A DNA stretch of 42,668 nt, taken from IMG/VR virus record IMGVR_UViG_3300046012_001027, positions 1 to 42,668 of that record. The stretch is one strand, 5' to 3'. This DNA comes from a virus. Shown here piece after piece: positions 1 through 42,668 of the stretch (the first letter of the stretch is position 1; the number at the start of each line of letters is the position of its first letter). Made by a program: the position numbers and the translations under genes. The notes under the pieces were generated by a model. That model was not told the origin of the DNA. It made no database searches and worked only from the letters and a program-made list of their open reading frames with translations.

Positions 1-1488
1 ACTCGCCTTATCTTTTTCTTTTTCATAAGCAAACTTATCTTGTTCTAATCCAAGCTTACCTCCCTCAATGCTATGGTGAAGGCCAAATTGTCTTTTGTTC
101 TCACCAAATTTATCTTGTTCAAGGAGGTGTTTACGGTTGTTTTCATTCTGTAACCTCTTCGTAGTATCAATCATTTCCATGATCTTTGCGCTCTGAAGTT
201 GGCGTGCTTCATTAGTGGCCACATGGCTCTGGTATTCATTTAACCCTTGTTCTCCTGCTTCACCCAAAGCCCCAAGCGCATTGGGATTCTGGCTTGACGC
301 CAGCTTAAACCCAGCCCGAGAAATTGCAGACCAGAAAGGATTACCCACAGGCTGTTTAAGCCTTTGCGCATGTCCCCTTAATTCCTGCAATTCTGAAGTA
401 TCCATAGCATCATTTACACCTGCCTGGATGGGATTAACGCTTCCTCCTTCCGCATAATGCCTGTAATGATGTGATGCTCTCCTTACATGGCCTCCAGTTG
501 CGTAACCTTGTTGCTGTGGCTGATTTTGGTTCATCGCACCATACATGCCAGCCAGCAATCCTGCTCCTTGCCTCCAGGGGCTTGGTTGCGGAGGTTGTGG
601 CGTATAAGTTGATCCATAAAGTTGATTCTGAATAGGCAAGCCACGTAATTCTTCCCCATAACGTGCCATTTGCTGGGAAGGGAAATTCCTTTCTTCCTGG
701 AACTGTTGATAAGCTGTATTAAGTTCATTTTGTCCTTGAGCTTGCTGTTGTGCGCCTGCCTGCTCCATGGCAGCCCCACCCCTTAAGCCTGCCATTTGCT
801 GCTGTCCTGCTAATCCTTGTAAGGCTTCCCCAGAAGCCATTTCCCTTTCAACATCACGCCCTGCTACCCTGCCAGCCAAGTCACCAGCCCCTAATGCCCG
901 CTCCCTCTGGCCTGTTTGTGCGGACAGTGCTGTTTGCAAACCTGTATTGTAACCTCCCTGCAATGCTTCTCCCTGCGCTCGCGCTATACCTTCAGTTGTG
1001 TCCCTGATAGACCTGTTAGTTAAATTTTGATGGGCTGTTGACCCATATTGGCCAGCCCCTATAAACTGGTTTTGGACACCAGGCAATATATTTTCCCGTA
1101 AATTACGGTTCCCCAAGGTTGCAATCTGGTCAACAACTTGCGCTGTATAAGGATTCATATAATTTCTGACATCCCTGTAAGGTTCTACAGCTTCAGTGCT
1201 TTGCCTGAGATAACCTTGTATTTGGGGGGCTACGGGAGTAGTTCCATTCTGGATATTTCTGGCTGATTGGCTATATAACCTGCTATAAGCAGGATTTGTC
1301 GCTTCCGACTCTATTTGCTGGAAACCCTTGTTTTGAAGGGGGGTGAATGGAGAAATCCTTGGAAGGGGCTTACCATTTTTTTCATAGGGTTTATACCGTT
1401 CCCTTGATTGGGCTTCCGCTTTTTCAATATATTCTTTTAAAGCCCCCTTAGCCCCTCCGTACCATTCAGGTGTACCTTGAAATGTCAT
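1..1488 (-). CDS. Large virion protein, probably an internal or ejection-type protein (C-terminus cut by the window edge)
   Basis: This minus-strand frame is open from the ATG at 1488 to base 1, giving about 496 residues with no stop, so the C-terminus lies outside the window. An AAGGAT Shine-Dalgarno site precedes the start. The protein is rich in Gln, Gly, Ala and Asn. Its middle carries the short motifs YATGGHVRR and HYAEGGSVNP, of the 'AxGG' type often seen in internal virion and tail proteins of podoviruses. The C-terminal part (FGENKRQF, LEQDKFAYEKEK) looks helical and charged. It is the last visible gene of the leftward late module and follows another protein with the same motif class. 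An ejection or internal core role is inferred from position and composition; I recognise no catalytic domain. Confidence 0.7.
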   Translation of the reverse strand, partial: MTFQGTPEWYGGAKGALKEYIEKAEAQSRERYKPYEKNGKPLPRISPFTPLQNKGFQQIESEATNPAYSRLYSQSARNIQNGTTPVAPQIQGYLRQSTEAVEPYRDVRNYMNPYTAQVVDQIATLGNRNLRENILPGVQNQFIGAGQYGSTAHQNLTNRSIRDTTEGIARAQGEALQGGYNTGLQTALSAQTGQRERALGAGDLAGRVAGRDVEREMASGEALQGLAGQQQMAGLRGGAAMEQAGAQQQAQGQNELNTAYQQFQEERNFPSQQMARYGEELRGLPIQNQLYGSTYTPQPPQPSPWRQGAGLLAGMYGAMNQNQPQQQGYATGGHVRRASHHYRHYAEGGSVNPIQAGVNDAMDTSELQELRGHAQRLKQPVGNPFWSAISRAGFKLASSQNPNALGALGEAGEQGLNEYQSHVATNEARQLQSAKIMEMIDTTKRLQNENNRKHLLEQDKFGENKRQFGLHHSIEGGKLGLEQDKFAYEKEKDKAS

Positions 1489-1499
1489 TGTCTATATCC

Positions 1500-3020
1500 T
1501 TATGTTGCGTGCATGCTTAAATACCCACCTACTGGTTTTGATTTAGGAGGCAATTTTTGTCCGCTTGTCCTTTTTTTAGCCCTAATTTCCTTAACAAATT
1601 TTTCAAGGATTTTAGCCCCACGTTCATTTGAGCCTTTTCCTAAAGCCGTTACCTGTTCAGGGGGGATTTCATATTCCCCATCTGAAACCATGGCTTTTAA
1701 ATAACCACCTTTAGATTCTTCCTGGGCACCTTCTGCTGGAACTTTGGAGAAATACCTTTCCAATTCTTTAAATCCAGCTTGGGTTGAACCATCCCCCAAA
1801 TCTGAAACAGTGGATGCATCGATTATATAACTTCCATCTTTAATATTTTGGGGAATATTGTCTTCCTGTCCCTTACCTTCCCCCCGTATAGCGCCACCAC
1901 CAGCAGCTTTAAAAAACCTTGGTATACGTCCTTCCTTGTATTCATCACGTGAAATGGGCGTATTTGTAGATTCAAGGTCTTCAGGTTTTCGATGATTGAA
2001 TGGTTCATAGTATCCCATACGTTTCTTGTCGGATTCATATTCTTCCTTACGTTCTTTTTCATAATTCCTTAAATTCTTTTGTTCTTCCTTCGCTCCCCGG
2101 TTAAACATATAAGCAGTCCCAAGAGCGGGCAATGCCTTCCCCACTCCTCCCATCAGACCGCTTAAGAAGCCTCCTCCTTGTTGCTGTCCTGCCGCTTGGG
2201 GCATTTCTTGCTGTCCTGCTGCTTGTTGTGCACCTTCCCCCATGCCAGGAAGCATTTTTCCAACGCTTGCAAGGGTAGATACCAAGCCACCCCCTGGCGC
2301 TTGAGACACTCCTCCCCCCATACCTGTAAATTTCCCTAAAATACCTCCTAAGCCGCCAGCTCCCCCTGCACCTCCCATCAAATAAGGAATACCCATAGCG
2401 GCTGCAGGAAGGGCTGCGCCAATAAATGCATTTTTAAAGGCTGCCCCAGTAGATTGCCCCGTCAATTTACTGGCAGCAAAACCAGTTACAGGCCCCAGCA
2501 TGGTACCAACAACACGTACTACTGACTTAAAAATGTTCCCGAAGCTGAAAAATTCCGGTAATCCACTTTCAGGATTAATCTCAGGTTCCATTCCTGCCCA
2601 TTCTGTGAATATTTCCAATAAATCAGGCGTTATAATTGCAAGTTCTGTGTCCCCATTCCGGCCTTCAAGCCTTAATTTTTCAAGTTCAGGGTCTTGTGGG
2701 CGCCCTGGTTCATCAACAATACCACCCATTGCAAATTTTGGGTGGTTTTTGGATAATTCCAATGCAATTTCATCACGTATTTTGGGGTCTTTCAATATTT
2801 GATCTAATGCCAAGTATTCCCTCAAATCAGTTTCAGGATCAATTGTTATTCCACCTTGCGCTTCATCAAGTTCTGCCAATTCTTCAGGTTTAAAATGCGC
2901 TAAAATCTTTACTGGCTCATCGGGCATTTCAGGATTGGCATCATACCCTTCAGGTATAGATGCAATATTTGCCATTGATTGATCTTGGGGACTATTAAAG
3001 GGAAATTGAGAAGGGTTCAT
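1500..3020 (-). CDS. Virion protein with two 'DGEYxIP..V..LG.GS' modules, probably ejection/internal type
   Basis: This is a 506-residue protein. The N-terminal 110 residues are acidic, followed by KFAMGGIVDEPG. Residues ~160-220 contain a hydrophobic Gly/Ala segment, and residues ~215-300 are a Gly/Gln-rich low-complexity linker. Two related C-terminal modules follow. One runs from AAGGGAIRGEGKGQEDNIP into IKDGSYIIDASTVSDLGDGS; the second contains VSDGEYEIPPEQVTALGKGS. These modules recur in internal virion proteins of marine-type podoviruses, always near tail genes. The hydrophobic segment would suit a protein that enters the host envelope with the DNA, but that is inference. The start has a weak AGAAAG ribosome site, and an AT-rich promoter-like motif lies just upstream. 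Confidence 0.7.
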   Translation of the reverse strand: MNPSQFPFNSPQDQSMANIASIPEGYDANPEMPDEPVKILAHFKPEELAELDEAQGGITIDPETDLREYLALDQILKDPKIRDEIALELSKNHPKFAMGGIVDEPGRPQDPELEKLRLEGRNGDTELAIITPDLLEIFTEWAGMEPEINPESGLPEFFSFGNIFKSVVRVVGTMLGPVTGFAASKLTGQSTGAAFKNAFIGAALPAAAMGIPYLMGGAGGAGGLGGILGKFTGMGGGVSQAPGGGLVSTLASVGKMLPGMGEGAQQAAGQQEMPQAAGQQQGGGFLSGLMGGVGKALPALGTAYMFNRGAKEEQKNLRNYEKERKEEYESDKKRMGYYEPFNHRKPEDLESTNTPISRDEYKEGRIPRFFKAAGGGAIRGEGKGQEDNIPQNIKDGSYIIDASTVSDLGDGSTQAGFKELERYFSKVPAEGAQEESKGGYLKAMVSDGEYEIPPEQVTALGKGSNERGAKILEKFVKEIRAKKRTSGQKLPPKSKPVGGYLSMHAT

Positions 3021-3051
3021 ATGTCATACTTTCTAAATATTTAATATAATT

Positions 3052-3267
3052 TTACACATTATTGATGAAACATTCAGCCCAAATCTGCCAATTGCTAAAA
3101 TTATTTGGCAACGGAACATTTGACAATTCATTGTCTAAAATAAGGTTTTCAGCCCATTCCTTCCAGTCACTTTCATCTCTGGCAAGTGGAAGGTTAAGTT
3201 TTGGTAAATCCACATAAAGCGTATTTGACCATTCTACAAAATCTATTCCTGTGGGGATAGTAATCAT
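3052..3267 (-). CDS. Small Trp-rich phage protein downstream of the tail hub
   Basis: This is a 71-residue protein whose ATG overlaps the hub gene's TGA (ATGA), so translation is probably coupled to the hub. It contains two imperfect repeats built on W-x-x-W-A-E: DWKEWAENLIL and NWQIWAECFIN. Short proteins of this type often sit between hub and ejection-protein genes in podoviruses, but I know no proven function. A role in tail assembly is suggested only by position and coupling. Confidence 0.7.
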   Translation of the reverse strand: MITIPTGIDFVEWSNTLYVDLPKLNLPLARDESDWKEWAENLILDNELSNVPLPNNFSNWQIWAECFINNV

Positions 3268-5357
3268 GGCTTTACATCTCCTGGTGCATAGCTTAATACA
3301 ATTTTACCCATTTCGTATGATCCCCCTTTAATATTGCTTTCAAAACGGAAATTTACCAACCTGCCCATATTATTGGTATCAATTTTGGAAAGTGTTACAA
3401 TTTCTTGTCCAGGCAGGAAAGTGTATGGCTTGGAAGTTTGCGGAATAGTTTGTGCAAAATCCCTTGTTATAATTGACATTGTCATAGGTTGTTTTTGGAC
3501 AAAATCAGGTTCAATGCGCCTTATTCTCATTTGCCTGTCATCAGATGGGTATTTTTCAAACCAGGAAATAATATTTGTCTCATAAAAAGACTGGATTGCT
3601 AAAGATTGTCCATACAATACCCTGTCAGTTCCAGTTTCTTCCTGCCAAAGCCCATAACACAGGTTGGGGACAAGGTAACTGTAAGAAACTGCATTTCCTC
3701 CTCCTGACCCACTCCCAGTTGCTGCTGCACCAGCTATATAGGTAAAAGATGTACCATCTATTACAGTAATTGGTGTAGAAACCTGGTTTAATTGCGGTGC
3801 GGTTATCCCATTAAAACCAGTTTCCCCTGTTATATTTACCAACATCCCATTTTTAAGGGATTTATTTTCAGGTATTGTAACAGTAACAACAGTGCTTCCG
3901 ATTACAGTTGTTATAGGATTATTGGCCAAATCAACTACTACAGTAGATGTTGGGTTAAATTTATTAAGTATGGCTTCACTATCAGCCTCTAAAGGATAAG
4001 GATATAACCCGATATTTGACCCTGCACTCCTGGAATGCCTGGTATCAAACCAGAAATTTTCATCAACATTATAAATAATGACACTGTCACATTCTGTATT
4101 GTTACCGGATGGATAGTACCACCAAATTTCATTATATTCCTCTTTGTACATCCCCCATACTTTATTTCTATATTTGAAATTCAAATTTTTGAAGAAAGTA
4201 ACCCTGTTTGTATTATTTGGTATTTTTTTTACGACACCGTTATAAAGGTAAAACTGGTTATGTCCTATCCAGTAAAATACATTTGAACACGTTACAATAC
4301 AGTTTTGGGAAAGAAGTGAAATATCTTCCTGTATGGTATCAAACTGAAATACAGTATCTCCCCCAACAAAAGTTGCCTTGATAAGTGCATTAAGTGACCA
4401 AAACAAACCAGATGGGGCATTGCTTCCCCCTCGGGTTATCAAACCTTTTACAATTTTTGTCCCTGAAATGGATGCATATATAGCATCTGACCAATCCCCG
4501 CCTGGATTTAATGTAAATGCAACAACACCATCATTTGTATATTTGAAAAAATACGGATAAAGGACAACAATACCGCCGGATGCAAGTTGAGGAGCATTAG
4601 GAGACATTATTGTTAAAGGTGTGGCAGTCGAAGTATCACCCCAATAAATCAATGACTCAACTGAATTGTTCATATCCGTAACATTTTGTGCGGCATGTGC
4701 TATAATATAATTAACTGCGCTGCTTAAACTATACGTTATACCATTACCCCCCCCTGATCCTCCAGTTGTTGCATTGGCAGCAACTGAATAGCTGAATGAT
4801 ATATTTGCAACAATATTAGTAATAGTAGTACTGATATTTAATTGTGCTTCAAATAACCCATTAAATCCAACTGCATTAGAAATAGTTACTAATTGGCCTA
4901 CCCGAAGACCAACTGTAGATGGCACACTTACAACGACAATATTGGAATTGTTTGTTGTTGTTAAGGGATTGTTACCTAAATTAACAGTCGAAGAAACAAC
5001 ATTTAAGAGCGTATAGCGATCAAATGTCCAATTATTATCTGGATTCGCTATAAATCCAACAGGTGTCCTGTCAATTTCAGGGTTGCTAATCCCGTTTAAA
5101 ACAGAGGTAAAATCCAAGGATGATGACCTTCCTAAATAACAATCCGTAACATTGTTATTTTGGTCAACATTATATACATTCCTGATAATTTCATGATTGC
5201 CAGGATTAAGGAGAACCTGGCCGCCAATGCTTTTAGCTCTTCCCCTGTAAAACCTGACCCATTGACCATCCGTATACAAGTTTGTATCAAATTGTGTCCC
5301 ATCCCTTTGGATTCCTGGCGCAGGATTTATAATATCAATAAGATGATCAGCAGGCAT
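3264..5357 (-). CDS. Tail hub / packaged-DNA stabilisation protein, P22 gp10-like
   Basis: This 697-residue protein has the feel of the P22 gp10 family (Phage_stabilise). The N-terminus carries TNLYTDGQWVRFYRGRAKSIGG. The core contains FYWIGHNQFYLYNG, then WGMYKEEYNEIWWYYPSG and TECDSVIIYN, the W/Y-rich blade pattern of this hub. P22 gp10 is about 470 residues, so this one is some 220 longer. The excess is explained by two inserted beta-rich domains at about residues 125-212 and 474-562. They resemble each other (GxxVxIsxxxGFNG ... QLN ... sFtY ... GSGGG) and copies in two other virion proteins here. In P22 the hub sits below gp4 and plugs the tail. It is coupled to the small Trp-rich gene downstream. 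Confidence 0.8.
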   Translation of the reverse strand: MPADHLIDIINPAPGIQRDGTQFDTNLYTDGQWVRFYRGRAKSIGGQVLLNPGNHEIIRNVYNVDQNNNVTDCYLGRSSSLDFTSVLNGISNPEIDRTPVGFIANPDNNWTFDRYTLLNVVSSTVNLGNNPLTTTNNSNIVVVSVPSTVGLRVGQLVTISNAVGFNGLFEAQLNISTTITNIVANISFSYSVAANATTGGSGGGNGITYSLSSAVNYIIAHAAQNVTDMNNSVESLIYWGDTSTATPLTIMSPNAPQLASGGIVVLYPYFFKYTNDGVVAFTLNPGGDWSDAIYASISGTKIVKGLITRGGSNAPSGLFWSLNALIKATFVGGDTVFQFDTIQEDISLLSQNCIVTCSNVFYWIGHNQFYLYNGVVKKIPNNTNRVTFFKNLNFKYRNKVWGMYKEEYNEIWWYYPSGNNTECDSVIIYNVDENFWFDTRHSRSAGSNIGLYPYPLEADSEAILNKFNPTSTVVVDLANNPITTVIGSTVVTVTIPENKSLKNGMLVNITGETGFNGITAPQLNQVSTPITVIDGTSFTYIAGAAATGSGSGGGNAVSYSYLVPNLCYGLWQEETGTDRVLYGQSLAIQSFYETNIISWFEKYPSDDRQMRIRRIEPDFVQKQPMTMSIITRDFAQTIPQTSKPYTFLPGQEIVTLSKIDTNNMGRLVNFRFESNIKGGSYEMGKIVLSYAPGDVKP

Positions 5358-5381
5358 TTCTGTTTATCTCCTTGGAAACCA

Positions 5382-7517
5382 TCAGGCTAAAGCTCCGTAA
5401 AATATACAGTGGACATAATCGGAATTGGCAGGGGTAAGGCTTGAAAGCAAAACTTTAACTTGCGCCTGGGTTGTGGTGCGAGGAAATTCGCTATCAATTA
5501 TTATAAAACGTATATTGTCGCTTTCTACTGAAGGGAATACTCCGTAAACTCTATTTGCAAACGCATTCGTAATGGTAATGCGGAAAGTTCCCGTGTTCTG
5601 TTTAGAAACTGTGGATACATTGTAAGAACTAATAATTGCGCCGTTGTTTCCATCAAATACAACCCACGCACTGGCCGCGCTTGGATGATCCTGCTGCCTC
5701 CCTGGAGATGTATAAACAGATGTGGAGGTGCCTGCTTGTTGTTGTGATTTAGTCGCAGCACTTACGCCAGCAGGCAGTGATTTCCAGCTTGGGAGGGCGC
5801 CTGCGCCATTGGACGTAAAGACTTGGTCAGCCGTCCCAAGGCCAACTGCATTTTGAAAATTCCCTGTGGCCGTAGTTCCTGCGCATATAACTGAGTAAGC
5901 TGTAAACGTTGTATTCCCAGTGCCCCCAAAAGGAACGGTTGTGGGCGTCCCATTCCATATGCCTGCTGTAATTGTCCCCAATGCGGTTATATTCCCCTGA
6001 ACGGCAGCAGGAAGGGTTGATGCGATTGAAGGTACTCCGCCTGCACTCGTTATAAGGACACCATTGTTTGCTGTTGCCAGACCTGTAATCGTATTGGTTG
6101 CCGATGAATATAAAAGCTGATTTGCTATTGTGGTTACAGGATAATTTGCATTGCTAAAATTCATATTCAAGGCATTATTGCCATACAACATATTTGACGC
6201 CCCAGTTGGGCGCCCTGGAGGCAACGCCATTATATAACTGGTTGTCCCATTAGCGGCCTTGAATTCCGCATACGCTGTATTTGTATCGTTCCAAAAACGA
6301 CATGTTCCTGAACCTAAAATTCCCAATCCATAACCTGCGGCTGCCCCTCCGAATACTACGCTTTGTGTGCCTTGTGAAGAATATCCCACAACCCCATCCA
6401 GCAACTTATAAAAACCTGTAGAAGCATCGGAAGTAAATGAAATGCCAGGTATACCAACTGTACCATCATTAAAAATGGCGCTTGTTGCAATTGTTGGCGT
6501 ATTATATATGGTTGTCCCATCTGAATACAGGATGACCCTTTCACCCTGCGGTATCACTATGGGCGAGCCTGTTGGCCCAACTAACTGGGCTGTAACATTA
6601 AAAGCTCCTGTTGTATTGTTCCATATATACCATTGCCCAGCTCCAGCAGGATAATAAACCGTAACATTTTGGGCAAGATTCCCAGTATATTGCTGCACCA
6701 GGCGCGATGACTGCTGATTAGTCAGCGTTGTAGTCGCCCCAACGACTGACAAGTTAATTGGCGCGAGAACGTTAACCTGGAAAAAAGATTCAACCCCAAA
6801 ACCCAAAGTATTCCAGTTCGCTTCAACTCCTATGAAATAGGATGATTCAGATGGATTAAGTGAAAATGAGTTTTGCCCGTCTATTGTTTTTCCATCAGGA
6901 GTTGTAATCACAAGAGAGCCGGAGCCTTCATTATTAACAGCAACGTAAAATCCTGCAAGTTGGTTAGGCAATGTAACCGTGCCGCTTCCCCCTGTCCATA
7001 CAAGGATGGATGCCCTGTCACTTGAGAGAACCTGGTAATTGGCATTGATTGTTTTTCCCGGGAAATTCGTATTAATTTGACTTCCCAATGCCACAGTCCC
7101 GAAGCCAGACAAAGCACTTGCATCAGCAGAGGAGGTACCTGCACCCAGATGGGTTATTCCCCATGTGCCGCCTGATGTTGAATTATCCTGGAGGTATAAA
7201 ATGATTTGGTTTTCATCTGTGGGGGGAATTGTTGTAATCAACGCACCCTTAAAATCGACAATATTTATTTCATAGGAACCAACGTTATTAAATTGAATAG
7301 ATTGACCTACAGAAATGAGTTTTGCATCTGCAAGTATGACTTTATTAACATCTGTTTCGGAAACAAGATCATTGATTTGCGCGGTGACATTTGAATTGTC
7401 GATAAATGAGGACGCCCATGTCAATTGTAAGGTTTCATTATCCAGGAGTTCATAATTAGCATAAGATGGAAAGGCAGTATTGATATTGTAACCACCAAAA
7501 ATATTTGTATAACTCAT
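5382..7517 (-). CDS. Tail fibre/spike-type protein (711 aa)
   Basis: This is a long beta-rich, Thr/Asn/Gly-rich protein lying between hub and adaptor genes. The N-terminal ~120 residues may be the virion anchor. The middle has repeated beta-strand text such as VSSFFQVNVLAP-like and NNTTGAFNVTAQLVGPTGSP segments. Residues ~520-600 show the typical fibre shaft pattern ALGTITAGIWNGTPTTVPFGG followed by GTGNTTF and GLGTADQVFTSNGAGALPSW. The C-terminal ~110 residues (from about SVYTSPGRQQDHPSAASAWV) look like a compact receptor-binding or trimerisation knob. No enzymatic motif is visible. Host recognition is inferred from composition and position. The start is 2 bases from the adaptor gene's stop, so the two are probably co-translated. 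Confidence 0.75.
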   Translation of the reverse strand: MSYTNIFGGYNINTAFPSYANYELLDNETLQLTWASSFIDNSNVTAQINDLVSETDVNKVILADAKLISVGQSIQFNNVGSYEINIVDFKGALITTIPPTDENQIILYLQDNSTSGGTWGITHLGAGTSSADASALSGFGTVALGSQINTNFPGKTINANYQVLSSDRASILVWTGGSGTVTLPNQLAGFYVAVNNEGSGSLVITTPDGKTIDGQNSFSLNPSESSYFIGVEANWNTLGFGVESFFQVNVLAPINLSVVGATTTLTNQQSSRLVQQYTGNLAQNVTVYYPAGAGQWYIWNNTTGAFNVTAQLVGPTGSPIVIPQGERVILYSDGTTIYNTPTIATSAIFNDGTVGIPGISFTSDASTGFYKLLDGVVGYSSQGTQSVVFGGAAAGYGLGILGSGTCRFWNDTNTAYAEFKAANGTTSYIMALPPGRPTGASNMLYGNNALNMNFSNANYPVTTIANQLLYSSATNTITGLATANNGVLITSAGGVPSIASTLPAAVQGNITALGTITAGIWNGTPTTVPFGGTGNTTFTAYSVICAGTTATGNFQNAVGLGTADQVFTSNGAGALPSWKSLPAGVSAATKSQQQAGTSTSVYTSPGRQQDHPSAASAWVVFDGNNGAIISSYNVSTVSKQNTGTFRITITNAFANRVYGVFPSVESDNIRFIIIDSEFPRTTTQAQVKVLLSSLTPANSDYVHCIFYGALA

Positions 7518-7519
7518 TT

Positions 7520-8449
7520 TTAATCAGCCTCTAGTGTTGTATAACGGTCAACTTTCCTCAAATCATTCTTTGCATTCCATGAGGAAATAGCCTTGACATA
7601 TTCTTGTTCAATTATGGGAATCCTCAAATCATTCTGGAGATCAAGCATTGCTTCCAAAAGGACAGCCTTAAGAAGGACTTCCGGCATAAATTCTGTGAGA
7701 TAATTTGTTTGATAACTGGCATCTATAACTTGCGGCGTTTCCAAATAAGAAAGAAGATAGGGATAAGCTTGGTCAGGTGTTGGTGAAATCAACCAGTTAT
7801 AATAGGCAAAATCTGCATAGAATTGGGGAGGAGCTGTCAACTTCTGATTTGGCCAAAATGAGCGCGCATATTCATAAGGTCTTAATAAAATAGGGGTATA
7901 ATCATTATATGTTGGAAAAGTTACGGTTACATTTGATCCACCCCCTATTTCGTAAGAAGTTGCTGTTCCTTCTGTTAGATAAGAAAAAGCCTGTCCTAAT
8001 GGGTCTATTGTGGTAGAATAAATAGAGGATGTTATATTCATTTGGTCATCAGTTACTCCCCCCAGTTCCCCACCTGGATTAGATGCACCAGAAATAATGA
8101 CAGTTTGCCCAACAGTAAGGTTAGAAGCGGAAGGGACAGTGACAAAAATTTCCCCATCACCAACATTTGTATTGAGTGGATTATTTCCCAGTTGGAGGGT
8201 GGTACCTCCTGACCCAAAATTCCATGTAATGGTATTTTGCCATCTGGCAGGTTTAGGGTAAACAGATACCCCAGGCGTAAAAGTTCCCCCCACATAGACT
8301 TCAAACAATTGTGTATTGGAATCGCGGGCTATGCGTTCATGGGCAAATTTTATCCAGGCATCAATGTCCCCAGCAACATTTTCATCATTCTTTTCAAGGT
8401 AATTTATGGTTTTTTCTATTAATGAATTATAGGTAAGGACGAAAGACAT
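7520..8449 (-). CDS. Head-tail adaptor protein (SU10-adaptor type) with inserted beta domain
   Basis: This 309-residue protein begins with the helical pattern of phage adaptor proteins (SLIEKTINYLEKNDE, then IDAWIKFAHERIARD). It ends with a long helical region (FMPEVLLKAVLLEAMLDLQ ... EYVKAISSW), as in the SU10-type adaptor family. Between the halves, about residues 84-178 form a copy of the beta domain also found in the hub and in a head protein (LQLGNNPLN, LTVGQTVIISGA, DQMNIT, SYEIGGG). The adaptor ring would sit between portal and hub. An AT-rich motif with a TAGGAT ribosome site lies directly upstream, suggesting a promoter close to the start. Confidence 0.75.
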   Translation of the reverse strand: MSFVLTYNSLIEKTINYLEKNDENVAGDIDAWIKFAHERIARDSNTQLFEVYVGGTFTPGVSVYPKPARWQNTITWNFGSGGTTLQLGNNPLNTNVGDGEIFVTVPSASNLTVGQTVIISGASNPGGELGGVTDDQMNITSSIYSTTIDPLGQAFSYLTEGTATSYEIGGGSNVTVTFPTYNDYTPILLRPYEYARSFWPNQKLTAPPQFYADFAYYNWLISPTPDQAYPYLLSYLETPQVIDASYQTNYLTEFMPEVLLKAVLLEAMLDLQNDLRIPIIEQEYVKAISSWNAKNDLRKVDRYTTLEAD

Positions 8450-8460
8450 TAAAATTATCC

Positions 8461-8484
8461 TAAAAATTTATATATTATAATAAT
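8461..8484 (-). promoter_or_regulatory. Candidate late promoter motif (AT-rich) upstream of the adaptor gene
   Basis: Read on the minus strand this is AATATATAAATTTTTAGG, ending about 12 bases before the adaptor start. Close relatives occur near 9005-9024, 20518-20540 and 23171-23190 (core ATATATAAANTTTT), all in gaps upstream of leftward genes. The recurrence suggests a late promoter or processing signal rather than random AT richness, but the region is AT-rich anyway. Confidence 0.35.
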
Positions 8485-8512
8485 ATCAAGTTATGAGGAT
8501 AAGTGCTATCTT

Positions 8513-8938
8513 TTAAGTTTCTAATAATTCCCTGTAAGACACATTTGTATCGCAAAAGTGCTTGGGGTCATTTGTAAAAGCAAAAATCAAATCTCCTTGC
8601 TCCATGGTAAAACCAACCCCCTTAAGCAATTCAATTGTATTGTAAACCGGAAGCAGAACATGATTAAATTTAAATGATGGGATTGCTGTTGGAACCCCAT
8701 CAATAAAACGCTCACATAAAGTATAAACGTTGATAATTATATCTTTATTGGTAGTATTGCATATAAATATACTATCAATAATACACGCATGTTCTGAACC
8801 AAGATAATTAGTCCCAAAGATCGACACAGCCGTACTATTGACATTTGGACGGGGAGTCGACAAAGGATTAACCCACGGGTATGAAGTAGGTGTCGCCATT
8901 TTTGGACGGAGCTTCGGCAAAGGGTGGGGTGTCGTCAT
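8513..8938 (-). CDS. Small virion-associated protein of unknown role
   Basis: This 141-residue protein lies in the tail cluster. After a Pro-rich N-terminus it has a beta-sandwich-like pattern (HACIIDSIFICNTTNKDIIINVYTL, split here into alternating hydrophobic strands), ending FTNDPKHFCDTNVSYRELLE. The look is that of small phage proteins that coat or decorate the virion, but no family is recognised. The first ATG lacks a clear ribosome site. A second in-frame ATG at residue 14 (MATPTSYPW) follows what appears to be a duplicated start region: MTTPHPLP...RPKM versus MATPTSYP...RPNV. The true start is therefore uncertain. Confidence 0.6.
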   Translation of the reverse strand: MTTPHPLPKLRPKMATPTSYPWVNPLSTPRPNVNSTAVSIFGTNYLGSEHACIIDSIFICNTTNKDIIINVYTLCERFIDGVPTAIPSFKFNHVLLPVYNTIELLKGVGFTMEQGDLIFAFTNDPKHFCDTNVSYRELLET

Positions 8939-9004
8939 TTACAATCGGATATGAGTTGAGGATCAGGACGTGGCATTTAATTTACCTATCATTTTAATTT
9001 AATA

Positions 9005-9024
9005 TAAATAAAATTTTATATATT
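9005..9024 (-). promoter_or_regulatory. Candidate late promoter motif (AT-rich)
   Basis: The minus strand reads TTAATATATAAAATTTTATT here, about 70 bases before the 141-aa gene start and just below the 132-aa gene's stop. It matches the ATATATAAANTTTT core seen in three other leftward gaps. Confidence 0.3.
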
Positions 9025-9042
9025 AACTATAATATATCAATA

Positions 9043-9441
9043 TTAAGATATTTCCAAGATTATTTCAGCAATCAAAACATTGTCGGCAGCAAGCGTTGTG
9101 TTCGTGTCAGTAAGAGATGTATTTTGGCTATTTAATGAGGAAATAAGGGAGTTATTATTGGCTATAGTTGTGTCATTAGCTGCGATTGCCGCATTATTCT
9201 GGGCAATAACCTGGAGGAGATATAAAATTTGACTTGGGTCGAGGATTTCTAAAATGATTGCAGCAAGTGTAGCGTTATGGGCAATGAAATCTAAATTTTG
9301 CGAGCTAAGGGTGCTATTCTGGTCATTCAATGAAGCAATTAAAGCCGTATTATTGCTTATTTTCGTGTTGTTTATAGTAATATTTCCTAAATTCTGGGTA
9401 GCAATAGAATTAAGGTATGTAATTTGTTCGGGAGTTCCCAT
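9043..9441 (-). CDS. Asn-rich coiled-coil protein, probable fibre accessory
   Basis: This is a 132-residue protein made almost wholly of short Asn/Ala/Ser/Ile/Leu heptad-like repeats (NNTKISNNTALIASLNDQN, NDTTIANNNSLISSLNSQN). Two halves are alike, each ending in a LAA(I)ILEIL or VLIAEIILEI segment, so it looks like an internal duplication. The C-terminus resembles that of the next gene upstream (NVLIDEIIAIL), marking the two as paralogues. It follows the giant fibre gene, whose own coiled coil has the same AANTADI style. A trimeric coiled-coil role in the fibre is plausible but not proven. A ribosome site AAGGA precedes the ATG. Confidence 0.65.
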   Translation of the reverse strand: MGTPEQITYLNSIATQNLGNITINNTKISNNTALIASLNDQNSTLSSQNLDFIAHNATLAAIILEILDPSQILYLLQVIAQNNAAIAANDTTIANNNSLISSLNSQNTSLTDTNTTLAADNVLIAEIILEIS

Positions 9442-9444
9442 CTT

Positions 9445-9684
9445 TTATTCCTTATCTTGAGAAGACAAGATGGCAATGATCTCATCTATTAAAACATTGT
9501 TCGTTTGCAGGGTGAATATTTGATCTTGAAAAGCTGCCGCCTGGGCATTGTAGGAATCAATCATCAAGTTGGCTTGCGCAATGGCCTGGTTGACAGATTG
9601 TATCTGCCACTCAAGGGTACTGATGCTATTAATGTTTATTTGCTTCTGTTCGTTTTCGTAATCAATAAGTGTTTGATTTGACAT
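9445..9684 (-). CDS. Small coiled-coil protein, probable fibre accessory
   Basis: The start chosen is the ATG at 9684, because TAAAGGAG stands 8 bases before it. The longer frame to 9717 has no such site and overlaps the fibre gene. The 79-residue protein is Gln/Asn/Ile-rich and helical (IQSVNQAIAQANLMIDSYNAQ), ending NNVLIDEIIAILSSQ. It shares that ending with the 132-aa neighbour 3 bases downstream. It sits directly after the giant fibre gene, so an accessory, chaperone or trimerising role for the fibre is the best guess. Confidence 0.65.
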   Translation of the reverse strand: MSNQTLIDYENEQKQININSISTLEWQIQSVNQAIAQANLMIDSYNAQAAAFQDQIFTLQTNNVLIDEIIAILSSQDKE

Positions 9685-9709
9685 AATATATTTCTCCTTT
9701 AAATAAAAT

Positions 9710-12700
9710 TTAGACACGCACTACCGTGAGGGACATTCCCCATGGCGTAATAGTGCTTCCTCCTGTAGCTTGCCCCCATATTTCTACATAATCGTTGGTT
9801 GCAAAATTGAGAATAATCTCTAAAGAAGTAATCTGATAAACGCCTAAGCCACTGTTGGTCTTTGGCAAATAATAAGCAGTGGGGGTGCCATTTTTCACAA
9901 TTCCAAAATAAATCACATCGCCAAAAATAGAGTTATAAGTCCACGAAACAGTTGCTGAAACCTTTGCCCTGACAGGACTTTGCGTAGCGTCAGTATATGT
10001 TAAGCGATTGGTAGAAGCCGTAAACCCGTTAACATAAGATGATGTCGTAGTTCCAGTTGCCTTGACCCAGGTATTGTTAGCGGTAAACCCTGTGGCATTA
10101 TTTGTCATGGCAATGCACCCACAGAGGTTCTTTGCGTAAGAAGTCCCTGGGATTATACAATCTCCAGTTCCTTTGATTCTTCCCACTTCATTAGAGGTAG
10201 TTGAGGAGGTTCCGGCATAGAACACATGATCAGAAGCGGTAGAATCCACCTGATAACGTAAAGTAGCCAAGTTTATTCCAAATCCATAATATTGATGATC
10301 GTTTGCAACCGTTTCAAATAAGGAGATTTTGCGATTTAAAGCATAATTGCCAAATTTTAATGAAAGACCGCAAAATATAGAACCAGAAAAATTTGTATCC
10401 CAAAGGATTGTAAAATTATTTGCAGTAGCATCAAAATGTATTAAATTAGTTGGCGACCCCCCCCCTCCAAGAAACTGATCAAAGAAAAAATCTCCAGTTA
10501 CTGCCCCCCCCAATGATGTTACTTGCCTAAACCTATATCCATGACCTGCATTGTTTTTTAAATAACTTGAGGTAGTGCTTGTGTTTGCTAAAGTTGGGAC
10601 AAAACTGTTTACAATATCAAACTCAGAAGAAGTGTTATTAAACGTAAAGGTTTGAGAATTGTTGCTACCGTGCACAGAAATATTGGTGCTTAATGCAGTT
10701 GCAAGCGGTGCGCCAATCACACCGGAGCCTGTCACATCACCCGTTAACACAATCGTACCTGCAGAAATGGCGCCGTCCACATAGTGCTTGGTGGCCGCAT
10801 CCTGGGCAGATGTAGGGTCAACAACGTTAATTAGCTTGTGGGTATTCAGGTTAACATTGGCTGCGGCAACCGTGATTTGATCTAAAGACAATACCAGCGT
10901 GGTTGCGAAAGGGGTTCCTATGACGCCACTACCCGTAACGTTGCCAGTCAATACGATGGTTCCAGCAACGACAGCCGAGTCCACATAACCTTTTGTTGCT
11001 GCATCTGTGCTAACCGTTGGTGTGGCCAAGCTGGTTATCTTGTGGGAATTTAAGCTTACGTCAGTAACTGGATGAGGAATGGTGTCTAAAGTCATGTTAA
11101 GAATGGTAGCAAAAGAGCCATTGACAAGCCCCGACCCAGTCACATTGCCAGTTAAGGTGATGGTTGAATTGTCAATATAATGCTTGGTTGCGCCATCTTG
11201 CGCCGAGACGGGATCAACAACATTGATTATCCTGTGGGTATTTATATTCACGTTGCTTGTGGCCAGTGGGATTTGGTCAAGGCTAAGTGCCAGGGTGGTG
11301 GCAAAAGGCGTTCCTACGACGCCGCTCCCTGTTACATTACCAGTCAACGTGATTGCGCCAGTAGTGACGGCACTGTCAACGTACGCTTTTGTAGCTGCGT
11401 CTGTGCCTGAAGTAGGAGTAGCAAGACTTGTTATCTTGTGGGAATTTAAGCTTACATTGGCAACAGGAACCGGAATAGTATCAAGTGTCATATTCAATGT
11501 GGTGGCAAATGGCGTCCCTATGACCCCTGATCCTGTTACGTCACCTGTTAAATTAATAGTTCCTGCGGAAATAGCCGCCGCGATCTCTGCACTCAGATAG
11601 GCCACATTTACTGCATCCGTAGAGGCAGGCGTTAGGGACATCGCAAGATTATTAATCTGAAAGCTATCCATATCCACATTGGCTACGGGATGAGGGATCG
11701 TATCAAGCGTCATGTTCAGGGTCGTAGCGAATGGAACGCCTGTCGTACCAGAACCTGTTACATCGCCTGTCAGCGTTACGGTTGCATCTCCCAGCAAACC
11801 AAATAGGGTAACGATTTGACCTTGAACAACAGTCATATAACCTGTTTCAATTGCCTGCCAACCTTGAAGGCTTAATATTTCCCCATCAATTGTATCTAAA
11901 CGGGCAACAATAACGCCTAATGCACCATCCATAACGGTAGAGACATACCCCACATTGACAGCGTCAGTATTAGCAGGAGAAGGAGCCATTGAAAGGTTAT
12001 TTATCTGATAACCGTTCATGCTCACATTCCCTACAGGTGCAGGGATTGTATCAAGCGTCATATTAAGTGTGGTAGCAAACGGTGTACCAACAGTACCAGA
12101 ACCAGTTACATCGCCCGTGAGTGTTATAGAGCCATCCCCTACAACAGAGGTAAGGTATCCGACATTAACCGCATCAGTGTCACTGGGGAAAAAACCCATG
12201 GCTAAATTGTTTATCTGGTACCCATTCATATCGACATCGTCTACAGGTGCAGGGATTGTATCCAAAGTCATGTTTAACGTGGTAGAAATAGACCCACCCA
12301 ATGAGAGTAAGGCTATAGTTTCACTTCCCGTAACATCCCCTGTCAACTCAATGGATGTTGCCTCAATACTGACAATAGCGGCTGTATTTGCCGCAACAGA
12401 AAGACCTAAAGCCGCCACTGTTGCATCTAATACTAAAATATCGGCTGTATTTGCTGCAACTGCTGCATCAAGTTCTGCCACGTCAGCAGTAAGGGTAGCT
12501 AACTCCTCTGCGAGCGAAGCAACAGATTCATTTAGAATCTCAACATCGGCTGCAAGGGCAGCAACAGTAGCCTCTAGAAGAGCGACATCGGCCACTAATC
12601 CTGCAACAGTAGCCTCCAAAATAGACAACTCTGCTCCTATACTTTCAACTTCTACCGTTAATGCAGCAAGTTCAGATGTCAGTGTCTCAACTTCAGCTGT

Positions 12701-13882
12701 GAGGGTAGCAACCTCTGTTGTTAAGGTTCCAACTTCTGTATTGAGCGTCGCAATATCGGCTGTATTAGCAGCGACCTCAGCATCAAGGGCGCTTATTTCT
12801 TCTTCGATTAGCTCAATAGTAATTTCAAGGCCACTCAAAGTTTCTAATATACTATCTATCGCACTCAATATTCTTGCTATGTTTTCTAATATACTGTTTA
12901 TGCTGCTAAATATGCTCGCTATATCACTAGCAATACTTGCAATAGATTGAAGTATGTCTGATATTTGCCCCAAAATATCGTTTACATTAACTTCAAGATT
13001 GGTTAAATCATCAGAAAGTTGGGGGATACCCGTAATATCCATCCTCCAAATCTTTTTCCATTCAAGTGGAGTATAGGAAGGAAGGTTGTCGTGGTATATC
13101 CGGTTTCTCGGAGAAGGTCTGTTATCTTCGTCCCCGACCCAAATTTGATACTGTGGAAGGTAAAGAATGTTAAGAGGAATCACAGGCGACGCAACAGGGC
13201 GGTTGGAACCGTCACCCACCCATACATTATCAGTTGGCAAATCTGCCATATTTGTTAAGGGAAGAACCTCAATTTCTACAGGCCGATTTGCGCCATAATT
13301 TAAAGGATTAGATGAGTCTGTCCCATACCACAATTTTCCAACCGTCAAATCAGGAAGATTTGTAATATTAACCCTTAGAATGATTTCAGGCTCCCCTAGT
13401 GTTAGGGGATTAGGACTACCAGAATATAAATTATATGCTCCTAACAGTTTATTTACATCAGCGCTAAGCATAGTTGGCAAGTTTCCAACCTGAATTCTGG
13501 GGAATTCAGCAGCCTTATTGTCGGCATCTCCAATCCATAAATAATTTTGCGTTAAAGAAGGAGTGAGATAGTCAGTACCAGGAATGGCAATAGAAATAAC
13601 GCCATCTGTTTGCTTCAAGATACCAGTATCTAGCTTATCTAATGCTTGAGCCTTCAAAAAGTTAGGAGAAGGGTGTTGTAAAATAAAGGAGGTTTCTGCC
13701 AATCTGTTTCTTAAATCAATAATTTCAAGACGGAGGTCAATAAGGATAGGGGAGGGGATAGGTACTTCATCCACACCACCAATAATGACGTAATTCGGGG
13801 CTAACGGGAAAAGTATAGTTAATGGCGACCTGCCGGAAACAGGGGATATAAAAAAATCTGTAAATCCAGGCAAGTATTGCAT
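9710..13882 (-). CDS. Giant repetitive tail fibre/adhesin (1390 aa)
   Basis: Domains in order: residues 1-~290 carry a repeated 'LWIGD.DN..' motif (YLWIGDADNKAAEFP, VWVGDGSNRPVASP, IWVGDEDNRPSP). Residues ~295-510 form a long coiled coil rich in AxVAxLxAxVxxL heptads. Residues ~510-1060 contain seven full and one partial copy of a ~65-residue shaft repeat (LTGDVTGSG, ATTLNMTLDTIP, then INNL or ITSLA and TDAATKxYVD). After that come a beta-rich region and a C-terminal jelly-roll-like knob of ~130 residues (TANNTWVKATGTTT ... GIVKNGTPTAYYLP ... NDYVEIWGQATG) resembling C1q/TNF-type heads. The TDAATKxYV motif is typical of long side tail fibres. Its ATG overlaps the patatin stop (TAATG), so the two are co-translated. 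Confidence 0.85.
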   Translation of the reverse strand: MQYLPGFTDFFISPVSGRSPLTILFPLAPNYVIIGGVDEVPIPSPILIDLRLEIIDLRNRLAETSFILQHPSPNFLKAQALDKLDTGILKQTDGVISIAIPGTDYLTPSLTQNYLWIGDADNKAAEFPRIQVGNLPTMLSADVNKLLGAYNLYSGSPNPLTLGEPEIILRVNITNLPDLTVGKLWYGTDSSNPLNYGANRPVEIEVLPLTNMADLPTDNVWVGDGSNRPVASPVIPLNILYLPQYQIWVGDEDNRPSPRNRIYHDNLPSYTPLEWKKIWRMDITGIPQLSDDLTNLEVNVNDILGQISDILQSIASIASDIASIFSSINSILENIARILSAIDSILETLSGLEITIELIEEEISALDAEVAANTADIATLNTEVGTLTTEVATLTAEVETLTSELAALTVEVESIGAELSILEATVAGLVADVALLEATVAALAADVEILNESVASLAEELATLTADVAELDAAVAANTADILVLDATVAALGLSVAANTAAIVSIEATSIELTGDVTGSETIALLSLGGSISTTLNMTLDTIPAPVDDVDMNGYQINNLAMGFFPSDTDAVNVGYLTSVVGDGSITLTGDVTGSGTVGTPFATTLNMTLDTIPAPVGNVSMNGYQINNLSMAPSPANTDAVNVGYVSTVMDGALGVIVARLDTIDGEILSLQGWQAIETGYMTVVQGQIVTLFGLLGDATVTLTGDVTGSGTTGVPFATTLNMTLDTIPHPVANVDMDSFQINNLAMSLTPASTDAVNVAYLSAEIAAAISAGTINLTGDVTGSGVIGTPFATTLNMTLDTIPVPVANVSLNSHKITSLATPTSGTDAATKAYVDSAVTTGAITLTGNVTGSGVVGTPFATTLALSLDQIPLATSNVNINTHRIINVVDPVSAQDGATKHYIDNSTITLTGNVTGSGLVNGSFATILNMTLDTIPHPVTDVSLNSHKITSLATPTVSTDAATKGYVDSAVVAGTIVLTGNVTGSGVIGTPFATTLVLSLDQITVAAANVNLNTHKLINVVDPTSAQDAATKHYVDGAISAGTIVLTGDVTGSGVIGAPLATALSTNISVHGSNNSQTFTFNNTSSEFDIVNSFVPTLANTSTTSSYLKNNAGHGYRFRQVTSLGGAVTGDFFFDQFLGGGGSPTNLIHFDATANNFTILWDTNFSGSIFCGLSLKFGNYALNRKISLFETVANDHQYYGFGINLATLRYQVDSTASDHVFYAGTSSTTSNEVGRIKGTGDCIIPGTSYAKNLCGCIAMTNNATGFTANNTWVKATGTTTSSYVNGFTASTNRLTYTDATQSPVRAKVSATVSWTYNSIFGDVIYFGIVKNGTPTAYYLPKTNSGLGVYQITSLEIILNFATNDYVEIWGQATGGSTITPWGMSLTVVRV
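10690..12370 (-). repeat. Tandem ~65-residue shaft repeats within the giant fibre gene
   Basis: Eight divergent copies of a ~200-bp coding repeat encode LTG(D/N)VTGSG ... TLDTIP(x)PV ... NVxxNxxxIxxL ... TDA(A/V)xxxYV. Copies 5 and 7 (SLDQI, INVVDP) resemble each other more than their neighbours, and so do 4 and 6 (NSHKITSLATP). This suggests duplication of a two-repeat unit. Two long plus-strand open frames here are antisense by-products of the repeats. Confidence 0.85.
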
Positions 13883-14874
13883 TATGCTGTCAAATGTCCC
13901 AAAAAGTTCGATACATTTGTTATGTCATTGTTAAAAGTCGTTGTGGCCAGCGTTTGCATGTAGGTAATAAAATCTGAACTGCTATTATCAAGCTCGGTAT
14001 CCCTATCTTTGTCTAATTGGGCATTAGCACGATAAGTATAAATGTTCTGCAACGTGTAAAGATCTATATTCTGCAATAATGCTGTATCTGTCTCTTGCGT
14101 TCCTGTAATTAAAATTCCTAATAAATTAAAAATAAAAGACATATTAGATTCATCAGGCGGAGGGGGGGTAATAGGGGATTGTCCAAACCCAATATCACCC
14201 AACCCAGACCCGATAGATAAAATACATGTCCGGTTGGCATTCGGTTTCACAATATTGCCAAGCATATATCCAAGCATGGCGGGATTGTTTTTAATGCATG
14301 CACCATCTAGATACGAATTGATGCCATCCCAGTTTGCAGGCGGAAAATAAAGAGGTGCCGCAGATGTTGACAATCCTACATTTCTCAGCAGTTCAGTTGA
14401 ACCGGAGGAATCAGGAAATACAATATTAGAAAATAGTACTGGAGTATTAGTTGTGTAATTATATGAAGTTATTAATGTATTTGTATTTAAATCTCTCATA
14501 TTATAATCGCCATATAATTCATATAACTGAGATTCAAGGTTATCATTTGGATAAAAACTTCCACCAAGTACCATTGTGGCAAGTTTATTCAGTGCTGTAG
14601 CCCTTAGTCCCGGAATAAGGGTTGAGGTTGAAAATATCCAGGGACCACCATTTGTCAGAAAATTTGTAAAATCAGATGGGGAATAACCTGCTGCATAACC
14701 AAGTGCTTGCAATCCGCCCGCGCTCGTTCCACAAATAACATCAAAATATTTCCATATTTCATCAGGGTTAATGCCCCACAGGTTTACAAACTCTTGCATC
14801 CATTGGACACTAAAAACTCCACGCATACCTCCCCCATCTATGGCAAGGATACGGACGGTATTCGGATCAGCCAT
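13882..14874 (-). CDS. Patatin-like phospholipase
   Basis: This is a 330-residue protein with the complete patatin signature. The oxyanion-hole glycine loop is DGGGMRG at residues 13-19. The nucleophile elbow is GTSAG with Ser51, and the catalytic Asp190 is in DGA. Together these form the Ser-Asp dyad used to release fatty acids from phospholipids. The strand-helix spacing fits a normal bacterial patatin domain with a short extra C-terminal helical tail. No signal peptide is visible. The gene lies inside the tail cluster and overlaps the giant fibre gene (TAATG), so it is made with virion proteins. It may be a virion-borne membrane-attacking enzyme, or a lysis or host-manipulation factor. The family is clear, the role inferred. 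Confidence 0.9.
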   Translation of the reverse strand: MADPNTVRILAIDGGGMRGVFSVQWMQEFVNLWGINPDEIWKYFDVICGTSAGGLQALGYAAGYSPSDFTNFLTNGGPWIFSTSTLIPGLRATALNKLATMVLGGSFYPNDNLESQLYELYGDYNMRDLNTNTLITSYNYTTNTPVLFSNIVFPDSSGSTELLRNVGLSTSAAPLYFPPANWDGINSYLDGACIKNNPAMLGYMLGNIVKPNANRTCILSIGSGLGDIGFGQSPITPPPPDESNMSFIFNLLGILITGTQETDTALLQNIDLYTLQNIYTYRANAQLDKDRDTELDNSSSDFITYMQTLATTTFNNDITNVSNFLGHLTA

Positions 14875-14883
14875 TACACAACC

Positions 14884-15069
14884 TCAATCATCAATCAAAA
14901 TTGCTAATATTTTCTGGTTCCGGCGGGATTCCAAATATTTCTTTTCATATACAAACCATTCATGGGAATCCCATACGCCTAAAGGTTTAAGGGAATCGCC
15001 TTTAAGGAAATCAACTTCCAAATCGTCATCATATTGATCTAATGCTTCTTTAAATTGCCTTACATTCAT
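14884..15069 (-). CDS. Small conserved phage protein
   Basis: The start chosen is the ATG at 15069. It overlaps the previous gene's TGA as ATGA and follows a GGGGAGATGGAG ribosome site; the longer frame to 15156 would run far into that gene. The 61-residue product (MNVRQFKEALDQYDDDLEV, later WFVYEKKYLESRR) has the pattern of small phage proteins with an N-terminal helix plus DDxEV strand. Function is unknown. It is coupled to the 109-aa gene upstream and precedes the patatin gene by 9 bases. Confidence 0.65.
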   Translation of the reverse strand: MNVRQFKEALDQYDDDLEVDFLKGDSLKPLGVWDSHEWFVYEKKYLESRRNQKILAILIDD

Positions 15070-15395
15070 TCTCCATCTCCCCATGAAAAAGGAGGATGGG
15101 AATTTTGATTCCCTTCTACTGTTTGATCTGCCAAGCCATCGGGTATAGTTTGCCAAGGCCGAGGATGGTCAAGAGGCACAGGGTCAGGCTTAATCAAAGG
15201 ATTTAAACTTTGGGGGTTGGGGACATCCAGGAAGTATTTGTTGACATAAAGGCCAGTCCAAACAAGTCCTGATCCCCTATAATCCATTTGTTTTACCAAA
15301 TCGTTATAATTGCAAAGTTGCCCAGAGCGGTCACATCTGGCAACAGCATCTGGAGAATTTTGATTTATCCTTACGAATCTGCCTTTTGGAAACAT
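15066..15395 (-). CDS. Conserved phage neck-region protein of unknown function
   Basis: This 109-residue protein carries a pattern met in many tailed phages: VARCDRSGQLCNYNDLVKQM, then GSGLVWTGLYVNKYFLDVPN, then a Pro-rich tail (PLIKPDPVPLDHPRP). The two cysteines in CDRSGQLC resemble half of a zinc site, with no second pair visible. It lies directly behind the gp4-like neck gene and overlaps the next gene by ATGA. In related phages it is always among head-tail genes, so a completion or decoration role is likely but unproven. Confidence 0.75.
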   Translation of the reverse strand: MFPKGRFVRINQNSPDAVARCDRSGQLCNYNDLVKQMDYRGSGLVWTGLYVNKYFLDVPNPQSLNPLIKPDPVPLDHPRPWQTIPDGLADQTVEGNQNSHPPFSWGDGE

Positions 15396-15406
15396 TTACA
15401 TTATCC

Positions 15407-16453
15407 TCAATAACCCAACATATTAGGCTGGATGCGAAGATTTACTTTTTCACTATCTTCAATTGCCGCTTCTTGATATGCTGCTGCTGACAAACCTCCC
15501 AATATATCCGACCTCTCAAGGGCGAACTTTAAAGACATTTCATAGGCCAGGGCTAACCGACATGCATTCATAAATCTTTGGGGGATAAATATATTCTGGT
15601 TTAAGGAAGTTACATCCATAAGTTGTATTTCCTGGTTATATACCAGTGTTTGATATGAGTTATCCGGTGTCGGCCATAATGTTATGCGAGGATTTATTTG
15701 CCGATCTATATAATAACTGGAAGGCGTTGCCTGGACTTGCTTGTTGGGGTATGACGTCCATTCTTCCCGTGAAATTGTGGTCAATATACGGCTGGAAAAT
15801 GGAGTTGAGAAATATATTTCCTGTATATCAAGAGTTGATGCGCCAGTTTCCCTGATACGTATAGCGGAGGCATTTACAGGAGCATTGATGACAGCCCAAA
15901 TTATTTGGCCAAGGGGGTAAAATAATGACCCAATTGTTAATGTATTAAACCATACATTCCTATCAAAAGAATATTCAACGACAAGGTTATAATCCCTGTT
16001 GGCATTTGACTGGATGCCTACATAATAAATAGAAGGTGTAGTATCTGGAGAATAAGTATAAGAAATAAATCCACCGGGTGAAGTTTGAGTACAAGCGCTG
16101 GAAGCGTTTCCATCAAATGCATTTGCGGCTGTACCCCCTTGGTTTGAAAAGGCTGCCCCTCCCAATTGTCTTATATTATTGCTGGCGGTTACTTCAGTTG
16201 CCATTACAGCATAAGGCGCAAGGAAATAGCTAGGCTGCCCAACGTTAAGTTGTAACATAGCCTTTTGTTCAGTAAAGAGGTTTAATCCTTTATTTACCCA
16301 ACTTGAGAGGATAAAATTTAGGCTGCTGATGGCAGACGCTTGTTGCAATCCTCCAATCGCAGGCCCCAGAATGCCGCATAGCTCAAAAGCCTCATCCACG
16401 AAATTTCTGACGAGGGTTTTTTTATTAAAATCGAAAGTTTGACTATAGGCCAC
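15407..16453 (-). CDS. P22 gp4-like neck/tail accessory protein with inserted discoidin-like domain
   Basis: This is a 348-residue protein. The N-terminal helices (VRNFVDEAFELCGILG ... SSLNFILSSWVNKGLNLF) and C-terminal part (YPNKQVQATPSSYYIDRQ, PRITLWPTPDN, RFMNACRLALAYEMSLKFAL) match the tail accessory family to which P22 gp4 belongs. The family joins the portal to the hub. Between them, about residues 95-217 read like an F5/8 type C (discoidin) jelly roll: AFDGNASSACTQTSPGGFI, YVGIQSNANRDYNLVVEYS, SAIRIRETGAS. That insertion about doubles the size and would protrude from the neck, perhaps binding sugars. P22 gp4 also cuts cell wall, but I see no active-site evidence here. Confidence 0.8.
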   Translation of the reverse strand: MAYSQTFDFNKKTLVRNFVDEAFELCGILGPAIGGLQQASAISSLNFILSSWVNKGLNLFTEQKAMLQLNVGQPSYFLAPYAVMATEVTASNNIRQLGGAAFSNQGGTAANAFDGNASSACTQTSPGGFISYTYSPDTTPSIYYVGIQSNANRDYNLVVEYSFDRNVWFNTLTIGSLFYPLGQIIWAVINAPVNASAIRIRETGASTLDIQEIYFSTPFSSRILTTISREEWTSYPNKQVQATPSSYYIDRQINPRITLWPTPDNSYQTLVYNQEIQLMDVTSLNQNIFIPQRFMNACRLALAYEMSLKFALERSDILGGLSAAAYQEAAIEDSEKVNLRIQPNMLGY

Positions 16454-16465
16454 AGATACATCCCG

Positions 16466-16660
16466 TTATCTCTTTTTAAAGCCCCTTAAAGTCTCTGCAA
16501 GGACTGCTTCTTTCCTCAAAGTTGGGTTTTTGCTATGCGCAGCCTTTGTCAGTTTTTTCTCTGGCATTTTCTTACCTTCCGGTACACCCAACGCCTTATG
16601 AAGTTTTCCCTTTGAAGATAGTTTTATAGCTTCTGAAATCCATTTCTTTTTTTCAGCCAT
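16466..16660 (-). CDS. Small basic phage protein (KKWI...KGKLHKALGVP family)
   Basis: This is a 64-residue, very basic protein with the pattern KKWISEAIK, GKLHKALGVPEGKKMPEKKL, then AHSKNPTLRKEAVLAETL. This small family is widespread in tailed phages and usually lies among head or neck genes. The charge suggests nucleic-acid contact. Its start overlaps the previous gene's stop, placing it firmly in the operon. No enzymatic role is known to me. Confidence 0.8.
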   Translation of the reverse strand: MAEKKKWISEAIKLSSKGKLHKALGVPEGKKMPEKKLTKAAHSKNPTLRKEAVLAETLRGFKKR

Positions 16661-17388
16661 TATCGTATTCCTTGTTGTAAGAAGTTTAGTGTCAATGATC
16701 CTTCGTCAGATGCAGTAACGATCCCTTGCAATGCGCCAACAGGAGCAGAAAGATTATAGATTTGATTTGTTGTTGCATTTGTAAGGGATGGGTACGTGGT
16801 TGTCCCCGTAAGTGCCCCCGCACTAGGCCCCGTAAGTGTCCCTGTAAAAGTGGCAGGCGTGCCCGCAGTTACTGGAAAAGAAACAGGAACCGGAGTTATA
16901 TAGGTAGAAGTACCACCAACTGTTTGATAATAACCCAGGCGATCAATCGTTTGATTGACTGAATATGTGATTGTCCCCGTAACTTCGCCTGTAATAGTGA
17001 CAGGGGAACCCATTGAAAATGTATCAAGTTTTATCCACTGGAAAGTACCCGTTTCACCACTTCCGATGCTGCAATCATGGTAATCCCCATCGGAGGCGAT
17101 TGCAGTAATGGTATGATATTGATTAACCGACGTAGCGGGGCTAAAAATAAAACTCGGAACCTGTATATATTCCGATATGGCATTTCCAAATTGGTCTGTG
17201 CCATAAATCGTAAAAACAGGTCCACCAAGGAGATTCGTAGTTGATATGTCTATTGTCCGCGCCAAGCTTGGAAACACAACAGGATAAGGATTAATAAGGG
17301 GGATAGACGAGGCTGCGCCGCCTCCTCCGTCAGCTAATAATAACTGCAGGTCGCTTGGCGGAAAAGATAATGTTATTAACCTTGCCAT
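16660..17388 (-). CDS. Beta-rich head protein, paralogue of the 468-aa neighbour
   Basis: This 242-residue protein consists almost only of predicted strands. The pattern ARTIDISTTNLLGGP ... VFTIYGTDQFGNAISEYI ... YHTITAIASDGDYHDCSIGSG matches the neighbour's ARTITVFGMDQYGIPMSEQI ... FQYISAIYVDGG ... ISIGTG. The two therefore share a domain. Proteins of this kind lie behind the capsid gene in many podoviruses and are taken to be decoration or head-closure proteins. The assignment rests on position and paralogy. It overlaps the small basic gene by one base. Confidence 0.65.
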   Translation of the reverse strand: MARLITLSFPPSDLQLLLADGGGGAASSIPLINPYPVVFPSLARTIDISTTNLLGGPVFTIYGTDQFGNAISEYIQVPSFIFSPATSVNQYHTITAIASDGDYHDCSIGSGETGTFQWIKLDTFSMGSPVTITGEVTGTITYSVNQTIDRLGYYQTVGGTSTYITPVPVSFPVTAGTPATFTGTLTGPSAGALTGTTTYPSLTNATTNQIYNLSAPVGALQGIVTASDEGSLTLNFLQQGIR

Positions 17389-17400
17389 CCCTATGTACCT

Positions 17401-18807
17401 TTAAATCAATGGCAAAGCATATTGTGCGACGCCAAATCTTCCAATACTTGTTTTATAAAGGTTTCCGGTCCCTGGAGTCATTGTGACAACGCCCCCCCCC
17501 CCGTTCGCATTGGATGCGCCAGCCCCATTAGCCGTGTAGATAAAGTGGTTTTCATCATATATTGTTACAGGAGCGGTGATATTAAGTTGGGCAGCAATAA
17601 TTCCACCTGTGTCAGCCGCTCCGGCGATTGTTACATTTTCCCCCTGTGTTAATTGATGGTTGGGAGCAAACACCAAAACTAATGAAGAAGCATTTCGAAC
17701 CTGTATGGGATCTGCATTCAAATTATACGTGCCATTAGCAGCAGCATTGTAATTTCTTGCATCACCGCTTGCATTATACATATTAATTGTGAATCTTTTC
17801 GCTCCATCAGCAACAAGAGGAACCGTATTATTTGCTCCATTCATAAGATTTGTATACGTAAAAGTACCGCGCACATCCCCTGTCATGGGCGTTGCATTTA
17901 TTTGTTGCCCAGGGATTATTCCACTTGCAACTATAAACGGCCCTCCACCTGTCCCACTACTTGTTGCTATACCTAAACACACATAAGTAAAAGATGTATC
18001 TGCTACGATAGCTGTAATTTTTGCTGAAATATTTAACTGGTCTGCCGTAATTCCCCTAAAACCAACTGCGCCCGCTATCCTGATGAATTGACCGACTCTA
18101 ATATTAAAAGTATTATTTACAGCTACTACTATATTAGATGTTCCATTAGCCGCAGTAAGAGTATTGGGGCCTAAAACATCAGGGAACTGGGGAATTCCAT
18201 CTGCTAAAGGAAGACCTGCATAGTTTTGACTGGATATTAGATAAGGGAACCCAAAGATATTACCCGTTCCTATTGAAATATTGGCTCCCGTTCCACCGTC
18301 TACATAAATAGCAGAGATATACTGGAATGCCTTGTTTCCCCATGTAGATGTATCTCCAGCAGGCCCTGGTATTTGCTCAGACATCGGGATGCCATATTGA
18401 TCCATCCCAAATACGGTAATTGTGCGTGCTGTTACTCCGCCCGCTCCTTGAATTGCAAGATTACGCGCACAGTCAAGTTTGATAATGTTTGGTATGCCGT
18501 TATATGTCATAACGGAAATACCTACTCTACTTAACGTCACAAGATTTAGGTATCCGGCCGCAGCAAGTGTCTGCGCCGCTGCAATGTTGTTAGCAGTGGC
18601 AACAAATGGTGCAGAGGGAGCAGGTATCACATCAACAAGAGACTCAGGAGTTGTGAAAATTCCTGGGGCTTCCTGGTCAAGAGGGGATTGCACCCGAGTA
18701 GATGGCGATAAAGCATTTGGGCCAGGAATAAAAGATGACCCGATTATTGGGCCAACTCTTACCCCGTCTGAAAAATGTGTCCCTTGGGATGGCGTAGATG
18801 TACTCAT
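17401..18807 (-). CDS. Beta-rich head/decoration protein carrying two copies of a shared domain
   Basis: This is a 468-residue protein directly behind the major capsid gene. After an extended N-terminus, residues ~95-190 match the 242-aa neighbour (RTITVFGMDQYG, SEQI, ISIGTG). Residues ~212-296 and ~365-445 are two copies of the beta domain also present in the hub and adaptor (NIRVGQFIRIAGAVGFRGI ... ADQLNIS ... SFTYV ... GTGGG, and LTQGENVTIAGAADTGGI ... AQLNIT ... HFIYTANG). The shared domain resembles what databases call E1 FCCH-like. A capsid decoration or head-vertex role is likely but not proven. Confidence 0.7.
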   Translation of the reverse strand: MSTSTPSQGTHFSDGVRVGPIIGSSFIPGPNALSPSTRVQSPLDQEAPGIFTTPESLVDVIPAPSAPFVATANNIAAAQTLAAAGYLNLVTLSRVGISVMTYNGIPNIIKLDCARNLAIQGAGGVTARTITVFGMDQYGIPMSEQIPGPAGDTSTWGNKAFQYISAIYVDGGTGANISIGTGNIFGFPYLISSQNYAGLPLADGIPQFPDVLGPNTLTAANGTSNIVVAVNNTFNIRVGQFIRIAGAVGFRGITADQLNISAKITAIVADTSFTYVCLGIATSSGTGGGPFIVASGIIPGQQINATPMTGDVRGTFTYTNLMNGANNTVPLVADGAKRFTINMYNASGDARNYNAAANGTYNLNADPIQVRNASSLVLVFAPNHQLTQGENVTIAGAADTGGIIAAQLNITAPVTIYDENHFIYTANGAGASNANGGGGVVTMTPGTGNLYKTSIGRFGVAQYALPLI

Positions 18808-18810
18808 ATT

Positions 18811-19716
18811 TTATACTCCTGCTGATCCATAAGCGGCACGCCAGTTAGAACAACCAAATGAATACCTTTCAACAAATGTAACGTTCAAGTTACGCGTTGT
18901 TGCATCAGTAAACATGTCAATTGTTAATGGATCCCTTTCATAATATTTAAAACCGTTAGTTTCATTGGTTAGCAATTGCCACTGGTTAGGGTTTGTCAAG
19001 AATTGGTTAACCCTGTATCCTAATGGAACGCTTGATAAGTTATAAACGGCAGAGATATCATTATTTGCTGTATTGGTGCGATATTTAGATTCAAGCAATA
19101 CGTTAGCTGTAAATTGAAGCTCCGGAGGCACAATCAATTTCTCACCCTGCAACGCGATACGTAATCCAGCAGCATTCATGAATTTCTGAACACCAATTAA
19201 TGCATCCTGTAAGGATGTTTCATTTAATTGAGTTGGCAACGCAAATGTATTTGGTACAACATTCCCACTTACTGGATGCTGCGTAGAAAACAACGGCTGG
19301 CCATCGGACACTGGGTAGGCTGGATTGAAGGCATTGTTAATAACAGCAGCACCTTCTATATTTTTTGCCTGGCGAAGGGAATCCTTACCAGATTCAGCAG
19401 CACGTGGCCAATACTCCTTGTACAGGTTGTCACGAATTGTATTCGCAGAGATTTGAAATCCGATGCCAAAATTGCGGTGAAAATAGGCGGTTTGATACTG
19501 TTGACCCATATCCCCATACACCACGGAACCACCATCTGGCTTGAATTGTGCCATTGGCAATAGCCTCATTTCCTGCTCATATTCAGCAGCCTTATCAGAA
19601 ATATGGCTGGTAAATATTTCCTTCCATTGATCGGGATAGGTCAGGTAGTCCCCAAATACCGATTTTAGCCCGGGTCGTAACAAGTTTTGAATACTAGATA
19701 ATGTGATAATAGCCAT
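18811..19716 (-). CDS. Major capsid protein (HK97-fold type, Mu gpT-like family)
   Basis: This is a 301-residue protein. Features typical of this capsid family are an N-terminal LRPGLKSVFGDYL, an extended-loop region with FKPDGGSVVYGDMGQQYQ, and RNFGIGFQISANTIRDNLY. Then come AAVINNAFNPAYPVSDGQPLF and STQHPVSGN, and the late segment LTNETNGFKYYERDPLTID. Length fits a mature capsid subunit without a covalent scaffold. It lies between the 198-aa decoration protein and the beta-rich head proteins, downstream of scaffold and chaperonin genes in the same direction. The upstream gene ends 4 bases before its start. Confidence 0.85.
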   Translation of the reverse strand: MAIITLSSIQNLLRPGLKSVFGDYLTYPDQWKEIFTSHISDKAAEYEQEMRLLPMAQFKPDGGSVVYGDMGQQYQTAYFHRNFGIGFQISANTIRDNLYKEYWPRAAESGKDSLRQAKNIEGAAVINNAFNPAYPVSDGQPLFSTQHPVSGNVVPNTFALPTQLNETSLQDALIGVQKFMNAAGLRIALQGEKLIVPPELQFTANVLLESKYRTNTANNDISAVYNLSSVPLGYRVNQFLTNPNQWQLLTNETNGFKYYERDPLTIDMFTDATTRNLNVTFVERYSFGCSNWRAAYGSAGV

Positions 19717-19719
19717 TTG

Positions 19720-20316
19720 TTATACTCCTGTTGCACCGGCATTAGTTGTTGTATTGTTTAGTTTTACGAAGACGTTTGCATAAGCTACACTTGTTCCGCC
19801 TGGAGTGGGAACATTTCCTGGAATCGGGTCAAATGCAATTACATGGAGAGGTAGCGTAGCAGTTGCAGCAATTGTTGTATGATCAAGTTGCATACCGGAA
19901 TCGCCAGTTGAGAGGTTACCTCCTGTTGCGAATGTAACATCCACATTCTTGTCAAGGTTTGACCATGCAAAAGGTGCGTCAGACTGGATTGTAAAGATTG
20001 TATTGGGGTCAACAATTACGTTTGCAACAGCATAAGTACCTACTTTAACGAGTTGGCCTGCGGGCCAATATTTTTGTAATTGTATGATGCCAGCAGGGTC
20101 AGTAAACGTACAACCCAGGAATACACCTGCTGGAGCTGCACCCCCTGCTGTATATCTGACCAATTGACCATTTGTGAAAGTAACCAAATCCCCAACGAAA
20201 AGGGATGTGCCATACTGGGGGGTGATATTGAAAACCTGGATACCACCTGTCCACGTCGCAGAACTACCATAACTGACAGCCTGCAATCCCCGTGGAGCAT
20301 TAACTCCATAAGTCAT
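19720..20316 (-). CDS. Head decoration/coat-associated protein preceding the capsid gene
   Basis: This 198-residue beta-rich protein has the pattern of a family found beside capsid genes of many podoviruses: APRGLQAVSYGSS, GTSLFVGDLVTFTNGQLVRY, PAGVFLGCTFTDPAGIIQL, QKYWPAGQLV, then PNTIFTIQSDAP. No enzyme motif is seen. A TAGGAG ribosome site precedes the ATG. It is the first gene after a ~200-base leader with several hairpins, so expression of it and of the capsid protein is probably set there. Confidence 0.7.
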   Translation of the reverse strand: MTYGVNAPRGLQAVSYGSSATWTGGIQVFNITPQYGTSLFVGDLVTFTNGQLVRYTAGGAAPAGVFLGCTFTDPAGIIQLQKYWPAGQLVKVGTYAVANVIVDPNTIFTIQSDAPFAWSNLDKNVDVTFATGGNLSTGDSGMQLDHTTIAATATLPLHVIAFDPIPGNVPTPGGTSVAYANVFVKLNNTTTNAGATGV

Positions 20317-20540
20317 GAGTAAACTCCTAAAAATTAATTAAAAATGTATATAATAAGGATTAAGGCGCACTGAATGCGCAATATAGGGATAAGAGGGATC
20401 CTTGCCTTTTATCCTTTAGACGTCAACCCGAAGGGACGAACTTATGATGTTCATAAGTTGTATGGCTAATAATAGCATATTATTTTGGGGAGAAAAAGGA
20501 TAAAAGATATATTTTTACTAAAAATTTATATATTTTTAGA
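20317..20540 (-). promoter_or_regulatory. Structured leader of the capsid operon
   Basis: This is a non-coding gap of about 220 bases on the leftward transcript. At its upstream end (20518-20540) is the AT-rich promoter-like motif, itself an inverted repeat (CTAAAAAT/ATTTTTAG). Downstream follow four adjacent hairpins. At 20439-20459 there is a perfect 9-bp stem (AACTTATGA/TCATAAGTT, 3-base loop). At 20421-20438 a CGTC/GACG stem is capped on the transcript by a C-UUCG-G tetraloop. At 20387-20414 GGATAA pairs with TTATCC, and at 20365-20379 GCGCA pairs with TGCGC. None has a terminator T-run. This looks like a structured 5' leader or small RNA of unknown class. Confidence 0.5.
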
Positions 20541-20774
20541 TTAAAGGGTGAAGATACGGTATAAAACTATGCCTGCTATCCAAATAAAAACCAACCCGCA
20601 CAGGATTATTAAAGCATACCTTTCAAGAAAGTCCAAAAAACCCACCGATTTATTCTCTTCAATCATAATAACGAGGGTAAAGAGCGCGGATGAATAAGAT
20701 GAGTAAAATGAGGAAACAAATAAAAATCCCTCCGCACAATAATAACATGTCAAAGACCATCCCGATCCATTCAT
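20541..20774 (-). CDS. Small membrane protein overlapping the chaperonin gene
   Basis: This 77-residue frame's ATG overlaps the chaperonin stop (TAATG). An AGGAGG lies only two bases before the ATG, so the spacing is poor. Near the C-terminus is one clear membrane segment (YALIILCGLVFIWIAGIVLY). The middle (VIMIEEN) repeats the chaperonin's C-terminal VIMIEEN, encoded by a 21-bp exact DNA repeat, so part of this gene seems to be a duplicated scrap of the chaperonin end. It may be a minor holin-like or membrane protein, or partly a recombination product. A shorter start at the second Met (residue 37) would still keep the membrane segment. Confidence 0.45.
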   Translation of the reverse strand: MNGSGWSLTCYYCAEGFLFVSSFYSSYSSALFTLVIMIEENKSVGFLDFLERYALIILCGLVFIWIAGIVLYRIFTL

Positions 20775-20851
20775 TACCTCCTGATTTTTAGTGGGTTTGA
20801 GGGATCTTGTATGGCATTTAAAGTGATTTCATTCTCTTCAATCATAATAAC
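20652..20851. repeat. 21-bp direct repeat at the chaperonin 3' end and in the next gene
   Basis: The 21-base sequence at 20652-20672 recurs exactly at 20831-20851 (begins ATTCTCTTCAATC, ends ATAATAAC). Both copies are read in the same frame by their genes, giving VIMIEEN in each. The spacing of 179 bp suggests a local duplication or slippage. Confidence 0.8.
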
Positions 20852-22507
20852 ATCTGTCGTAAGAAGGAGGGAAGCTATAGAAACAGCATCTTTTAAAGCT
20901 GTGATGACGACATTAGCAGGGTCAATAATTCCTGCTTTTACCATGTCAACAATCTTAAAATTCAAGGCATCATAACCAATATTAAATATTCCTTGCAGGC
21001 CATCTTTTTCGATAGAGTCTTCTATTTCTTCAGGAATTTTACCTGCATTTTCAATTATTTGTTGCCAAGGAGCTTTTAAAGCCTGTTCTATAAGGTAAAC
21101 CCCTTGTGCAAATGAAGCAGCATAATGTATGGGGCCACCAGGTTTGTCCATTTCATCAAATTCCTCAGATTCCTCAGATTCCTCAGATTCCTCAGATTCA
21201 AATCCCGTCAGAGGAATTTCACACTTCCCCAGATAATCATAGGCTTTTATCAAGGAAGTTGCGCCCCCAGGCAAAATACCGCCTTTAAGTGCCGAACGGG
21301 TAGCATGCACAGCATCTTCAACGCGGTCTTTGCGCTCCTTCATTTCAAATTCTGTATGTGCGCCAATTTTAATTACAGCAACACCATCTGTTAACTTGGC
21401 AAGCCGTTCTTCAAAATTTTTCTTATCTTCTTGTGAAGGAGTATTTTCAATTTCATTCCTCAGATATTTGCATCTTGCTTCAATATTGTCTTTCTCCCCA
21501 TATCCCCCTATGAATGTAGTCTTGTCTTGGGTAATTATAATTTTCTTTGCACGCCCAAGCATGTCTTTTTTAAGATTTTCCAGTTTAGTTCCTGTATCCT
21601 CTGACACAACGGTTGAGGCACACATAATTGATAAATCACTCATAATGTCAATACGCTTGCTGCCAAAGTAAGGACTTTTGACAGCCGCTACTTTAAAATT
21701 GTTTTTCTTGTTATTAAGGACAAGCATCCCTAAAGCTTCATGGTCGACATCCTCTGCAATGATGAGAAGGGATTCATTTGCCCTTGCTATTGATTCCAAA
21801 AGGGGAAGCATTGGCTGGAGGGTTGAAATTTTCCTATCATAAATAAGGATGTATGGATCATCCAGTTCACATATCATTTTAGACGTATTTGTTACGAAAT
21901 AAGGAGTTATGTACCCATTATCAATTTGAAGTCCTTCTACAATTATTGATTCAGTTTCAAATGATGGTGACTCTTCCAATGTAATCACACCATCTTTACC
22001 AACCTTCTTAAAAGTATCAGCAATAATCTTGCCAATTTCCCTGTCACCATTGGCAGATATAGTAGCAATGTTTATAACATCTTCAGGGGATGAAATTTCA
22101 ATGGTATTTTTACCTAAAAATTCCATGACTTTTTCCAAGGCTTTAGACATCCCTTCCTTTAATGCAATAGGGTTGCTTCCATCTTTAATAAAATTAATGC
22201 CATTATTAATAATACTTTGTGCAATTACCGTGGCCGTGGTTGTTCCATCCCCTACTGTATGACAGGTATTTATTGCCACTTCCCTTATAACATTAACCCC
22301 TGCATTTTGGATTTCATCGTAAAGATGGACTTCCTTTGCAACTGATACACCGTCTTTTGTAAATCTCAGAGGTCTCCCTTTATTTCCAATAAGGACATTT
22401 CTCCCTTGTGGCCCGAGTGTTGATTTAACTGCATTTGCCAATATATTGATTCCATTAAGGATTTCAGAATGGCCTTCTTCTTTGAATTTTATTATTTTTG
22501 GGAACAT
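20774..22507 (-). CDS. groEL: Phage-encoded GroEL-like chaperonin (Cpn60)
   Basis: This 577-residue group I chaperonin aligns with E. coli GroEL almost without gaps in the N-terminal part, so numbering matches: LGPQGRN 31-37, KDGVSVAKE 51-59 with Asp52, and GDGTTTAT 86-93 with Asp87. The later VEDAVHATR holds the equivalent of Asp398. The apical site NGYITPYFV keeps the Tyr/Phe residues that bind substrate and GroES. Three oddities: a ~30-residue acidic insertion near residues 435-465 made of tandem SEE repeats in the equatorial domain, the third Gly of the GGG loop replaced (LPGGAT), and a C-tail without the GGM repeats. It would fold virion proteins in the host cytoplasm. It lies between scaffold-side genes and the capsid operon. 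Confidence 0.95.
   Translation of the reverse strand: MFPKIIKFKEEGHSEILNGINILANAVKSTLGPQGRNVLIGNKGRPLRFTKDGVSVAKEVHLYDEIQNAGVNVIREVAINTCHTVGDGTTTATVIAQSIINNGINFIKDGSNPIALKEGMSKALEKVMEFLGKNTIEISSPEDVINIATISANGDREIGKIIADTFKKVGKDGVITLEESPSFETESIIVEGLQIDNGYITPYFVTNTSKMICELDDPYILIYDRKISTLQPMLPLLESIARANESLLIIAEDVDHEALGMLVLNNKKNNFKVAAVKSPYFGSKRIDIMSDLSIMCASTVVSEDTGTKLENLKKDMLGRAKKIIITQDKTTFIGGYGEKDNIEARCKYLRNEIENTPSQEDKKNFEERLAKLTDGVAVIKIGAHTEFEMKERKDRVEDAVHATRSALKGGILPGGATSLIKAYDYLGKCEIPLTGFESEESEESEESEEFDEMDKPGGPIHYAASFAQGVYLIEQALKAPWQQIIENAGKIPEEIEDSIEKDGLQGIFNIGYDALNFKIVDMVKAGIIDPANVVITALKDAVSIASLLLTTDVIMIEENEITLNAIQDPSNPLKIRR
21160..21199 (-). repeat. 9-bp tandem repeat coding the SEE stretch in the chaperonin
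   Basis: Four to five copies of a 9-base unit (ATTCCTCAG on the plus strand) encode the (E-S-E/S-E-E) stretch of the acidic insertion. Such short in-frame tandem repeats vary easily by slippage, so the insertion length may differ between relatives. Confidence 0.85.
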
Positions 22508-22509
22508 TT

Positions 22510-23064
22510 TTAATTTCCTCTATGGCGATAATTAGGGGTATAGCTTCCTTTATTTTCAACAACAAATTTTGGGGCACCTGGAGCACTCCCAAAATATTCT
22601 GTAAGGCTTGCAATTTCCCTCTGTTTAGATGCACTTTCTTCAAAACTTTCATTTTGGGAAGCCAACCACTCCTCTTCTGGTTTTTTCATTAAAATATTAT
22701 TACGGCGCCGGATTCTATTATCAACATTATCATAAAGTCCCCTTACCATATAGGTAGGGTGGTCACTTTGTTTAACAAAATCCCATCCATTTTCATAAGC
22801 GTCCTGAAGATTATCATTTTGTGGCTCATTTAACAATCGTTCTGTAAACCATCCATATTTCCAACCTGGTGGCACTTGATCCATGGGAAAATATAAATGG
22901 CCACGGTGCCTTGTTGGCTCTCTCCCATATACCCTTTTATCGCTTACCCTCGTACGCTCAGCAGCAATATCAACTTCACGCCCGTCACTCTCCCAGGAAT
23001 TCATAACATGGTCTTCAGGAAATGCCGAAACATCTCGCATCTCTTCATTTTTGCTTTTAGCCAA
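22510..23064 (-). CDS. Conserved phage head-region protein of unknown function
   Basis: The 184-residue protein begins at a TTG codon (23064), preceded by GAGGG ten bases upstream. No better in-frame ATG fits the conserved part. It is charged and contains MDQVPPGWKYGWFTERLL, NGWDFVKQSDHPT and ILMKKPEEEW. That is the pattern (P-x-G-Y/W-x-Y-x-W ... GW ... M-P-E-E) of a small protein found near scaffold and capsid genes in many phages. Function is unknown. It ends 2 bases before the chaperonin start, so the two are co-translated. Confidence 0.7.
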   Translation of the reverse strand: MAKSKNEEMRDVSAFPEDHVMNSWESDGREVDIAAERTRVSDKRVYGREPTRHRGHLYFPMDQVPPGWKYGWFTERLLNEPQNDNLQDAYENGWDFVKQSDHPTYMVRGLYDNVDNRIRRRNNILMKKPEEEWLASQNESFEESASKQREIASLTEYFGSAPGAPKFVVENKGSYTPNYRHRGN

Positions 23065-23170
23065 TTCTATAACCCTCTTTATTTTTTAAATATTTTATTA
23101 AATTCATGATATGAAAGTGATTTATTAAATCTTCTCATTATTAAATTATATAAATTTACGGGATGCTTAT

Positions 23171-23190
23171 AAAACTTTATATATTTAATA
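23171..23190 (-). promoter_or_regulatory. Candidate promoter motif upstream of the 184-aa/chaperonin genes
   Basis: The minus strand reads AAATATATAAAGTTTTATAA here, a copy of the ATATATAAANTTTT motif. It lies in the 142-base gap between the scaffold-like stop and the TTG start of the 184-aa gene and could give the chaperonin its own transcript. The rest of the gap is AT-rich with no clear gene. Confidence 0.3.
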
Positions 23191-23206
23191 ATATGTTCCA
23201 TGTTTT

Positions 23207-24322
23207 TTATCTCATATTACGTTTGTATTCTTCTTCCAACATCTTATTGTCAATTATTTTATTGCCATTTTTATCCCTTACATGTCCCCTCATAGAATGA
23301 GCTGTTGCCTTTTGTTCTGCTGTTAAAACTATATCGCTTGATTTTCTAGAAGATTCATTGAGTGGTGTTTGCCTTGTAACGGGAGCTACCTTCCTTGATG
23401 TATCATTCTTCATTTGCATTCTGACCTTTTGAGGTTGGGGCTTATTTGGATTTTCTTCTCCTTCACGGACATATTCAGGATCATGTTTGGAATGCATATA
23501 ATTTGTAATATCTTCAAAAAATTGCATACTTCCAATTTCATTTTTCTTTCCCCTCAATGCATATTTTTTAGATAATTCTATAGAATAATTGTCAGCTTCC
23601 TCATGGAGAGATTTATCAAAATCATCTGAGTCAGGATTTGCCCATGCATTTCTTTCCATCCATTCCATGGCTACTTCTTGGGAATAGTCATATACATTTT
23701 CTGATTGTTGAATTTTAGGATATGATGGTACTTGTGGTTCTGGTTTTTCATTTTTGCGATTATGAACAAGCCTAAGTTCAGCATTATACTGGCTCAATAA
23801 ATCATGAGCTTCAGTAATTTTAACTGGGTCTCCTTCTTCAAGGGAATCAGTTAAATACTTCTTAACCTGTTCTTTTTGTGAAATAAGTAATTTTTCTTCT
23901 TGATCAATAGATTCTTTTTGTTTTTCACTAAGCTTAGATTCAAGGTATTGATTGCGGGATAGAACATCATGCGTAACACTCTGGGCTTGCTTTAATTGCC
24001 TGATAAGGATAGAAATCCTTTTCTTTTCTGATGTCCTGTTTTTTTTCTTTATTTTTTCTTTTTCGTCATCTTCTTCCTGTGAGACAGGTTCATCTTGCTT
24101 GTCAGGTTCTTCAGGATTTTCATCTTGAGTTTCCTCAACATTTTCAGTGGATTGGCTATCATTTTCAACTTCTTCCTGTTCTGCTGGCTCTTCATCGGTT
24201 GTCCCTGGGACTTCCCATGATATATTAGCTTGAGAATCTAAATTTTGATCAGAAAATATAGGCTCTCTTGCCATTTGATAAAGATTTTTTGTTGTCTCAT
24301 TGCCCTGATCTTGTTCAGACAT
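23207..24322 (-). CDS. Scaffolding-like protein
   Basis: This is a 371-residue, strongly charged, largely helical protein placed between portal and capsid genes, where scaffold genes normally lie. Residues ~40-90 are very acidic (EEPAEQEEVEND ... QEEDDEKEK). Residues ~90-200 are a predicted coiled coil (ISILIRQLKQAQSV ... LLISQKEQVKKYL). The C-terminus is basic (LTAEQKATAHSMRGHVRDK ... EEEYKRNMR), the usual coat-binding end of scaffolds. Sequence similarity to P22 scaffold is not obvious, so the call rests on position, charge pattern and helicity. The co-chaperonin gene lies upstream and the chaperonin downstream. Confidence 0.7.
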   Translation of the reverse strand: MSEQDQGNETTKNLYQMAREPIFSDQNLDSQANISWEVPGTTDEEPAEQEEVENDSQSTENVEETQDENPEEPDKQDEPVSQEEDDEKEKIKKKNRTSEKKRISILIRQLKQAQSVTHDVLSRNQYLESKLSEKQKESIDQEEKLLISQKEQVKKYLTDSLEEGDPVKITEAHDLLSQYNAELRLVHNRKNEKPEPQVPSYPKIQQSENVYDYSQEVAMEWMERNAWANPDSDDFDKSLHEEADNYSIELSKKYALRGKKNEIGSMQFFEDITNYMHSKHDPEYVREGEENPNKPQPQKVRMQMKNDTSRKVAPVTRQTPLNESSRKSSDIVLTAEQKATAHSMRGHVRDKNGNKIIDNKMLEEEYKRNMR

Positions 24323-24328
24323 TATTAT

Positions 24329-24517
24329 TTACGTGCCTTTCTCTTCATTTCTTCTAATTTTCCTAAGTTTCTGATAATCCTTACTAACCTTAATAAAGGA
24401 ATTAAGTCCCCCTTTAAGTCCCCCTTTAAGTCCGGTTTTAAGCATGAGTGGGGAGGGTGGGTGAAATTCAGCCCTTTCCGCTTGTTCTAATTCGCTAAAA
24501 CCATTTTCCTTTTCCAT
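24329..24517 (-). CDS. Possible small protein built partly from a dispersed repeat
   Basis: This 62-residue frame starts 2 bases after the co-chaperonin stop and ends 6 bases before the scaffold gene. Its centre (LMLKTGLKGGLKGGLN) is encoded antisense to a ~69-bp repeat that recurs near 37.6 kb, so this part is not ordinary protein evolution. The ends (MEKENGFSELEQAERAEF, DYQKLRKIRRNEEK) look helical and charged. It may be a true small gene invaded by a repeat, or a chance frame. Confidence 0.35.
   Translation of the reverse strand: MEKENGFSELEQAERAEFHPPSPLMLKTGLKGGLKGGLNSFIKVSKDYQKLRKIRRNEEKGT
24398..24466 (+). repeat. Dispersed repeat, copy 1 (inverted relative to 37570-37626)
   Basis: On the plus strand this matches the minus strand of 37570-37626. 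Forty-two bases are identical (from TTTAAGTCCGG through GCATGAGTGGGG to GGGTGAAA), plus GGAATTAAGTCCCC before it. Copy 1 has one extra AAGTCCCCCTTT unit. This is a mobile or host-type intergenic repeat rather than a coding homology, because the two copies are read in opposite directions. Confidence 0.85.
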
Positions 24518-24519
24518 TT

Positions 24520-24945
24520 TTAATTCCCAGTCCAGTTATGATAACTCGCTAAATCCGGGTTTTTAACTATACGTATAATCATATAGTCCTGTAAATCAAT
24601 AAGGTTTACCCCATTTTCTGTATCAAATGTCCCTGAATATTTCTCCCATTTTACAAAATCACCAACTTGAGGCAACACTTTCCAATATTTGAACTTATCA
24701 CCTTTAAATGCTGAATCTCCTATCATCAATATTTGGCCAACCCCCAGTTGGGTCTTATCTCGATCTTTTGCAAGATCGGGACGCTCTAAAATACTTTTTG
24801 TTCCATCTTCAAGGATATAGTTATCCCCAAAGGTATGTACTTTGACAAGGACACGCCATCCCAGGGAGACAGAATGGGTTTCCCCCAACACTTGGCGGAT
24901 TAAATCATTTGTTGGAAGTTCTCTTGCATCATTCTTCATTTGCAT
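24520..24945 (-). CDS. groES: GroES-like co-chaperonin (T4 gp31/GroES type)
   Basis: This is a 141-residue protein. After a ~28-residue extension, the GroES barrel pattern runs from LGWRVLVKV (28-36). A long mobile-loop region with KSILERP follows, where the I-L pair would dock on GroEL. Then come TQLGVGQILMIGDSAF (65-80), VGDFVKWEKYSG, GVNLIDLQDYMIIRIV and a short tail. The loop is longer than in GroES, as in T4 gp31. With the GroEL-like protein encoded 2 kb downstream on the same strand, it would cap the chaperonin ring during capsid protein folding. Sequence identity to E. coli GroES is low, so the call is by motif order. It heads the scaffold/chaperonin operon behind a strong promoter. 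Confidence 0.8.
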   Translation of the reverse strand: MQMKNDARELPTNDLIRQVLGETHSVSLGWRVLVKVHTFGDNYILEDGTKSILERPDLAKDRDKTQLGVGQILMIGDSAFKGDKFKYWKVLPQVGDFVKWEKYSGTFDTENGVNLIDLQDYMIIRIVKNPDLASYHNWTGN

Positions 24946-25057
24946 CGTTGCCTTCTAATCCTATTCTCCTCAAGTAGTCTTTTTCTACTATAGAGTAACC
25001 CATAATTTCCCATAGCTCTTGCATGCAATCATCTTCCTGAATTAGTATTTCCTGCAT
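24929..25057 (-). CDS. Possible 42-aa leader-type protein overlapping groES
   Basis: This short frame starts ATG at 25057 with AGGAAA upstream, encodes MQEILIQEDDCMQELWEIM and a basic-acidic remainder (YLRRIGLEGNDANEE), and overlaps the co-chaperonin start by 17 bases. Such an overlap is typical of translational coupling. The tandem 14-base repeat at its start (ATTAGTATTTCCTG on the plus strand, twice) duplicates the ribosome-site region. No known family. Confidence 0.4.
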   Translation of the reverse strand: MQEILIQEDDCMQELWEIMGYSIVEKDYLRRIGLEGNDANEE

Positions 25058-25069
25058 TAGTATTTCCTG

Positions 25070-25309
25070 TTATTGAGGAGGAATAATTTCAATATCGTGG
25101 ACAGTTTCAGAGTCAGAAGGTGATGCCGACATAGAAGTATAAACAGATTCAACATGGTTCAATACTATTTCCATTCCTTCAGCTACATCCCAGTGTTTTT
25201 TCAAATCATCTCGAGACCTAAATTGTGAAATCGATACTGCCTTGTTTTGTGCAATAGTTTTTTTTAATGGGTTTACAATAGCTTCCTTAAATTTTTCAAC
25301 AGATGTCAT
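25070..25309 (-). CDS. Small acidic protein, first gene of the chaperonin/scaffold operon
   Basis: This 79-residue protein (MTSVEKFKEAIVNPLKKTI, RSRDDLKKHWDVAEGMEIV, acidic tail SDSETVHDIEIIPPQ) has no family I recognise. A TTTAGGAAA ribosome site precedes the ATG, and a strong sigma70-type promoter lies about 40 bases upstream. As the first gene of the unit that also makes GroES, scaffold and GroEL, it may be a head-assembly accessory, but this is position only. Confidence 0.6.
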   Translation of the reverse strand: MTSVEKFKEAIVNPLKKTIAQNKAVSISQFRSRDDLKKHWDVAEGMEIVLNHVESVYTSMSASPSDSETVHDIEIIPPQ

Positions 25310-25347
25310 AAATGTTTCCTAAATTTGATTAAAATAATAACAATTTT

Positions 25348-25377
25348 ATTCTATGACACCCCTCCACAAGATGTCAA
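25348..25377 (-). promoter_or_regulatory. Promoter of the GroES/scaffold/GroEL operon
   Basis: On the minus strand TTGACA (25377-25372), an 18-base spacer and TAGAAT (25353-25348) form a near-consensus sigma70 promoter. TGACA...TGTCA flanks the spacer as a possible operator. It points into the 79-aa and co-chaperonin genes and stands back to back with the tRNA-Cys promoter. Confidence 0.7.
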
Positions 25378-25392
25378 ATAAAAATTGTAATA

Positions 25393-25421
25393 TTGATCTT
25401 TGAAATATTTTAATCTATCTT
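25393..25421 (+). promoter_or_regulatory. Promoter of the tRNA-Cys gene
   Basis: TTGATC at 25393-25398, a 17-base spacer and TATCTT at 25416-25421 on the plus strand lie about 55 bases before the tRNA. The -35 box is 15 bases from that of the divergent chaperonin promoter. Confidence 0.6.
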
Positions 25422-25475
25422 GTTTAAGAGGGTAAGTGAAAGTCTGCTTCATGCAGTGTGTTTTATTCTCCTGTT

Positions 25476-25546
25476 GGCCGATTGGCCGAGTGGTCAGGCA
25501 GAGGATTGCAAATCCCCCCAAATCGGTTCGATTCCGGTATCGGCCT
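25476..25546 (+). tRNA. tRNA-Cys (GCA anticodon)
   Basis: The cloverleaf is clear. The acceptor GGCCGAT pairs fully with ATCGGCC, and the D arm GCC/GGC has loop GAGTGGTCA. The anticodon loop TTGCAAA gives GCA, and the T arm ATCGG-TTCGATT-CCGGT is intact. The discriminator is U, the base that cysteinyl-tRNA synthetase requires. The anticodon stem has one A-C mismatch (GAGGA/TCCCC). CCA is not encoded. The gene is on the strand opposite to the surrounding virion genes, with its own promoter and terminator. It may supply cysteine codons or replace a host tRNA cut by defence nucleases. Confidence 0.92.
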
Positions 25547-25573
25547 ACATATTCATGGTGAGTAAGAAAGTAA

Positions 25574-25598
25574 AATGGGGATAACTTATATCCCCATT
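25574..25598. terminator. Bidirectional terminator between tRNA-Cys and the portal transcript
   Basis: A 10-bp perfect stem (AATGGGGATA/TATCCCCATT, 5-base loop) is followed by ATTATTTTCC on the plus strand and TTTACTTTCTT on the minus strand. It would end both the tRNA transcript and the leftward portal unit. Confidence 0.75.
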
Positions 25599-25607
25599 AT
25601 TTTCCTA

Positions 25608-25889
25608 TTAATACTCGCCTTTTCGTACTTTAGCGACGCCACCAGCAGCAAAATGGCTTTTTTTACCACTTTTGGGTGCCTTAGACTCTTCTTTATGATG
25701 CTTGGTGGAATGCCCTCCACCCTTTCCACACTCAATTGTAGCAAGGTTTGTAGTTGGATGTTCACCCTTAAGCATGCTTTGAACAGCAGCCCATCCAGAA
25801 TGCCCATAATCACCCATCTTTTCCAGCTTTCCTCCGCTTTCTCCCTTACTCTTCCTTGATAATTCATCTTCCCTATGACTTTTATTCAT
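25608..25889 (-). CDS. Small basic phage protein with C-terminal AAGGVAKVRK motif
   Basis: This is a 93-residue, Lys/Gly/His/Ser-rich protein. An AGAGGA ribosome site precedes its ATG, and this frame is preferred over the overlapping one at 25586-25867 because it ends in the phage motif HFAAGGVAKVRKGEY. The central IECGKGGGHSTKHHKEESK is likely disordered. Similar FAAGG ends occur in virion proteins at the left of the window. It is the only gene between portal and a terminator, so a portal- or core-associated role is likely. Confidence 0.65.
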   Translation of the reverse strand: MNKSHREDELSRKSKGESGGKLEKMGDYGHSGWAAVQSMLKGEHPTTNLATIECGKGGGHSTKHHKEESKAPKSGKKSHFAAGGVAKVRKGEY

Positions 25890-25999
25890 CTTATATTCCT
25901 CTTATGTTAATATTATATCTATTTTGACAATCTGACTTTTAATACAGGTACTTTTATCATAACGCATTATCATACAAAAATATCTAAAATTTTATTGAA

Positions 26000-28345
26000 T
26001 TAAATAATTCCTTGCTCTTTCAAGTCCAATTCCCTTTCATCCAATTCAATTTCCCTTTCATCCAATTCAATTTTTTTCATTTCAGCTTCATAATCAAGTT
26101 GGGCTTTAAATGCTTCTGTTTGTGCTTTAAGCTGGTCTGATTTAGATTTTTCATCAATGCCTTTATCTTTTACCTTAACTTCCTCAAGCATAACCAAGGC
26201 CGGATCAAGTGGTGGAGGAGGGGCTTCTTCCTGTTGTTGCTGTTGTTGTTGCATCAAAGCTTGTGCGACCATCATCGCTATCTGATTTTGCTCTTCCATA
26301 GGCAATTCATACGGATTTTCTGGCATTTGGAATCCGCCAATCTGTTGCATATCAAGCAAGAATTTAAATGCCAGATGCTCTGCATTATGCGCTAGAACAG
26401 ATGCTATTATTTCTGGGGAAGAATTAGGATCATTCAAAAGCATCCCATGGATGACTAGATGAGATTGATGATCTTGCTCTATAGATGCTTTTGCAGGTTT
26501 TGCCTGAATTAAATTTTGATTCTCAGTAATAGGGTCAAGAGGAATAACTTCCTCTTTTTTAGGCAATAATTCATCAATTCTTGACTTGGGCATTTTCATA
26601 GCTTCATAGTACATCTTGTATGCAATATACCTGTCATGAAGGTCGGGAGCTTGATTTGCGTTATCTACAACAACCTGGCTTCTCATAAGCTTTTGAATTT
26701 CAGATGTTACATGGGGATCAGCAACAGGGACAATACTAATTTTATCCGAAAAGTCAGAAGACTTTATGAATGAAGATGAACCACTTGCATCAAATTCAAA
26801 TTCCTCATCCGGTAAATGTTTTGCAAAAAGTTTATAAAATAATCCAAATTCTTTTGTCATTGAATCACGAATGCCGCGAATTACTGTACTTTGGACTTTG
26901 TAAAGTAAACCAAGCATGGCATATGTTGTGCCAACAGGGACATTTGGATTAAAATCTGACACAAGACTATTAGCCGCGCCCATTATACGGGAACCTGCTG
27001 CCTCTAATTCTTTTCGCAATTCATTAAGATAAGGGGAAGGTTCCTTGTATGGCATTAACATAATGCCATCTCTAATAGGTTGGCCGCCTGTGTCTACTTC
27101 AACAAATTCAGTGGGGCCGATTCTTAAGTTATTATGACTTGCCCTCATATCTTTAGAACGCAATCCCCCGGGGAAATTGGAAAGCGTTTGTCCATCTATT
27201 GTTTGCCTCAATAACTTTGTGCTTGCATCTGACATGCCTGCAATAAGATGGGCCGCCCCATACCCATAAAAATAAAGACCCTCCATATAGGAATAATTTG
27301 TAAATACATCAACTCGCCTAAAATCTTTGTCACCTTCCTCCCAATTTCTATAAAGACCCAATATTTTCCTTGATTTTCTATCTATTGAAACAATATATGG
27401 CTTATAATTGGTATCCTCAAGATTCTCATTCTCTTGCGTAGACGTGTTATTATTACCATTTACATCCTCAATATCTAAATAAACATGGGATTCATAGATA
27501 GTATAAACATCAGGGTCATCATAATTAGGAACGGTCGTCCCATCAACAGTATCTATAGTTTTTTTAAGGTTTGAGTCATCTTCTTCATCATCTGCTGTAA
27601 TATCTATATTCCTGTAAATCCCCAACTTTTGATAAGAAGCTACTTCAATCTTGTCCAGCTTCTTCCTTTCTGTCATACGCCTGCATGTTTCAAGATTTGT
27701 GGTACCGTATTTGACAATAAAATCCTGTGGCAACAGGAATTGAGATGTTGGGCGCTTCAGGATTGGGTCAAAATAAGTTTTACGGACTGCATTGCCAGCA
27801 ACCCCCAACCACATGAGCATTTTCTTGAAATCGGGATAAAACTCAGGCGCTTCTTTAGTAAAGTAGAGGTTTGACCATGTTTCTGCACGCTCTGCGGTAT
27901 TTTGCAATTCTTTTGAAACTGTACCTACAATTAATTGTTTTACAGGGCCTTCTTCGGGTAATAGCTCAGGAACAGCACTTACATAAAATTCAATTACTGT
28001 CTGCATAACGATAGGGGAATATGATCCACAGGCATGCTCAAAAGGTTCCGTCTTTTTATCAATTTTTAATCCCAGTTGCAGGAGACCTTCAGTTAGGCCA
28101 TCTTCCCAATCCTTACGTGCTTCGATGTCATTTTCAATGTCATTAATTAAGGAAGACGCTATCTTAGTAAGGACGCTATCTTTAAGGGATTCAGCCAAAT
28201 TTTCGTCATGCCCCGCATAATCTGGCTGTATAAATAAATCGCTATCTTCATCATCTGGTGAAATTTCTTCAATGTTGATTTGATCTAGAATTGATGGGAG
28301 TTGAAACAAGTAGTCTTCTTGAAATTCGTCGCGTTCTTCAGTCAT
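26000..28345 (-). CDS. Portal protein (P22-type)
   Basis: This 781-residue protein is similar in size to the P22 portal (725). Features include an acidic N-terminus, the clip/stem region with GNAVRKTYFDPILKRP, FLLPQDFIVKYGTTN, and the long helix preceded by NGLYFYGYGAAHLI-like text (MEGLYFYGYGAAHLIAGMSD). GGLRSKDMR, MLMPYKEPSPYLNELRKEL and GTTYAMLGLLY follow. The C-terminus has a poly-Gln run, a Pro run and a ~70-residue helical segment (ELDEREIELDERELDLKE), matching the barrel of P22-like portals. The portal forms the 12-mer gate through which terminase loads DNA. It heads the leftward virion module and is divergent from the methyltransferase-like gene. Confidence 0.9.
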   Translation of the reverse strand: MTEERDEFQEDYLFQLPSILDQINIEEISPDDEDSDLFIQPDYAGHDENLAESLKDSVLTKIASSLINDIENDIEARKDWEDGLTEGLLQLGLKIDKKTEPFEHACGSYSPIVMQTVIEFYVSAVPELLPEEGPVKQLIVGTVSKELQNTAERAETWSNLYFTKEAPEFYPDFKKMLMWLGVAGNAVRKTYFDPILKRPTSQFLLPQDFIVKYGTTNLETCRRMTERKKLDKIEVASYQKLGIYRNIDITADDEEDDSNLKKTIDTVDGTTVPNYDDPDVYTIYESHVYLDIEDVNGNNNTSTQENENLEDTNYKPYIVSIDRKSRKILGLYRNWEEGDKDFRRVDVFTNYSYMEGLYFYGYGAAHLIAGMSDASTKLLRQTIDGQTLSNFPGGLRSKDMRASHNNLRIGPTEFVEVDTGGQPIRDGIMLMPYKEPSPYLNELRKELEAAGSRIMGAANSLVSDFNPNVPVGTTYAMLGLLYKVQSTVIRGIRDSMTKEFGLFYKLFAKHLPDEEFEFDASGSSSFIKSSDFSDKISIVPVADPHVTSEIQKLMRSQVVVDNANQAPDLHDRYIAYKMYYEAMKMPKSRIDELLPKKEEVIPLDPITENQNLIQAKPAKASIEQDHQSHLVIHGMLLNDPNSSPEIIASVLAHNAEHLAFKFLLDMQQIGGFQMPENPYELPMEEQNQIAMMVAQALMQQQQQQQEEAPPPPLDPALVMLEEVKVKDKGIDEKSKSDQLKAQTEAFKAQLDYEAEMKKIELDEREIELDERELDLKEQGII

Positions 28346-28515
28346 GTCATACCATATAATAAAGTTATAACAAAATTATAGCTAAATTTTTCAGATATAT
28401 AAAGAAAAAAAGTCTTAGCCCGTTCTTAGCAAAGAAAAAAGTGTTTGCAATAGTAAAAAAATTACCTTATGGTTTTTGTTGTCCCTAAACGTTAATTATT
28501 TGCAAATCCGGGTAA
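28346..28515. promoter_or_regulatory. Divergent intergenic region between portal and methyltransferase-like genes
   Basis: This is a 170-base AT-rich gap that must hold the start signals of both divergent genes. On the minus strand TATAAT-like hexamers lie 35-45 bases from the portal start, but no convincing -35 box pairs with them. I see no clear operator or gene. Confidence 0.4.
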
Positions 28516-29112
28516 ATGGCTGATAAAATTATAATAAGCTGCTTTGATAAAACGACTAATATGGTTCAACCGTGGGCTGAAAATGGTTATCTGGCCTATT
28601 GTGTAGACATCAGTCACCCCAAAGGCGAACACAGGGAAAAAAACATTATCAGGGTAGGGGCTGATATTCACAACTGGATACCGCCCAGAGGCAATATCGT
28701 TTTTGCATCTTTCTTTCCTCCGTGTACTGACCTGAGCGTTTCAGGCGCGAGATGGTTTAAGGGAAAGGGGTTGCACAAGCTTTCAGATGCCATAAAACTG
28801 TTTGCGCGTTCAGTCGATATTGCAGAGACGCTTTCCTGTCCATGGATTATAGAGAATCCTGTTAGTACCATTTCTTCTTACTGGAGAAAGCCGGATCATG
28901 TTTTTGACCCTTGTGATTATGGTGATCCCTACACGAAAAAGACGTGCCTGTGGTCAGGAAACGGATTTGTGATGCCGGAGAAAAAACCAGTTACAGCATT
29001 CATGGGAAGTAAAATGCACCTGTTGCCTCCTCACAGGGACAGGGCTGACCAGAGAAGCGTCACCCCCATGGGATTTGCAATCAATGTATTTAAAGCAAAC
29101 AGGGATCATTAA
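28516..29112 (+). CDS. DNA cytosine methyltransferase-like protein
   Basis: This 198-residue protein belongs to a short phage family related to C5-cytosine methyltransferases. Motif IV appears as FFPPCTDLSVSGARWF with the candidate catalytic Cys. Motif VI appears as IENPVSTIS (ENP rather than ENV), and KKTCLWSG fits the later TCLW motif. The N-terminal SAM loop, normally FSG or FxGxG, is unusual here (CFDKTTNMVQPW). The protein lacks a normal target-recognition domain. It may protect phage DNA from host restriction or act on modified bases. The family is clear, but activity is uncertain given the odd first motif. Confidence 0.75.
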   Translation: MADKIIISCFDKTTNMVQPWAENGYLAYCVDISHPKGEHREKNIIRVGADIHNWIPPRGNIVFASFFPPCTDLSVSGARWFKGKGLHKLSDAIKLFARSVDIAETLSCPWIIENPVSTISSYWRKPDHVFDPCDYGDPYTKKTCLWSGNGFVMPEKKPVTAFMGSKMHLLPPHRDRADQRSVTPMGFAINVFKANRDH

Positions 29113-29116
29113 ATCA

Positions 29117-29566
29117 TTACTTCTTTCTCACATATTTTGAAACCTTTCGGCGTCTCTCTTCTCTTATAAGTGGCAGCCAAGGTTTGGTTTTCTTAAGGTT
29201 TTCTAACTTTGCATAATTGTCATTGATCAATAACTTATCTTTCTCATTATTAAATGTACAATGTAATTCATCTATTTTATCTTGACATATTTTCATCATA
29301 GTTTTTTCACTGATATTTGAGTGTAAAAATTTATGATGAGGATTGTCATTGTCAAAATTTATATTTATTTTTTCATTGTTATATATATAATAAATATGAC
29401 CTATCCATTGGTTGGGGTCGGCTCCTTGTATAGCATAAACATACACTTTCCCTAAGTTAAATTTTTGTGCATACCATATCCCCACGATATAAGTCCCGTT
29501 TTTAAATTTTATCATATTATTAAATTCTTTCCCTTCTTTGTAGTATTTATAACATCCCGGGTGCAT
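29117..29566 (-). CDS. Unknown protein convergent with the methyltransferase-like gene
   Basis: The 149-residue frame ends 4 bases from the convergent methyltransferase-like stop. It is Lys/Asn/Tyr-rich, with a compact-looking first half (GTYIVGIWYAQKF, KVYVYAIQGAD, WIGHIYYIYNN) and a basic helical tail (EERRRKVSKYVRKK). No family is recognised. The first ATG has no Shine-Dalgarno site; the Met at residue 18 is a possible alternative. It interrupts the run of plus-strand genes, as inserted accessory genes often do. Confidence 0.6.
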   Translation of the reverse strand: MHPGCYKYYKEGKEFNNMIKFKNGTYIVGIWYAQKFNLGKVYVYAIQGADPNQWIGHIYYIYNNEKININFDNDNPHHKFLHSNISEKTMMKICQDKIDELHCTFNNEKDKLLINDNYAKLENLKKTKPWLPLIREERRRKVSKYVRKK

Positions 29567-29682
29567 GAGGAATCATTTTCAACCTGTGCATAAGGAATAA
29601 CTTATTTATCGCTTCCAATTCATCAGCATCCGTGATTAAATTTAATAAAACTTTATATTAATATGTTAGATAAATTTAAGCA

Positions 29683-31326
29683 ATGTCATTTGCATCTATA
29701 GCTAATATCATTAAGGAAGTCAGGTACACCCTTAATCCACCTCCCATCGAAATAAACGAAAAGTTTATCCGTGAAGGGGAAATAATGGAAGAGGATTTTC
29801 ATAAATTTCTCCAAGGAGCGTGGCATGTAATAGAAGGTAACCGTCCTTTTATAGACGGATGGCATCTGCAAGCTATATGCGAACATTTAGAAGCTCTTTA
29901 TAATTTGGAAATTAATAAATTATTGTGCAATATACCCCCTGGAACATGTAAATCAACTATATTTGCAGTAGCTTACCCGGCATGGTTATGGACACGGGAA
30001 CCAGGTCTTCAGTCTATGTTTTCATCGTACGGTTCAAAACTTTCAACTCGGGACAGTGTTGCATGCAGGCGCCTTATAGAATCCCAATGGTATTGGGAAC
30101 GATGGGGGCATAAATGCCAATTGACGGATGATGTGAACACAAAACTAAGGTTTGACAATAAACAAGGCGGTTACAGGCTCGCAACAAGTATCAAGGGAGC
30201 CGCCACTGGTGAGCACGTAGATTTGATTGGATTTGATGACCCTAATAACGCAAGCGAAACAGAATCAGAAGTGAAAAGGGAGGGAACAAATGAGATTTGT
30301 GACCGTGTGATGTCCTCACGTTTCAATAATCCTGAAACAGGACGGCTTTGCATTGTCCAACAAAGACTACATTCACAGGATTATTCAGGCCATGTGTTGG
30401 CGAAAAATATGGATGGGTTAGTTCATCTTTGCTTACCCATGGAATTTGAGAGATCGCGTAGGTGTGTAACAATTCCTATTAAGAGCACACAGGACAAGGT
30501 ATGGTCAGACCCGAGGAAGGAAGAAGGGGAATTGCTGTGGCCTCAATTCTACAATAGAGAGAACATAGAAACTCTAAAAAAAGGAATGGGGAGTGAGTAT
30601 GTCATTGCAGGCCAACTTCAACAAAGGCCATCCCCGGCATCAGGCGGAATTATTAAAAAGGATTGGTTCCAATGGTGGAAAGAACCCTCACCACCAAAAT
30701 GCTTTTTTACCTTACAATCATGGGATACTGCATTAAGCACAAAACCCGATGCTTGTTATAGCTGTTGTACTACGTGGGGAGTTTTCAAAGATTCGCATAA
30801 TGTATCGCAAGTTATGTTGCTAGATATATGGCACGGGAGAGTAGAATACCCCGATTTAAGACGTATGGCCATCCGTCTTGCACATAATTATCATGATACA
30901 CATATCGATCACCCTACCCCTGAGAATTACGTATTAAAGCCCGATATGATCTTAATAGAAGCTAAAGCAAATGGTTTATCCTTAATTCAGGATTTACACA
31001 GAGCAGGACTCGTTATTAACAGGTTTGATCCTGTAAAACATGGAGGGGGGGATAAAATAGTACGCGCACGACTTATAAGTAATATATTAGAAGCAGGAAA
31101 AGTATGGATGCCTGCCAAACCTCCCCATTATACTTCTCTACGAGCTTATGCAGATGTATTTGTTGAAGCATGCGCTTCTTTTCCGAATGACGCAGAGTCC
31201 AGGGATTATGTCGATAGCATGAGTCAAGCTCTCATAAGATTAAGGATGTCAGGACTGATTGGTCATCCTGACGATGGGGAAATGAGCGCGCAGTATAACA
31301 GATGGGAAGGCAAAAAATTCTATTAA
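29683..31326 (+). CDS. terL: Terminase large subunit
   Basis: This is a 547-residue packaging motor. The ATPase half has the P-loop IPPGTCKST (84-92) and Walker B DLIGFDDP (180-187), with LATSIKGAATGEHVD before it. The nuclease half has QSWDTAL with Asp348, ILIEAKANG with Glu426, and DYVDSMSQAL with Asp511, the three acidic residues of the RNase H-like fold. The C-terminal pattern is that of the large-terminase group often called TIGR01630. No strong ribosome site is seen, only an AT-rich leader. The gene is on the opposite strand to the portal and separated from any small-terminase candidate by several kilobases, which is unusual. Confidence 0.95.
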   Translation: MSFASIANIIKEVRYTLNPPPIEINEKFIREGEIMEEDFHKFLQGAWHVIEGNRPFIDGWHLQAICEHLEALYNLEINKLLCNIPPGTCKSTIFAVAYPAWLWTREPGLQSMFSSYGSKLSTRDSVACRRLIESQWYWERWGHKCQLTDDVNTKLRFDNKQGGYRLATSIKGAATGEHVDLIGFDDPNNASETESEVKREGTNEICDRVMSSRFNNPETGRLCIVQQRLHSQDYSGHVLAKNMDGLVHLCLPMEFERSRRCVTIPIKSTQDKVWSDPRKEEGELLWPQFYNRENIETLKKGMGSEYVIAGQLQQRPSPASGGIIKKDWFQWWKEPSPPKCFFTLQSWDTALSTKPDACYSCCTTWGVFKDSHNVSQVMLLDIWHGRVEYPDLRRMAIRLAHNYHDTHIDHPTPENYVLKPDMILIEAKANGLSLIQDLHRAGLVINRFDPVKHGGGDKIVRARLISNILEAGKVWMPAKPPHYTSLRAYADVFVEACASFPNDAESRDYVDSMSQALIRLRMSGLIGHPDDGEMSAQYNRWEGKKFY

Positions 31327-31416
31327 AATTATTTATTTTGTAATTATGTTTCTATAATGATAACCTTATTCGGTTATGTAAGTTAAACAATATTTCAAAA
31401 AAGAGGGTAAAATATC

Positions 31417-31953
31417 ATGAAAATAAAGAAATTGATAATATTATTATTCATCATTATTAGTCCAGGCATCCATTGTATGGAAGTAATAGATCATAATTAT
31501 TATAAGGCAGAACTCCAAAAACTCGAAGAATCGACACGCCGAATTCATAAGGAAGTCGATCGGATATTAGCGGAATTCAGGCGGAATATGGAGGAATATC
31601 GTCTGCATACGGGAGAAGCGGTGACGACGACAAAAGAAGGGACTAAACATATAATAATGGATACTTTAAAATATCCTGAAGAAGAACAAAATAAAGTTAA
31701 TTTTAATAATTACTTAGAATATTACAAGAAAAAAAAGAAAAGGGAAGAAGAAGAATACGAGCGTGAAAAAGAAATTACATATACAATTGCACATAATGCT
31801 GCTGCTGCTGCCGCAAAAGCGCAGCAAGAATGGAGCCACATGGTGCATCAATTTTTAGATATTCCTTTTGATCAACGGGATGATGATACAGATTATATGA
31901 TAAGAGGAGTATATGATTTTTTATATAAAAATCCAAAGTTTTGGGGAATTTAA
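31417..31953 (+). CDS. Secreted coiled-coil protein (possible lysogenic-conversion type gene)
   Basis: This 178-residue protein starts with a textbook signal peptide: KIKK, then a hydrophobic LIILLFIIIS, then PGIHC-ME. The Cys at residue 20 does not sit in a standard lipobox (His precedes it), so signal peptidase I cleavage is as likely. The mature part is helical and charged (KLEESTRRIHKEVDRILAEF, KKKKKREEEEYEREKE, AHNAAAAAAKAQQEW). Parts are GC-richer and use CGG, CGC and GCG codons more than neighbours, suggesting transfer. It has its own GAGGG ribosome site and a possible TATAAT upstream at 31353. A periplasmic or spanin-like role is possible but unproven. Confidence 0.7.
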   Translation: MKIKKLIILLFIIISPGIHCMEVIDHNYYKAELQKLEESTRRIHKEVDRILAEFRRNMEEYRLHTGEAVTTTKEGTKHIIMDTLKYPEEEQNKVNFNNYLEYYKKKKKREEEEYEREKEITYTIAHNAAAAAAKAQQEWSHMVHQFLDIPFDQRDDDTDYMIRGVYDFLYKNPKFWGI

Positions 31954-31986
31954 TAAAATCATTTATCTTTCATTTATTAAGCAATT

Positions 31987-32019
31987 GTGCCATGTGGATT
32001 TTTAAATTCCGCATGGTAC
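31987..32019. terminator. Hairpin between convergent genes, probable terminator
   Basis: GTGCCATG-T-GGA pairs with TCC-G-CATGGTAC (about 12 bp with G-T pairs) around an AT-rich loop. It lies between the secreted-protein gene and a convergent small gene. The T-run after it is weak. Confidence 0.45.
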
Positions 32020-32028
32020 ATTATCATC

Positions 32029-32241
32029 TCAGGCATTTTTTTCTCCCATTTTTTTCTCCCAATACTCATCAGCAGTTTTTTTAATTTCAGGAGCGATCAA
32101 CCCTGCTAGTTTATTAATTAATGCTAGCTGTTCGTCGCTTAAATCTTTTGAGTCTATGTCGTGCGGGTAAATGTTGAATAACCCCCCCATATTTTCCATA
32201 GTTTTTGTCAATGCATGCAATTTACTATTTCCCCTACCCAC
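32029..32241 (-). CDS. Small protein of unknown function
   Basis: This is a 70-residue protein with a GTG start, preceded by AAAGGGAG about 11 bases upstream. Helical pattern: KLHALTKTMENMGGLF, then DLSDEQLALINKLAGLI and KKTADEYWEKKMGEK. No family is recognised. It is divergent from the repeat-rich control region, which may therefore regulate it as well. Confidence 0.55.
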   Translation of the reverse strand: MGRGNSKLHALTKTMENMGGLFNIYPHDIDSKDLSDEQLALINKLAGLIAPEIKKTADEYWEKKMGEKNA

Positions 32242-32343
32242 GTTGATTCTAACTCCCTTTATACGAAACTCTGCCCTGGAATACCATCGTTTAATTTAAA
32301 TGAAATATTTTACATGCTAAACCGAAATCGGTTTAAAATAACC

Positions 32344-32460
32344 GAAATCGCCTAGAAATCGCCTAGAAATCGCCTTGTTTAACCAATTGTTTTTATTACA
32401 TATTTTTTCTGAAGATTTATCTCAGGCGATAATCGCCTAGAAATCGCCTAGAAATCGCCT
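32344..32460. repeat. Two clusters of three 11-bp repeats (GAAATCGCCTA)
   Basis: Copies start at 32344, 32355 and 32366, and again at about 32429, 32440 and 32451. Each repeat is exactly one helical turn from the next, so a protein bound to each would face the same side of the DNA. The last copy of each cluster diverges at its final base or two. Confidence 0.85.
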
Positions 32461-32633
32461 GTAATTACACCACCTTTAAATTAGTGGTGTAATTAAGTGG
32501 TGTAATTTATCTCAATATATAATCAAGAGCGTTGTTGCCCCCCCCTATAATGCTGCTTCCTTGTTGTTTTTACTGAATTATTATTTTTTTATAAAAAAAT
32601 CACAAAAACATCACAAAAACATCACAAAAAGTG

Positions 32634-32663
32634 TTGACAGGGGGGGTGGGGATGGTTTATCAT
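32634..32663 (+). promoter_or_regulatory. Promoter of the three-small-gene operon
   Basis: TTGACA at 32634-32639, an 18-base spacer starting with a G-run, and TATCAT at 32658-32663 point into the 135-aa gene. Three 11-bp ATCACAAAAA(C/G) repeats end 3 bases before the -35 box, where an activator would bind. Confidence 0.7.
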
Positions 32664-32712
32664 TAAATTGTAAGAGATAAACAACTTTAACAAAACAAAG
32701 GAGATAACGACA

Positions 32713-33120
32713 ATGACTAAGCTTAATGAGATAAAAATAAATTGTACAATGGATGGGGGATATTGTGACGGCTTATACGCAGGGAATGTATCTTGCGGGG
32801 ATAAAACCTTTGGCTGGTCTTCGTATTATTCTAGTGACAATGAAGGAACATTAGGTATTTCAGTCACTAATAAAGGTGACATCATTTCTGAAATTGATTT
32901 TACCCAGATTGATGCAACAGAAGAAACGCAATATGATAGACAGGACGACGAAGATGAAATGGAGGAAAACAATCTTTCTTCTGTAGAATTAGATTCTATA
33001 GTAAATGCTTTGGAAAAATTTATTTTTAAGAATTGTATGGATGTTAGAGATGAACCTATTTATAAAAAGTATGAATACATTGACGTAAGTGAGGACGAGG
33101 ATGAAGAGGATGTCTATTGA
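32713..33120 (+). CDS. Acidic protein of unknown function
   Basis: This is a 135-residue protein with an AAAGGAGATA ribosome site. The N-terminal half looks like a small beta fold (KINCTMDGGYCDGLYAGNVSCGDKTF). The C-terminal half is very acidic (QDDEDEMEENN, SEDEDEEDVY). High negative charge and a strong promoter recall DNA-mimic or inhibitor proteins made early by phages, but there is no sequence match to a known one. It is the first of three small genes with near-identical ribosome sites. Confidence 0.65.
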   Translation: MTKLNEIKINCTMDGGYCDGLYAGNVSCGDKTFGWSSYYSSDNEGTLGISVTNKGDIISEIDFTQIDATEETQYDRQDDEDEMEENNLSSVELDSIVNALEKFIFKNCMDVRDEPIYKKYEYIDVSEDEDEEDVY

Positions 33121-33182
33121 CGCTGTAAAAAAGCACTTAGACATATAAACAATTAAACAATATAAATAAAGGAGATAGCAAG

Positions 33183-33515
33183 ATGAAAAACATGAAAACA
33201 AGGGAAAGACTGGTTAAAGGGGAGGTGCTATGTAATGCCTCTTCCTTAGTGCAAGAACTGATGTCAAGAAAAATACCTTGGAAAAATTTGGAAGAACTCG
33301 TAACTCGAAAGGATGAAAATGGAAACGTGCCAGAAGTTTTTGAATTCTGGATTGTAACGCCTTGGCTTGGAGAAAAATTAAAAGATCATGGAGAAGTAGT
33401 CACAGAGTTTTGTGATCTGGTTTTTTGGGGTCGACAAATGATGGGGCAATTAATATATGTTGATGATGTGATTGGTGCCATTGCTAGTAAGTTGCACAAT
33501 CGAAAATATTATTGA
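33183..33515 (+). CDS. Small protein of a plasmid/phage-borne family of unknown function
   Basis: This is a 110-residue protein with an AAAGGAGATA ribosome site. The core EVFEFWIVTPWLGEKLKDHG, followed by VFWGRQMMGQLIYVDDVI, matches from memory a small family found on plasmids and phages of proteobacteria. It is written as E-x-x-x-W/F-W-x-V-S-x-W-L-A-x-K-L-x-x-x-G ... WGRxxxGQxIxxDxVI. Its role is unknown to me. It lies in a three-gene operon behind a strong promoter and repeated operators. Confidence 0.65.
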   Translation: MKNMKTRERLVKGEVLCNASSLVQELMSRKIPWKNLEELVTRKDENGNVPEVFEFWIVTPWLGEKLKDHGEVVTEFCDLVFWGRQMMGQLIYVDDVIGAIASKLHNRKYY

Positions 33516-33532
33516 CATAAAGGAGATAATTT

Positions 33533-33727
33533 ATGAATATTTTTGTATTAATGAGTATAGAGTCAGCTTTTGTAGGGGCGTATGATTCCCATCAAAAAGC
33601 AAAAGAAGTTATGGATCGTATGAGAGGCACAATGTTAGATCATAATAATGGAGAGTCTGTGGAGTTGATTATTGAAGAGACCACACTTAATGATTTATCA
33701 ATGTTTAATCCAATTCAAACTTCTTAA
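33533..33727 (+). CDS. Small protein of unknown function
   Basis: This is a 64-residue protein, third in the operon, with AAAGGAGATAATTT before the ATG. The pattern IFVLMSIESAFVGAYDSHQKAKEVMDRM followed by ELIIEETTLND (split here by linker residues) is that of small phage and plasmid proteins with an edge strand, a helix and a closing strand. No proven function. The operon ends at a hairpin 14 bases after its stop. Confidence 0.6.
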   Translation: MNIFVLMSIESAFVGAYDSHQKAKEVMDRMRGTMLDHNNGESVELIIEETTLNDLSMFNPIQTS

Positions 33728-33740
33728 TTTTGTTAAACAA

Positions 33741-33764
33741 ACTGGGAGCGGCTAAGCTCCCAGT
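33741..33764. terminator. Terminator between convergent operons
   Basis: The perfect 9-bp stem ACTGGGAGC/GCTCCCAGT has a 6-base loop. It lies between the plus-strand small-gene operon and the minus-strand RusA operon, so it can serve both directions. T-runs on either side are short. Confidence 0.65.
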
Positions 33765-33786
33765 ACTGTCATTTCCTTTCTTTCAA

Positions 33787-34233
33787 TCATTTCTTTTTAT
33801 GTTCCTGCAACAACCGCTTTACTTCTTGAATTTCTTCTTCGAGAAAGATAGATTTCTTTGTGTCTCGGCACTGCCCTATTATGTTAAATAACTTATCACC
33901 GTCCTCCACGGTAATATCACCCTCGCCTATACTTTTAACAACAATGTTTTCATTGTCAGCGATATCTTGCAAGGTTTCCATAGGCTTAAGGTCAATGTTA
34001 ACCTTTTTTGACTTCGCATTTGGGAGAATCTTATTAAGCAGGAATTGTTGAGCCTGACTACGTGTAGCTACTTCTAAAGCAGTCTGAGCAATTTCTAGTT
34101 GAAGATCATACAATTGCCTACAATTATCTTCTCCGATACGCTCTAACTCCGTAGCAAACCTGTGTTTGCTTCCTTTATTACCACGGCCTAATTTGTGGCC
34201 TGCTTTTAAAGTATTCTTTGGATTTCTATTCAT
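33787..34233 (-). CDS. DUF5681-like DNA-binding protein, possible terminase small subunit
   Basis: This is a 148-residue protein with a Gly/Lys-rich start (LKAGHKLGRGNKGSKHRF) of the 'GRPKGSKN' type, then helices (DLQLEIAQTALEVATRSQAQQ, LLNKILP). IDLKPMETLQDI, GDITVEDGDKLFNIIGQCRD and a C-terminal coiled coil complete it. This order (AT-hook-like start, RILP, ETxxD, ITxEEG) fits DUF5681-type phage proteins that sometimes serve as small terminases. It is last in the RusA operon and far from the large terminase gene, so the packaging role is uncertain. Confidence 0.55.
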   Translation of the reverse strand: MNRNPKNTLKAGHKLGRGNKGSKHRFATELERIGEDNCRQLYDLQLEIAQTALEVATRSQAQQFLLNKILPNAKSKKVNIDLKPMETLQDIADNENIVVKSIGEGDITVEDGDKLFNIIGQCRDTKKSIFLEEEIQEVKRLLQEHKKK

Positions 34234-34250
34234 AACCTATCCATTGTTGT

Positions 34251-34676
34251 TTAATTCCTATCCCTTATAGCATTATATATCCAAAGTAAATCGTTGGATT
34301 TCAGATATATAGCCCCATTATCTTCTATTTCCATTTTTTTTCCTGTCATCCGACAAATCTCTGGCTCCATAGAAAATTCCTCCTTATCTTCCACTATAAA
34401 TATTTTATAGTATTTAAATAAAATTTCATCTATTTTTTTCTCATAAGGGTTAAATCCATCCTTGCCCAGTATTTCCACTGTTGTACGGGTGACAGGCCGT
34501 ACACCTGCAATATGATAATCTTTATGGGATATTTGCCAAAATTCTGATTTTGTTTCAGAGTCGTTAAGTTTTGTTAGAAGTCTATTAATCTTTTCCTGCC
34601 GATTCTCTTCTTTTGTACGTTCTGTAGGAGATGAAGCTTTTGTCCTATCTACTCTTTCATCATGCTGCTTTGCCAT
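34251..34676 (-). CDS. Unknown protein in the RusA operon
   Basis: This is a 141-residue protein whose start lies inside the end of the 218-aa gene (17-base overlap), with GGAGGAATTGT as ribosome site. The basic, charged N-terminus (EERTKEENRQEKINRLLTKL-like) is followed by a mixed fold (YHIAGVRPVTRTTVEILG, YKIFIVEDKEEFSM, GAIYLKSNDLLWIYNA). No family is recognised. Its tight coupling to the gene before it suggests the two products act together. Confidence 0.6.
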   Translation of the reverse strand: MAKQHDERVDRTKASSPTERTKEENRQEKINRLLTKLNDSETKSEFWQISHKDYHIAGVRPVTRTTVEILGKDGFNPYEKKIDEILFKYYKIFIVEDKEEFSMEPEICRMTGKKMEIEDNGAIYLKSNDLLWIYNAIRDRN

Positions 34677-35316
34677 ACAATTCCTCCAGGCATATATTTA
34701 AATCTTTCTTAAAAAACACTCTTTCTATCGTCATAATATCATAAAGCAGGAAAAAAGTATTGGGATTGGCTAAAAAATCAGGGAAGTCAAATGAATGACA
34801 CCAAAGTTGTTTTTTTCCATCATCAACAAGATTATTATTGGACGGCTTTGGTTTGTAAAGAGTGAAATCATCAATTGATTTATTATAGAATCTTAAAATA
34901 CCCCCTTCATTAGCTTTCGAGAGTGTGTCACGAATTACTGTATTTTCTTCATCTATTTTATAATCATACCAATTCCTTTTAGATGTTAAGTCTTGAAGAA
35001 GAACAAATCTGTATAATGGATTTGGGACGAATTCATCAGCCTTTTCGAAGTTGTAAAAACAATATTCAGGATAAAACAAATCAGTACTAACATCACGATG
35101 TACCATCATGTAATAATTATTACGTCCTTTAGTGGGGCGAATTATGGGGATATCGCTTCTATAAGCACCCAGCTTCATATTGAGATCGCCAAGGAAAAGT
35201 GGGTCCTTAACCCAATACCTCACCTCAGCAGACGTAGCACTAAATTTGACATATAATAATTTACATAGCTCATCATAATTTATCATATCTTTCTGATGTG
35301 TAATTTTATCTTCCAC
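34660..35316 (-). CDS. Unknown protein in the RusA operon
   Basis: This is a 218-residue protein starting at GTG directly after the RusA stop (TAAGTG), with AAGGAG nine bases upstream. It contains YDELCKLLYVKFSATSAEVRY, NYYMMVHRDVSTDLFYPEY and FLANPNTFFLLYDI, rich in Phe, Tyr and Asp. I recognise no domain. Its place behind a Holliday-junction resolvase suggests DNA metabolism, but nothing in the sequence proves it. Confidence 0.6.
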   Translation of the reverse strand: MEDKITHQKDMINYDELCKLLYVKFSATSAEVRYWVKDPLFLGDLNMKLGAYRSDIPIIRPTKGRNNYYMMVHRDVSTDLFYPEYCFYNFEKADEFVPNPLYRFVLLQDLTSKRNWYDYKIDEENTVIRDTLSKANEGGILRFYNKSIDDFTLYKPKPSNNNLVDDGKKQLWCHSFDFPDFLANPNTFFLLYDIMTIERVFFKKDLNICLEELYGKAA

Positions 35317-35736
35317 TTATTCTATCTCCTTCCACAGCATTTCATGATCCTTGAGATTTTGTGATTTTGTATAGCTTTGTATTCTAATATGCCATGCAGG
35401 ATTTTGTGAAACATCAGATGGGATAAGATGGAGTGAAACAATTTGCTTGTCATTGTCAATGATGCCGGACATTTCAATTGCATCAAAGACTATCTTCAAT
35501 CCATTATGATTATCTCCCCGTCTGTTAGGAGGAGAGGATACTATAGACACTTTCACTTTTTCTTTTCCAAATTTAATGTGTGGAAAAGTATAATGTATAA
35601 GCTCAGCGACCATTTTTTTGTAATTATTTGCTTCAGTAGTCAAGCCACGCCCCTTAAGCTTTCCATCCTTCACTTTACGATTGTAGTAAATGCGGTTAAC
35701 TGAAGGCGGGTAGGGGATATTAAACTCTATTTTCAT
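35317..35736 (-). CDS. rusA: RusA-type Holliday junction resolvase
   Basis: This is a 139-residue protein, the usual RusA size. It opens with FNIPYPPSVNRIYYNR and carries the metal-binding core NRRGDNHNGLKIVFDAIEMS with Asp75, Lys81 and Asp85, then GIIDNDKQI with Asp94/Asp96. RusA cuts four-way junctions, and phages use it to resolve recombination intermediates before packaging. It heads a four-gene leftward operon. A TATGATAAT sequence ends only ~4 bases from the ATG, and a terminator-like hairpin lies just upstream, so the transcript may be leaderless or attenuated. Confidence 0.9.
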   Translation of the reverse strand: MKIEFNIPYPPSVNRIYYNRKVKDGKLKGRGLTTEANNYKKMVAELIHYTFPHIKFGKEKVKVSIVSSPPNRRGDNHNGLKIVFDAIEMSGIIDNDKQIVSLHLIPSDVSQNPAWHIRIQSYTKSQNLKDHEMLWKEIE

Positions 35737-35744
35737 ACAATTAT

Positions 35745-35796
35745 CATAACATTTTTTTAAAAAATTAAAAGCCCCTCTTAATCATTCGGGAGGGGA
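35745..35796 (-). terminator. Terminator-like hairpin just upstream of rusA
   Basis: On the minus strand CCCCTC and GAGGGG pair around a 12-base loop, followed by CTTTTAATTTTTT. It reads as a rho-independent terminator less than 30 bases before the RusA start. It may be an attenuator for the RusA operon or may end an upstream leftward transcript. Confidence 0.6.
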
Positions 35797-35806
35797 AAAA
35801 AATATC

Positions 35807-35926
35807 TTGCACTAATAATTAATTAAAGTTATTATAATAATGTGCTGTGTTGGCGTCATGTTGGCCAACATGGCATCATAGTAAGTAAGTCCTTTATTGA
35901 TCATCAATATAAAGGGGTTTTTGTTT
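35807..35926 (+). ncRNA. Candidate phage small RNA (~85 nt) with promoter and terminator
   Basis: TTGCAC (35807-35812), a 17-base spacer and TATTAT (35830-35835) form a promoter, predicting a start near 35842. The transcript would hold a 13-bp hairpin with one mismatch, centred on the perfect palindrome ATGTTGGCCAACAT (35858-35871). It would end at a rho-independent terminator: CCTTTA-TTGA / TCAA-TA-TAAAGG at 35891-35915, then TTTTTGTTTT. No open frame of note lies inside. The palindrome alone could instead be an operator. Confidence 0.5.
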
Positions 35927-35945
35927 TACTGTTAATTATCTCCTT

Positions 35946-35985
35946 AAAAATAGCCCATGGTATTAAAATATCATGGGCTATTTTA
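35946..35985. terminator. Bidirectional terminator after the 245-aa gene
   Basis: A 13-bp stem (AAAATAGCCCATG / CATGGGCTATTTT) has a 12-base AT loop and T-runs on both strands. It ends the leftward 245-aa gene and would stop rightward read-through from the small RNA locus. Confidence 0.8.
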
Positions 35986-36059
35986 ATCCCCTGTCTTTAT
36001 TATCTCACGATCGTTATCTGAGCTTAAACTCATATTTTTCCTCTCCTGTTTTCAAAACC

Positions 36060-36797
36060 CTAAATTAATAATTTATTGCATGGATTCAACATTAAATAAT
36101 TTCTCACCAGCATATTTTCAGAATGTTCCTCCCATAGGCTTTTTTTAAATTCAAATAAGGCTACTTCCAGAGAATTTCCCCATTCCGAAACAATATGTTC
36201 ATTTACGCTAATAGCTACCCTCTTTCTTTTATCGTTTGAAGAACTTACATCCCTTTGATGTGTAATGATATCATCATATATTGATATAATTTTCATATAA
36301 TCTTTATCTACGAATAAAATAAGTGTATCTATTTTTTTACTTAGGCAAAATATAAGTAGTTGATACATTATTCTCATTTGAAAATGTAAAAACATGTTTC
36401 CGAAAAGAAAGTCGTCCCCTTCTACAAATTCCTCAAGATTTTCAGCGTTTATCTTCCCGAAATCACATAAAAGAGACTGTGAATTATCACCATCATCACT
36501 AATCTCTAACGGGATCATATGATACATACGATGGAATTTATGGGAGCAAACAAGCGCCCATGAGGTAGGGCGACCTGATTCATGCGCCATGTTCCTGATT
36601 TCTCCCCTATACCCCTCCAGGTTTTTTTTAATGTGGGATGATAGATTGCCTCCCAGGCTATATTCATCGTTATCAGTCCATTCCTCCTTAATACAATCCT
36701 TTATATTTGAAACTTTAGGATTCAAATTGACCACAATTCCGAACTTTGGATATTTCTTGCTCGGAACAATAATATAATCCTTACCATTTTTTTTCAT
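36060..36797 (-). CDS. Unknown protein divergent from the Xre-type regulator
   Basis: This is a 245-residue protein beginning MKKNGKDYIIVPSKKYPKF, with an AGGAGGAGATA-type ribosome site. The second half has a hydrophobic stretch (MRIMYQLLIFCLSKKIDTLILFV) that looks like a core helix and strand rather than a membrane segment. No family is recognised. Because it is divergently transcribed from a small Xre protein across palindromic DNA, it may be a partner or target of that regulator. Confidence 0.6.
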   Translation of the reverse strand: MKKNGKDYIIVPSKKYPKFGIVVNLNPKVSNIKDCIKEEWTDNDEYSLGGNLSSHIKKNLEGYRGEIRNMAHESGRPTSWALVCSHKFHRMYHMIPLEISDDGDNSQSLLCDFGKINAENLEEFVEGDDFLFGNMFLHFQMRIMYQLLIFCLSKKIDTLILFVDKDYMKIISIYDDIITHQRDVSSSNDKRKRVAISVNEHIVSEWGNSLEVALFEFKKSLWEEHSENMLVRNYLMLNPCNKLLI

Positions 36798-36839
36798 TAT
36801 CTCCTCCTTTTTTTATAACTTGACCATTCCCATCATACC

Positions 36840-36937
36840 ATACCATGGTATTAATCTATAGATCAATAAAAAAATCCTATAGGTTAAAAATATAGTGCGT
36901 CTTCCTCCCTAATATGCTAAAAAGGGAGTGTGTCCCT
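36840..36937. promoter_or_regulatory. Operator-like palindromes between the divergent genes
   Basis: In the 158-base divergent gap are ATACCATGGTAT (36840-36851), CCTATAGG (36876-36883) and AGGGA-GTGTG-TCCCT (36923-36937). The last lies just before the Xre gene's ribosome site. These dyads are the likely binding sites of the Xre-type protein; which is used cannot be told by eye. Confidence 0.45.
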
Positions 36938-36955
36938 ATGTAATGGAGAAATTAA

Positions 36956-37246
36956 ATGAAAAAAGAAATTAAGGTATCTGAACCAGCTAAACGTATCCGT
37001 AAGATACGGGAAAAACTAAAACTGACAAGAAAAGAATTTTGGAAACTTACAGGTATAAGCCCAAGCACGTTATATAAAATAGAAATTGGAGAAAGCCCAG
37101 TTACATGGTCAAGAGCAAAGCTTTTTGCTACCCTGTTTATTTACAAATTACATGTGAGTCCTTTCGAAGCAAGGGAAGAAGTTATTTTAACAGGCAAGCT
37201 TCCCGATGACCTGAAATTACAGTACAATCCAACAAAATATTATTGA
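36956..37246 (+). CDS. Xre-type helix-turn-helix regulator
   Basis: This is a 96-residue protein with a standard Cro/C1-type HTH in residues ~10-65 (RIRKIREKLKLTRKEFWKL, then TGISPSTLYKIEIGE). The recognition helix is SPSTLYKIE. The C-terminus is short (EAREEVILTGKLPDDLKL), so there is no sensor or peptidase domain. It would bind dyads in the gap upstream and control itself and the divergent 245-aa gene. A GGAG ribosome site stands before the ATG and a terminator follows the stop. Confidence 0.85.
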   Translation: MKKEIKVSEPAKRIRKIREKLKLTRKEFWKLTGISPSTLYKIEIGESPVTWSRAKLFATLFIYKLHVSPFEAREEVILTGKLPDDLKLQYNPTKYY

Positions 37247-37259
37247 CATAGATGCAAGT

Positions 37260-37294
37260 GATTGGTAACATAAGCAACGTATTACCAATCTTTT
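37260..37294 (+). terminator. Terminator of the Xre gene
   Basis: The stem GATTGGTAA/TTACCAATC (9 bp, 13-base loop) is followed by TTTTCTCT. It lies 13 bases after the Xre stop and only 7 bases before the tRNA-like gene, which it may isolate or provide with a processed 5' end. Confidence 0.75.
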
Positions 37295-37300
37295 CTCTAT

Positions 37301-37392
37301 GGAAAGCGTACCTCAGTTGGTTAGAGGTCCGGCCGCGTTAGCTTAAACCTAACAACGCCGGAAGTCGTTGGTTCGAGTCCAACCGCTTTCCC
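37301..37392 (+). tRNA. tRNA-like gene with a doubled anticodon arm (apparent UAA anticodon)
   Basis: The acceptor GGAAAGC/GCTTTCC, D arm CCTC/GAGG with AGTTGGTTA loop, and T arm GTTGG-TTCGAGT-CCAAC are all canonical. The anticodon arm is not. The stem CCGGC/GCCGG continues through a 3x3 internal loop (CGC/AAC) into a second perfect 5-bp stem GTTAG/CTAAC with a 7-base loop CTTAAAC, whose centre would be anticodon UAA. Removing a 17-base segment would leave a near-normal loop. It could be a tRNA carrying an insertion, a decoy, or a pseudo-tRNA. The discriminator is C and CCA is not encoded. Confidence 0.65.
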
Positions 37393-37571
37393 CTCCAGGA
37401 AGAGAATCCCCCTCTATTCAAAAACGCTCACAGAAGCCCGTACACGAGCTTTAAGACACTTCAGGCATACAACTATAGCAAACATACTAACAAGGCATAC
37501 ACGATCAAATTTAGGGGGTTTAAGGGGCATTTTAAAGTCAACAAACCATTAAGTTAATTTTGTTGGTATTT
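37393..37571. other. Non-coding gap after the tRNA-like gene
   Basis: About 180 bases lie between the tRNA-like gene and the stop of the replication protein. I see no open frame, promoter or hairpin of note apart from the start of the dispersed repeat at the right edge. Confidence 0.5.
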
Positions 37572-37626
37572 TCACCCACCCTCCCCACTCATGCTTAAAA
37601 CCGGACTTAAAAGGGGACTTAATTCC
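37570..37626 (-). repeat. Dispersed repeat, copy 2, forming the end of the replication gene
   Basis: The minus strand matches the plus strand of 24398-24466 over 42 identical bases plus a shorter flank. Here the repeat encodes the last residues of the replication protein (SPLLSPVLSMSGEGG and stop), so it seems to have replaced or extended the original C-terminus. Confidence 0.85.
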
Positions 37627-39017
37627 TTTTCAGCCCTTTCTTTCCTCCTTTCAAATATTTCTTCCCTAATGGTTTGGTAAGGAATGGATGGGAAAGATTT
37701 GGCCTTTATATCGTTATGACATAGCTGAGTATTTTTCCTTTGATATTTGCGGACAGGATTAGGTGTCTCAGTAAATAAAATATTACTTCCTTGTAATCCT
37801 TCAATATTTTCAATGGTATTTTTTACCTGGGTATAATAATTCTCCGCTTCTTTTTTTTGTTGGGGGGTATCAAACATAAACAGGACAGAGGAGGAGTCCC
37901 GTTGCAGGATAATTGAGACCTTTTCGGGGGGAAATATGATGCGATAGGTTTCTTTCCCTAAATCAGTCTCTAACATTTCCCTTATTTTTCTTTCCATTGC
38001 CTTGGAGGGGTTAATTTCCTCCGTCGCTTTACGATAAATTCTCTCCACCACGCTGCCTTGCGTTTTTTTTACGGGCCACATTTCTTTGTTCAGCCATGTA
38101 TGGGGACGCGTTATGAACTCATGTGACCTATTGTTGTGTTTTTGGGCACGTACAAAATCATCTGCATATTCACACAAAAATTTAAAGGATTTCTTGGTTA
38201 AGGCTATCTCCAATGCCTGCTTGACCAATTTATAGCTTGTTTTATCCAATGTTGGCCAAATTGCCATAAATGCCCTGGTTTCGCTATCAATTGCAAGCAC
38301 GTCCCGTAACTGGCGTAGGTCGCTAGGGGCTTGCTTGTATTTTATCCCTTCAATAATTTTATTAAAACCATCCATCCCTTGCGTAGCTTCAGCGTCGTTT
38401 GTCTCAGTGGAGGGTTCGGTGGTTTGATTGGTAATCTTATGTGTAATCTTATGTATAATGTCAGAAGTGGAATTTTCCCCCAGAGAAGTGGAATTTTCCC
38501 CCAGAGAAGTGGAATTTTCCCCCAGAGAAGTGGAATTTTCCCCCAGAGAAGTGGAATTTTCCCCCAGAGAAGTGGAATTTTCCCGATCTGATAGTGCTTT
38601 TTTCACCGCCTTGTTGATAGATTTTGTGCTATCTGGCTTAGCATGAAATTTATCCTGGCCTTCCACAATCTTGCTAAGGTTGACAGCGTAATGGGTTATT
38701 CCTCCAGCTTTTTCCCTAGTGACCGATATATAGTTGAGGGCAACCAATTTCTTCCTTACGTATTTTATTTCATCGATCGTCAATGCTGTCTCCTCCCTCC
38801 ACTCCTTGTCTGTCTTGTAGAATGTTCCACATTTTTTCCTTTTCCACATTATATTATCCCAATATATGCATTTGCTAAGGAATAGGGCTGCATCGGTTGA
38901 CCCTGTCAGATAGACAAAATCTTTATTTACTACCAGGACAGGCTGTTTCTGGGAGTGGTAAATTTCCCTTGCTTCATCAGGAGATAAACCCGCGTCATTT
39001 GTAGGGGGGGATTCCAT
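37572..39017 (-). CDS. Phage replication protein with winged-helix start and internal iterons
   Basis: This is a 481-residue protein. Residues ~25-115 form a winged-helix domain typical of phage/plasmid initiators (DAALFLSKCIYWDN ... FYKTDKEWREETALTIDEIKY ... LNYISVTREKAGGITHYAV). Residues ~143-185 are five repeats of GENSTSL. The remainder is helical, and residues ~345-405 (LGKETYRIIFPPEKVSIIL ... AENYYTQVKNTIENI) resemble the DnaA N-terminal domain that contacts DnaB. The C-terminus is supplied by a dispersed repeat. The GENSTSL stretch is coded by 21-bp DNA repeats, as lambda O carries its origin inside its own gene. AAGGAAG precedes the ATG. Confidence 0.75.
   Translation of the reverse strand: MESPPTNDAGLSPDEAREIYHSQKQPVLVVNKDFVYLTGSTDAALFLSKCIYWDNIMWKRKKCGTFYKTDKEWREETALTIDEIKYVRKKLVALNYISVTREKAGGITHYAVNLSKIVEGQDKFHAKPDSTKSINKAVKKALSDRENSTSLGENSTSLGENSTSLGENSTSLGENSTSLGENSTSDIIHKITHKITNQTTEPSTETNDAEATQGMDGFNKIIEGIKYKQAPSDLRQLRDVLAIDSETRAFMAIWPTLDKTSYKLVKQALEIALTKKSFKFLCEYADDFVRAQKHNNRSHEFITRPHTWLNKEMWPVKKTQGSVVERIYRKATEEINPSKAMERKIREMLETDLGKETYRIIFPPEKVSIILQRDSSSVLFMFDTPQQKKEAENYYTQVKNTIENIEGLQGSNILFTETPNPVRKYQRKNTQLCHNDIKAKSFPSIPYQTIREEIFERRKERAEKELSPLLSPVLSMSGEGG
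38463..38584. repeat. Six 21-bp iterons inside the replication gene, candidate origin
   Basis: Copies of GTGGAATTTTCCCCCAGAGAA-type sequence start at 38467, 38488, 38509, 38530, 38551 and 38572, the last cut short. They are exact direct repeats with no spacers, 21 bp being two helical turns. Each holds a dyad (GGAA-TTTTCC). They fit initiator-binding iterons better than protein needs, since the coded GENSTSL stretch is a plain Ser/Thr-rich linker. Confidence 0.85.
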
Positions 39018-39256
39018 TAATATGCTTCCTTTTATGTGATGTAAAAGTTTAAAAGACTAAAAAAAATAATTAAAATCAGGTAAAAATCAATTATTAATTC
39101 AGAGTAGAAAGTATTTAGGTTACTCCAGTTAATTTAACTGACCAATAAAAAACCCCCCTTAATTAGATAGGGGGGTATTTTTTGTTTCAAGGATTATCTT
39201 ACCTGAATTAATGGCAAGTGTAAATTTGTAATTGGCAGACGTTATGCAGGTAATTT
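39018..39256. promoter_or_regulatory. Upstream region of the replication gene
   Basis: This 240-base gap holds a perfect 15-base palindrome CAGTTAA-T-TTAACTG (39126-39140), likely an operator, next to a bidirectional terminator. An AT-rich stretch with TTGATT...TATTTT leads on the minus strand to the replication gene. No further gene is seen. Confidence 0.5.
39152..39184. terminator. Bidirectional terminator
   Basis: ACCCCCC and GGGGGGT pair around TTAATTAGATA, followed by ATTTTTTG on the plus strand and TTTTTTATT on the minus strand. It separates the DnaA-N-like gene from the replication gene. Confidence 0.85.
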
Positions 39257-39520
39257 TTATACACGCTGACGTGTATTATAGTGAATGAACCTCACTTCTT
39301 TATTTTCATGAGCCGGCATTCGCCGGATGGCTTCCTGGACTTGAGATTTATATTTCATATCAGCATGACCTCGGGTAAAAGCTCCCATAAAAATAAAATC
39401 AATGGCATTAGAATAAATTTTTATGGGTGTATTCTTAAAATAGGATTTGTAGGCCCCTTCCCCTAATGAATTAATTACCATATTATATATGGAATTTTCT
39501 TCCTGGCTACGTTGATTCAT
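39257..39520 (-). CDS. Small DnaA N-terminal-domain-like protein
   Basis: This is an 87-residue protein. The pattern IYNMVINSLGEGAYKSYFKNT ... IDFIFMGAFTRGHADMKY ... QVQEAIRRM follows DnaA domain I: an L-G-x-x-x-Y/F-x-S-W/Y-F helix, a hydrophobic strand, then an A-P/F segment and a closing helix. DnaA domain I recruits the DnaB helicase. A free-standing copy beside the phage initiator could help load helicase or interfere with host DnaA. The match is by eye and weak in places. An AAAGGAG site precedes the ATG, and a hairpin (39543-39586) lies in its leader. Confidence 0.5.
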   Translation of the reverse strand: MNQRSQEENSIYNMVINSLGEGAYKSYFKNTPIKIYSNAIDFIFMGAFTRGHADMKYKSQVQEAIRRMPAHENKEVRFIHYNTRQRV

Positions 39521-39542
39521 TTTTAACTCCTTTATTACATAT

Positions 39543-39586
39543 TGAGGACGCGTATCGGGTTCTTTACCTTCCTGGTACGTCCCTCA
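39543..39586 (-). promoter_or_regulatory. Leader hairpin before the DnaA-N-like gene
   Basis: TGAGGGACG and CGTCCTCA pair (8 bp, one bulged G) on the minus strand around a ~27-base loop. The hairpin overlaps the stop codon of the excisionase-like gene and ends just before the next ribosome site, so it could couple or limit translation. Confidence 0.4.
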
Positions 39587-39823
39587 CATTGATTCAGTTA
39601 ATTCTTTTTTAAAATTCATGATTTTTTCCCGGGAAAAAATTATCTTGCTGCCCATGCGTCCATAGGGGACACATACAAATTTTTTATCTTCATCACTTAA
39701 TTCATCAGGGTTTTTCATTTTAATAGCCTCATGCCTTTTTATCATCTTCCGAATAGTAGTATGATACACCCCCAACAGGTTGGAAGCCTCCTTTATGTCA
39801 ATAATATTTTCGTTTAGTAACAT
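39584..39823 (-). CDS. Excisionase/MerR-like small DNA-binding protein
   Basis: The start chosen is the ATG at 39823, preceded by AAGGAGG nine bases upstream; the longer frame to 39868 has no such site. The 79-residue product has NIIDIKEASNLLGVYHTTIRK, the helix-turn-helix of excisionase and AlpA-type proteins. A beta wing follows (KFVCVPYGRMGSKIIFSREKI). Such proteins act as excisionases or small activators. With no integrase seen, a regulatory role over the divergent promoter beside it is the simpler idea. Confidence 0.75.
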   Translation of the reverse strand: MLLNENIIDIKEASNLLGVYHTTIRKMIKRHEAIKMKNPDELSDEDKKFVCVPYGRMGSKIIFSREKIMNFKKELTESM

Positions 39824-39935
39824 TTCATATTCCTCCTTATTATTTAATAATTTATTATATAGTGGCACTTTATAGCAGATGTGTCAATCTTTTTTACATC
39901 TTGGTATATTTTTTTATTTTTTTGCAAAAAAGTTG

Positions 39936-39964
39936 TTGACGTGCTGTTTTTTTGTGTGCTATCT
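39936..39964 (+). promoter_or_regulatory. Promoter of the rightward early genes
   Basis: TTGACG (39936-39941), a 17-base spacer and CTATCT (39959-39964) lie 70 bases before the 95-aa gene. On the minus strand TTGACA (39887-39882) starts a divergent promoter toward the excisionase-like gene. The two -35 boxes are 48 bases apart, a typical switch layout. Confidence 0.6.
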
Positions 39965-40033
39965 ATGGGTAGGTAGTTTTCCCCTGGGGGATAGGTACCG
40001 TAGGTGTGATAATAAACCTTAAGGAGGAATGGC

Positions 40034-40321
40034 ATGTTAAGAAGCGAAGGAAATGAAAAAAAGGAATTATGGGGGTTCAGTCTTACCCATTGCGGAAAAG
40101 TTAATAAGGATGTGAGAAAATTCTTGTCACATACAGTTAATAAGGTGGTAGAAGAATCCTTTGAAAATAATTGGGAGCTTCATTTTATGCCTAATTCCCA
40201 GTGTATTTTCGTCAAGACATCTAAAGAAATATGGCATTTTCTGAAATCCCGTCAAGAAGCCCTGGATTTCAAAATGAGTTTAGTATTCTCTCCCCATTAT
40301 CCTTGTTGTGAATTATACTAA
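40034..40321 (+). CDS. Unknown early protein
   Basis: This is a 95-residue protein with a strong AAGGAGG ribosome site. It contains LWGFSLTHCGKVNKDVRKFL, NWELHFMPNSQCIFVKTSKE and IWHFLKSRQEALDFKM, a mixed alpha/beta pattern with several Cys. No family is recognised. It is first in the rightward early operon that leads to the Sak4-like and SSB-like proteins. Confidence 0.6.
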   Translation: MLRSEGNEKKELWGFSLTHCGKVNKDVRKFLSHTVNKVVEESFENNWELHFMPNSQCIFVKTSKEIWHFLKSRQEALDFKMSLVFSPHYPCCELY

Positions 40322-40335
40322 GTAAAGGAAGACTG

Positions 40336-40815
40336 ATGAGTAAAAATTTAAATATATTATATAAATCGCATTCAGAAAGAGAACTTGAAAAAATGTGGGC
40401 CGACAGACAGTTGAAGGATAAAAAAAATTCAAACAGGAGTTTATTAAAGGCCATTTCAAATTTGGAATATAATGAAAAAATAAATGAAATACCATTATAT
40501 TCCAAGCAAATGTATGATAGCGCAAAATCAAAGTGGGTGCCATTTGATATAAGGGGAGCACATTATATTATCAACAACAGGGATGAGAACCTTAACATGA
40601 GAATCTCTCTTCCTGTTCCTAATGAATATGGGGAGATAATTATGGGCTGGAAATCTCTTGATTCTTCTTACCTGCAAGAATCTTTAAAGGAAAAAAATAC
40701 TACCTCTGTAGCCAACGAGTGGCGGGATTGGATAAAGATGGTAGAGCAGGATAAGCAGGAATACCGTAATGAAGAACGATATAATGAAATTCCTGGATAT
40801 CAAGGAAGGTTATAA
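40336..40815 (+). CDS. Unknown early protein
   Basis: This is a 159-residue protein starting 14 bases after the previous stop, with AAAGGAAG upstream. It is charged and partly helical (SERELEKMWADRQLKDKK), with NEYGEIIMGWKSLDSSYLQ and a Glu/Arg/Tyr-rich tail (DKQEYRNEERYNEI). No family is recognised. Its place before recombination genes suggests DNA metabolism or take-over, without direct evidence. Confidence 0.6.
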   Translation: MSKNLNILYKSHSERELEKMWADRQLKDKKNSNRSLLKAISNLEYNEKINEIPLYSKQMYDSAKSKWVPFDIRGAHYIINNRDENLNMRISLPVPNEYGEIIMGWKSLDSSYLQESLKEKNTTSVANEWRDWIKMVEQDKQEYRNEERYNEIPGYQGRL

Positions 40816-40904
40816 TAATACCAATAAATACTAACATTATTAAAATAATATAAAATTGAAAATAAAGATTGTACAGAAAAAATAAAAAAATAGAGGGGAA
40901 GCAA

Positions 40905-41693
40905 ATGCAGATAGAGAATATTATAGATAATCAAAGTGTTGCGCAAAAGCCCGTCTTTATATTTAAGGGGCATGAGATATCCGGTGGAAAGAAAATGGCT
41001 CCTGTAAAGGCTATCGTTTATGGAGACAATGGAGTGGGGAAGACGACGTTTGCAGCTTCGGCAAAGAACCCCATTATTGTAGATTTAGAAGGAAACTGCG
41101 ATCACATCGAGGCGCACAAGAAGCGAATTACAAGCCTGGATGAATTTGAAGAATTTCTGAACGCCCTCCTTAATCAAGATCATGACTATAAGACATTGGT
41201 CATAGATTCCCTGGATTCCTTGGAGACCCTCATTTCTGAAAAGATAAGCCAAATATATACTGCCCAAGAGCTAAGTTATGGAAAGAATGTCGGAATATGG
41301 ATGAATTGTATTAAAAATCTTGTTGCAAAAATTGAAGGGTTAAACCGTAATAAGGGAATGAACGTTATATTTACTGCCCACTGGAAAGTTAAGGCGGCAA
41401 ACAATCCCATGACAGAACAATATGACCGTTATGACTTGAGGATTAACGAACAGATGCGTACCGGATTCTGCAATTGGGTACAGTGCATTCTGTTGGCTAT
41501 GAAGGAAGTTATCTTTGAGGAAAAAGACAAAGCTGGTTTTGGTAAGAAAAAGGCCAAAAACATAGAGCGCAGGGTTTTATATACGCAAGGAGACCCGACG
41601 TACTATGGCAAGAATATCTTCCGTCTGCCTGGAAAATTGCCATTGGATTGGGAACAATTCACACTTAATATTAAGAATTTTTACAATAACTAG
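40905..41693 (+). CDS. Sak4/AAA_24-type RecA-like ATPase
   Basis: The start chosen is the ATG at 40905, with GAGGGGAAG seven bases upstream; an upstream TTG at 40869 has none. The 262-residue product has Walker A GDNGVGKTT (40-48), Walker B TLVIDSLDSL (97-106) and a sensor-like NVIFTAHWKV. This set is typical of the short phage RecA-like ATPases of the Sak4/AAA_24 group, which anneal or exchange single strands together with an SSB-like partner. Just such a partner follows 15 bases downstream. Confidence 0.85.
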   Translation: MQIENIIDNQSVAQKPVFIFKGHEISGGKKMAPVKAIVYGDNGVGKTTFAASAKNPIIVDLEGNCDHIEAHKKRITSLDEFEEFLNALLNQDHDYKTLVIDSLDSLETLISEKISQIYTAQELSYGKNVGIWMNCIKNLVAKIEGLNRNKGMNVIFTAHWKVKAANNPMTEQYDRYDLRINEQMRTGFCNWVQCILLAMKEVIFEEKDKAGFGKKKAKNIERRVLYTQGDPTYYGKNIFRLPGKLPLDWEQFTLNIKNFYNN

Positions 41694-41708
41694 AAAGGAA
41701 TAGAACAA

Positions 41709-42224
41709 ATGTTATATAGTGATTTCAGTGATTTCGTTGTACAGGAAATTGAAGAATATCAAGGTTTGCCAGATGGAGATTATGTGGCACAGGTTGATCA
41801 CATGGAGTGTGTCAACAATGAGTACGGCAAATATTATGCCGTTAACTGGAAAATCTTGAGGCCATTGGAATTTGAAGGACATACACATCAAGAAAGGTTT
41901 AACATTAATCACTCAAATGAACAAGTACGGGAAATCGCCATTCGAAATTTTGATAAATTTTGTGTTGAGATTGGCGGCCTTTCCAAAGGAGGCGTTCCAT
42001 CCGAAAAAAACTTCCTGTTTAAGGTGGCAAACATCTTGATTCGGAATAAGGCTGCAAAAGACGGCAGGAAATACGCAAATATTGTTAGACGTTCACTTCA
42101 GTACACTGAAAGCGTTACAATAAATAATACACCTGATAATGCGATGTCCAAATATGGGGCAATAAATATTCCGCAAGGAAGTCAATCTTCCAATGTACCG
42201 CTTAATGATGATGTGCCGTTCTAA
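41709..42224 (+). CDS. DUF669-type single-strand-binding-like protein with SSB tip
   Basis: This is a 171-residue protein. The N-terminal domain LPDGDYVAQVDHMECV ... YYAVNWKILRPLEFEG ... ERFNI is the DUF669 pattern, found beside Sak4-type ATPases and thought to bind single-stranded DNA. The C-terminus after a flexible Asn/Ser linker ends NDDVPF, almost identical to the tip of bacterial SSB (DDIPF), which docks repair and replication enzymes. So it probably acts as the phage's own SSB. AAAGGAA precedes the ATG, and the stop overlaps the next start (TAATG). Confidence 0.85.
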   Translation: MLYSDFSDFVVQEIEEYQGLPDGDYVAQVDHMECVNNEYGKYYAVNWKILRPLEFEGHTHQERFNINHSNEQVREIAIRNFDKFCVEIGGLSKGGVPSEKNFLFKVANILIRNKAAKDGRKYANIVRRSLQYTESVTINNTPDNAMSKYGAINIPQGSQSSNVPLNDDVPF

Positions 42225-42364
42225 TGATTAAGAAAATATTTTCCGTAATGAGGGTCTCCCCATTCATCATATTTTGGTGGGTGGGGTTACAAGAGGTAAT
42301 AGTAGAGCCTAAAACAGAAACATGTTATAGGTGTGATGTGCAGGGATTTATCAAAAAAAAATGA
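42224..42364 (+). CDS. 46-aa membrane-type protein coupled to the lysozyme gene
   Basis: This gene is short but well framed. Its ATG overlaps the SSB-like stop (TAATG) and its TGA overlaps the lysozyme start (ATGA), so it is held by translational coupling on both sides. The 46 residues have a basic start (MIKKIF), a hydrophobic segment with two Trp (SPFIIFWWVGLQEVIV) and a C-terminal CYRC pair in a basic tail. A pre-lysozyme membrane protein could be a small holin or pinholin-like factor, but the hydrophobic stretch is short. Function unproven. Confidence 0.6.
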   Translation: MIKKIFSVMRVSPFIIFWWVGLQEVIVEPKTETCYRCDVQGFIKKK

Positions 42365-42668
42365 AATTTTCACAGAAAGGGGAAAAAATACTAAAGGAAG
42401 TTGAGGGGTTTTTAGAAAAAGAAAAGCTGGATGATGGAGGATGGTCGACCATAGGATACGGCCACAAGATTAAGGCTGGAGAATATTTCACTACGATTAC
42501 ACCCGAAATAGGAATAAAAATCTTGCACAATGATGTGGTTACCATAGAGTCTTTCATTAACCATTATCTACCAAGGGTAACCCAAAACCAGTTTGATGCG
42601 CTTGTCATATTTATATTCAACATTGGAATAACTGCTTTTTTGAATTCCAGTATATTTATGAACATCTC
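42361..42668 (+). CDS. Endolysin, T4-type lysozyme (GH24), cut by the window edge
   Basis: About 102 residues are visible. The start ATG at 42361 overlaps the previous stop. The GH24 catalytic set is spaced as in T4 lysozyme: Glu15 in EVEGF, Asp24 in LDDGG, Thr30 in STIGYGH. TITPEIGIKIL and QNQFDALVIFIFNIG fit the rest of the fold. It cleaves peptidoglycan at the end of infection. There is no signal peptide or membrane anchor, so it needs a holin. The C-terminal third lies outside the window. Confidence 0.92.
   Translation, partial: MKFSQKGEKILKEVEGFLEKEKLDDGGWSTIGYGHKIKAGEYFTTITPEIGIKILHNDVVTIESFINHYLPRVTQNQFDALVIFIFNIGITAFLNSSIFMNI

What the first reader, a model, noticed from the sequence alone, without database searches (positions are those of the whole stretch)
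13882..14874. Patatin-like phospholipase inside the tail-fibre operon
The complete Ser51-Asp190 dyad and glycine loop are present, and the gene overlaps the giant fibre gene by TAATG. A lipid hydrolase made with the tail suggests a virion-borne enzyme for crossing membranes, or a factor for a host that lives inside vacuoles. Patatins are not a normal part of podovirus tails.
Basis: partly seen in the sequence, partly recalled or inferred. Interest (0 to 1): 0.75.

Follow-up and report, generated by a model that had tools for sequence, protein, structure and literature searches.

The report
Phospholipase–tail-fibre cassette in Rickettsiales phages
A virus of (probably) bacteria that live inside other cells makes a membrane-lipid-cutting enzyme from a gene that overlaps its tail-fibre gene, and the same two-gene pair recurs in scores of otherwise unrelated viruses, which suggests the enzyme helps these viruses get through, or out of, membranes.

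Summary
Window 13882-14874 (minus strand) encodes a full-length patatin-family hydrolase: Pfam Patatin 2e-28, Ser51/Asp190 dyad, oxyanion loop, AlphaFold pLDDT 91. Its stop overlaps the fibre start (TAATG).

The pair is no accident. A search with the fibre N-terminal motif alone kept 80 viral contigs. Of the 79 with sequence upstream, 78 carry this patatin upstream, mostly with a 4-base ATGA overlap. The dyad is kept in all 86 patatins examined at Ser51 and all 87 at Asp190; dN/dS is 0.06-0.13.

Phages with the window's backbone carry the gene at the same locus. Yet its closest homologues (about 60-80% identity) sit with the same fibre N-terminus in phages whose terminase, portal and capsid are unrelated. 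Patatin plus fibre therefore moves as a cassette.

Hosts, where known, are mostly Rickettsiales: a Megaira phage, Rickettsiaceae MAGs, a window-type prophage. The window's own host is inferred.

The nearest solved structures are CBASS CapV phospholipases, but the phage clade is separate from CapV and from Wolbachia phage WO patatin.

Best mechanism: a lipid acyl hydrolase made, and probably assembled, with the fibre and used to cross membranes at entry (about 0.45). Late lysis/egress is the main rival (about 0.3). Virion presence and enzyme activity are untested.

The parts
13882..14874 (-). patatin-family lipid acyl hydrolase, 330 aa; Ser51-Asp190 dyad, GGGMRG oxyanion loop; CapV-like full-length fold
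9710..13882 (-). tail fibre, 1390 aa; conserved N-terminal motif (SPV(T/S)GR ... SPILIDLRLEIIDLR), coiled-coil middle, variable C-terminal part; start codon overlaps patatin stop (TAATG)
13658..13882 (-). fibre N-terminal 75 aa, the part that is always found with the patatin
9445..9717 (-). small fibre-accessory ORF that travels with the cassette in some relatives
8513..8938 (-). 141-aa fibre-accessory ORF, also found behind the fibre in relatives with an unrelated backbone
14884..15069 (-). 61-aa ORF between 15066-15395 and patatin; not hydrophobic, so not holin-like
15066..15395 (-). 109-aa ORF, conserved just upstream of patatin in backbone-related phages
15407..16453 (-). SU10-type adaptor (head-tail connector)
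18811..19716 (-). major capsid protein (backbone marker)
26000..28345 (-). portal protein (backbone marker)
29683..31326 (+). terminase large subunit (backbone marker)

Best explanation
A two-gene host-interaction cassette: a catalytically competent patatin-family lipid acyl hydrolase translated together with the tail fibre, and exchanged with it between phage backbones that infect intracellular (Rickettsiales-type) bacteria. Most likely the enzyme is assembled with, or held by, the conserved fibre N-terminus and is carried by the particle. After the fibre binds, it cleaves acyl chains of membrane lipids (a eukaryotic membrane around the bacterium, or the bacterial outer membrane) so that the short-tailed particle can reach and cross the bacterial envelope. 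SHOWN by sequence or computation: the fold, the intact dyad under purifying selection, the operon coupling, the near-perfect and very old linkage to the fibre N-terminus, transfer as a unit between unrelated backbones, and presence in Rickettsiales phages and prophages. INFERRED: enzymatic activity, presence in the virion, contact with the fibre, target membrane, and the host of this particular phage.
For: Of 79 contigs with a fibre N-terminus and sequence upstream, 78 have the patatin upstream, 76 of them directly adjacent. Of 88 distinct patatin sequences with an adjacent fibre, 67 use the 4-nt ATGA overlap and 4 the TAATG overlap. The dyad is invariant and dN/dS is 0.06-0.13; patatin and fibre-N-terminus distances correlate, r=0.66 with 0 of 999 permutations as high. 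Fibre-linked patatins form one clade (98/98), and the whole phage group is split from CapV, WO and other Rickettsiales patatins at 100/100. The cassette swaps backbones: window terminase, portal and capsid have no match in G267-G269, whose patatins are 62-74% identical to the window's, while the window's own backbone relatives G271 and L024 have patatins only 38-40% identical. Hosts: Megaira phage, Rickettsiaceae MAGs, window-type prophage in G199. Two cassette phages (G267, G269) and the Megaira phage carry a separate GH24 lysozyme gene away from patatin, and no holin-like ORF adjoins the patatin in the window. Rickettsia Pat1 is a patatin PLA2 that promotes escape from host membranes (PMC9237051), so the chemistry fits the niche.
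Against: No virion proteomics exists. Operon neighbours of fibres can be non-virion (fibre chaperones, lysis genes). No signal peptide or membrane-anchoring segment was seen, and the model of the fibre N-terminus is too poor (pLDDT 62) to suggest a docking mode. The closest relatives by fold (CapV) act inside the cell that makes them. In a side branch (L061, L186-L191, G199) the patatin lies in the tail gene cluster but not directly before the fibre. The Mantel correlation also reflects shared ancestry of linked genes.
Confidence: 0.45

Rival explanations
1. Lysis/egress enzyme. Made late with the tail proteins, the soluble patatin attacks the bacterial inner membrane from the cytosol, or the surrounding eukaryotic membranes after lysis, to free progeny. 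This is the role proposed for phage WO patatin.
For: It is a late-type structural operon. WO patatin sits at the end of the tail module and is proposed as a lytic cassette, since WO generally lacks endolysin and holin (PMC9203015, PMC3173496). CapV, the nearest solved fold (TM 0.78), acts inside the bacterium that makes it. No endolysin was recognised in the window itself.
Against: The gene follows the fibre, not lysis genes, through backbone exchanges. G267, G269 and the Megaira phage have their own lysozyme. No holin-like neighbour. The cassette patatins are a separate clade from WO patatin (100/100). The window may be incomplete, so a missing endolysin means little.
Confidence: 0.3
2. Fibre-assembly or anchoring factor: the patatin fold serves as the chaperone or the mount of the fibre N-terminus, with catalysis secondary or used to process the fibre.
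For: Patatin and fibre N-terminus are the only two parts kept across unrelated backbones, although the head-tail machinery differs; translational overlap.
Against: Strict conservation of the Ser-Asp dyad and oxyanion glycines is not needed for a pure scaffold. The fibre N-terminus model is unreliable.
Confidence: 0.12
3. A captured CBASS effector (CapV-like) used in phage-phage competition or as a decoy or sponge for host cyclic-nucleotide signalling.
For: The best full-length profile and fold matches are CBASS phospholipases: NCBIfam NF041079 1.4e-44, PADLOC effector 1.3e-49, PDB CapV TM 0.78.
Against: NCBIfam score 152.6 is below the equivalog cut-off of 200. No cyclase or CBASS gene recognised in the scanned window ORFs. 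Separate clade. Linkage to the fibre makes no sense for a decoy. PADLOC and NCBIfam also match WO patatin better, so the resemblance is to the whole subfamily.
Confidence: 0.06

Closest known systems
Megaira polyxenophila phage MAnkyphage_25.80 patatin + tail fiber (OP381185.1)
   Same: Full-length patatin relative (28.5% identity over 100%) directly followed by a tail fibre with the same N-terminal motif and an ATGA overlap; phage of an intracellular Rickettsiales endosymbiont
   Different: Different backbone: among window proteins only the patatin matched by tblastn, the fibre by its N-terminal motif; patatin follows the terminase gene; carries its own lysozyme
Wolbachia phage WO patatin (Wovirus 'lytic cassette')
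   Same: Patatin-like protein encoded in the tail region of a phage of an intracellular Rickettsiales bacterium
   Different: Separate clade (100/100), about 30% identity over 62% of the protein; sits after gene D with holin-like and ankyrin neighbours, not before this fibre; WO has contractile-tail genes
CBASS CapV, cGAMP-activated phospholipase (PDB 8zr9, 9kh6)
   Same: Best fold match over the whole length (TM 0.78/0.75, 24% identity), same dyad
   Different: Below NCBIfam equivalog cut-off; no cyclase partner; phage-tail genomic setting; separate clade
Rickettsia Pat1/Pat2 patatin PLA2
   Same: Same superfamily; in the same bacterial order a patatin PLA2 opens host membranes (PMC9237051, PMC3688537)
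   Different: A bacterial factor, not a phage one; patatins of Rickettsiales genomes fall outside the phage clade (the Pat1/Pat2 loci were not named among those rows)
Podovirus backbones HTVC023P/HTVC027P, CRP-901/902, Pag-Yong1, Caulobacter RW
   Same: Portal and capsid relatives of the window
   Different: None of them appears among the 8 phage records with a patatin match

Membership tests
Patatin-like phospholipase (Pfam PF01734) | score above curated cut-off | tested here: met
   100.2 bits vs 27.7
Patatin-like phospholipase (Pfam PF01734) | G-x-S-x-G nucleophile, D-G/A partner, glycine-rich oxyanion loop | tested here: met
   Ser51, Asp190, GGGMRG; invariant in relatives
Patatin-like phospholipase (Pfam PF01734) | patatin fold | tested here: met
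   AlphaFold pLDDT 90.6; Foldseek to CapV and potato patatin, TM 0.71-0.78
Patatin-like phospholipase (Pfam PF01734) | acyl-hydrolase activity | not testable with these tools
   needs an enzyme assay
CBASS CapV effector | NCBIfam NF041079 equivalog score of at least 200 | tested here: not met
   152.6 bits
CBASS CapV effector | CD-NTase gene alongside | tested here: not met
   Neighbours are adaptor and fibre; no cyclase recognised in the window ORFs scanned
CBASS CapV effector | cyclic dinucleotide binding/activation | not tested
   binding residues were not compared
Phage WO patatin lytic cassette | same patatin clade as WO | tested here: not met
   WO groups with other Rickettsiales patatins, phage cassette clade apart at 100/100
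Phage WO patatin lytic cassette | small holin-like transmembrane neighbour | tested here: not met
   flanking ORFs 14884-15069 and 15066-15395 are hydrophilic, max KD19 -0.02 and 0.43
Phage WO patatin lytic cassette | ankyrin-repeat neighbour | tested here: inconclusive
   None in fibre or adaptor by Pfam; the two small flanking ORFs were not scanned
Patatin-fibre cassette of Rickettsiales phages (defined here) | patatin of the phage clade directly before a fibre with the SPVTGR...SPILIDxRLD N-terminus | tested here: met
Patatin-fibre cassette of Rickettsiales phages (defined here) | host in Rickettsiales | tested here: inconclusive
   true of members with a named host except two Bacteroidota MAG contigs, one nested in the Megaira-phage clade; the window's own host is unknown
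Virion-borne enzyme | present in purified particles | not testable with these tools
   needs proteomics

The most novel reading that the evidence does not exclude
Phages of intracellular bacteria carry a fibre-mounted phospholipase in the particle that opens membranes (the eukaryotic membrane around the endosymbiont and/or the bacterial outer membrane), a bacteriophage counterpart of the virion-borne PLA2 of parvoviruses, and this fibre-enzyme pair is traded between phage families as a unit.
Probability: 0.35. Interest if true: 0.88.

Novelty: new variant of a known kind. Interest (0 to 1): 0.64.

Why it matters
How phages reach bacteria that are enclosed in eukaryotic cells is an open question. 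A phospholipase that is genetically welded to the receptor-binding fibre, kept active by selection and exchanged with it between unrelated phages of such bacteria is a concrete, testable candidate for the membrane-crossing step (or for release). It also shows that the patatin known from Wolbachia phage WO is one case of a repeated association between patatins and tail genes in Rickettsiales phages, and it gives a sequence signature (patatin + fibre N-terminus) for recognising phages of uncultured intracellular bacteria in metagenomes.

Tried and rejected
Genome-contig scan with the close patatin alignment A1 found nothing; the wider A3 gave 4 loci. Natural patatin-fibre fusions: none among the six-frame ORFs. 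Chance or annotation artefact: rejected by conservation and selection. CapV defence effector: resembles it but fails the curated cut-off and has no partner genes. WO-type lytic cassette membership: rejected by clade and neighbours. Bacteroidota hosts (L194, L195): L194 nests among Megaira-type phages, and 258 other genomes of its order had no match at E<=1e-45, so a mis-binned endosymbiont phage is likelier; L195 is a long branch and undecided. Host from the window's tRNA or GroEL: not pursued, since phage GroELs matched many unrelated phages at about 41-44%. Literature search found no paper on a patatin-fibre pair in podoviruses; only the open-access library was searched.

Full report
WHAT IS THERE. 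The window is an IMG/VR virus record of 42,668 bases. The finding's ORF is real and exactly placed, on the minus strand: 13882-14874, 330 aa. It is a patatin-family protein by Pfam (E=2.2e-28) and by comparison with solved structures, best CBASS phospholipases at 2e-20. It has GGGMRG at 14-19, GTSAG with Ser51, and DGA with Asp190. Its stop codon overlaps the start of a 1390-aa fibre gene (TAATG). It lies in one run of minus-strand virion genes: portal 26000-28345, capsid 18811-19716, SU10-type adaptor 15407-16453, two small ORFs, patatin, fibre, fibre accessories, second adaptor 7520-8449, and an ejection-protein match at 1-1488. Relatives of its portal and capsid are podovirus-like phages such as HTVC023P/HTVC027P and CRP-901/902; short-tailed morphology is inferred from this.

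IS IT MORE THAN CHANCE. Patatin scans of viral contigs gave full-length relatives from 80% down to 28% identity. Ser51 is conserved in 86 of 86 sequences with a residue there and Asp190 in 87 of 87; oxyanion glycines are conserved too. dN/dS between close pairs is 0.06-0.13, with synonymous sites near saturation in most pairs, so the values are approximate. The AlphaFold model (53 sequences) has mean pLDDT 90.6 and pTM 0.91.

THE LINKAGE TO THE FIBRE. In nearly every relative the next gene starts with a conserved fibre N-terminus (SPVTGR ... GxxxG...SPILIDxRLDII). I then searched from the other side, with the fibre N-terminus only. Of 80 contigs kept, 76 have the patatin directly upstream and 2 have it 203 or 560 bp upstream. 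One (L087) lacks it despite 1.8 kb of sequence, and one is cut at the contig end. The alignment used for that search came from patatin-linked fibres and the tool kept the best 80 of 118, so a small bias towards linked fibres is possible. Among 88 distinct patatin sequences with an adjacent fibre, 67 overlap it by ATGA and 4 by TAATG. Exceptions form a small side branch (L061, L186-L191, G199 prophage): there the patatin is still in the tail gene cluster but not before this fibre.

A CASSETTE THAT CHANGES BACKBONE. Phages that share the window's terminase, portal, capsid, adaptor and the 15066-15395 gene (for example G271 and G273) carry the patatin at the same place, but only 38-40% identical to the window's. 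Phages whose patatin is 60-80% identical to the window's, with 50-67% identity in the fibre N-terminus, have a different backbone. G267-G269 have their own terminase (phrog_2 type), portal (phrog_156) and capsid (phrog_334), with no match to the window's at E<=10, while resembling each other at 57-84%. The patatin tree puts the window inside that group with 100/100 support. So patatin and fibre moved together between unrelated phages. The window also shares a Sak4 gene (61-66%) and an SSB-like gene (42-51%) with G267 and G269, which suggests a common host pool.

HOSTS. Among 50,697 named phage records only 8 match: the Megaira phage MAnkyphage_25.80 (whole length, same pair, ATGA overlap), six Wolbachia phage records (partial) and one uncultured phage. 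In bacterial genomes the cassette is in two Rickettsiaceae MAGs and two Bacteroidota MAGs, all with the fibre motif behind it. In the order of the Rickettsiaceae MAG, 3 of 262 other genomes had a strong match (E<=1e-45), against 0 of 397 in a sample of its phylum and 0 of 258 in the order of the Flavobacteriaceae MAG. One of the three (G199) holds a window-type prophage with terminase, portal, capsid and adaptor on a 109-kb contig. The window's own host is therefore probably Rickettsiales or a similar intracellular bacterium; this is inference, because no close relative has a known host.

WHAT IT IS NOT. The nearest structures are CBASS CapV phospholipases, aligned over the whole length (TM 0.78), and CBASS effector profiles match. 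But the score is below the curated NCBIfam cut-off, there is no partner cyclase, and the tree separates the groups. The patatin of Wolbachia phage WO, proposed as part of a lytic cassette (PMC9203015) or for entry or exit (PMC3173496), is also in a separate clade. The holin-like neighbour of that cassette is missing here.

HOW IT PROBABLY WORKS. Shown: a conserved, apparently active-site-intact lipid acyl hydrolase, translated with the fibre, inherited and exchanged with the fibre N-terminus, in phages of intracellular bacteria. Inferred: it is mounted on or packaged with the fibre and cleaves membrane lipids at entry. This is preferred over lysis because the gene's partner is the fibre through every backbone change, and because three cassette phages have a separate lysozyme. 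The preference is moderate. A soluble cytosolic patatin made late could equally serve egress, and CapV-type enzymes act on membranes from within. The precedent that a patatin PLA2 opens host membranes in this bacterial order is Rickettsia Pat1 (PMC9237051).

NOVELTY. Patatins in phages of Rickettsiales are known (WO; annotated without comment in the MAnkyphage record). I found no description of the patatin-fibre cassette, its strict linkage or its movement between backbones; the literature search covered only an open-access library. I file it as a new variant of a known kind.

Noticed in passing
20774-22507 (-) and 24520-24945 (-): The phage encodes its own GroEL (phrog_5725, 1e-146) and a weak GroES-like protein (phrog_3188, 7e-4) inside the head gene cluster.
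   Followed up: partly
L219:587-1237 (-), L221:15773-16435 (+), L224:8253-8972 (-): Cassette phages G267-G269 carry ORFs with a signal-peptide-like start and a C-terminal F typical of outer-membrane beta-barrels; one was confirmed as OmpA-like/OMP_b-brl by Pfam. Phage-made outer-membrane proteins might exclude superinfection or mask the receptor.
   Followed up: partly
40869-41693 (+) and 41709-42224 (+): Sak4-like and SSB-like genes are 60-66% and 42-51% identical to those of phages with an unrelated structural backbone (G267, G269), a second sign of exchange in a shared host.
   Followed up: no
L237:5956-7233 (-): The window-type prophage in the Rickettsiales-order genome G199 has an ORF that looks like an IS256-type transposase, placed between pieces of the homologue of window 3264-5357.
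   Followed up: no
L021 / L073 (IMGVR_UViG_3300048571_000205): One cassette has a 183-aa ORF with a signal-peptide-like N-terminus inserted between patatin and fibre.
   Followed up: no
25476-25546 (+): tRNA-Cys (anticodon GCA) in the head gene region.
   Followed up: no
L227:5416-6822 (-): A sodium:solute symporter-like gene in cassette phage contig G271.
   Followed up: no
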